A DNA stretch of 36,708 bases from a virus: positions 1 to 36,708 of the IMG/VR virus record IMGVR_UViG_3300006921_000054. One strand, written 5' to 3'. The notes below the pieces were generated by a model, which worked only from the letters and a program-made list of their open reading frames with translations, ran no database searches and was not told where the DNA came from. Positions 1 to 36,708 of the stretch are shown in pieces. The first letter of the stretch is position 1. Each line of letters starts with the position of its first letter. Made by a program: the position numbers and the translations under genes.

Positions 1-20
1 ATTTGATAAAATTTTAACAA

Positions 21-1061
21 ATGCCACAAACTAGAAAAAAACTAATCAGTAAATTAATAAATGAAGGGTTCACACATAGGACCCTATCTTTGTTTTCAGA
101 CGAACAACTAAAACATTTAAGTACAAAATTATTCACCGAAGCTGAAACAAGTACAGTAAAAAAGACAACATACACTAAATCAGAAGTAGATAAAATGAAA
201 CAGGATGATGGTGGGTTAAATGTTGATGGGACTGTAACACCTAATGAGGATGGGTCTGTAACAGTAACCACTAATGAAGAACATGAGACCGAAGAAGAAA
301 AAGACATAGAGACTGATGATACTGGTAACCCAGATGTGGATATTGATGGTACACCACTTCTTCGAGAAAAAGAAATAGAAGAAAAATTTGCAAGTAAAGC
401 ACAACAAAAATATCTATACGCGGTCAACCCCGCAGCAGCTGAAAAATTAGCTTCTAAGATGACTAGTAAGGATTATGAAGATTTACCAGAAAAAGTAAAT
501 GAGGGACAGATGTTAGAAGAATGGATAACATCTTTAGTTGAAAAACATAATAGACCTGAAATAAGTAAAAAGAATTTTATTAAAACAATTAAAGAAAGTC
601 TAAGTAAACCTATCCTGGGGACTGAAGCACAAAATGATTCTTTTAATACGGTTGTCGAGATTGGTGAGGAAATGAATCCCGTAATGTCAGTAAATGTAGA
701 TGGATTTGATGATGAAGGTCATTTAAATGGGTATTTAAAAAGTGAGGAAAATGATGATGTGATAGAATTAAATATATGTCCTGCAGGTGACATCAAATTA
801 AATGGTATGAATGTTGGTGAAACTGAACTCGTAGAAACTGATAGAGATAATGAGGGGGAGTATATTGGAGCACCTGAAGCCACGACAGCACCCGTAAAAA
901 CTCCAACCATAGCACCAACAAAACCAGGAGAGAAAAAAAGAAGAGGTCCATTTGAAAGGCCAAAAACAAAACCAAAACCTAAAGCCAAAGGAAATGACTC
1001 TCCATTACCAGATTGGTTAAAATCAACTAATTTGGGTAAAGCATTAACACAACATGGCTAA
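21..1061 (+). CDS. Uncharacterised phage protein with KAQQK segment, upstream of terminase
   Basis: A 346-residue protein of unknown function. Residues 5-37 form a short basic/amphipathic helix pair (KKLISKLINEGF) of a kind seen at the N-terminus of many marine phage proteins. Residues 60-115 are acidic and low in complexity and include DVDIDG, which resembles half of a calcium-binding loop. Around residues 122-150 is FASKAQQKYLYAVNP, which recalls the small phage KAQQ-type (DUF3008-like) domain. The C-terminus (290-335) is rich in Pro and Lys and probably disordered. The ATG at 21 follows an A-rich stretch with no Shine-Dalgarno. The gene ends 8 nt inside the next one, so the two are probably translationally coupled. 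Its place before the terminase suggests a packaging or virion role, but that is inference only. Confidence 0.75.
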   Translation: MPQTRKKLISKLINEGFTHRTLSLFSDEQLKHLSTKLFTEAETSTVKKTTYTKSEVDKMKQDDGGLNVDGTVTPNEDGSVTVTTNEEHETEEEKDIETDDTGNPDVDIDGTPLLREKEIEEKFASKAQQKYLYAVNPAAAEKLASKMTSKDYEDLPEKVNEGQMLEEWITSLVEKHNRPEISKKNFIKTIKESLSKPILGTEAQNDSFNTVVEIGEEMNPVMSVNVDGFDDEGHLNGYLKSEENDDVIELNICPAGDIKLNGMNVGETELVETDRDNEGEYIGAPEATTAPVKTPTIAPTKPGEKKRRGPFERPKTKPKPKAKGNDSPLPDWLKSTNLGKALTQHG

Positions 1062-2373
1062 GAAAAAATTAAATGAGGCACCCCCTATTGATTATGGTGC
1101 GGGTAGAGAAAGAATGTCACCAGACATCGAAAGAAAATTAGGGTCCCAAGACCACCCACTCGGTGGACATCAAGCATTTCCAGATGTAGACAAAGACGGT
1201 ATTCCAGATAATTTTGAAGAATTAATAGCATCCCAAAGATTCCAAGACGTTGTACAAAAAGTAAAAGATGCGACAGGGGTAGAAAACATTGACCCACAAA
1301 CTTTTATGTCTTTACAACCAATGCTAATGCAAGCAGCAAGAAGAGTTATGGAAATAGAATCTCAAAACAGAGAAACTCTAGAAAATTTAGCTGTAGAGTT
1401 AGTGGTGGGTGAAATGGGTATACCAGAAGGAGATTTACAATTTGACGCAAAACTCGAAAAACCTAATACTTCGGGAATGCAAATGAAACCTCAAAAAAAG
1501 AAGAAAAAAGAACTAGAATTCCCTAATTTTGAAATGGAAGATGAAGCGGCAAAAAGACTCCAGAAATTAGATTTAGAAAAACAAAAAAGAAGGTTTATAA
1601 ATTCCTTGATACAAGGGTCAGCAAAAAAAGCACACTATATGTACCATTTAGTTAACGAAAAACTAAATGATATTAATCCAGATTTAGTCGGTTTGTACTC
1701 TATAGTAATGTCAGTAAATGACTTACTTTATTGGGTGATGCCGGATATGGAAGGTATGATGGGTGGAGGTGGAGCAGAATCTGCAATGGCTGGAAAAGAA
1801 GAACTAGACTTGGAAACAGACCCCCCAACAATTAAAGCAACAGGACTCATGTTCCCTATTTTAGTTCATGAATTATATAAAGGGGTTATGGAATATATAT
1901 CAGCTCATGGTTTACCTTCAGACCCAGAAATGGCAGATGAGGTAATTGGAATGGAAGATACATTACCAGCAGAAGTATGGGACTTAAGATTAGGACCAAT
2001 AATCTGGGAAAAATTTTTAGAAGTTTATCCAGATGACTTTTTTGATATGGAGGAACAAAAAAGAATTAAAAACTACTTCTATTTTAAATTTGTAAGTTTG
2101 GAAGCTGAAGAATTTCTTAAATTAGCTAAAGAGATATTATCTGGTAGCCAAAAAGGTAAAGACCAAGTTAAGGAAATGGTAGATGATATTGTTAAACAGT
2201 TAAAACAAGAAGACTATGAGGACGTTTCCGGCGAAACTCCTACATCGATAGACGACACACCACCAAGTCCTGAAGTAGAAGAATTAGATATGGACACCAT
2301 TTTAGACAAAATAAATAAAACGGGGATGGATTCTTTAACAAAAGCCGAAAAAGACTTTTTATATAACTTGTAA
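1054..2373 (+). CDS. Uncharacterised head-module protein with a DxDxDG loop
   Basis: A 439-residue acidic, mostly helical protein that I do not recognise. Residues 44-56 (DVDKDGIPDNFEE) match the DxDxDGxxD calcium-binding loop of EF-hand, dockerin and thrombospondin type 3 repeats. A basic stretch of lysines lies near residue 147. Residues 170-400 look like a folded helical domain with a Met/Gly-rich insert (GMMGGGG) near 232-240. The C-terminal 60 residues are charged and probably extended. It overlaps the upstream gene by 8 nt and is followed 31 nt later by terminase. There is no signal peptide or clear membrane segment. A structural or packaging-accessory role is possible from position alone. 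Confidence 0.75.
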   Translation: MAKKKLNEAPPIDYGAGRERMSPDIERKLGSQDHPLGGHQAFPDVDKDGIPDNFEELIASQRFQDVVQKVKDATGVENIDPQTFMSLQPMLMQAARRVMEIESQNRETLENLAVELVVGEMGIPEGDLQFDAKLEKPNTSGMQMKPQKKKKKELEFPNFEMEDEAAKRLQKLDLEKQKRRFINSLIQGSAKKAHYMYHLVNEKLNDINPDLVGLYSIVMSVNDLLYWVMPDMEGMMGGGGAESAMAGKEELDLETDPPTIKATGLMFPILVHELYKGVMEYISAHGLPSDPEMADEVIGMEDTLPAEVWDLRLGPIIWEKFLEVYPDDFFDMEEQKRIKNYFYFKFVSLEAEEFLKLAKEILSGSQKGKDQVKEMVDDIVKQLKQEDYEDVSGETPTSIDDTPPSPEVEELDMDTILDKINKTGMDSLTKAEKDFLYNL

Positions 2374-2390
2374 AGGGTTAATAATTTTCT

Positions 2391-2400
2391 GATATTTATA
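2391..2400 (+). promoter_or_regulatory. Candidate late promoter element GATATTTATA before terminase
   Basis: Exact copy of the GATATTTATA element found before several late-type genes in this window. It ends only 4 nt before the terminase ATG. If it acts like a -10 box, the transcript would start at or inside the start codon, so this copy may give a leaderless message or serve the genes downstream. Confidence 0.5.
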
Positions 2401-2404
2401 GCAT

Positions 2405-4135
2405 ATGGACAAACAAGAGTTGATAAAAGAATATGCTAGATGCCTTCAAGATACTAACTACGCGATTAAAACTTATTTAGAGACATACGATAACACTCAA
2501 TCTAAATACGTTCCTTTTAATTTATTTCCTGAACAGGAAATGATGTTAAAGAATTTTGATACGTATAATGATAATATCACTAAAAAGTATCGACAGGCGG
2601 GGGTGTCAACAGCTACTGCAGCCTGGGTATCTAAGAAACTACAATTTGCATCTAAAAATAAACCAGAAAAAATTCTAATAATTGCAAATAAATTAGATAC
2701 AGCTTCTGAATTTGCAAATAAAGTAAGAGGTTTTTTAAATCAATGGCCTGAGTGGATTAACGTGGGATTCTCTAAAGAAAAAGATTCTCAAAAACACTTT
2801 AAACTACAAAATGGTAGTGAGGTAAAAGCTGTCGCAACTTCTGTGGACGCACTTAGAGGATTCACACCAACAACACTTATTTTTGATGAAGCTGCTTATA
2901 TAGAGGCGGGAGATGATTTCTGGGCAGCTTGTATGGCATCTCTTTCTACTGGTGGTAAAGTAATCGTAATATCTACCCCTAACGGATACGATAAAATTTA
3001 TTATGAAATTTACGAACAATCAATAAAAGGATTAAATAGTTTTCACATATCTGAATTACATTGGGAAAATGACCCTAGATTCACCAAAGATTTATATTGG
3101 GTTAAGACAAAAGATATTGTACACTTTTTACTTAATATAGAGGACTTCGATGAAAGTGAATTTATCCAAGAAAGAAATATGGATAAATTTGGGGATTTAA
3201 TTAGAAACGGATATAAACCTTGTTCTTCTTGGTTTGAGAGTATGGTTAAAAAACTTAAATACGATAGAAGAAAGGTTTCACAAGAATTAGAGAGTGCTTT
3301 TTTAGGCTCTGGAGATAACGTAATCCCAGTAGAAACAATAGAAAGAATAAAAAATGAAGATATTAGAGACCCAGAAGATATGTTTGTCGGAAATCAACTA
3401 TGGGTTTGGGAAAAACCAAAGGAAGGACATAGATATATTTTAGGTTGTGATGTGAGTAGAGGAGATTCAGAAGATTTTACATCTATAATAATAATAGATT
3501 TTGATGATAGAACTCAAGTTTTAGAGTACTTAGGTAAGATACCACCAGATTTGGCGGCTGACATTATATATAAATGGGGTACTATGTATAAAGCTTATGT
3601 TGTTACAGACATTACCGGTGGTATGGGTGTAGCGACCTCTAGAAAATTACAGGAACTAGGATACAAAGACCTCTATGTGGAAGGGATGAATACCGCTGAT
3701 AAATGGAAATACAACCCAAATGACGGCAGTAAAACACCAGGGTTAGCATTTAATAATAAAAGAAGTCAAATTGTGGCGGCATTTGAAGAGTCACTAAGAC
3801 ACAAATTTACTATACGTTCCAAAAGACTCCTAAATGAATTACATACATTTGTTTATATAAATGGAAAACCTAATCACATGAAAGGTAAACATGATGACTT
3901 AATAATGGCAATTGCTATGGCACTATATGTGGGCGAAAATTCTTTTTCTCAGTTACAAAAAGCAAATAATCTAACTAAAGCTATGTTAGATAGTTGGACT
4001 ACGAGTGACAAAGTTAGTGAAAGTACTGACACCCCACAACAAAATAAACCATTATTTGGATTGCCTGGTAATCAAAATACCGATAGTAAACAGATGTATA
4101 AAGATTACGGTTGGTTATTCGGTAAGGTCCGATAA
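2405..4135 (+). CDS. gp17: Terminase large subunit (gp17-like packaging ATPase/nuclease)
   Basis: Motor that drives DNA into the prohead and cuts the concatemer. Length is 576 residues (T4 gp17 is 610). The N-terminal ATPase shows LFPEQEMML (about 40-48, adenine-binding Q-type motif), a deviant Walker A KYRQAGVST (61-69), Walker B LIFDEA (158-163, Asp161/Glu162) and the coupling motif STPNG (190-194). The C-terminal RNase H-like nuclease has acidic residues at GCDVSRGD (Asp349), TDITGG (Asp402) and KHDDLIMA (Asp497/498). The usual Walker A lysine is replaced by Val67; a lysine at 60/61 may substitute, as in lambda-type terminases. No small subunit is visible in the window. In T4 the sheath and tube genes lie between 17 and 20; here the portal follows directly. 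Confidence 0.96.
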   Translation: MDKQELIKEYARCLQDTNYAIKTYLETYDNTQSKYVPFNLFPEQEMMLKNFDTYNDNITKKYRQAGVSTATAAWVSKKLQFASKNKPEKILIIANKLDTASEFANKVRGFLNQWPEWINVGFSKEKDSQKHFKLQNGSEVKAVATSVDALRGFTPTTLIFDEAAYIEAGDDFWAACMASLSTGGKVIVISTPNGYDKIYYEIYEQSIKGLNSFHISELHWENDPRFTKDLYWVKTKDIVHFLLNIEDFDESEFIQERNMDKFGDLIRNGYKPCSSWFESMVKKLKYDRRKVSQELESAFLGSGDNVIPVETIERIKNEDIRDPEDMFVGNQLWVWEKPKEGHRYILGCDVSRGDSEDFTSIIIIDFDDRTQVLEYLGKIPPDLAADIIYKWGTMYKAYVVTDITGGMGVATSRKLQELGYKDLYVEGMNTADKWKYNPNDGSKTPGLAFNNKRSQIVAAFEESLRHKFTIRSKRLLNELHTFVYINGKPNHMKGKHDDLIMAIAMALYVGENSFSQLQKANNLTKAMLDSWTTSDKVSESTDTPQQNKPLFGLPGNQNTDSKQMYKDYGWLFGKVR

Positions 4136-4145
4136 AAAATGATTG

Positions 4146-4155
4146 ACTATTTATA
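4146..4155 (+). promoter_or_regulatory. Candidate late promoter element before portal gene
   Basis: ACTATTTATA followed by ATATAA, a one- to two-base variant of the shared GATATTTATAATAAAA element. It ends 24 nt before the portal ATG, the longest spacing in the set, in the intergenic region after terminase. Confidence 0.45.
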
Positions 4156-4179
4156 ATATAATCAGTATTATTAATTACT

Positions 4180-6015
4180 ATGGCAGATAACTTAACGATA
4201 TACCAAAGACTAGGGAAACTATTTGGTCCAGAAGGGCCCAACAAAGTAGAACCCTCTTACCAAAAATTTAATATAGGGTCTTCAGAAATACTAAAAACGG
4301 ACTCCAAACAAGAATTTGAAGAAAAAAAACTTCAAATGCAACAATCATTATATCTATCTAATCAATGGCAAAAAATAGATAATGAACTTTATACTAAGTC
4401 TATTTACTACGAACCAACTAGGTTAGCATCTTATTACGATTATGAGTCTATGGAGTTTACACCAGAAATCTCTGCGGCTTTGGACATTTATTCTGAAGAG
4501 TGTACGACACCATCAGAAAAAGGTTATATATTGAGTATATATTCTGAATCCACTAGAATCAAATCTATACTAGGTGACCTTTTTAATAACATTCTAGATG
4601 TCAATACAAACTTACCTATGTGGATTAGAAATACATGTAAGTACGGTGACAATTTTGTTTACTTAAAAATTGATGCGGAAAAAGGTATTGTAGGTTGTAA
4701 CCAACTACCTAATATTGAAATGGAAAGAAGTGAAGGGCACAGTTACCTAAACCAACTAAGCAATGATTCTGATGACGACCATATAGTTAAATTTAAATGG
4801 AGAGAAAAAGAATTGACCTTTAATTCTTGGGAAATTGCTCATTTTAGGTTATTGGGTGATGATAGAAGGTTACCTTATGGTACATCTATGTTGGAGAAGG
4901 CAAGAAGAATATGGAAACAATTATTATTGGCGGAAGATGCTATGTTAGTTTATAGGACATCTCGAGCTCCAGAAAGAAGAGTGTTTAAGATATTCGTGGG
5001 TAATATGGACGATAAAGATGTGGAGGCTTATATACAAAAAGTAGCTAATAAATTTAAAAGAGACCCAGTCGTTGACCCAGCTAATGGTAATGTTGATTTA
5101 AGAATGAACCAAATGGCGGTAGACCAAGATTATTTTATACCAGTAAGAGACCAAGCAGCAGCGAGTCCCATAGATACTTTACCTGGTGCCACTAACTTAA
5201 GTGAGATTGCTGATATAGAATATATCCAGAAAAAACTTTTAGCATCATTACGAATACCTAAAGCCTTTTTAGGTTTTGAGGAAGTTGTAGGTGAAGGTAA
5301 AAATTTAGCACTACTAGACATTAGATTTGCTCGTACCATTAATAGGATACAAAAAGCTATAATACAAGAATTAAATAAAATAGCCATTATTCATCTATAC
5401 GTATTAGGTTTTGAAGACGAATTAGAAAATTTCTCATTAGGTCTTACAAATCCATCAACCCAAGCTGAGTTACTAAAATTAGAACAATGGCAAACTAAAA
5501 TAACTTTATATAAGGATGCGGTGGGTGACCCTGGAAGTGGGATAGCACCAGTATCCGCTACATGGGCAAAGAAATTTATTTTAGGTATGAGTGATGAAGA
5601 AATTAAATTAGATTTACAACAACAAAGATTTGAAAAAGCTTTATCTGGTGAATTAGAAAAAACCGGAGAAACAATTAAGAAAACAGGATTATTTAATACA
5701 GTAGATAAATTGTATGGTGAACCCCCAACCGAAGAAGGTGGTGAAGATACAGCAGCAGATGAACCAGGTTTAGATATGGGTAGTGAAGATGTAGCTGATT
5801 TTGATATGGGTGGTCCAGAAACTGAAGCTCCAGGAGCGGGTGAGGAAGTTACAGAACCAGTAGCCGCAGCGGAGACTTATAATCAAGAGAAAGGATTACC
5901 ACTATTAATGGAAGAAAAAGGGTTATCTTTAGAAGGTTTAGAAGAGATAAGAAACAGAACCAATAGTAATATCGATAGTATTAATAAAGAAGTTAAGTCA
6001 TTATTAGAAGATTAA
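4180..6015 (+). CDS. gp20: Portal vertex protein (gp20-like)
   Basis: Forms the dodecameric portal ring through which DNA enters the head, where the neck and tail attach. The 611 residues include the conserved gp20 core: an N-terminal segment ending in EFTPEISAALDIYSEEC (about 91-107), a wing region, and the stem/crown segment YIQKKLLASLRIPKAFLGF (about 348-366), followed by a helix with RFARTINRIQKAI. T4 gp20 is 524 residues; the excess is mostly a C-terminal acidic, Gly/Glu-rich extension (about 515-570) that is probably disordered, ending in a short helical tail. It sits directly after terminase and upstream of two small genes and the protease, close to the T4 20-21-22-23 order. Confidence 0.94.
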   Translation: MADNLTIYQRLGKLFGPEGPNKVEPSYQKFNIGSSEILKTDSKQEFEEKKLQMQQSLYLSNQWQKIDNELYTKSIYYEPTRLASYYDYESMEFTPEISAALDIYSEECTTPSEKGYILSIYSESTRIKSILGDLFNNILDVNTNLPMWIRNTCKYGDNFVYLKIDAEKGIVGCNQLPNIEMERSEGHSYLNQLSNDSDDDHIVKFKWREKELTFNSWEIAHFRLLGDDRRLPYGTSMLEKARRIWKQLLLAEDAMLVYRTSRAPERRVFKIFVGNMDDKDVEAYIQKVANKFKRDPVVDPANGNVDLRMNQMAVDQDYFIPVRDQAAASPIDTLPGATNLSEIADIEYIQKKLLASLRIPKAFLGFEEVVGEGKNLALLDIRFARTINRIQKAIIQELNKIAIIHLYVLGFEDELENFSLGLTNPSTQAELLKLEQWQTKITLYKDAVGDPGSGIAPVSATWAKKFILGMSDEEIKLDLQQQRFEKALSGELEKTGETIKKTGLFNTVDKLYGEPPTEEGGEDTAADEPGLDMGSEDVADFDMGGPETEAPGAGEEVTEPVAAAETYNQEKGLPLLMEEKGLSLEGLEEIRNRTNSNIDSINKEVKSLLED

Positions 6016-6016
6016 C

Positions 6017-6026
6017 GATATTTATT
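6017..6026 (+). promoter_or_regulatory. Candidate late promoter element before 6041 gene
   Basis: GATATTTATT followed by ATAAAAATA, one base from the shared element. It begins just after the portal stop codon and ends 14 nt before the ATG at 6041. Confidence 0.45.
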
Positions 6027-6040
6027 ATAAAAATACGCTT

Positions 6041-6787
6041 ATGAAAAGTTTTTCACATTACAAAACTAGTTTGGACAATATTCTAGAAAATTCTTTTAAA
6101 AAAGACAAAGAATTATTTAAAAAAAATTTATCGGTTATTATGGGTGCAATCAAATTCTCTAAACCACTCAGAGAGTTTTTCACATTATATAATGAAATAG
6201 AAAGTAAAGAATTTTCATCTAAAGATGAAAGTAAATCATACTTAACTGAAGCATTAAATTTCCTCAGAGATAACAAAAACAAATTAAAAAAAGTAACACC
6301 AATACTAGATAAGATTATTGAGGATAGGAAAGAATTGTGTAAGGAAACAAAAAATACTATCTATGGAAAAATAGATAATATTGTATTTAATACTAATGTA
6401 AAAAACATAGAAAATATAACCAAAGATAAAAATTATCTATGTGAAAGTATGTCAAATAGAAGTACTAAAAAAATAACACGTATAACTAATCCTAAAATAC
6501 TATCTAAGGTATTAAGTAAAAATTATAAAGAAGCTTACGATGGGTCATTAACTGAATCACAAAAAAATATTCTTAAGAATACTTTACTGATGACAGAAGA
6601 TACCTTAAATAACGAATTTAAAAATATTAAAGATATCGCTCTTAACAAGTTAGATACTTTAATCTCCGAATCCAAAGAGGACGGTCTCTCAGTAAAATTA
6701 GTAGAGGTAAAAAATGAAATACTAACGTTAAATCCAACAAAAAAATCATATATTAAGGTTAGGGGCCTTGTAGAGGACTTGAAGTAA
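6041..6787 (+). CDS. Uncharacterised helical protein between portal and protease
   Basis: A 248-residue Lys- and Asn-rich protein with no recognised domain. Nearly all of it is predicted by eye to be alpha-helical, with repeated charged heptad-like stretches (20-110 and 175-245). Cysteines are few (two). There is no signal peptide or membrane helix. In T4 the space between portal and protease holds genes 67 and 68, which encode small prohead core proteins. A core or assembly role here is an inference from position, not from similarity. Its own promoter-like element lies just upstream. Confidence 0.7.
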   Translation: MKSFSHYKTSLDNILENSFKKDKELFKKNLSVIMGAIKFSKPLREFFTLYNEIESKEFSSKDESKSYLTEALNFLRDNKNKLKKVTPILDKIIEDRKELCKETKNTIYGKIDNIVFNTNVKNIENITKDKNYLCESMSNRSTKKITRITNPKILSKVLSKNYKEAYDGSLTESQKNILKNTLLMTEDTLNNEFKNIKDIALNKLDTLISESKEDGLSVKLVEVKNEILTLNPTKKSYIKVRGLVEDLK

Positions 6788-6801
6788 AGACCTACATTTT
6801 T

Positions 6802-6811
6802 TATATTTTAG
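6802..6811 (+). promoter_or_regulatory. Weak variant of late promoter element before 6829 gene
   Basis: TATATTTTAG followed by TATAAAAAA keeps the AT-rich shape of the shared element but breaks the ATTTATA core. It ends 17 nt before the ATG at 6829. Listed with low confidence. Confidence 0.25.
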
Positions 6812-6828
6812 TATAAAAAATATTATAT

Positions 6829-7266
6829 ATGTTAAAACAAGGAAGAGAAGTAAAAACCCAATTATCAGAAGTATTTAGAACATCGTATGGCACGGTAGAT
6901 ATGTCTAATTTAAAATCTGTATTTGTTAATTTATCTACATGGGCAGAACCATTAGAAGATAAAGAATCATGGGTAAGACCAATTAAAAAATTCGAAAATA
7001 GAATAAAAAACTCACTACACGGCCAATTAAAAGAAACACCATTTAAAGATAAAGCAATAGTAGACTTAGATTTACGTGCTAGTGGAATAAAAACTGGTAA
7101 AAGAAGTTTTATGAGGTGTGAAATAACTCTATTCATAGACAGTAAAAATAAATTTAACATAAAATCCCCTTTTATATCTACACCCATTAAAACTATAACC
7201 ACTAATCTTATAGAAAAATCTATTTTACCATCAACCACTTTTACATTCCACAAAACTAAAAAATAA
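6829..7266 (+). CDS. Uncharacterised 145-residue protein in head module
   Basis: Basic 145-residue protein of unknown function. The N-terminal half is helical with a conserved-looking Trp pair (TWAEPLEDKESWVRPIKKF, about 37-55). The second half looks like a beta-rich domain: alternating hydrophobic strands with IVDLDLRASG and FMRCEITLFID. There is no membrane segment and one cysteine. It lies between an unknown helical gene and the prohead protease, on the same strand, with a 58-nt gap after it. Single-strand-binding or tail-completion roles would fit the size, but nothing in the sequence decides this. Confidence 0.7.
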   Translation: MLKQGREVKTQLSEVFRTSYGTVDMSNLKSVFVNLSTWAEPLEDKESWVRPIKKFENRIKNSLHGQLKETPFKDKAIVDLDLRASGIKTGKRSFMRCEITLFIDSKNKFNIKSPFISTPIKTITTNLIEKSILPSTTFTFHKTKK

Positions 7267-7301
7267 TAGATACTTTTAAACTAAGTTTTTTGTTTTGTAT
7301 T

Positions 7302-7311
7302 TATATTTATA
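7302..7311 (+). promoter_or_regulatory. Candidate late promoter element before prohead protease
   Basis: TATATTTATA followed by AATAAAC. Because of that extension, the site also contains TATAAATA (7308-7315), the exact T4 late promoter -10 box, on the coding strand. The core ends 13 nt before the protease ATG. Confidence 0.55.
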
Positions 7312-7324
7312 AATAAACTAGTTT

Positions 7325-8023
7325 ATGAGAGTATTAGAAGCACGTGAAATAGGTCATGGGATATTAATTGAACATGATGGTTATATTTCTCCTTTGGATA
7401 ACAAAGAAGTAATTAATGAGATAAGTGAGCCTTCATTTGAGGGTGAAATATTTATGAATGCAATTCTACAAAAATATGACACCCCCAATCGTAACGGTAG
7501 AATCTATCCCGAAAAAATATTAAAAAGAGAAAATGAAAGGTACCAAGACATAATAGGTAAGGGTGCTGCTATTTCTGAATTAAACCACCCAGAGTCTTCC
7601 TTGATAGATTTAGATAGAGCTTCTCATATCATAACTAAAACATGGTGGGATGGTAATAGATTAATAGGTAGGTTAAAATTATTAACTTCACCAGCATATC
7701 TAAAAGAAGGTATCATTTCCTGTGTAGGTGACCAAGCAGCTAATTTATTAAGACAAGGTGTTACTTTGGGTATATCCTCTAGAGGGGTCGGTTCACTAAC
7801 TAAAAACGGAGAATATAACGAAGTTCAAGAAGACTTCGAACTAATTTGTTTTGATTTAGTATCCTCACCATCAACACCAGGTTCTTACTTATTTAAAGAA
7901 GATGATTCTCCCGACACAGTAGATGAATCTAGTGAATCTATAACAAAAGTAAGTAAGGAAAATACAAACCTTAACAAGTCTTTAAACTTAATGTCTAAAT
8001 TAGATAATTTCCTAAATAGATAA
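7325..8023 (+). CDS. gp21: Prohead core protease (gp21-like, serine peptidase)
   Basis: Maturation protease that cleaves scaffold and capsid proteins after head assembly, typically after (L/I)xE. The 232 residues match gp21 in length (T4 212). The likely catalytic His is in SELNHPE (His88) and the nucleophile in LGISSRGVG (Ser151 or Ser152). The segment YDTPNRNGRIYPEKIL (51-66) is characteristic of the family. The C-terminal 40 residues are Ser-rich and probably the removable propeptide. It sits directly upstream of the scaffold and capsid genes it would act on. The ATG is 13 nt after a promoter-like element. Confidence 0.93.
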   Translation: MRVLEAREIGHGILIEHDGYISPLDNKEVINEISEPSFEGEIFMNAILQKYDTPNRNGRIYPEKILKRENERYQDIIGKGAAISELNHPESSLIDLDRASHIITKTWWDGNRLIGRLKLLTSPAYLKEGIISCVGDQAANLLRQGVTLGISSRGVGSLTKNGEYNEVQEDFELICFDLVSSPSTPGSYLFKEDDSPDTVDESSESITKVSKENTNLNKSLNLMSKLDNFLNR

Positions 8024-8067
8024 TTCCCAGTTAAAACTTCTAAATACGGGATTTTTTACAAAAATTG

Positions 8068-8077
8068 TATATTTATA
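8068..8077 (+). promoter_or_regulatory. Candidate late promoter element before scaffold gene
   Basis: TATATTTATA followed by ATAAAA, ending 14 nt before the ATG at 8092. The open frame extends upstream to a TTG at 8065, but that start would put this element inside the coding region, so it supports the ATG at 8092 as the true start. Confidence 0.6.
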
Positions 8078-8091
8078 ATAAAACCGCGTCT

Positions 8092-9678
8092 ATGCACGTG
8101 GCTTTTTATAATAAACTTTTAAAAAATAAAAAAAACGTGAGTGAATCAATTTTAGAAAAAGCGTTGCTCGAGGCGGAACAGTTGGAAGAAACTATGAAGT
8201 CTAATGCAAAAGAAATACTTTCTTCGACAATGAAGGGAGAAATTCAAGAATTAGTAAAAGAATCGTTGAACGAAGACGATTACCTTAAGGAGCAAGAAGA
8301 AGAAGAAGTTGATGTTATTGACATAGAAGATGAAATGATGGGTGATGAACCTGAAATGGATTTGGAAATGGAAGATGGCATAGAACTTGATATTGAGGAC
8401 GAGACAGAAACTGAAGAGTTACCTGAACTGCCACCTCTAGACTTAACATTAGCATCCGATGAAGAAGTGTTAAAAGTATTTAAAGCAATGGGAGACGAAG
8501 ATGGAATCATTATCCAAAAAGATGATGAAGAAATCGAGTTAACCGATACTACTAATGACACTGAATACATCATTAAACTAGACGAAGAAAAAAAATCAAA
8601 AACAATGAAAAAAGCAGTCAAAGAAACCAAAGAAGTTTCCGAAATGGATAACATGGATGAAATGGATAACATGGACGAAATGGATATGGAAGAAGGACAT
8701 CATGAAACCAAAGAGGCCTATATGGACGAAATGGAAGATATGGATGAAGTTGTTTACGAAATTGAATTGTCTGAAGATTACGAAGAAGAAGACCACAAAG
8801 ACAGAGATGAATTTGATGGTAGAGATTCTGAAGTAGTTGGTGTAGATTCGGATATTAAAAAACAAAGAATGGAGGAGGACGCAGATTGGGGCGAGAATAA
8901 ACATGAGTACAAAAGAAAAAGTTCTGGTGGTGTAAAACATAGAGCTGGGGATGTCGGAGGCGGCAAATACGGTAAAGGTGGTCACTATAAGGACTATGAA
9001 GGTGAACTCGGTGAAGACTCTGATTATGGTGGTAATAAAAAAGATTATCATAGACATATGGACAAAGCTGGACACAAAACTAAAAGTGGTGTCGTAGGTG
9101 GAGGAAAATATGGAAAAGGTGGTCATTATAAAGACTATGAAGGTGAAATGGACGAAGCTTCAAGAACTTTAGGGTTCGGAAGAGAGTCTGGTGGTAAACA
9201 CAAACCTTCTGGAATTAGAAAAGCTATCACTAATAATCGTAACTTAGGTGAAAGTCGTATTAGAAAGTCCTATAATCTTCTTAAAGAAGAGGTAGAAACT
9301 TTAAAGGTGAAGAATGGTGAGTACAAACAAGCCTTAACAACTTTTAAAGATAAATTGAATGAAGTGGGTGTGTTTAATTCAAATTTAGCTTACGTGACAC
9401 GTCTGTTTACAGAACATTCAACTACCAAGCAGGAAAAAATCAACGTTTTGAAACGTTTTGATGGTACAAAATCATTAAAAGATTCAAAAGAGTTGTATAA
9501 GGTAATCAAAGAAGAACTTTCTCAGGAAGTAGTTAAAAAACCTACAAAAACAATTGCTGAGTCAGTTGAAAGTAAAATTACTAAAACTCCTACTAGTGGA
9601 GGTAAATTATTGGAATCAAAAGTTTACGAAAACCCACAATTTAGTAGGATGAAAGACTTAATGTCTAAAATTAAATAA
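8092..9678 (+). CDS. gp22: Prohead scaffold/core protein (gp22-like) with internal repeat
   Basis: Internal scaffold on which the capsid assembles, later degraded by the protease. The 528 residues exceed T4 gp22 (269). The N-terminal 60 residues are helical. Residues about 60-240 are extremely acidic, with DEMDNMDEMDMEE-type runs. Residues 262-353 hold two copies of a 46-47-residue unit, each containing VGGGKYGKGGHYKDYEGE (288-305 and 335-352). The C-terminal 140 residues form the recognisable gp22-type coiled coil, with NEVGVFNSNLAYVTRLF and a following VLKRFDGTKSLKDSKELY segment. Start chosen at ATG 8092, not TTG 8065, because a promoter-like element lies at 8068-8077. It stands between protease and capsid genes as in T4. 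Confidence 0.88.
   Translation: MHVAFYNKLLKNKKNVSESILEKALLEAEQLEETMKSNAKEILSSTMKGEIQELVKESLNEDDYLKEQEEEEVDVIDIEDEMMGDEPEMDLEMEDGIELDIEDETETEELPELPPLDLTLASDEEVLKVFKAMGDEDGIIIQKDDEEIELTDTTNDTEYIIKLDEEKKSKTMKKAVKETKEVSEMDNMDEMDNMDEMDMEEGHHETKEAYMDEMEDMDEVVYEIELSEDYEEEDHKDRDEFDGRDSEVVGVDSDIKKQRMEEDADWGENKHEYKRKSSGGVKHRAGDVGGGKYGKGGHYKDYEGELGEDSDYGGNKKDYHRHMDKAGHKTKSGVVGGGKYGKGGHYKDYEGEMDEASRTLGFGRESGGKHKPSGIRKAITNNRNLGESRIRKSYNLLKEEVETLKVKNGEYKQALTTFKDKLNEVGVFNSNLAYVTRLFTEHSTTKQEKINVLKRFDGTKSLKDSKELYKVIKEELSQEVVKKPTKTIAESVESKITKTPTSGGKLLESKVYENPQFSRMKDLMSKIK
8875..9147 (+). repeat. Tandem duplication of a 46-47-codon unit in the scaffold gene
   Basis: Two direct copies, 8875-9012 and 9013-9147 (the second slightly truncated by eye), encode EDADWGENKHEYKR... 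and EDSDYGGNKKDYHR..., each ending in the identical 18-residue VGGGKYGKGGHYKDYEGE. The identical peptide is encoded with different synonymous codons, so the duplication is not recent or the protein sequence is under selection. A one-codon indel separates the offsets of the two halves (138 versus 141 nt). Confidence 0.85.
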
Positions 9679-9704
9679 ACGCTTTTTAAAAAATAAAAAA
9701 AACT

Positions 9705-11471
9705 ATGGGAGCACTATTAGAATCAGGTATGGTTGGTAACATTGGGTTAAAACACCTTAAAGTTATCAAAGAAGATACCTTAAACAAATGGAACGGTCTT
9801 GGATTTCTTGATGGTCTTAAAGGACATATTAAGGAAAATATAGCTCAGCTATATGAAAACCAAGCAACATACCTAATCAACGAAGCTACAACAGCTTCTG
9901 ATTCAGGTTCATTCGAAACGGTTGTTTTCCCGATAATTAGAAGAGTATTTTCGAAATTATTGGCAAACGATATCGTTTCTGTACAAGCTATGAACTTACC
10001 AATCGGTAAATTATTCTACTTTGTACCTAAAATCGCAGCAAGAAAAGGAACTGGTCACTTTGCACCTTACGGTCAAACGGGAGGTCCGGGTACACCAGGT
10101 GGTCCTTACTCTGCAGCATCTACAAGTTTATATGATGAGTATTATGCACCAAACGCACCACTAGGTGAGACTGAAGGTTTATACGACTACTCAAGAGGAG
10201 CTTATACTGAAGTTACAAAAACAACTGGTGATAACGGAGCAGATATTAACGATGGTTTAGCAGCAGTTACTTGGAATGGAAATGCTTTAACTGCAGCAGC
10301 TACAATGGTACCAGGTACTTGTACGAGGTCACAAATCCTTAAATTAAGTGGTTTCTCTTCTACAGGTGTTGGTAAATTAACTGGTCCTGATGGAAATGAG
10401 CAAGATACTGAAGAGTTCTTAGCTTCATTAAAATTCACGACTACTGCTGATACAATGTGTTGTGGTGGTACAGCTACTCCAAACATTGCAGCTGGTCAAC
10501 CAATTTTATTCCGTGTTGTAACACAGAAATATGGTTACGGTATCGTAGATAGAGCTGACACTTGTGACTCAAACGGTGATATTTTTGTTGAATTAGATTT
10601 ATCTTGTCCAGCATGTATCAATTGTCAATCAACTGATGGTTACATTGGTTCTACTGCAGCGTCTGCTTATCATATCTCAGCAAAATGGAGACAATACGCT
10701 ACATTAGAATTTGAAGATGAAATGGGTGAAGTTTCTTTCGACCTACAAGCTGTTACAGTTTCGGTTAGTGAAAGAAAATTAAGAGCTTCTTGGTCACCAG
10801 AACTTGCACAAGATGTTTCTGCATTCCATAACATTGATGCTGAAGCTGAATTAACAGCTTTATTATCTGAGGAAGTTGCAGCAGAAATCGATAGAGAAAT
10901 CTTGAGAGACCTTAGAAAAGGTGCAGCATGGAACTTAAGATGGGACTACAACGGATGGAAGAGATTCTCATCTGGACAAGCTCCATACACTCAAAAAGAT
11001 TGGAATCAAACATTGATTACAGCTATAAACCAAATTTCAGCTCAAATCCACAAGTCTACCTTAAGAGGTGGGGCTAACTGGATTGTATGTTCTTCTGAGG
11101 TTTCTGCAATCTTTGATGACTTGGAGTACTTCCACGTTTCAAACGCAGCACCAGAGCAAGACCAATACAACATGGGTATTGAAAAAGTTGGAACATTATC
11201 AGGAAGATTTACTGTATATAGAGACCCTTACTTCCCAGCTAACCAAGTGTTACTAGGACATAAAGGAACATCTTTATTGGATACTGGGTACGTTTACGCA
11301 CCGTATGTACCATTACAGTTAACTCCAACAATGTATAACCCATTCAACTTTACACCAATCAAAGGTATCATGACTAGATACGCTAAGAAAATGGTGAACA
11401 ATAGATTCTATGGAAGAATCACTGTTGATGGTGTTAAAACTTTTGATGTAAGAGAATTGAAAAGATTCTAG
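9705..11471 (+). CDS. gp23: Major capsid protein (gp23-like)
   Basis: HK97-fold subunit of the head shell. Length is 588 residues (T4 gp23 is 521). The N-terminal 60 residues form the usual helical propeptide ending at LINE-A, where Ile58-Asn59-Glu60 fits the (L/I)xE cleavage rule of gp21 and lies close to the T4 cleavage after Glu65. The E-loop and N-arm segment RVFSKLLANDIVSVQAMNLP (80-99) is strongly conserved in the family. Residues about 120-330 include a likely inserted domain with Cys252, 253, 287, 301, 304 and 307. The core continues with a typical SPELAQDVSAFHNIDAE segment and ends in FDVRELKRF. The leader is a run of A residues with no Shine-Dalgarno. A strong terminator follows. 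Confidence 0.95.
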   Translation: MGALLESGMVGNIGLKHLKVIKEDTLNKWNGLGFLDGLKGHIKENIAQLYENQATYLINEATTASDSGSFETVVFPIIRRVFSKLLANDIVSVQAMNLPIGKLFYFVPKIAARKGTGHFAPYGQTGGPGTPGGPYSAASTSLYDEYYAPNAPLGETEGLYDYSRGAYTEVTKTTGDNGADINDGLAAVTWNGNALTAAATMVPGTCTRSQILKLSGFSSTGVGKLTGPDGNEQDTEEFLASLKFTTTADTMCCGGTATPNIAAGQPILFRVVTQKYGYGIVDRADTCDSNGDIFVELDLSCPACINCQSTDGYIGSTAASAYHISAKWRQYATLEFEDEMGEVSFDLQAVTVSVSERKLRASWSPELAQDVSAFHNIDAEAELTALLSEEVAAEIDREILRDLRKGAAWNLRWDYNGWKRFSSGQAPYTQKDWNQTLITAINQISAQIHKSTLRGGANWIVCSSEVSAIFDDLEYFHVSNAAPEQDQYNMGIEKVGTLSGRFTVYRDPYFPANQVLLGHKGTSLLDTGYVYAPYVPLQLTPTMYNPFNFTPIKGIMTRYAKKMVNNRFYGRITVDGVKTFDVRELKRF

Positions 11472-11496
11472 TAACTGAATAAGTTATATATAAAAG

Positions 11497-11523
11497 AAGC
11501 CCTCTTTATGAGGGCTTTTTTTT
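11497..11523 (+). terminator. Intrinsic terminator after the major capsid gene
   Basis: Stem AGCCCTC (11498-11504), 5-nt loop, GAGGGCT (11510-11516), then a run of T to 11523. It begins 26 nt after the capsid stop codon and should end capsid transcription. The reading frame of the next gene extends back through it, which argues for the downstream start at 11553. Confidence 0.85.
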
Positions 11524-11530
11524 ATGCACT

Positions 11531-11540
11531 GATATTTATA
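11531..11540 (+). promoter_or_regulatory. Candidate late promoter element before the small membrane protein
   Basis: GATATTTATA followed by ATAAAAAC, ending 12 nt before the ATG at 11553 and lying just after the capsid terminator, as expected for an independent promoter. The 18-nt block is identical to the minus-strand copy at 13950-13967. Confidence 0.65.
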
Positions 11541-11552
11541 ATAAAAACGATT

Positions 11553-11843
11553 ATGAACTTCTTTAAAAACATGTTAAGTAGTGAAGGTAAAGTTTCTAGT
11601 AAGAGATTTGTTACTTTCGTATGTCTTCTATTTATGTTAATTGGTTATACAGCAAATCTTTTTTGGGATTTTACAATTGACGATAATTTATTTGAGTCTT
11701 TACAATGGATTGTAATGGCAGGTCTTGGTTTTACAGCTGCAGAGAATTTCTCACCGAAAGATGAGGTTGTTGTGGAAGAAGAACCAACACCATCATCTAC
11801 CACAGTAACTCATGAATATAATTATGATGATGAAGATATTTAA
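11553..11843 (+). CDS. Small two-helix membrane protein, holin-like
   Basis: A 96-residue protein. A basic N-terminus (MNFFKNMLSSEGKVSSKRF) is followed by a first membrane helix (about 19-38, FVTFVCLLFMLIGYTANLFW), a short acidic loop, a second hydrophobic segment (about 46-64, SLQWIVMAGLGFTAAENF) and an acidic tail. Size, two helices and charged tails fit class II-type holins or other small phage membrane proteins, but no lysis enzyme is adjacent, so holin is only a suggestion. The frame is open back to an ATG at 11508. That start is inside the terminator hairpin and upstream of the promoter element, so 11553 is preferred. Confidence 0.75.
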   Translation: MNFFKNMLSSEGKVSSKRFVTFVCLLFMLIGYTANLFWDFTIDDNLFESLQWIVMAGLGFTAAENFSPKDEVVVEEEPTPSSTTVTHEYNYDDEDI

Positions 11844-11850
11844 AAAACAA

Positions 11851-11877
11851 AAACCACTCTTTTGAGTGGTTTTTTTA
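11851..11877. terminator. Bidirectional intrinsic terminator between convergent modules
   Basis: Perfect stem AAACCACTC (11851-11859), loop TTTT, GAGTGGTTT (11864-11872), with a T run on the plus strand to 11876. On the minus strand the stem is followed by TTTTTGTTTTTT, so it can end transcription from both sides. It lies 8 nt after the plus-strand gene and downstream of the last minus-strand genes. Confidence 0.85.
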
Positions 11878-11904
11878 TATCTTTATTTTTTAATTAACTG
11901 TTAT

Positions 11905-11967
11905 TTAACAGTCACAACAAGTACAGTCACATTTCGTACCACACTTACAAATTTCACAATCACACAT
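11905..11967 (-). CDS. Nine-cysteine 20-residue microprotein, metallothionein-like
   Basis: A short frame encodes MCDCEICKCGTKCDCTCCDC, with 9 Cys in 20 residues, in CxC, CxxC, CxC and CC arrangements and only Asp, Lys, Thr, Glu, Gly and one Ile between them. Such a composition is that of a thiolate metal-binding peptide: the fungal Neurospora crassa metallothionein is of similar size with seven Cys. It starts 24 nt after the stop codon of the upstream co-directional gene, has an A-rich leader like the capsid gene, ends in TAA, and is followed by the bidirectional terminator. It is the last gene of the minus-strand late unit. All Cys codons are TGT. Whether it is translated is not shown; a short low-complexity repeat is the alternative. 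Confidence 0.5.
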   Translation of the reverse strand: MCDCEICKCGTKCDCTCCDC

Positions 11968-11991
11968 AATTTTTAATTTTTTAAGTTTTAT

Positions 11992-12441
11992 TTATTTATT
12001 AGCGTGAAAAGCATCTAATTGTTCTTGACAATCTTTTTCACTAGTACATTTTCTCCAGACACCACCTTTTTTGTTATTTAATATAACCCAGCCGTCTCCT
12101 CTTTTTTTAATACAACCAGAACCACCTTCTGATTCAGCACATCCTTTTCCTTCTGCTTCAGTTAAGTTTTTTTTAAGTCTAGAAATAAGTTTTGATTCTT
12201 CTAAACCCTCCATCCAGGCATCTTCATCATCTGAACCTGGTTGATTAGTCACATTAACATTAAGTTGTTCTTCCTCACCATTATCTTCTTCTATATCTTC
12301 TTTCTCTAATAGGTCTTTATATTTGGCTGTAGGAGTGTTCATCATTCCTAAATTTTGTGCGTTACCGTTACTTAGATTTTCTTTTACTAATTTTTCTATT
12401 AAATCTACTAACTCACCTTCTGACATTCTTATTTTTTTCAT
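11992..12441 (-). CDS. Small protein with a C-terminal Cys-containing GW-type domain
   Basis: A 149-residue protein of unknown function. The N-terminus (MKKIRMSEGELVDLIEKLVKE) is the short helical leader found in many phage structural proteins; residues 30-85 are acidic and disordered-looking. The C-terminal 50 residues form a compact module with four Cys and the pattern GDGWVILNNKKGGVWRKC...CQEQLDAFHANK. It resembles the small phage domain that ends in a charged helix with QL.A.H, often fused to virion proteins. The start overlaps the stop of the upstream gene by 4 nt (ATGA), implying translational coupling. Virion role inferred from context. Confidence 0.7.
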   Translation of the reverse strand: MKKIRMSEGELVDLIEKLVKENLSNGNAQNLGMMNTPTAKYKDLLEKEDIEEDNGEEEQLNVNVTNQPGSDDEDAWMEGLEESKLISRLKKNLTEAEGKGCAESEGGSGCIKKRGDGWVILNNKKGGVWRKCTSEKDCQEQLDAFHANK

Positions 12442-13943
12442 AATTGATTAACTATTTGAAATTTTATTACTTTCCTATAAGTATCTACTTGTTGATTAGA
12501 AGTTGCTTTGATATCTAAGTGATATTCGTTAGGTATCAACCAACCCGTATCCAGTAAGAAGTAATTATGGGTAAAAGTTCTATTTATTGGTGTCCATGGG
12601 ACAACTTCGACCTCAGTAGTTCCTTGTTTAACGTATAACCTATAATCTATATTATCTACAAGTACTTGTTGGTCTACTGTATATGGTACACGTGTAGAAA
12701 CGAAAACTTTTCTAGTGTCACCATTAGTTATTTTTTCATCTTCTTTTATACCAGATACTGAATACCCATAAACTTTAGGTTCACCAGCGGTAGAACCGAT
12801 ACTAAACCCAGAATCATAAATAATAAACTCATTCTCAACGTTAGGTTGAAAATTACCATTAATAGATATGTTAGACCATATATCTTCATATAATACAGGA
12901 GCATTTTGAGGTATGGCCGATACAGTTAAATCTATATAGTAAGCCCCACAAGTTAAAGTACTAGAAGTTAAAACATTAGTTGCTACCCCATTACAATCTC
13001 TAATTGTTACAACTGGAAGAAAATCTAAACATATAGGATTCCCATTATGGTCGTAAACATATAAAAACAACCTATTCTCAACCCCTAGGTTAAAATTACT
13101 TCTACTATCATTGATATAGTCGTCATAATAAGTCTCCAAGTAAGGTTCAAAAAAAGTTTGAGTATACTTAGTAAAAAACCCTACAGAGTAAGCCTCAGTA
13201 AGTCCAGTTAAGTGTTCAAACTCAGGTATAAATGCAATACCGTAAGTATTAGCTGAGGTAGTATTTGTAGAAGCAGTAAGTAAGGTATTGATTTCATCCG
13301 TTAATGTGTTGGATTGAAAATTAATATTTTCATTACCATTATCAAATTTTTGAGTGGCTAACACAGTATAAGTTACAGGTACGGTATTGATGTAGGTACC
13401 AGGAAACGACCAACTATTTAAAGTTGTAGACGAAAACCAATTACTTGGTCTGAGGGAATAGGTCAGGTCAAATTCCGGTGCAAACTGACCATCAGGTACT
13501 TGAAAATCGTAACCAACACCTTCATCCCACGAATCACCAGAAACAGCTTTAAATAACATCAACTCAAAAGACGTAGCCCTTCTTGTGTCTGTCACTAATA
13601 CCTTATCATTCAGTAAAGTTTCGTCAAAATTAGAAGTGTTAACCATTTTTATTGAATGGGTGGTTGCGGTAGAAGCTGTTAAATCTAAACAACAACTACT
13701 AATCTTATGTTTTAAATCAGTTAAATCTAAATCAAATATAAACCTACTAAACCCTTGAACTACTGTTGGTGTAAAACCAGTTTTTCCATTACATGTACTA
13801 CCAGTTAATAAAGGTGTGTAAACACAATCTTTTTTTACATTTTTACCATAAAATAATTGTGTTACTGGATTTTTAGCTGTATTAACTAAACTATTTGCAA
13901 CGATAGTGTTATTTTTACTGAAATATGACCTATGTATAGACAT
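12438..13943 (-). CDS. Large beta-rich virion-type protein
   Basis: A 501-residue Asn/Thr/Tyr-rich protein, predicted by eye as mostly beta strand. Its N-terminus (SYFSKNNTIVANSLVNTAKNPVTQLFYG) resembles the start of virion proteins from marine Bacteroidota phages. The middle (about 270-350) contains ENRLFLYVYDHNGNP and CGAYYIDLTV, which suggests an immunoglobulin-like sandwich, and the C-terminus has repeated strand patterns. A tail, neck or fibre component is likely, but which one cannot be decided. It has its own promoter-like element 14 nt upstream and is coupled to the next gene by an ATGA overlap. Confidence 0.7.
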   Translation of the reverse strand: MSIHRSYFSKNNTIVANSLVNTAKNPVTQLFYGKNVKKDCVYTPLLTGSTCNGKTGFTPTVVQGFSRFIFDLDLTDLKHKISSCCLDLTASTATTHSIKMVNTSNFDETLLNDKVLVTDTRRATSFELMLFKAVSGDSWDEGVGYDFQVPDGQFAPEFDLTYSLRPSNWFSSTTLNSWSFPGTYINTVPVTYTVLATQKFDNGNENINFQSNTLTDEINTLLTASTNTTSANTYGIAFIPEFEHLTGLTEAYSVGFFTKYTQTFFEPYLETYYDDYINDSRSNFNLGVENRLFLYVYDHNGNPICLDFLPVVTIRDCNGVATNVLTSSTLTCGAYYIDLTVSAIPQNAPVLYEDIWSNISINGNFQPNVENEFIIYDSGFSIGSTAGEPKVYGYSVSGIKEDEKITNGDTRKVFVSTRVPYTVDQQVLVDNIDYRLYVKQGTTEVEVVPWTPINRTFTHNYFLLDTGWLIPNEYHLDIKATSNQQVDTYRKVIKFQIVNQL

Positions 13944-13957
13944 TAAATTGTTTTTAT

Positions 13958-13967
13958 TATAAATATC
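13958..13967 (-). promoter_or_regulatory. Candidate late promoter element, minus strand, before 13943 gene
   Basis: Read on the minus strand it is GATATTTATA followed by ATAAAAAC, ending 14 nt before the ATG at 13943. The first base overlaps the stop codon of the upstream gene. Its 18-nt block equals the plus-strand copy starting at 11531. Confidence 0.65.
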
Positions 13968-15745
13968 TAGTTAATCCGTATATTTTGATTTAATATTTTA
14001 GATGGTGCTTCTAATAGCATTCCATTCATTTCACTTACCGTAGAACCACCATGTGCTGTTGGTACAGGAGCCATTCCTGGAAAGGCGTGAGTATGGTTAG
14101 ATGTAAATTCTACAATTTTTTCTAACAATTTTAATAATTCCTCACCCCTTACTAGTGAATTGGTTTGGTTCTCTATAGTTTCTATAAATTTTCTTTGTGA
14201 AATTCCGTAATTAGTGTCCAAAGTTATTTTACCCAATTCAGTAGAATGATGAGAAATCAAATAGATTTTTTCTGATGCGGCGGTGATAAAACCCTGTTGC
14301 ATTCCTTCATTTAATTTTATTACACTATTAGTAACTTCTTTTTCTTCTGGTTTAGGTTCTCTTTCTGCAGAATCTTCTGTATAAGCAAGACCATAAGCTT
14401 CGGTTTCTACACCATCTAACTTTATTAATTCTTTTAATTGGGACAAACTACCCTGTAAAGTCATCCACCCACCAACGGAAGGAGCGGGTTGAGCACCGTC
14501 CATTAAAAGTTTGGTACTCATCACCGGTCTATAGTATAAAGGATGAATTCTTTGTAAATAATCACCAACACCACTAGACTTATTTAAATTAACATTAGGG
14601 TTAAACGTTTTTGTAACTATAGCTCCCGTAATATCTAGGGGTTTTATAAATTCTCTCCATTTACCCTTATCTACTTGGTCTATGTAGTCATTAATAACTA
14701 ATCCTAAAGTTTCCATATCTGGAATATTTACGAAGTTAAGTCGTGAAACCTGGTTTAAGGAAACCGGAGAACCACCAAAAGTAGTGTAAACAATTTCGGT
14801 TTCTGGTCCAAAATCTCCAGCCATAAAAACATTATCTTTACTATCCGCCATAGGCATTTTATATAATGTAATATAACCATTAATAGTACCACCACTTAAA
14901 GCTACAGAATCTATATAATATTCTACTAAAGTAGCTAAAGGACTATCCGGGAGTATAGATTCTTTTGTTGTTTCTTCTTGGGCAAACATGGTATCCTCAT
15001 GATAGTTTAATTGTATCATGGTTTGGTAGGGGTTAGACGTAGGTTTAGACTTTAACCCCCCTTCATACTTTAATTTACCCGTACGTATCAATATTTGTGG
15101 GTATGTATCTATAGTTGGTGGTATCGTGAAGGGTGGATACACCTTATCTTTCATACCTAAGATAATATCACTATTTTCTCTACCAACAAGACTTATGTCG
15201 TCGGGATTTGCAAAACTTCCCTTACCTTCTTCTTCTGGTTGTCCCTGTGGATTTATTTTAGGTTCACTATTTTGACCTATAGGTGCAAAAGGAAGAGTGC
15301 CTTTATCTTGTTTACCTTGTTGGGTGTTTTGAAATCCGTGTTCATAACTATCATTTTCTATATAACCCTCCTCCGAAATATACGGACCAATATATTCTTC
15401 TTGTGAATTACCTTTTGCTATCTCAGATTTTAAAAGTTTTATACCTTCATTAACTTTAGGTACCACATTTATGTGAAGTGGAAGAAAAGGGCCATAAACA
15501 TAAGGGTCTTTTTTACCCCAAGGTGTATAAAGGTTTGAATTGGCTGCCTCTATATCTCTATCTTTTATATATTGTTCAGGGTTGGTAACTTTTGCTTCAG
15601 TCATATCCGAACCAAAAGGTTTAATTGCTCTTATTCTCCCAGCACGTTTAGGGTCCTGGTTATTAACACAAACGGCATACTCTGTTATTTTAGAGTATTG
15701 AATTCCCGCACTGGAATCTAATTGATAACTATCTTTTTCAGCCAT
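13967..15745 (-). CDS. Baseplate hub/spike protein with gp5-like OB domain (putative)
   Basis: A 592-residue protein. Residues about 18-50 (KITEYAVCVNNQDPKRAGRIRAI) look like the start of an OB-fold of the gp5/phage baseplate V type, where the pattern V.....D....GRI is usual. The C-terminus (about 535-592) has the segment HTHAFPGMAPVPTAHGGSTV and ends LNQNIRIN, a signature I associate with baseplate proteins of Bacteroidota phages. No lysozyme domain as in T4 gp5 is evident. It would sit at the centre of the baseplate and contribute to the membrane-piercing device. It overlaps the preceding small gene by 8 nt. Confidence in the exact role is moderate. Confidence 0.6.
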   Translation of the reverse strand: MAEKDSYQLDSSAGIQYSKITEYAVCVNNQDPKRAGRIRAIKPFGSDMTEAKVTNPEQYIKDRDIEAANSNLYTPWGKKDPYVYGPFLPLHINVVPKVNEGIKLLKSEIAKGNSQEEYIGPYISEEGYIENDSYEHGFQNTQQGKQDKGTLPFAPIGQNSEPKINPQGQPEEEGKGSFANPDDISLVGRENSDIILGMKDKVYPPFTIPPTIDTYPQILIRTGKLKYEGGLKSKPTSNPYQTMIQLNYHEDTMFAQEETTKESILPDSPLATLVEYYIDSVALSGGTINGYITLYKMPMADSKDNVFMAGDFGPETEIVYTTFGGSPVSLNQVSRLNFVNIPDMETLGLVINDYIDQVDKGKWREFIKPLDITGAIVTKTFNPNVNLNKSSGVGDYLQRIHPLYYRPVMSTKLLMDGAQPAPSVGGWMTLQGSLSQLKELIKLDGVETEAYGLAYTEDSAEREPKPEEKEVTNSVIKLNEGMQQGFITAASEKIYLISHHSTELGKITLDTNYGISQRKFIETIENQTNSLVRGEELLKLLEKIVEFTSNHTHAFPGMAPVPTAHGGSTVSEMNGMLLEAPSKILNQNIRIN

Positions 15746-15926
15746 TAGGTTTTCTCTTTTTCATTTCGTTATTTAACAAATTAAATTTTTTTTCAACATC
15801 CTCTATGTGTAAAGTCAAATCAATAAGTATTTTTTTAGTCTTATCAAATTCCTCGTGTAAAGTTTGCATTACTTCTAATATATCTTTACTAGGTTTAGTT
15901 TTATATTCTTTAAAAAATTCTTCCAT
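15738..15926 (-). CDS. Small coiled-coil protein
   Basis: A 62-residue acidic/basic protein, almost entirely one coiled coil (residues 15-55, heptads with Leu, Ile and Phe: VMQTLHEEFDKTKKILIDL). It is located between the 710-residue protein and the gp5-like gene, with 6 nt and an 8-nt overlap on either side. The tight coupling makes it a real gene despite its size. A structural adaptor or chaperone is plausible but unproven. Confidence 0.65.
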   Translation of the reverse strand: MEEFFKEYKTKPSKDILEVMQTLHEEFDKTKKILIDLTLHIEDVEKKFNLLNNEMKKRKPNG

Positions 15927-15932
15927 AATAAT

Positions 15933-18065
15933 TTAATAAGGTATACTATTAACTTGGGTAAACGGTTTCACTATTCCTGGACCTAAAGGGTGTATTACCT
16001 GGCCATTCATAATAACTCCCGCCGCACCACCATTATCAGACCGTTCTTCTTCTTGGGACTCATTTAGAGCCTGTACAAACTCAGTAACCCGATTAGAACT
16101 ACCATCCGGTAAGTCACCAATAGGGAGACCTAAACCTAACATTTTATTTATCATTTTTTCGGTAGCCCCCAATGCACTAGTACCGGGTCTTAATTTAGCT
16201 GCCGCGAGTAAAAATGGTGGGACACCAAAAGGTATATCAGGCATGTTCGCAGCCAATATCCCCAGTATTAAGTTATAAATTTCTTGACAACTTTTTGCTT
16301 CTTGAAGACCAATTATTAAAGGCAATAAAATATCTAATAATTTTCTAATTATTCTTATTTTCTTTTTAGTTTTCTCATCTAACTTACGTAAAATAAAATC
16401 TTGTATCATTCTAAGAAGAATTTGTTTCAGTATAGCAAGTATTCTTCTCGCAACCGCCGCTAAAAACTCTTTAACTACCCGTATTAGTACTCTTTTGAAT
16501 ATTTTCATCCAGACATCTAGTGAGTTGGTTAATACAGTATTTTCATTTAGCATTTTTGCTGTTAAGACTATAGGTAATATACCTTTTGGATTTAAAATAC
16601 AATAAGTAAGTATTTGTGGTAGTTTCTTAATTAAGGTCTCTTTAAAATCTATTTCTACTGGTAAAGCTATTTCCCCTAAACTTATCTCCATCCCATATTT
16701 TTTTGCGGAGGAAGAGGCTAACCTTGACAGCACCAAGTCAAAAGCCTTCAATTCTTCGTCTTTGGTTAGTGAGGACAATATCTCCTCCACCCCATCATCT
16801 GCTATGGTATTGTCTATAGGAATGTCTAAGGACCCACAACTTTGCAAAGTAAGTACATTCTGAGACTTCCTTTGAGTCTCTAAGTTAATAGCTCTTTCTT
16901 CCTCAACACTAAATTCAAAAAAACTATCATCATCATATAGTTCGGATTGAAAAGCAACAGAATCTGTGGAGGTCTCCATGTCCATACCATCACAAGATTC
17001 TAGTATGTTATTAATACTAGCCATAAATTTATTTAAACCCAATAAATCTTCGACACTAAAATTCTTATTCCTAACACTCATAAAACCAGTAAGAATTTCT
17101 AGTATAGCCGCTAATAGATTTTGTGTTTCTATTAGCTTGACATTACCGAAATAATCTTTTAAAAATTCTACAAATGTAAATTTAGCTCCGGTATGAGGTC
17201 CAGGAGGTGCGGTACCATTACCAGGTGCTGATATGTAGTTATTACCGGAGGTTGGGTAACTCGCATCTTTATAGTAAGGAAATATATAAAATATACCCCC
17301 AGTAGCTTTTATATCAAATAAAGGTCTTCCACTTGCTCCATAAACTGTTTGTATATTTCCGGGAGTACCATTAACAAAGGAGGCACCATTATTGAATACT
17401 ATATCTCTCAGTAATCTATTAAGTGGGTATTTTGATTGACCAGGTGGGTAAGTACCCGCAAAATTCGCGTCAGATTCATACATATACCTACCAACCTTAC
17501 TGTTAGGGTCGTTAAATAATTGTTTTAATAAATCTACATCCGCTATATTTATTTCTATACCATTTGGATTAGATATTCCGTCACCCACTACAGGGACTAA
17601 CATATTTAAATCACAACCAAAAGCTTTTATAATCTCTTCGTAAAGTATATCGTCAACTCTTGGTAAAACTTCTAAAACTGATTCTCTTATAATTTGATTA
17701 AGTGTTCTTAACCAAACATCACTACTCATATCTAAGTGAAATTTTTCACTAAAAGACTTAACCGTAGTTTTAAATTTCCCATCTATAACTTCTTTACCCT
17801 TTTTTACCTTTTCTTTCGCAGCTTTAAAGGCTTTTGCGGCAGCACCTGGTTTGTCTGAATTTTTTTTGGATTTTAGTAATTTTAGTAATTCTAGTAATAA
17901 GGGAAGTGGATTGTTAGTAATCTCCCTTAAAGCTTCAAGAACCTCTTTCCACTCCTCTAGATTCTCACGTTTAATCTTTTTATCAGTACTATCTAGAAAA
18001 GCCAGAAGACTCTGAACCTTACCAAATATCTCTTTTTGAGTATCAATAGAATCTTGTCTTCCCAT
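15933..18065 (-). CDS. Large uncharacterised protein, probable virion/baseplate component
   Basis: A 710-residue protein I do not recognise. Residues 1-115 are helical and Lys-rich, with a run of Leu (LPLLLELLKLLKSKK). Residues about 120-310 look like a mixed fold with FGCDLNMLVPVVGDG and a Gly/Pro/Tyr-rich segment (230-295). Residues 480-640 are again helical and strongly amphipathic, with basic repeats around RRILAILKQILLRMIQDFILRKL and LLDILLPLIIGLQ that could contact membrane. The C-terminus has an MNGQVIHPLGPG motif. It is placed directly upstream of the coiled-coil and gp5-like genes on one strand, so a baseplate or tail role is the best guess. Confidence 0.65.
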   Translation of the reverse strand: MGRQDSIDTQKEIFGKVQSLLAFLDSTDKKIKRENLEEWKEVLEALREITNNPLPLLLELLKLLKSKKNSDKPGAAAKAFKAAKEKVKKGKEVIDGKFKTTVKSFSEKFHLDMSSDVWLRTLNQIIRESVLEVLPRVDDILYEEIIKAFGCDLNMLVPVVGDGISNPNGIEINIADVDLLKQLFNDPNSKVGRYMYESDANFAGTYPPGQSKYPLNRLLRDIVFNNGASFVNGTPGNIQTVYGASGRPLFDIKATGGIFYIFPYYKDASYPTSGNNYISAPGNGTAPPGPHTGAKFTFVEFLKDYFGNVKLIETQNLLAAILEILTGFMSVRNKNFSVEDLLGLNKFMASINNILESCDGMDMETSTDSVAFQSELYDDDSFFEFSVEEERAINLETQRKSQNVLTLQSCGSLDIPIDNTIADDGVEEILSSLTKDEELKAFDLVLSRLASSSAKKYGMEISLGEIALPVEIDFKETLIKKLPQILTYCILNPKGILPIVLTAKMLNENTVLTNSLDVWMKIFKRVLIRVVKEFLAAVARRILAILKQILLRMIQDFILRKLDEKTKKKIRIIRKLLDILLPLIIGLQEAKSCQEIYNLILGILAANMPDIPFGVPPFLLAAAKLRPGTSALGATEKMINKMLGLGLPIGDLPDGSSNRVTEFVQALNESQEEERSDNGGAAGVIMNGQVIHPLGPGIVKPFTQVNSIPY

Positions 18066-18067
18066 AG

Positions 18068-18442
18068 TTATATATTATATGTTAAATCATCATTAGCCTC
18101 GTCTTTTTTTGATTGAGCTACTAATTCTTGTATAGATTCTTTAATATCACTATCTATTGTTAATCCACCACCAGATTGTTCTATATTCTTACTTGTAATA
18201 GCGGATATCAATTTAGATAATTGTAATTTTTTATCTATAGAAGAGTCAATTATTTTTTGTTGTTCCTTAAGTACAGGACCAATTAAAGCCATATCAGCGG
18301 CCTCTTTCATGAAACCAATCATTTTATTTTGGATACGAATAGCGGTGGTCCTCTGTTCTACACACTCATTATAGATTTCCTGCATAAGTGCTACCGCACT
18401 TTCGTGAGTTAACTTTATTTCTTTTCTCTTTGGTCTAGGCAT
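18068..18442 (-). CDS. Small helical protein, first gene of the minus-strand late unit
   Basis: A 124-residue protein of unknown function, helical throughout, starting with a basic PRPKRKEIK stretch and ending in an acidic tail. The middle (30-90) has amphipathic helices with IRIQNKMIGFMKEAADMAL. There is no membrane segment or cysteine motif apart from one Cys. It ends 2 nt before the 710-residue gene, so the two are surely co-translated. A promoter-like element lies only 3 nt before its ATG, suggesting a leaderless transcript or that the element serves the whole downstream unit. Confidence 0.65.
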   Translation of the reverse strand: MPRPKRKEIKLTHESAVALMQEIYNECVEQRTTAIRIQNKMIGFMKEAADMALIGPVLKEQQKIIDSSIDKKLQLSKLISAITSKNIEQSGGGLTIDSDIKESIQELVAQSKKDEANDDLTYNI

Positions 18443-18445
18443 ACC

Positions 18446-18455
18446 TATAAATATC
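18446..18455 (-). promoter_or_regulatory. Candidate late promoter element at the head of the minus-strand virion genes
   Basis: Read on the minus strand it is GATATTTATA, an exact copy of the core, 3 nt before the ATG at 18442 and 3 nt after the sigma factor stop codon. It would restart transcription between the sigma gene and the structural genes. Confidence 0.5.
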
Positions 18456-18458
18456 TAA

Positions 18459-19163
18459 TCACTCATTTAGTACATTACCTAAAATAGTTTTATATATATT
18501 CTTATAGGATTTTAAAGAAGACCTAATTTCTTTGGTGGTTAAACCACTCATTTCCCGTAATTGGTAAAGTATGATGTTTTTATTGAACTTATTTCCTTTT
18601 CCCGCAATAAAAATAGTTTGATAATTCTCAAAAACATCAATTAAACAGTACCCAATCTTTTCTTCATTAATACTTAATCTATTTTCACTAACAAATAATT
18701 TTATATCTGTAATTAATTTCTTTATTACCTCATCTACAGGTATGGAATCATCATTAAAAATTTGATACGAATACTTTTCATTCTGTTCTATGGAAGAAGA
18801 AATATCCTCATAAGATATCTTTCTATTTCTATCCCTATTGTCTTTCATTATTTGACCCATTAAATAATTCTTACAAATAGTACCAAAATAAGAATAAGCT
18901 TTTTTTCCTTTTGCTGGTTTAAACTTTTCCATCTTAGTAACTAAGAAAGATAGTGTGTCGGTATGTATATCCGTAAACTCCATACCAGGTCTATATAGAC
19001 GATAACGACGAATAATACTCTCAATCATTTTGATTAGAGGGTCACGTAAAAATTCATTATACACCTTATTTTTCTCATCCCAAGTAGTGGCTGTTAAGAA
19101 TACCCTAACAGCCTCTTCTTGAGGTGGCCCAAAATATTGTTTAGTTAATGGTTTACGACCCAT
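18459..19163 (-). CDS. gp55: Phage RNA polymerase sigma factor, late (gp55-like)
   Basis: Directs host RNA polymerase to phage late promoters. The 234-residue protein (T4 gp55 185) has a sigma region 2 at about 36-108: helices around IIRRYRLYRPGMEFTDIHTD and SFLVTKMEKFKPAKGKKAYSYFGTICKNYLMG, the latter carrying the core-binding and -10-recognition surface. The C-terminal 100 residues include a helical region with LREMSGLTTKEIRSSLKSY, which could be a small helix-turn-helix, something T4 gp55 lacks. It lies immediately upstream of a copy of the candidate late promoter element. Specific identity as gp55 rather than another small sigma factor is likely, not certain. Confidence 0.8.
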   Translation of the reverse strand: MGRKPLTKQYFGPPQEEAVRVFLTATTWDEKNKVYNEFLRDPLIKMIESIIRRYRLYRPGMEFTDIHTDTLSFLVTKMEKFKPAKGKKAYSYFGTICKNYLMGQIMKDNRDRNRKISYEDISSSIEQNEKYSYQIFNDDSIPVDEVIKKLITDIKLFVSENRLSINEEKIGYCLIDVFENYQTIFIAGKGNKFNKNIILYQLREMSGLTTKEIRSSLKSYKNIYKTILGNVLNE

Positions 19164-19168
19164 CTGTA

Positions 19169-19990
19169 TTACGATTCAAAAACTACTTCTCTATCCATAG
19201 TAAAGAAATATTCTTGTTTTGCGGTCTCAACCCAAAACTTAGCTTCATCAGGACCTAACCTCAAGTCCTGATTAAATTTATAATCCCAGAATAATGAATT
19301 TATTCTTTGATTGGTGTGTTTATACCCCACTTTAGGTATTGTCATTATAACGGTATCATTATATGTCGCTCTTAATAAAAACTCATAATTAAAAGTTAAT
19401 TTCATACTAGATTTCATTCCCCCAATTTCTTCAAATTTACTGGTTCTCATAATCATCCCACTTACTTGGAAGTTTTGGTATCTGAGTAGTGTATTATTAT
19501 CTAAGTATCCTAAGTCTTCTGAGAACCCCATAGCCCATAACGCTTCATTAGTAAACCCAATAAACTGTCCTTTTTCATCAGTATCAACCACCAAAGGTAA
19601 GAATATATCCACATCTTCATAATGTGGGATATAAGAATCAAACTGTTTAAACCATATATTAGAATATTCATCATCAGCTTCTAATATAGAAAAGAATTCA
19701 CTGTCACAATTTTCTACACCCAAGTTTATTTGACCACAAAAACTTGTGTCACCATCATTGTAAACAAGTTGGAACATAGGTAAATCCGATGGTTTTTCCC
19801 ATTTTTCCATAAATGTTTTAACTTCATCATTGTCAGCAGCGACAACTAATATTTTACCAGGTTTAACTACGGCTTGAGTTATACTTGTAATGGCTTTTGT
19901 AAACCATTCATTAAAATTACCAGATACATCGTGTACTGGTACAATTACTGTTATATCTTTACTATTCATATTATTAAGAGTTTTCACCAA
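19169..19990 (-). CDS. Glycosyltransferase, GT-A family 2 type
   Basis: A 273-residue GT2-like enzyme that would transfer a sugar from a nucleotide donor. The start of the Rossmann-like GT-A fold is ITVIVPVHDVSGNFNEW (about 13-29); the metal-binding DxD-type motif is EADDEYS (about 108-114). The C-terminal part includes GYKHTNQRINS. The longest frame (ATG 19990) overlaps the upstream gene by 17 nt. The in-frame ATG at 19969, just past that gene's stop codon, gives MNSKDITVIVP and is an equally good start. It is downstream of a GT-B enzyme and upstream of the sigma gene. Acceptor unknown. Confidence 0.82.
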   Translation of the reverse strand: MVKTLNNMNSKDITVIVPVHDVSGNFNEWFTKAITSITQAVVKPGKILVVAADNDEVKTFMEKWEKPSDLPMFQLVYNDGDTSFCGQINLGVENCDSEFFSILEADDEYSNIWFKQFDSYIPHYEDVDIFLPLVVDTDEKGQFIGFTNEALWAMGFSEDLGYLDNNTLLRYQNFQVSGMIMRTSKFEEIGGMKSSMKLTFNYEFLLRATYNDTVIMTIPKVGYKHTNQRINSLFWDYKFNQDLRLGPDEAKFWVETAKQEYFFTMDREVVFES

Positions 19991-21035
19991 CAGGTGTAAG
20001 TTTATTTAGGGCATTTTCTAATTCAGTTATTTTTTCAGTAACTAATTCGTCAAAGTAAGATAACACCGTTTCTTTTTCTTTTTCAGGTGAGTTTGATTTT
20101 ACCGTCTCACTCATTTGTACGTAAAGTTTTTCCGGGACAGAATCCTCTAACCAGTTCTTCACAAAAGTACTAACAACCTCAACTAACTTAGACTCATCAA
20201 AAACCCAAACACCATTTTCATTAGTCATCCAGTCTGGTTTTAAAATAGGTAAGGTACCCACTACTGGTGTATTACACATCATAGACTCTAGTGGGAAAGT
20301 ACCCCAACCACCATTTCTATCTACCCATACGGACATAAAACATTCCCCTAAGGTAGTTGCAAATTCTTCTCTACTCATATTTCTCATGTCTCTAAAACTT
20401 ATCCATTTAAATTGTGGGTGTTGTAGGTAGAAACTCTTAATTAATTTAAGAGTATCCCTATGGTCTCTTGTATGTACCGCGATAGTTGGTTTTTTAGGTT
20501 TTTCGTGTGGTTTAAAATATTCCGGAATAGAAGGTGTGATAACACTAATATTCATAGTTGGAAATAATGCTTTTATATATTCTTTTTGGGTGTTAGTTGT
20601 TGTTAAACATTTGGTAACCCCGTAATTTGACCACCCAAAACCAGGATTTAATGTATCCAAAATGTAATCATAAGCTTGACAGAAAACAATTTTAGTACAC
20701 GGCATATCTTTTATTTGTTCTAAGACATGACCATATATTTCTGGTACAAAAACAAAGTCTTGTGGTCCTACTTTTAGTTCCCCAGTTTCTATACTTGCGT
20801 GTGGTAAATTAGCGTATTCTTCACCTAACCATTCACCCACTCCTTTATATTCTGTTTTTTCATAAAGTACACAAGCCTCATATCCTGCGTCTACTAGATA
20901 TTTGACATATTGGTACGTTACAGCTACAGAAGCTATTGCTCTACCCTCACTATCTTGTGTGAGAAAATAGAATTTACCTTTTTTATCTTTAAGTTTTGTT
21001 AAAGATGTTTCTAATATTTTTACTTGTTGTTCCAT
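19974..21035 (-). CDS. Glycosyltransferase, GT-B fold (GT1/GT4 type)
   Basis: A 353-residue enzyme. The N-terminal half has a Rossmann-like opening (FYFLTQDSEGRAIASVAVTYQYVKYLVDAGYEAC is split over residues 22-56). The C-terminal half has PTIAVHTRDHRDTLKLIKSF and the donor-binding segment GGWGTFPLESMMCNTPVVGT (about 243-262) with the Glu of the GT4-type EX7E motif. It probably moves a sugar from a nucleotide donor to a growing glycan or protein. The last 30 residues are charged and helical. It is coupled to the GT2 gene by a 17-nt overlap or close spacing. Confidence 0.8.
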   Translation of the reverse strand: MEQQVKILETSLTKLKDKKGKFYFLTQDSEGRAIASVAVTYQYVKYLVDAGYEACVLYEKTEYKGVGEWLGEEYANLPHASIETGELKVGPQDFVFVPEIYGHVLEQIKDMPCTKIVFCQAYDYILDTLNPGFGWSNYGVTKCLTTTNTQKEYIKALFPTMNISVITPSIPEYFKPHEKPKKPTIAVHTRDHRDTLKLIKSFYLQHPQFKWISFRDMRNMSREEFATTLGECFMSVWVDRNGGWGTFPLESMMCNTPVVGTLPILKPDWMTNENGVWVFDESKLVEVVSTFVKNWLEDSVPEKLYVQMSETVKSNSPEKEKETVLSYFDELVTEKITELENALNKLTPVGENS

Positions 21036-21039
21036 GTAT

Positions 21040-21327
21040 TTAAAGTTTTTTAATTATTTTATATTTTATTAAAGTATTTAAAGCTAATTTATTAGGTATT
21101 GATAATTTATTTAGTGAGACAACACCTAACTTATCGTCCACATCCTCCACTATATTACAGATAGTATCTACCATAGATTTGAAGAACTCAAATTTAGGTA
21201 AATTGATTTCCGTAGCTTTATCTACCGTATCTCCCGTAATGTAGGTTATGTTACCCATGAACTCATCCACATCAAAGTACAATTTTTCATTACCTATATT
21301 TAATTGTAAATTACTATTCTTCTTCAT
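21040..21327 (-). CDS. Small uncharacterised protein
   Basis: A 95-residue acidic protein with no recognised domain. It starts with a beta-rich stretch (LQLNIGNEKLYFDVDEFMG) followed by helices and ends in a basic IKYKIIKKL tail. It overlaps the upstream gene by 14 nt and is followed 4 nt later by the GT-B gene, which supports it being a real gene in the operon. No function can be given. Confidence 0.6.
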   Translation of the reverse strand: MKKNSNLQLNIGNEKLYFDVDEFMGNITYITGDTVDKATEINLPKFEFFKSMVDTICNIVEDVDDKLGVVSLNKLSIPNKLALNTLIKYKIIKKL

Positions 21328-21889
21328 ATTCTTTTTTTAATAATCCCTCAAAAGACTCTATATCTTTTAAAGTATCTATTTTTAGGTCCCCACTAAAAGA
21401 CTCGTTATAAATCTTATTTAATATTATTAATTTCTTATCTTCAGGCTTAGACTCAATAATGTCTACATCAGAAGTTATAAAAATATCTGTCAAAGACCAC
21501 ACATAATCCAAATTTTTTATAGAATAAAAAACAATCTCATCAACAACCACACCATATTTTGCTAAAAACCATAATGTAGCGGCCTTACCCCTACCAAAAT
21601 CGTCACTAACTAACCTCAATCTATAACCTACAGGTAAGTTTTTATATAAGTCCACTAAGTGCGATATAATGTTAATTTCTGTTTCTTTCGCCTGTCCAAA
21701 TATTTCCATCGGAGCCTCTTCATATAAAAAATCAATAAGTTCGTCCTGAGTTTTAAAGTCCACATAATCTAATAAATTAGGAGTGATAACATCATTCTCC
21801 AATTCTTTTTCATGGTACTTTTCGTATACATCTTGGAATTTACCCAAAACATTTCTTAAAACTTCATTTATACTTATTGTGATATTCAT
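21314..21889 (-). CDS. Uncharacterised protein, C-terminal part faintly HAD-like
   Basis: A 191-residue protein. The N-terminal 60 residues are helical. The segment YRLRLVSDDFGRGKAATLWFLAKYG (about 90-114) and the later DIFITSDVDIIESKPEDKKLIIL (about 134-156) recall the alternating strands and acidic loops near the end of HAD-type hydrolases, but the N-terminal DxD nucleophile motif is missing, so an active phosphatase is doubtful. It overlaps the small gene downstream by 14 nt and follows phoH by 15 nt. Similar unassigned proteins occur in marine T4-like phages as far as I recall; treat this as hypothetical. Confidence 0.6.
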   Translation of the reverse strand: MNITISINEVLRNVLGKFQDVYEKYHEKELENDVITPNLLDYVDFKTQDELIDFLYEEAPMEIFGQAKETEINIISHLVDLYKNLPVGYRLRLVSDDFGRGKAATLWFLAKYGVVVDEIVFYSIKNLDYVWSLTDIFITSDVDIIESKPEDKKLIILNKIYNESFSGDLKIDTLKDIESFEGLLKKEYEEE

Positions 21890-21904
21890 ACTTAAAACTA
21901 ATTA

Positions 21905-22648
21905 TTAAACCCTCTTTTGTAAAGAATCAAAAACCCTTTCTATTTTTGCTATTAAAGGATTTCTAACAACATCAGATTTATTAAATTGTACACAACCAAT
22001 TTCGTCTATGTCTTGAAAGTGGTCCATTAAGAAGGTTAAACCATTATGACCTTTGGAATCCTGTTGTCTTTCATCCCCTAAGAATATCATTTTAGAATCT
22101 CTACCTAATCTTGTCATAATAGTCCTTATATTTTCTTGTGATATGTTTTGAGCTTCATCTATAATGATAATCGACCTATCTAGATTAATTCCCCTCATAT
22201 AAGCAATCGGTAATTCTTCTATAGTTTTTAACTCCCTAAGTCTAGATGTGATAGTTTGTCCCACCAATTTTTCAAAGTTATGTACAAATGAAAACATAAA
22301 GGGTTCCATTTTTTCTCTTAAACCACCTTTAAGAAACCCAATCTCCTCATTTTTTAATGTGGTTACAGATTTTACAATGACAATTTTTTTATATTTAGCA
22401 TAACGTTTGATTAGTTTTAGTGCTTCAGCACACGCTAAATAAGTTTTACCTGTACCAGCCGGACCAGAACAAATAACAACTTCTTTTTCTTTTATAGCAT
22501 TGACGAGTGCTTTTTGATTTTCAGTTTTACACTTAACATTAATCGTCATAGTGTCCGAAAGTCTTTTTTCTTCGGTATTATTTTGGTAAATCCATTCTTC
22601 TACCTCCATTTGTTCCTCTCTACTTAATTTTTTACTTCTCCTTCCCAT
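21905..22648 (-). CDS. phoH: PhoH family ATPase
   Basis: P-loop ATPase of the PhoH family, common in marine phages and thought to act in RNA metabolism or stress response; its role in infection is not settled. The 247 residues hold Walker A GPAGTGKT (62-69), Walker B SIIIIDEAQN (about 159-168), a sensor segment MIFLGDERQQD and the family's conserved SGPAGTGKTYLACAEA context. The first 35 residues are a charged extension. It sits between fcl and an unknown gene on the same strand, separated by 15-18 nt, so it is probably transcribed with the glycan genes. Confidence 0.95.
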   Translation of the reverse strand: MGRRSKKLSREEQMEVEEWIYQNNTEEKRLSDTMTINVKCKTENQKALVNAIKEKEVVICSGPAGTGKTYLACAEALKLIKRYAKYKKIVIVKSVTTLKNEEIGFLKGGLREKMEPFMFSFVHNFEKLVGQTITSRLRELKTIEELPIAYMRGINLDRSIIIIDEAQNISQENIRTIMTRLGRDSKMIFLGDERQQDSKGHNGLTFLMDHFQDIDEIGCVQFNKSDVVRNPLIAKIERVFDSLQKRV

Positions 22649-22666
22649 TATTAATATTTAAAATTT

Positions 22667-23617
22667 TTATTTTCTACAGCTTTCATAATTATCAACAAAC
22701 CACTCTATAGTTTCTTTTAGACCATCATCTAAACTAGTGAATTTAAAGTCTGGTAAATAAGATAATAATTTACTATTGTCACTAGGTTTTCTAAATTGAC
22801 CGTCAGGCTTGTCCGTTTGCCAAATAACTTCACCTTTAAAGTCCATATGTTTAACTATTAGGTTAACGACTTCTTTTATAGAAATTTCCTGTGATGTGGT
22901 TAAAATCAAAGGTTCCTCCTCATCATAACTTTCAACAACCCACTCTGTTAATTTAGCCACATCTTTAGAGTATATAAATTCTCTAAGTGGTTTCCCACTC
23001 CCCCAAATCTTAAATGGGGTGTTATTTTTTTTCGCCATATAACATTTATGGATTAGTGATGGTATAACATGACCATTGTCCACATCAAAATTATCATTAG
23101 GCCCATAGATGTTTGTTGGTATTACAGATACGTAATTTAGACCATATTGTTCTCTATATGCACGAATTTGTATGTCTGCCATTCTTTTAGCGTAAGCGTA
23201 AGGGTAGTTTGAGTTGTGTGGTTCACCTAAATGTATTTTTTTTTCGGTTAAAGGGTAGTCTACTTCATTTGGAAATACACAAGTAGATAAAAAACAAACT
23301 AGTTTAGTTACCCCATACTTTCTACAGGATTCTATAACGTTTGTGTTAATCATAATATTATCATAAAAAAACTCACCTTTCATATTCATATTACCACCTA
23401 ACCCACCTACTCGGGCCGCACAATGAACTACATTTAATGGTTTTTCCTTGCGGAATAGTTCATCACATATAATTGGGTCACGTAAATCCTTAGAACTATT
23501 GGTTTTTATATCTGCTGAGATATTGGAACCAACTAAACCCCTACCACCAGTAACTAATAGCCTAGGTCTCTTAACATGATTTTCACCATAATCTAATATT
23601 TCCATGTTACTTTTCAT
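22667..23617 (-). CDS. fcl: GDP-L-fucose synthase (epimerase/reductase)
   Basis: Converts GDP-4-keto-6-deoxy-D-mannose to GDP-L-fucose with NADPH. The 316-residue SDR enzyme shows TGGRGLVG (23-30, cofactor binding), STCVFP (111-116, active Ser111 and Cys113), YPYAYAK (Tyr140 and Lys144 of YxxxK) and GPNDNFDVDNGHVIPSLI with the catalytic His, all matching E. coli Fcl/WcaG. It directly follows gmd, which makes its substrate, with an 11-nt overlap if ATG 23617 is used; the ATG at 23605 (M5) is possible too and would remove the overlap. Confidence 0.95.
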   Translation of the reverse strand: MKSNMEILDYGENHVKRPRLLVTGGRGLVGSNISADIKTNSSKDLRDPIICDELFRKEKPLNVVHCAARVGGLGGNMNMKGEFFYDNIMINTNVIESCRKYGVTKLVCFLSTCVFPNEVDYPLTEKKIHLGEPHNSNYPYAYAKRMADIQIRAYREQYGLNYVSVIPTNIYGPNDNFDVDNGHVIPSLIHKCYMAKKNNTPFKIWGSGKPLREFIYSKDVAKLTEWVVESYDEEEPLILTTSQEISIKEVVNLIVKHMDFKGEVIWQTDKPDGQFRKPSDNSKLLSYLPDFKFTSLDDGLKETIEWFVDNYESCRK

Positions 23618-24584
23618 AATGTTCTATCCAATATTCAATCATTTCATCCATCATAGACTCAAAGCTATACCGGGGTGTCCAACCCAATAGTTTTTTTGCT
23701 TTACTACAATCACCTTTTAAGTGAGTTAACTCCTCAGGTCTAAGGTACTTTTTATCTACAGAAACATAATCAGTCCAATCTAAATCTAAAGATTTAAATA
23801 CATACTCAACCAGGTCTTTAACGGTATGTGAAATTCCAGTAGAACACACAAAATCATCTGGTGTGTCGTGTTGTAATATTAACCACATAGCTTCTACATA
23901 ATCTTTGGCGTGACCCCAATCTCTACTAGCTTCTAAATTACCTAATTTTAATTCATTTGATAAACCAAATTTTATTTTTACCGCTTCTTTTGCGACTTTA
24001 TTGGTTACAAAATTAATTCCCCTTCTTGGTGATTCGTGATTAAATAATATACCATTAGAGATAAACATTTTATATGAGTTTCTGTAATTTCTACATATGT
24101 TGTACCCAAAAACTTTAGCACATCCATAAGGGGAAACTGGGTTAAGTGGTGTTGTTTCTCGCTGATACCCATCATCATCTATACTATTACCGAACATTTC
24201 CGAGGAACTTGCTTGGTATACTTTGATTTTGGGGTCAGTTAACCTAACAGCTTCTAGTAAGTTTAAAACACCTAGACCAGTTACATTAGAAGTATATATC
24301 GGTTGGTCAAAACTAATTCTTACATGAGATTGTGCAGCTAGATTATATATTTCGTCTGGTACACATTTTTGTATAACACTTATGACTGAGGAAAGGTCAG
24401 TTAAATCACCATAAACTAAATTTAACTCTTTGAAAACATTATCTGGAATTCTTGCAGTCTGATTTTCAGCTACAGAATTTCTCTTAAGAATGCCCCAAAC
24501 CTCATAGCCTTTTTCTAGTAAAAATTCGGCCAAATAAGAACCATCTTGACCGTTTATTCCTGTTATTAGAGCTACCTTCGACAT
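23607..24584 (-). CDS. gmd: GDP-mannose 4,6-dehydratase
   Basis: Makes GDP-4-keto-6-deoxy-D-mannose from GDP-mannose, the first step to GDP-fucose and also to perosamine or rhamnose. The 325 residues carry TGINGQDG (8-15, NADP), SSSEMFG (126-132, catalytic Ser/Glu), SPYGCAK (Tyr153 and Lys157), NHESPRRGINFVTNK and the LEASRDWGHAKDYVEAMW segment, which together are diagnostic of Gmd. The gene overlaps fcl by 11 nt and ends the pathway pair. GDP-mannose itself would come from the host, as no manC-like gene is in the window. Confidence 0.97.
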   Translation of the reverse strand: MSKVALITGINGQDGSYLAEFLLEKGYEVWGILKRNSVAENQTARIPDNVFKELNLVYGDLTDLSSVISVIQKCVPDEIYNLAAQSHVRISFDQPIYTSNVTGLGVLNLLEAVRLTDPKIKVYQASSSEMFGNSIDDDGYQRETTPLNPVSPYGCAKVFGYNICRNYRNSYKMFISNGILFNHESPRRGINFVTNKVAKEAVKIKFGLSNELKLGNLEASRDWGHAKDYVEAMWLILQHDTPDDFVCSTGISHTVKDLVEYVFKSLDLDWTDYVSVDKKYLRPEELTHLKGDCSKAKKLLGWTPRYSFESMMDEMIEYWIEHYEK

Positions 24585-25310
24585 CTATATATTGTTTAAT
24601 TTTATTATTTCTTCTTTATTTAAATTTTTACCGTTTCTCACACAATCCATTAAGTAAGCTTTCATTTTAATGTGATATTTTTCGTGTGACATATAAAATG
24701 AATCGTGTGAAGTGACATGTAAGTAATTTAGGTTAGGTGTCACGTTAAACTTACCACCTTCTAATAACCATAAATAAAGTAAGGAGTTAACCTCCACGTA
24801 CTTTATAACGTCCTCCCAACCAGACACAACAGAAATATACTTATTTTTATTAACAAAGTAATTACCACCATTAAATAAAGCCCCCAAATCCTCTAATAAA
24901 TCAGACGGTTTATCAAATGTAGTGCCCTCATATTTAATAAAATTAAAAGGTCCAAATTGTGATGGTTGGTAAATAGTATTAACATCCCATTCTTTTATCC
25001 CTAGTAAAGTTTCGACGTAAGAATCCTTAAGTAAATTATCGGAGTCGAATAATACACACCAATCATTACTTGCCTGGGTCATAGCTATATACTTGTTATG
25101 AAAAGCACCCACATTCTTGTCATTTCTAAATAATTTTACGTGAGCTTTGGTATCACAAAAATCTTTTAGTTTGTTGAATATGGATATTTCCGAACAATCA
25201 TCATTAATTACAATCTCATCGAATAATGTAACATTATCAATTAATCTGATAATCGCATCCACCCTATTGTAGTTGGTTAAAACTAAACTAATCTTTTTTT
25301 CATTCATCAT
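24585..25310 (-). CDS. Glycosyltransferase family 2
   Basis: A 241-residue GT-A enzyme. The N-terminus KISLVLTNYNRVDAIIRLID (5-24) is the usual nucleotide-binding start, EIVINDDCSE the second strand, and CVLFDSDNLL (about 86-95) holds the DxD metal site. It is short, with a compact acceptor region that includes a conserved-looking HVTSHDSFYMSHEKYH segment. It overlaps the upstream ketoisomerase by 11 nt and abuts gmd with no gap. Donor and acceptor are not predictable. Confidence 0.88.
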   Translation of the reverse strand: MMNEKKISLVLTNYNRVDAIIRLIDNVTLFDEIVINDDCSEISIFNKLKDFCDTKAHVKLFRNDKNVGAFHNKYIAMTQASNDWCVLFDSDNLLKDSYVETLLGIKEWDVNTIYQPSQFGPFNFIKYEGTTFDKPSDLLEDLGALFNGGNYFVNKNKYISVVSGWEDVIKYVEVNSLLYLWLLEGGKFNVTPNLNYLHVTSHDSFYMSHEKYHIKMKAYLMDCVRNGKNLNKEEIIKLNNI

Positions 25311-25701
25311 TAATAGCTTTTATAAATTCATCGTAAGTTAAAATATAGTCATTAATATCATATTTTGTAGAACAAATAACTAGTATTTCAGCGTCATCAG
25401 TTAAAAACTCTTGGGAATCCCACACTAACTCGGGGATTAAAACAGATTCATTCTGTTTTAAATTTATACTTTTAGTTATCTTACCATCATCTAACATCAC
25501 ATTAACCGAACCCCTAGTGCAAATCAAATATTGTTTGGTCTTATGGTGTGAATGGTTACCCCTAACAGAACCAACAGGAACGTTATTAACCACAAAAATT
25601 CTTTTAGGGATAAAATCAAACATATCCAAATCAATGGGTAGTAAATAACCCCTTTTATCCTCAAAACAATTAAATGTGTGTTTTTTAATATTATTTAACA
25701 T
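25300..25701 (-). CDS. dTDP-4-keto-6-deoxyhexose 3,4-ketoisomerase (FdtA/QdtA/WxcM type)
   Basis: A 133-residue cupin that moves the keto group from C4 to C3 of dTDP-4-keto-6-deoxyglucose, preparing it for amination. It has the family pattern VRGNHSHHKTKQYLICTRGSV (46-66; RGxHxH at 47-52, where the His act in catalysis), then a cupin core with LKQNESVLIPELVWDSQEF and the typical ending CSTKYDINDYILTYDEF. It overlaps the next gene upstream, a DegT aminotransferase, by 11 nt, exactly the partner expected for making a 3-amino-3,6-dideoxy sugar. Which stereoisomer (Fuc3N or Qui3N) cannot be read from sequence. Confidence 0.88.
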   Translation of the reverse strand: MLNNIKKHTFNCFEDKRGYLLPIDLDMFDFIPKRIFVVNNVPVGSVRGNHSHHKTKQYLICTRGSVNVMLDDGKITKSINLKQNESVLIPELVWDSQEFLTDDAEILVICSTKYDINDYILTYDEFIKAINDE

Positions 25702-26635
25702 ATTTGTTTATTGTGTTTGTTATAAAATTTATATTTTCAGTGGTTAGTTTTTCGTGGAATGGGATACTGACGGTTTTTTTAGATATAATCGATGTGTTTC
25801 TACATATCTTATCTGTAACATCATAAGGTCTACTAGTGGATTCACGATAGGCTTTTACCTCGTGTAATGCCTCATAGTGTACGCCACAAATAATACCACT
25901 GGATTTCATCTTATCTATAAATTCTTTACGGTCAGAAACCTCAATACGATATAGATGGTCAGAAGTGTTATTATAACCTAGAGAAGAGTTATATTTTTTT
26001 CTAATAGAATTAAGTTTTCTTTTTTTAGAATCTAAAAGTTTTAAATTTTCATTTGCTATGTAACATTGAATCGAGTTCATGTACATTTTATACCCAGGAA
26101 ATTTAATTGTTCTATCCCAGTTATTGTGAGCATAAGTCATCCCATTCATTGTAGCCTCCTTAAACCACTTTATCTTTTCATAGTCATTGGATACTATAAT
26201 CCCCCCATCGGAACTACCTATTGGTTTAGTTGGGTAAAAACTAAATATCATTAAGTCTTCATCATTCGCTTCATTCTTAAACTGGTTTCGGTCAACCTTT
26301 TGAGCGGAGTCAATAATTTTATAATCATCAAAGTGATGAAGAATGTAAGAATCACCAACCCAATCCGTATCATCATTAAAATCTAATTTATTACCAGAAG
26401 TTAGTATTGCGTTACACACTACAGGTGGTATCATACTAGGTACTATCACATGCTGATTTTTATTTAACAAAGATAAAAATATAGCATTTGTAGCACTATT
26501 AATAGAACAAGCATATTTGGCTCCTACATAGTCACAAAAGTTAGACTCAAACTTTGTCACTATTGAACCATGTAGATAATGGTTAAATTTAGACGTGTCT
26601 ATTTTGTGGTTTTCTATATTAAATAAATTTATCAT
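25691..26635 (-). CDS. DegT/DnrJ/EryC1 aminotransferase (sugar nucleotide)
   Basis: PLP-dependent transaminase that adds an amino group to a keto sugar nucleotide. The 314-residue protein is shorter than the usual 370. PLP-contacting residues are visible: INSATNAIF (45-53), IIDSAQKV (Asp109) and FYPTKPIGSSDGG, with Lys137 as the Schiff-base lysine. Paired by overlap with the 3,4-ketoisomerase, it most likely makes dTDP-3-amino-3,6-dideoxyhexose, as FdtB or QdtB do. A C-terminal region with CGVHYEALHEVKAYR is the usual substrate-binding ending. Confidence 0.88.
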   Translation of the reverse strand: MINLFNIENHKIDTSKFNHYLHGSIVTKFESNFCDYVGAKYACSINSATNAIFLSLLNKNQHVIVPSMIPPVVCNAILTSGNKLDFNDDTDWVGDSYILHHFDDYKIIDSAQKVDRNQFKNEANDEDLMIFSFYPTKPIGSSDGGIIVSNDYEKIKWFKEATMNGMTYAHNNWDRTIKFPGYKMYMNSIQCYIANENLKLLDSKKRKLNSIRKKYNSSLGYNNTSDHLYRIEVSDRKEFIDKMKSSGIICGVHYEALHEVKAYRESTSRPYDVTDKICRNTSIISKKTVSIPFHEKLTTENINFITNTINKYVK

Positions 26636-26638
26636 TAA

Positions 26639-27355
26639 TTAAAATTTGTATTGTAATTGGTCTATTTCGTCACCATGAATTTCTTGTATTATCGATTTTA
26701 ATTCCGCTGTATATTTTGTACGGTAATTTTCTGTGCCATTACCCCTTAAAAGTAATCTACCATCCCTATCTTGCCTATATTTGAGCACATTAGGTCCTTT
26801 ATGTGGTAAGTCACCTAAAGAGAATTTATTTTTTAAATGTGACCAAGACTCATTTAAATTTTCATACCTCATAATATAATCTAATTCCCCCAAATCACTA
26901 AACCAATAGTCTAACTTTACAAAATGTTGTATGTGTGAAATTCTAACATTATTCATATACAACCATGGTTTATATTCTTCTTCTCCAGTATTTTTAGAGT
27001 CATTAAATGTATATTCTTGTGGGTTAGTATGGTAATTTTTTAAATGACGCACATATTCCTCGAAAGACATTTTAACCCCACCATCTGGTTTGATATGATG
27101 TAGATATGATGACCAAAATCTGTCGTAGGTGTTACGAACTACTGTAAATTTAAAATAGTCTTCAGGTTTACCATTTTCTGAATTTATAATATGTGAAAGA
27201 TTTTTATGTCTATACTTAGTAAATAATTTAATTTTTGATGTTTCTTCGGACATCGTAGCGTCCACGTTTGCTCCCAGAGCAGACTCTATAGAAGTACCAG
27301 CGGTTTTTGGCATATGGACAAAAATTATATTTTCCTCTTTTCTTTTTACTAACAT
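26639..27355 (-). CDS. Sulfotransferase (PAPS-dependent, Sulfotransfer_2 type)
   Basis: A 238-residue enzyme that would transfer sulfate from PAPS to a carbohydrate. The 5'-phosphosulfate-binding loop is IFVHMPKTAGTSIESAL (11-27, with PKTAGTS at 16-22), and the 3'-phosphate-binding motif is FTVVRNTYDRFWSSYLHH (70-87), both in the expected order and spacing. The C-terminus has a YRQDRDGRLLLRG-like tail and ends near LYRTKY-type helices. Because neighbouring genes make fucose and amino sugars, a glycan hydroxyl is the likely acceptor. PAPS must come from the host. Confidence 0.88.
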   Translation of the reverse strand: MLVKRKEENIIFVHMPKTAGTSIESALGANVDATMSEETSKIKLFTKYRHKNLSHIINSENGKPEDYFKFTVVRNTYDRFWSSYLHHIKPDGGVKMSFEEYVRHLKNYHTNPQEYTFNDSKNTGEEEYKPWLYMNNVRISHIQHFVKLDYWFSDLGELDYIMRYENLNESWSHLKNKFSLGDLPHKGPNVLKYRQDRDGRLLLRGNGTENYRTKYTAELKSIIQEIHGDEIDQLQYKF

Positions 27356-27356
27356 T

Positions 27357-28193
27357 TTAAATTAATTTATAGAGTTTGTAGTCGTTGTTACCACCAGTTT
27401 TATATAGAGTTTTCCAGAATACATCCCTAAAATAATCAGTTTTTAGTTTATACTCCACTATAAAGTCCTTGGAATGAATTATTTTTTTATTTTTTTTACC
27501 ACACATAGCAGCAGTTATACAGAATGTAGAAGGGCTGGATATGATATAATCACACTGAGACAATCCAAAAAAATCTCCTTGTCCCCAATTAGAAGGGTTA
27601 AACCTATCAGTAATTTCACCAAGACTATATTCGATTTTGTTATCATCCAACCATTTAACAACACTTTTAAATGAGTCTAAGCTAATGTCGTCATAATATA
27701 AGGTTAACTCAAAATTTTCTTTAACTTCTTCGATAACGAACTTTATAGCGTTAATATAGTAGGAAGCATCCAGTAAACACTTAGGGTCCCATATTCTAAA
27801 ATCTTTACCCCTAAAATGTACACCAACATTAATCTTATCTGAATCGATATTAGGTTTAATCTGACTAAAAAGGTCAAATGTAGAAACTTCGTTAAATTTA
27901 AAAAATAATTCGAATAATGTCGCACTTTCTAATTTATAATTTAAATTAGGGTGTAAAGTTATATTTTCTTTAGGGGTATCTAATAATTCTTGTGGTGTTA
28001 AGTTGTGATGTATAGTCATTTCAGGTAATTGTGGTACCATACCTTTAATTTCTTTAAAAATATCTAACCCTGTAAAATTAGTAAAATGGACTTGGTGACC
28101 TGAAAAGTGGGATAATTGCAAAACATTATTAAGTAATAGTAATCTATTACCGAAACCAGCACCTGCCCATCCTCCAGTATCCGCAACTATCAC
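27357..28193 (-). CDS. Glycosyltransferase family 11-like, putative alpha-1,2-fucosyltransferase
   Basis: A 278-residue enzyme. The N-terminal GWAGAGFGNRLLLLNNVLQL (8-27) matches the G-x-G-N start of GT11; NVGVHFRGKDF (122-132) corresponds to the HxRRGDY motif that binds GDP-fucose; and GLSQCDYIISSPSTFCITAAMCG (about 226-248) corresponds to the conserved S-x-C-D...NSSFSWWAA region. The changes from the consensus (RGKDF for RRGDY) make the call family-level. It lies in the same operon as gmd and fcl, which supply GDP-fucose, and it starts in a 4-nt overlap with the FkbM gene. Confidence 0.72.
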   Translation of the reverse strand: MIVADTGGWAGAGFGNRLLLLNNVLQLSHFSGHQVHFTNFTGLDIFKEIKGMVPQLPEMTIHHNLTPQELLDTPKENITLHPNLNYKLESATLFELFFKFNEVSTFDLFSQIKPNIDSDKINVGVHFRGKDFRIWDPKCLLDASYYINAIKFVIEEVKENFELTLYYDDISLDSFKSVVKWLDDNKIEYSLGEITDRFNPSNWGQGDFFGLSQCDYIISSPSTFCITAAMCGKKNKKIIHSKDFIVEYKLKTDYFRDVFWKTLYKTGGNNDYKLYKLI

Positions 28194-28876
28194 AATAAAG
28201 AAGTTTTTACATATAGAGCATCACCCCAATGACCAGGTATCCTACCAGCACCAATCGGTGTGATGGTTTCATTGGCCCCATCCATCTGGTATTCGTGTGT
28301 TAAAGTACGAGTGAATCCTTTGTTCTTTAAATACTCATCCATTTCACCGATTAAATGACAACCTTCGTAGACATTAACCGTGTTAAATTCACTATATATA
28401 AAATCCATATGACTAATATGGTCATTAAATGACATAATAGCATTTAAATCCGCACCTTGGATATCTACATTTAAAAAATTGTAGTCACCGACATTAATAT
28501 TTTCTTCAGAAATTAAGGTATCAAATCTCTTAGAAACTAATTTAAATTTATCTATGTAATGGACAGTTGGGAAAAATCTCTTATGTTCACCCAGTTCTAA
28601 TAACGATGAAGATTGTCCATTGTTACTAATCTTAAATTCCATTTCATTTTCACTATCATAAATAGCTTCGTTAAAAACTCTTATGTTGTTATCCTCACTA
28701 AACCTACTTGTTATTCCTTCAGCTAGAACTGGATTAGCCTCAACCCAAATCTGTTTATCCATACCAGCTTCTTTATACGCTTCATATTCCTCCGCTTCAT
28801 GAGCTCCAATATGTATAACCCCCTTCATAGGTATATTTGGGTAGGTCTCGACTATTTTTTTTACTTTTATAAACAT
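28190..28876 (-). CDS. FkbM family methyltransferase
   Basis: A 228-residue SAM-dependent O-methyltransferase of the FkbM type, which usually methylates sugar hydroxyls on surface glycans or small molecules. Motif I is VIHIGAHEAEEYEAYKEAG (20-38), followed by IWVEANP (the acidic residue binding SAM ribose) and the family hallmark YNFLNVDIQGADLNAIMSF (about 128-146). The C-terminal YVKTSLL strand closes the fold. It overlaps the fucosyltransferase gene by 4 nt (ATGA), suggesting coupled expression. Confidence 0.9.
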   Translation of the reverse strand: MFIKVKKIVETYPNIPMKGVIHIGAHEAEEYEAYKEAGMDKQIWVEANPVLAEGITSRFSEDNNIRVFNEAIYDSENEMEFKISNNGQSSSLLELGEHKRFFPTVHYIDKFKLVSKRFDTLISEENINVGDYNFLNVDIQGADLNAIMSFNDHISHMDFIYSEFNTVNVYEGCHLIGEMDEYLKNKGFTRTLTHEYQMDGANETITPIGAGRIPGHWGDALYVKTSLL

Positions 28877-28879
28877 TTT

Positions 28880-29515
28880 TTAAATTTTTTCTATTAATAT
28901 TGATTTACCGAAAACATTGTTTTCTTCTTTTATTATTATGTGGTTGGTTAGTAGACTATTAAACTCTTGTAACCCTATATGTGAACGAACAGTGTCTAAA
29001 TTCCCGTAGGTCTTATAGGTGTCTAAACGTGTAGACTCGTCAAAATACTGTCTATGTATTATAAGGTATCTACCCATATTTGTTAGTAACTTCTCTACAA
29101 CCTCTAATGGGTTAGGTAATTCCGAAATAAAACTATTACAAATAATTAAATCGAACTTTTGTAATATACTATAGTCTGATTTATTAGCGTCAAATTCTAT
29201 GTAGTTAAGATTGGGATTTACCACTTTAGCTACATTTTCTATGATATGAGGTAGGTCTAGTCCTGTGTAGTCACTTCCCGCGTACAATCTACCTACCTCT
29301 GCTGCTCCGCAACCAAGGTCCGCTATAGAGTTAACCGAAATTAACTGAACTAAACTATCTAACACACTAAAGTGTTCAGCTTCTTCTAATCTACCCCACC
29401 CAGGTAAGTTACCTAAAGCACCATCAATCATTTGTTGAGGTAGAACAGTATTGTCATACCACGCAACCTCACTAGTTAAATTTTTTTCCATTTTTGTAAA
29501 ACAATTAAATTCCAT
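28880..29515 (-). CDS. Class I SAM-dependent methyltransferase
   Basis: A 211-residue enzyme with the Rossmann SAM-binding motif SIADLGCGAAEVGRLYAG (about 58-75) followed by YTGLDLP, and motif IV-like FDLIICNSFISELPNP (about 118-133). The domain set fits putative sugar O-methyltransferases of polysaccharide clusters. The N-terminal 50 residues are helical. It is 1 nt from the SGNH gene upstream and 3 nt from FkbM. The acceptor is unknown. Confidence 0.85.
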   Translation of the reverse strand: MEFNCFTKMEKNLTSEVAWYDNTVLPQQMIDGALGNLPGWGRLEEAEHFSVLDSLVQLISVNSIADLGCGAAEVGRLYAGSDYTGLDLPHIIENVAKVVNPNLNYIEFDANKSDYSILQKFDLIICNSFISELPNPLEVVEKLLTNMGRYLIIHRQYFDESTRLDTYKTYGNLDTVRSHIGLQEFNSLLTNHIIIKEENNVFGKSILIEKI

Positions 29516-29516
29516 T

Positions 29517-30461
29517 TTATTTATATTCTATTATTTTTAAATCACCACCTATGTAAAAACATTCAGTAAGTTTTAATAATTTCTTCGTACCCCAAGGAGC
29601 ATTATGTTCACACACACTCCTATCAAAGTCATCCTCCAAAATCTTTATGGTAGTTTTTTCACCAACCCTAAACTTCATATTTACCATTCTTCTTTCATAA
29701 TAACACCACCTATCCCAATTATTAACGATTTCTCCATCTATAGATAATAAACCGGTATATGGGCCTATAAACTGGGAAACTCCAATTATTTCACATGGGC
29801 CACCCAATACTAATCTATCATATACTCTCATATTTAAATCCATTCTTTTCACACCACAATATTTATTTCGTGGTGGATACTCTAAAGGCATTTCTACTTT
29901 ATTATATAGATTTTTAAATTCTTCATTAATAAGTTTAGCATATTCTTCCGCACCAAAAGGTGTTGTGTGTATACCATCTCTTAATATTATATTTAAATCA
30001 GAAAAAGATTCTGATATATCCAGGGTTGGGATATTTAATCCGTTTATGTATTCATTGATTTTTTTATAAATCTCCTCCTTCTCAACAGGACTACCAGTTC
30101 TACCATCAATACTCTTATCGGGGAAAGTCAGAAAAACCAACTTTATTCCCTTACTTAAAAAACTATATATAATAGTATTGATATATTGTTTTATATCCTC
30201 AAAATCTTCCTCGATAGTCGTAACCTCATTTTTATCCTTACCATAAACAATATATCCCGTACTAAACCAATCTATAAAACACCACTCAGGGTCAAATTTT
30301 ATTACATCTTCTATATAACATATTCCCGCATCGTTTAAGTGCATTGAACCGTTACCAAAAGGTTTAACATCGAATTGCGGGTTTGAATTTGCAAAGTACT
30401 GCCAATATCCATTTTGTTGTTGAGTGACACTCGCACCAAAAAAAGCTATCTTATTTTTCAT
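29517..30461 (-). CDS. SGNH/GDSL-type hydrolase or acyltransferase
   Basis: A 314-residue protein with SGNH fold markers: FFGASVT (7-13, nucleophile Ser11, block I), GNGS (36-39, block II Gly) and RDGIHTTPFGAEEY (161-174, catalytic Asp162 and His165, block V). Block III (usually GxND) is replaced by DWFSTGY near 64-70. Such proteins remove or add acyl groups on surface polysaccharides. Residues about 195-314 form an additional, beta-rich domain of unknown kind, perhaps carbohydrate-binding (with several Trp and Tyr residues). Confidence 0.82.
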   Translation of the reverse strand: MKNKIAFFGASVTQQQNGYWQYFANSNPQFDVKPFGNGSMHLNDAGICYIEDVIKFDPEWCFIDWFSTGYIVYGKDKNEVTTIEEDFEDIKQYINTIIYSFLSKGIKLVFLTFPDKSIDGRTGSPVEKEEIYKKINEYINGLNIPTLDISESFSDLNIILRDGIHTTPFGAEEYAKLINEEFKNLYNKVEMPLEYPPRNKYCGVKRMDLNMRVYDRLVLGGPCEIIGVSQFIGPYTGLLSIDGEIVNNWDRWCYYERRMVNMKFRVGEKTTIKILEDDFDRSVCEHNAPWGTKKLLKLTECFYIGGDLKIIEYK

Positions 30462-30474
30462 ATTTTTAATTTAA

Positions 30475-31296
30475 TTACCAATAACACCCACCTTCTACAA
30501 TATTATGATTGTGTGGGGTTTCATTTTTTAGGGGCCTAACCCAGTTTTCGTTGTACATTTTTGACACATCTTCATGTGAATCCCACCTAGCACCTTTAAT
30601 ACCAAATAATAATTGTAGTCCACCCCCAACGTAAATTGCGGACCTATTTAAATTTTCTTTTATGTGAGCAACTAAAGGTAATCCATAGTGACCACAACTC
30701 AATAGAGCAATATCAAAGTCTAATTTAGAAATTTCATCTTTCATAACTTGTAGTGATTCAGCCCATGAACTATGAGGCCCACCATTGCCACCTATAGATT
30801 GTACACATTGATATGGGATAAGAGTAAATTCTGGTAATTCCTCACCACCCCATAATAACTCACGTTTTTTATATTGTGACATAATACTTTCCATGAAAGA
30901 ACTCACAATTAAAACTTTTTTACCTTTTAATTTAGAACTCCACGGGACATCAAAATAAAAAGGTTCTATTGACCTATTACCAACTTTTATTGAGTCAGGG
31001 GAAAAAGCGTTAAGTAAGTTTTGTTGTGCTTCTTCTATAATATGAGAACCCACCCAAGACACATGTATATCTGCACACTTAATACCTTTTAAATAATTTT
31101 CATAAAAATTTTCGTATGAGTGACCATAATCCCCACCCTTCCTTAACAGATGCATATCATAATCACTAAATGAACCAGTTTTAAATCTATTATATACAAT
31201 TCCACACTCACCGATACCTAATCTACTAACAGCGAAAACTCTATTCTCCTCTATATATCTACTAATTAATTTATTTCCCTCTTCGTTACTTAACAT
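30475..31296 (-). CDS. GT-D-like glycosyltransferase (DUF1792 type)
   Basis: A 273-residue protein from the preferred start; the frame is open to an ATG at 31353, but that overlaps the upstream oxygenase gene by 53 nt, while ATG 31296 lies just past its stop codon. The N-terminus has VFAVSRLGIGECG (about 20-32), equivalent to the GT-D motif RxGDGE, with Ile in place of the Asp. The C-terminal half has FDIALLSCGHYGLPLVAHIK and AIYVGGGLQLLFGIKGARW, which match the rest of this fold. Loss of the metal-binding Asp may mean an altered or inactive enzyme. Confidence 0.72.
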   Translation of the reverse strand: MLSNEEGNKLISRYIEENRVFAVSRLGIGECGIVYNRFKTGSFSDYDMHLLRKGGDYGHSYENFYENYLKGIKCADIHVSWVGSHIIEEAQQNLLNAFSPDSIKVGNRSIEPFYFDVPWSSKLKGKKVLIVSSFMESIMSQYKKRELLWGGEELPEFTLIPYQCVQSIGGNGGPHSSWAESLQVMKDEISKLDFDIALLSCGHYGLPLVAHIKENLNRSAIYVGGGLQLLFGIKGARWDSHEDVSKMYNENWVRPLKNETPHNHNIVEGGCYW

Positions 31297-31300
31297 AGTA

Positions 31301-32086
31301 TTAGTCCTGGTTTTTTTTATAAAAACGTTTATCCCCCGCCTGGTACCATTCATTTAGGTTGGATGGTACACGAGAGTGGTAACCTAGTATTTGCTGTAGT
31401 GGTTCACTAAACTCACCCATTCTTTCATAACCTAAAGCACGAGGATAATCCATTAATTGTTTGTAGAAAGATTTGGTAAAAGTAATTGGGAGTGCCATTC
31501 TCCCTTTTTTTGATTTATTAAGTCCTGAAGCGTGAAATAAATTACCATTAAATAATAAAACGTCTCCTTTTTTCCCTAAAGTTTTTACAGCATTTGCGTG
31601 AAAAAATTCATCAGAAGGTGTAGACGAATCAAGATGTGAACCAGGTAATACTAAAGTAGACCCATTAGTTTCAGTAAAATCATCTAACATTACTAAAATA
31701 TTTAAATATAATGGTATTTCACCACTATACGCTCTAACATCCCTATGAACAAGTTTAGAAAAATTTTGTTGTGTAGGTATGTTATTTAAAGCACTAAAAG
31801 AGTTTAATATAAAATTACTTTTAAAGAAATTTTTCTTTATCTCGTCTAATAATCCTGACTCCATTAAGTACTCTAAAAATTCTATGAACATATGGTTATC
31901 TAATAATACATTTAATGCAACACCAGGTACCGTATTTTCATTGCCCAAATTAAGTTGTGTTTGATGGTGAGACTCGAATACTTCCGGTAAAACTTTTTTA
32001 ATCTTAGCAACCCAAGACTCACTAATTTTATTTTCTAACACACAAAAACCATTATCCTTTAATTCTTTTATTTTTTCTTTATTCAT
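31301..32086 (-). CDS. Fe(II)/2-oxoglutarate dioxygenase, phytanoyl-CoA dioxygenase (PhyH) type
   Basis: A 261-residue oxygenase that would hydroxylate a carbon using Fe(II), 2-oxoglutarate and oxygen. The iron triad is VHRDVRAY (His114 and Asp116) with LFHASGLN (His185); KGRMALP supplies Arg196 for the oxoglutarate carboxylate. LVLPGSH (about 145-151) is also typical of PhyH proteins. In phage and bacterial glycan clusters such enzymes are found beside sugar-modifying genes. The substrate here is unknown. It overlaps the upstream acetyltransferase by 4 nt. Confidence 0.88.
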   Translation of the reverse strand: MNKEKIKELKDNGFCVLENKISESWVAKIKKVLPEVFESHHQTQLNLGNENTVPGVALNVLLDNHMFIEFLEYLMESGLLDEIKKNFFKSNFILNSFSALNNIPTQQNFSKLVHRDVRAYSGEIPLYLNILVMLDDFTETNGSTLVLPGSHLDSSTPSDEFFHANAVKTLGKKGDVLLFNGNLFHASGLNKSKKGRMALPITFTKSFYKQLMDYPRALGYERMGEFSEPLQQILGYHSRVPSNLNEWYQAGDKRFYKKNQD

Positions 32087-32745
32087 ATTATTTTTTCGTT
32101 TTTTTGTCTTTCCCTAATTATTTTAGTTGGGTTCCCATACGCGAGTACGTTAGATGGTAGTGATTTGGTGACCAGTGAAGCAGACCCCACCACAGTATTA
32201 TCACCGATAGATAACCTATCAAATATTGTTACATTCATAGTAATAGCTGAATACCTACCAACACTAACAAAACCACCTAAAACAGACCCAGCAGACACAC
32301 TAGCAAAATCACCGATATTACAATCGTGTTCAATCTGACACCCTGTGGCGTAAAAAGTAAAATTACCTATAAAAGCTCCAGGATTAAATATGACACCAGC
32401 CATAGCTATAACACCAACACCAAGGGTAACATTACTTCCTATAATTACTGATGGATGTATAGCGTTAACCCATTTAAACGAAGGTACTAGGTCAGACACA
32501 TAATCAAAAATATTTTTTCTAATCCAATTGTCCCCAATAGTTATTATGCCATTATTTACATTATATTTTTTAGTTATAACTTGTAAATCTTCTTTGCCCC
32601 CTAATATTGGAAATCCAAAAAGTTCATCACCCACTTTTATATTATCATCCACGATACCTAATATTTGATACTTGTTCTCTTTTTGAATGATATCTATAGA
32701 GTATTGAACATGGGTCCCCCCACCTATTAGGATTATCTTTTCCAT
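32083..32745 (-). CDS. Sugar O/N-acyltransferase, NeuD/PglD type
   Basis: A 220-residue enzyme with an N-terminal Rossmann-like domain (KIILIGGGTHVQYSIDII, 3-20) and a C-terminal left-handed beta helix of hexapeptide repeats (about 93-210). The segment CQIEHDCNIGDFASV (about 135-149) has the catalytic His of PglD/NeuD, and the end has the ALVTKSLPSNVLAYGNPTKII-like cap. Such enzymes N-acetylate amino-sugar nucleotides. With the ketoisomerase and aminotransferase of this island it would complete a 3-acetamido-3,6-dideoxyhexose route. It overlaps the oxygenase gene by 4 nt. Confidence 0.9.
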   Translation of the reverse strand: MEKIILIGGGTHVQYSIDIIQKENKYQILGIVDDNIKVGDELFGFPILGGKEDLQVITKKYNVNNGIITIGDNWIRKNIFDYVSDLVPSFKWVNAIHPSVIIGSNVTLGVGVIAMAGVIFNPGAFIGNFTFYATGCQIEHDCNIGDFASVSAGSVLGGFVSVGRYSAITMNVTIFDRLSIGDNTVVGSASLVTKSLPSNVLAYGNPTKIIRERQKNEKII

Positions 32746-33774
32746 CTATAATATTTTATCTTTATAAACTAAATTATTAATTTTTTTATGCCAACCAAGT
32801 AATGTTTGGTACCATTTTAATGTATGTGTTGTCGGGTCATCAGACTTTAGTGAACCATCTGTTAAAGCAGATTCTATTTCTTCTACACCCTTTTTTATTG
32901 TCCATTTTGTCTCAAATCCTAAGATTGATTTAATCTTATCAAAGTTTACGTTATAAGTTCTCATATCTGGATTATCTGGAACATAAATAATTTTAGGTTT
33001 ATTGGTTAATGAAGATGCCACTTGAGTCGCGATACTTTTAATTTTAAAATTTTGTTCATTACTACCTACATTAAAAATTTGTCCAGAAGACAGTTTAGGT
33101 TTTTCTAAACACAGTATAAAAGCACTAACTACATCTCTAACATGTATAAAAGGTCTCCACTGTTCACCATCACCCATAATATAAACCACTTCATCTCTCC
33201 ACCCACACAAAGACATTATGTTGATGGCCAAATCAAATCTCATACGTGGGGATAAACCATATATTGTAGAGTTTCTTAATAAGGTAACACTAAACTCACT
33301 AGAATCATGTAACCCCAACAAAGCCATCTCAACAGCAACCTTACTCTTCGCGTAATCAGTTATGGGGTTTAATTCTTCTACTTCTGTTAATGAAGTTTTT
33401 AAACCCGCACCGTAAACGCTAGCAGAACTAGAATAAACATATTGTTTAATACCTAATTTTTTAGATAATTTAGCTAATCTAATTGACCCATCACAATTAA
33501 TTTCTTGGGTAAACCTAGGGTTTATCTCTGCTGTTGCGTCATTACTAAGTCCCGCTAAATCAATTACTATATCAATACCCTTAAGGATGGAATCATCAAA
33601 ATAACGTATATCTTCCTGTATAATTGTAAAGTTATCGTCATCTATATGAGAAAGTTTATCCAAACCAAAAAAGAATCTGTCTAAAGCGTAAACTTTATAG
33701 TTTCTTTTTAAAAGTTCTTCACACATGATGGAGCCGACATAACCACCCGCCCCACTAACTAATACTTTTTTCAT
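32746..33774 (-). CDS. NAD-dependent sugar nucleotide epimerase/dehydratase
   Basis: A 342-residue extended SDR enzyme. The cofactor motif is VSGAGGYVG (6-14), the substrate and catalytic region YSSSASVYGAG (114-124) and DYAKSK (Tyr141 and Lys145). The product cannot be deduced: 4-epimerase, 4,6-dehydratase and 4-reductase are all possible, though the lack of a TDE motif argues against dehydratase. It overlaps the aminotransferase gene upstream by 20 nt, so the two may act in one route. Confidence 0.88.
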   Translation of the reverse strand: MKKVLVSGAGGYVGSIMCEELLKRNYKVYALDRFFFGLDKLSHIDDDNFTIIQEDIRYFDDSILKGIDIVIDLAGLSNDATAEINPRFTQEINCDGSIRLAKLSKKLGIKQYVYSSSASVYGAGLKTSLTEVEELNPITDYAKSKVAVEMALLGLHDSSEFSVTLLRNSTIYGLSPRMRFDLAINIMSLCGWRDEVVYIMGDGEQWRPFIHVRDVVSAFILCLEKPKLSSGQIFNVGSNEQNFKIKSIATQVASSLTNKPKIIYVPDNPDMRTYNVNFDKIKSILGFETKWTIKKGVEEIESALTDGSLKSDDPTTHTLKWYQTLLGWHKKINNLVYKDKIL

Positions 33775-34927
33775 TTTTAAAAAAATTATTTACAGTCTCA
33801 AATAGATAATCCATTTCTTCATCTTTCATAATAGTATGGATAGGTATAGAGACTACTTTATCTTTTATTTCGTTAGTATTGGTTAAATCTAACGACATGT
33901 ACTTGTTTTTATATAAATCTAATTCGTGTACGGCTGTATAATATCGTCTAACCATAATATTATTTTCTTGCATATAATTAACAAATGGTGTAGCCTCCTC
34001 CTTGAGTACTATAGGATAATATAGGTAAGTACAATTTACGTCCGATGAAACATCCATAACATTGAAAAATTTAGAATTTTCTTTGGAACCAAAAAACTTC
34101 CTATAACGTTTTATATTATTTTTTCTATTTTTTAAAATAAAATCTACCTTTTCTAAATTCTTAATCCCAACCAAGGCCGAGATTTCCTGCATTTTAGAAT
34201 TTAATCCAGGGACATCAACATTACCTCTAACTTTTTCATATTGACCAAAATCTCTTAATTTTATTAAGGTATTATGAATTTCTGGGTCGTTAGTTATCGC
34301 ACCTCCACCTTCCATCGTAGAAAATATTTTAGAAGCGTGAAAACTATATATTTCACTAAACCCATGATTACAAGTAAATTTATTTTTGTAGGTAGAACCA
34401 AAAGCAGGTGCATTATCAAAAATTACTTCTATATTATTTTCATCACTAAATTCACGAATTAATTCTATGTTGGGTAAGTTACCGTAAGCCCCTACACAAA
34501 CCATCATTTTTATATTAGGTACGTAAGGGTCTAATCCATCCACTAAAGAAGAGTAATTTAACTTTAATTTTTTAATGTCTAAAATAAATCCTCCGTCTAC
34601 ATCACAAAATATAGGTCTTAAATTATTCATTAGTATTGCATTAATGGTCCCTGCAAAAGTAAAAGAAGGTACTAAAACATCGAAAGAATCTAAAGGACCG
34701 TAACCCAACTTTAATTTATAAGCTTGAATTAAACTAAATAAAGCCATCTCCCCATTAGAAAATGTTAATGGTTTAAGTTTAGATTTATAAAACTTGCCTA
34801 GGTCTGTTTCTAATTGCCTCACGTACTGTGAGTTATTAGTAACCATACCACTACTCAAACACTCAGTGAATTCAGATTCTATTTCAGATAAGGAAGGTAA
34901 AAAAGGCTTTACTATATTAATTTTCAT
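33755..34927 (-). CDS. DegT/DnrJ/EryC1 aminotransferase, second copy
   Basis: A 390-residue PLP enzyme, full length for the family. PLP contacts are SNGEMALF (57-64), IFDNAPAFGS (Asp171) and SFHASKIFSTMEGGG, where Lys200 forms the Schiff base. The N-terminus VKPFLPSLSEIESEFTECL is typical of sugar aminotransferases. It is not a close duplicate of the 25691-26635 enzyme. One option is a perosamine-type 4-aminotransferase fed by Gmd, but that is speculation. It starts 31 nt after the upstream gene, one of the larger gaps in the island. Confidence 0.9.
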   Translation of the reverse strand: MKINIVKPFLPSLSEIESEFTECLSSGMVTNNSQYVRQLETDLGKFYKSKLKPLTFSNGEMALFSLIQAYKLKLGYGPLDSFDVLVPSFTFAGTINAILMNNLRPIFCDVDGGFILDIKKLKLNYSSLVDGLDPYVPNIKMMVCVGAYGNLPNIELIREFSDENNIEVIFDNAPAFGSTYKNKFTCNHGFSEIYSFHASKIFSTMEGGGAITNDPEIHNTLIKLRDFGQYEKVRGNVDVPGLNSKMQEISALVGIKNLEKVDFILKNRKNNIKRYRKFFGSKENSKFFNVMDVSSDVNCTYLYYPIVLKEEATPFVNYMQENNIMVRRYYTAVHELDLYKNKYMSLDLTNTNEIKDKVVSIPIHTIMKDEEMDYLFETVNNFFKNEKSIS

Positions 34928-34931
34928 ATTG

Positions 34932-34962
34932 AAAATATATGAATAAAAAACCTATTAATCAA
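34932..34962 (-). promoter_or_regulatory. Possible host-type (Bacteroidota) promoter before second aminotransferase
   Basis: On the minus strand, TTG (34962-34960) and TATATTTT (34939-34932) are 20 nt apart, close to the Bacteroidota consensus TTTG - 19-21 nt - TAnnTTTG. It lies in one of the larger gaps of the island and ends 4 nt before the ATG at 34927. In DNA this AT-rich such matches arise by chance, so confidence is low. Confidence 0.2.
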
Positions 34963-35834
34963 CGATAGTTATTAAGTTGTTTTTGAAATTTGGTTTTTAA
35001 TTGTCCCATATCTCTTTGTATCGATTCTGGGTGTGAACCCGTAAATTTTTCAGTATAACATTCACCCCTCATATGTGGTTTAAATTCGTGAACACCAATA
35101 AACTCTTTTTCCACAATATCCTTTTTACCACCAACCCAAGGAAGGTAGACTCTAGTAAAATAATTATCAATACAATTTTGTCTACTTACACTGTCTTTGT
35201 AATAATTTACTTTTTTATAAACCTGGTCTGGAAAAGTGTAGGAGTAATGATACATTTGTACACCCAACGAATTAAATAAAGTGTCACTATCTATATGTTT
35301 TTTAGTTATATTAGAATCTATAGGGTATTGGATGGTAGGTGGTCTATGAGTCAACCAAGTAGAACCTTTGGTATACCTAAAAATACGTAAAAAATTATCT
35401 CTATTTAATTCAAAACCAGTTAGGTAGTCATCAAAACCACCATAAAAAGAACAACTACGTACACCAACACTAGTAGGTTTTTCAGATTCTAAAAAAGATA
35501 TAATTTTTTCTAAATCAGTAGTACTATAAATTTCATCAGAATCTAAATTCCAAATATAATCTATATCATCATTTATGTGTTGCATATATGCTCTACATTG
35601 GTCATCTTTTTCATTAAATTGGCCGTGCACTATTTTAATTTTATTTTCTGGGTCCGGAAACTCATCTAAAATTTTATTAGTTTCGTCTAAGGATGTGGTT
35701 CTCCCCTGTCTTTGCCAATAAGATACAGGACCTTCAGCGATTAATATTTGAGACGCGAAAGGATATACCTGCTCCAAACACTGTCGGAGGACATAATCAC
35801 CTTCAAAAACAATCATTCCAAAAGCTATTTTCAT
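34959..35834 (-). CDS. Glycosyltransferase, GT2/GT17-like
   Basis: A 291-residue GT-A-type enzyme. The opening IAFGMIVFEGDYVLRQCLEQV (3-23), the second strand ILIAEGPVSYWQ and the DxD site YIWNLDSDEIYS (about 93-104) are in family order. GVRSCSFYGGFDDY and the later His-rich QMYHYSYTFP segment resemble eukaryote-type GT17 and phage glycosyltransferases. It overlaps the methyltransferase gene by 4 nt. Donor unknown. Confidence 0.83.
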   Translation of the reverse strand: MKIAFGMIVFEGDYVLRQCLEQVYPFASQILIAEGPVSYWQRQGRTTSLDETNKILDEFPDPENKIKIVHGQFNEKDDQCRAYMQHINDDIDYIWNLDSDEIYSTTDLEKIISFLESEKPTSVGVRSCSFYGGFDDYLTGFELNRDNFLRIFRYTKGSTWLTHRPPTIQYPIDSNITKKHIDSDTLFNSLGVQMYHYSYTFPDQVYKKVNYYKDSVSRQNCIDNYFTRVYLPWVGGKKDIVEKEFIGVHEFKPHMRGECYTEKFTGSHPESIQRDMGQLKTKFQKQLNNYR

Positions 35835-36361
35835 AAGTTTTTTATTTTAAATTTTGCCATAGTCATAGTATTCTCGATATATTCTAGATATTCTAAACTT
35901 TTACCATAATAATCTCTAGCTGGGTTATAGTAAGGGTTATCAGGTGTAGTAAAATCGTGAATAAAAACTATAGTATTTTTATGCCCTAATAAATGACATT
36001 TAGAAGCACATGCAACTCTTGCACGACCATCTATTAAAATTATATCAAAAGGACCATATTCAATAGGAGTATCTACATATTCTTTAAAATCTATATATTT
36101 ATTCTCCTCATCATATTTTTCCCCAACACCATCCACGCTAGGTGGTCGGAATAATAATTTACAATTATCATATGATTTTTTAGATACCTCCATATTCTTT
36201 CTTATTTTTTCATACCATTCAGCATTATGTTCTATAGACACTAAAAAAGCTACTTGGTCAGCTATTTGAGGTGTAGAGAGACCACTACCCCATTCTAAAA
36301 CTTTATGTGTTTTGTCAAGGTGGTCATTAAAATATTTATTTTCTGCGTCGTAAGCGAACAT
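35831..36361 (-). CDS. SAM methyltransferase-like protein
   Basis: A 176-residue protein with a class I methyltransferase fold: VLEWGSGLSTPQIADQV (21-37) as motif I, VSIEHNAEWYEKI as the ribose-binding acidic strand, and FDIILIDGRARVACA (about 104-118) as motif IV. It is short and without a large insertion. It is coupled by a 4-nt overlap to the downstream glycosyltransferase and lies 2 nt after the incomplete gene upstream. The target is probably a sugar, from context. Confidence 0.8.
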   Translation of the reverse strand: MFAYDAENKYFNDHLDKTHKVLEWGSGLSTPQIADQVAFLVSIEHNAEWYEKIRKNMEVSKKSYDNCKLLFRPPSVDGVGEKYDEENKYIDFKEYVDTPIEYGPFDIILIDGRARVACASKCHLLGHKNTIVFIHDFTTPDNPYYNPARDYYGKSLEYLEYIENTMTMAKFKIKNL

Positions 36362-36363
36362 TT

Positions 36364-36708
36364 TTATAATTTATATAAAGATTGGGTAAGTTTAAGATTT
36401 GTAAAGTACTCGTCATAAATTACCTTAAGATTTATATTATTTTTATATTCGTCTAAAGGGGTATATATGTGATGCATTAGTGAGGGTACATAACTATCAC
36501 CATTAAATTGAAATTGGGAAAAATGAGTAAAAACTAAATTTTGTTCTTGATTTTCCCATATAATTTTAGTTGGGGAAATAAATTCATAGAGTTGCCATAA
36601 CCACGGAGCACCATGACCTATATTTTCATCTAAATAAATAGAATCTTTAGGGCATAGATTAGGGAAATTATCTAAGTATTTTTGGTCACCACAAGTCGCT
36701 AACTGTGG
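36364..36708 (-). CDS. Partial gene, C-terminal 114 residues of a glycosyltransferase-like protein
   Basis: The frame is open from the window edge to a TAA at 36364. Its N-terminal part is outside. The visible sequence starts with CGDQKYLDNFPNLCPKDSIY and continues with NIGHGAPWLWQLYEF, the DQKYLD...N.APW pattern usual in one group of bacterial and phage glycosyltransferases. It then ends with a helical tail. The next gene downstream starts 2 nt away. It shows that the glycan island continues beyond this window. Confidence 0.7.
   Translation of the reverse strand, partial: PQLATCGDQKYLDNFPNLCPKDSIYLDENIGHGAPWLWQLYEFISPTKIIWENQEQNLVFTHFSQFQFNGDSYVPSLMHHIYTPLDEYKNNINLKVIYDEYFTNLKLTQSLYKL

Follow-up and report, generated by a model that had tools for sequence, protein, structure and literature searches.

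Introduction

Clusters of sugar genes have been listed in large marine phages since at least 2010, and whether they are working genes or filler was left undecided. Several of the closest described systems belong to T4-like phages. Cyanomyoviruses such as P-SSM2, S-SSM7 and S-SM2 carry LPS/sugar clusters, in P-SSM2 with the order gmd-fcl-epimerase-GT2-GT2-oxygenase-GT1-...-methyltransferase-glycosyltransferase (GT), and PMC3037559 places one cyanomyovirus cluster near phoH. Pelagimyophages, marine and T4-like as well, hold sugar genes together with GTs in a hypervariable region, which is their tail-fibre host-recognition cluster (PMC7029224). Moraphages are large aquatic phages with T4-type genes, genomes of at least 200 kb, four core GTs, PhoH, dUTPase and a sigma factor; their predicted hosts are Bacteroidota, and islands of variable composition were noted in them, the content of which the paper, dated 2025, left as future work (PMC12619734). 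Stephanstirmvirinae, which are cultured coliphages (phi92/phAPEC8-like), encode a four-GT group in which the GT genes adjoin DNA replication genes. Among eukaryotic viruses, the chlorovirus PBCV-1 has its own GDP-fucose pathway. Chlorovirus capsids are glycosylated, independently of host organelles, by multidomain GTs that build a conserved glycan core with variable decoration (PMC7826918).

We describe here a glycan locus in a large T4-like marine phage, IMG/VR record IMGVR_UViG_3300006921_000054, analysed as one stretch of 36,708 nucleotides (the window). Like the cyanophage-type clusters outlined in PMC3037559, it is a run of nucleotide-sugar and GT genes near phoH in a T4-like genome. However, cyanomyovirus gmd is only about 51% identical to the window gene, the families GT291 and GT353 have no homologue in phage records, and constant GT flanks around an exchanged core are not described for cyanomyoviruses in the available sections of that paper. 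The gene families identified in the window, which is a part of the genome, include none for photosynthesis. While pelagimyophage sugar genes also accompany GTs in a variable region, the cassette described here lies between GT546 and phoH. Several conserved GTs together with PhoH, dUTPase and a sigma factor, and relatives of 205-362 kb, recall the moraphages. In a comparison by description and gene content, however, a class II aminoacyl-tRNA synthetase domain (PF00152, which includes Lys-tRNA ligase) occurs in 1 of 11 window relatives versus 24 of 28 moraphages, and we therefore do not file the phage there. Stephanstirmvirinae contain distant GT412 homologues (25-27%) and no variable cassette beside phoH within the stretch examined. 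With the chloroviruses the locus shares soluble virus-encoded GTs, nucleotide-sugar enzymes and a constant core with a variable part; we regard this as a parallel in working and not in membership. Chloroviruses infect eukaryotes, and their glycan acceptor is known. Phage sugar-gene clusters as such are known, while the exchangeable layout between constant flanks and its sharing across unrelated phages appear to be new.

Results

Genes for a T4-type terminase, portal, prohead protease and major capsid protein follow each other in this order (phrog_2, 213, 207 and 138 at 2405-11471), as in T4-like tailed phages. Searched at the DNA level for near-identical sequence, phage records contained no match to the first 25 kb of the window. 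The left flank of the island includes the following genes.

18459..19163, minus strand: sigma-70-region-2-like protein, constant neighbour of the GTs (weak PF04542, 0.005)
19169..19990, minus strand: GT273, constant GT2-type glycosyltransferase (PF00535 2e-5; TagF N-terminal match 5e-6)
19974..21035, minus strand: GT353, constant GT-B glycosyltransferase (profile matches PDB 8xsg, 9e-20)
21905..22648, minus strand: phoH, constant left flank (PF02562 1e-58; 90-98% in close relatives)

The profile matches confirm both GTs that had been noticed beyond phoH from the sequence, and in every one of the 71 loci that extend far enough the order GT353, GT273, sigma-like gene is kept. Across about 150 IMG/VR loci of the lineage the layout is GT412, dUTPase, GT546 with its two domains, a cassette of variable sugar genes, (gmd, fcl), phoH, GT353, GT273 and the sigma-like gene, the cassette lying on the upstream side of GT353. 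GT412 lies close to dUTPase and DNA polymerase genes. GT546 itself keeps its N-terminal GT domain, while the C-terminal domain is swapped between relatives. One locus, L270, has an empty site with only 81 bp separating GT546 from phoH; the cassette is therefore optional, whereas the core GTs are retained.

The island at positions 22667-36708 comprises 18 ORFs, all of them read from the minus strand and separated by no more than 31 bp, and all 18 are sugar-nucleotide, GT or decoration genes.

22667..23617, minus strand: fcl-like GDP-fucose synthase, conserved island edge (NCBIfam GDPFucSynFcl 2e-70, below curated cut-off; phrog_540; YxxxK)
23607..24584, minus strand: gmd, GDP-mannose 4,6-dehydratase, conserved island edge (PF16363 9e-120; TIGR01472 405 bits, cut-off 415; YxxxK)
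24585..25310, minus strand: GT2 glycosyltransferase (PF00535 3e-12)
25300..25701, minus strand: FdtA/QdtA-type dTDP-keto-sugar isomerase (PF05523 2e-32; PDB QdtA/FdtA relatives)
25691..26635, minus strand: short DegT aminotransferase (AT1), probably for a 3-amino sugar (PF01041 4e-34; SFYPTK lysine motif)
26639..27355, minus strand: carbohydrate sulfotransferase (PF03567 2e-12; phrog_3347; KTAGTS)
27357..28193, minus strand: fucosyltransferase-superfamily protein, likely GDP-fucose user (weak PF01531, 0.016; HFRGKD)
28190..28876, minus strand: FkbM methyltransferase (PF05050 3e-11)
28880..29515, minus strand: SAM methyltransferase (PF08241/PF08242 ~1e-4; 54% homologue in G029)
29517..30461, minus strand: SGNH/AlgX-like protein (weak PF16822, 0.028; GAS and DGIH motifs; 56% homologue in G029)
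30475..31353, minus strand: GT-D-like glycosyltransferase (PF22882 1e-6)
31301..32086, minus strand: PhyH 2-oxoglutarate oxygenase (PF05721 3e-21; HxD)
32083..32745, minus strand: NeuD/PglD-type sugar acetyltransferase (TIGR03570 161.4 bits, above cut-off 160.8)
32746..33774, minus strand: nucleotide-sugar epimerase/dehydratase (PF01370 6e-42; YxxxK)
33755..34927, minus strand: LegC/PseC-like sugar aminotransferase (AT2) (PF01041 1e-63; PDB sugar-aminotransferase relatives)
34959..35834, minus strand: GT2-like glycosyltransferase GT291, cross-lineage phage trunk gene (PF00535 4e-8)
35831..36361, minus strand: methyltransferase-like protein, weak (PCMT 0.21 only; 47% homologue in G029 cassette)
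36364..36708, minus strand: GT8-like glycosyltransferase, cut by window edge (PF01501 0.003, full gene, G001:2610-3467)

Several of these assignments rest on weak profile matches; taken together, the families of the 18 ORFs and the catalytic motifs found bear out the sequence-only reading of a glycan-building island in a T4-like phage. Both aminotransferases carry the catalytic SFxxxK motif, and AT1 has homologues at 86% in G003 and 59% in G029. In the protein at 27357-28193 an HxRGxD motif is invariant among homologues and the best Foldseek matches of a poor structure model (pLDDT 46) are POFUT2/FUT8, while a PDB sequence search gave no match; by motifs and weak matches it is likely a fucosyltransferase.

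The same reading had let the run of sugar genes extend to the window edge, which is right for its content, but the island continues beyond. Extending the contig, as had been suggested, led to IMGVR_UViG_3300025099_004370 (G001) from the same metagenome, which overlaps the window edge over 2,954 bp at 99.9% identity. G001 completes the last window gene, adds a further GT to the cassette and then carries two-domain GT546, after which the constant phage flank follows, so that the island ends about 1.2 kb past the edge. The GDP-fucose pair (gmd, fcl) forms its other, conserved edge, outside the variable part, and in several independent metagenomes both edges are phage genes.

Comparison of related phages for gain and loss, likewise proposed beforehand, revealed cassettes that are swapped at a fixed site and absent in L270. 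Phages with 70-85% identical GT412 share 95% of the flank genes and 6% of the cassette genes, and cassette size ranges from almost zero to about 20 kb among relatives. The 294-kb phage G029, whose backbone is for the most part 40-60% identical to that of the window phage, carries about 15 of the 18 window cassette genes in nearly collinear order. Measurable cassette genes have dN/dS values of 0.07-0.18; the cassette is under purifying selection. The view that so complete a set is unusual does not hold: P-SSM2 has a similar cluster, the layout recurs in the roughly 150 lineage loci, PMC3037559 reported large LPS clusters near phoH in 2010, and gmd alone has more than 600 viral relatives.

GT291 was found in 71 viral contigs, mostly 55-91% identical, and in all 71 a GT8-like gene is adjacent or near. 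It is lacking in 50,697 phage records. A bacterial search that recovered 9 of 9 positive controls found GT291, with identities of 34% or less, in 4 of 396 Bacteroidota genomes and in none of 399 genomes of the Ramlibacter phylum. Shine-Dalgarno use among the GT8-GT291 contigs ranges from 0 to 77%, the window having no such sites. Since the pair occurs both with and without these sites, the hosts are probably of different phyla, host phylum being judged here from missing Shine-Dalgarno sites; for the window lineage, Flavobacteriia are the most plausible guess. A host chromosomal counterpart, which had been named as the finding that would speak against the island, was sought in part: no homologue of the full block was found, and only AT2, epimerase and acetyltransferase are collinear in Bacteroidota and other bacteria (AT2 51-61%).

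By hydropathy scan, the sole transmembrane prediction used, no flippase, polymerase or lipid-initiating GT is found in the cassettes, in contrast to Gtr-type or Wzx/Wzy surface systems. Except for a 157-aa ORF outside the cassette, no protein with at least three predicted membrane helices occurs in 57 upstream and 68 downstream loci.

Discussion

We propose that a lineage of large T4-like phages has a fixed glycan locus with exchangeable content, that the island represents one of the alleles, and that the island's product is probably a glycan made in the cytoplasm, the most likely acceptor being a virion protein. The constant GTs, GT412 with the N-terminal half of GT546 on one side and GT353 with GT273 on the other, would make a common base glycan, which the variable cassette would extend and cap by means of activated sugars, its own GTs and decorating enzymes. 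From host GDP-mannose and dTDP/UDP-hexoses, gmd and fcl would supply GDP-fucose, FdtA and AT1 a 3-amino-6-deoxy sugar, and AT2 and NeuD an N-acetylated 4-amino sugar. Assembly would take place in the cytoplasm, and recombination in the constant flanks may exchange cassettes as "serotypes". Of the two functions first proposed, virion glycosylation is probably the better one.

The other function, in which the cassette remodels host LPS, capsule or S-layer during infection through a host lipid carrier, initiating enzyme and flippase, and so excludes other phages or prevents re-adsorption to debris, is the less probable one, at something like one chance in a few. The gene families are those of O-antigen loci, the AT2 submodule has its collinear bacterial counterparts, and similar pelagimyophage genes were interpreted in this way (PMC7029224). 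Against it stand the lack of polytopic membrane proteins in the cassettes, the near absence of GT291 from the sampled bacteria and the occurrence of the same trunk GTs in phages whose translation signals are opposite. Membrane proteins are part of known phage O-antigen systems, for example GtrABS. The missing membrane genes are compatible with a surface polymer, as these GTs could rely on initiating enzymes or flippases of the host; however, a GT8-GT291 trunk spread over such a range of Shine-Dalgarno use is not what one would expect of a device fitted to the surface polymer of a single host.

Hypermodified DNA is common in phages of this size, and GT412 lies near dUTPase and DNA polymerase, which would fit GTs that glycosylate modified bases, as in T4, with the cassette diversifying the base sugar. 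We regard this as improbable. Of 11 large contigs, only 5 have thymidylate-synthase-family genes (PF00303, which would include hydroxymethylases). Tet/JBP had no match in the 11, a result that carries no weight because the controls gave no match either. The structure model of GT412 resembles GT4-type enzymes in a fold search, T4 AGT/BGT not being among the 50 best PDB matches, while a PDB profile search gave nothing useful; moreover, a sulfotransferase, a fucosyltransferase and several GTs exceed the needs of known base sugars.

Passively carried filler is a very improbable explanation. "Stuffer DNA" was left open for cyanophage LPS clusters in PMC3037559, and the variable cassette size would suit it, but every ORF is intact, dN/dS is well below 1 and a 15-gene pathway stays nearly collinear across a deep split. 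Constant flanking GTs, cassette replacement that is fast relative to the neighbours, recurrence on distant backbones and purifying selection argue against filler. That a host polysaccharide locus and a phage contig were wrongly joined during assembly is very unlikely, since, even though the window contig itself terminates within the island, the phage flank is reached through the G001 overlap, many contigs from other metagenomes agree, the 795 bacterial genomes sampled have no GT291 or only remote matches to it, and nothing was found in support.

Returning to virion glycosylation, we raise a wider idea tentatively, with the odds somewhat against it: unrelated environmental phage lineages, with hosts of different phyla, may share and trade a dedicated virion-glycan system that combines a phage-only trunk (GT8-GT291 and the FdtA/AT1 amino sugar) with exchangeable cassettes at a fixed locus. 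If true, bacteriophages would have their own equivalent of O-antigen serotypes, with selection on the coat of the virus maintaining it. With the locus now defined, and cassettes described in the window lineage, named genes are available for testing the idea of exchangeable glycan coats on phages. Such coats could have consequences for adsorption, for host range and for the recognition of virions.

A 592-aa protein at 13967-15745 resembles the gp5 baseplate spike (E 0.08 and a motif). Its fast evolution had raised the idea of a glycan acceptor, which was dropped on account of this match. The island is co-directional with the baseplate genes including this gp5-like protein, with gaps of at most 31 bp, and this arrangement suggests late expression.

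Results

From 11992 to the window edge, the 36.7-kb IMG/VR record carries a single dense, co-directional minus-strand run in which no gap exceeds 31 bp. Two features orient what follows:

2405-11471, plus strand: T4-type terminase, portal, prohead protease and major capsid protein
34959-35834, minus strand: GT291, a glycosyltransferase (GT) with 71 IMG/VR relatives

The sequence-only reading had described a glycan-building island here, and all 18 ORFs from 22667 onward indeed encode proteins that synthesise nucleotide sugars, transfer sugars or decorate them, with the expected catalytic motifs present. Neither RmlA/RmlB nor GDP-mannose synthesis was found within the window; as the sugar pathways are incomplete, host precursors are assumed. 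The product of 27357-28193 is probably a fucosyltransferase consuming the island's GDP-fucose, since it has a weak GT11 match, an invariant HxRGxD motif and, though the model is poor, POFUT2/FUT8 as best structural matches.

Contig extension, which the same reading had proposed, gave the other edge of the island. The same metagenome yielded contig G001 (IMGVR_UViG_3300025099_004370), which matches window 33755-36708 at 99.9% identity across a 2,954-bp overlap; because this overlap is not perfectly identical, the two contigs may come from close strains. G001 completes the GT8-like last gene of the window and continues with a 219-aa GT, the two-domain GT546 (PF13712 + PF13439), dUTPase, GT412 (another GT), DNA polymerase, head-tail adaptor, tail sheath and tube. 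Thus, phage genes lie on both sides.

Comparison with related phages showed a fixed locus with exchanged content. Scanning for GT412 and GT353 collected 155 loci. Downstream of GT353, every locus long enough to judge (71/71) carries GT273 and a sigma-like gene, dUTPase follows GT412 in 66 of 68, and phoH lies upstream of GT353 in 56 of 57, where gmd-family (38) and fcl-family (31) genes also occur. The GT546-phoH interval holds different sugar genes in G003 (whose contig stops inside the island), G004, G015, G016 and G007. It reaches ~19.6 kb in G004, the largest measured, and shrinks to 81 bp in locus L270, an empty site. Among 80 proteins from relatives' intervals are GT2, DegT aminotransferases, epimerases, methyltransferases, FdtA, sulfotransferases, and GT10 and GT11 fucosyltransferases. 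Hence the supposed rarity of such an island does not hold; P-SSM2 also has a similar gene list. In GT546 (G001:4123-5763, locus L166, and orthologues) the N-terminal domain is constant, while the C-terminal domain differs between relatives, resembling GT4 in some and GT2 in others or being strongly shortened; one recombination boundary therefore seems to fall within this gene.

Pairwise comparison of 53 loci, leaving gmd and fcl out of cassette counts, gave 95% common flank genes and 6% common cassette genes for pairs with 70-85% identical GT412, and 100% and 24% at 85-97%. Some distant pairs have most of a cassette in common, most clearly the window with the 294-kb contig G029, where ~15 nearly collinear cassette genes are 29-77% identical. 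Their backbones are mostly 40-60% identical; as cassette divergence resembles this, old shared cassette types and old transfer would both fit. Measurable cassette genes have dN/dS of 0.07-0.18, rough values as dS is high in several comparisons.

A GT8-like gene lies near GT291 in 71/71 relatives, and the aminotransferase AT1 and FdtA are alongside in 47-52 of 71 in the fetched DNA. GT291 had zero matches among 50,697 phage records and among 399 genomes of the Ramlibacter phylum, and remote matches in 4/396 Bacteroidota genomes, with positive controls of the bacterial searches at 9/9. Given 71 viral relatives against near absence from sampled bacteria, the GT8-GT291 trunk looks like a phage gene pool. 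The order AT2 (a LegC/PseC-like aminotransferase)-epimerase is common to Chitinophagaceae, Ramlibacter, Segetibacter and Flammeovirgaceae genomes (L357, L358, L360, L361), followed in the last three loci by a NeuD-type acetyltransferase; this seems a bacterial sugar module acquired by phages. In the window lineage, Shine-Dalgarno sites are absent and the region near -11 is rich in A, which we take to be a Bacteroidota-like pattern; in G002 and other GT291 carriers, roughly 50-75% of genes have Shine-Dalgarno sites. Trunk-sharing phages probably infect different phyla.

Discussion

Phage sugar-gene clusters were known before. Cyanophage LPS clusters, one near phoH, have been described by authors who did not decide between function and filler (PMC3037559), and pelagimyophage GTs are located in the host-recognition region (PMC7029224). 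Moraphages have four core GTs and variable islands whose content was left unexamined (PMC12619734). Going by their published description, the window lineage resembles them; however, 24/28 moraphages have a Lys-tRNA ligase, whose family, class II aaRS, occurs in only 1/11 window-lineage relatives. The closest functional parallel are chloroviruses (PMC7826918). What appears to be new is an exchangeable glycan cassette with constant GT genes on either side, together with a seemingly phage-only trunk common to several lineages.

We lean towards a glycan on the virion. Soluble GTs would add a variable extension to a constant base, assembling the glycan in the cytoplasm onto a phage product, with a virion protein as the best candidate acceptor. 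The GTs' solubility and base-extension layout, a cassette co-directional with baseplate genes, and a trunk common to phages whose hosts probably belong to different phyla favour this. The main rival is remodelling of the host surface. The cassettes of the scanned loci showed no flippase, polymerase or lipid-initiating GT. Glycosylation of phage DNA by the GTs is less likely, because thymidylate-synthase-family genes occur in only 5/11 large relatives and the confident GT412 model (pLDDT 90) resembles GT4-type enzymes.

The sigma-70-region-2-like protein (18459-19163), always found next to the constant GTs GT353 and GT273, might regulate late genes, the cassette among them. The fast-evolving 592-aa product of 13967-15745, with a gp5-like OB-fold motif and a weak match to T4 gp5 (E 0.08), is probably a baseplate spike. 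Window 12287-12463 and G001:27600-27772 share an 85% identical DNA repeat: part of ORF 11992-12441 recurs near the G001 tail genes. Four grouped GTs, including a distant GT412 relative, are found in cultured coliphages (L446, Escherichia phage nieznany 88806-91950), a possible laboratory model.
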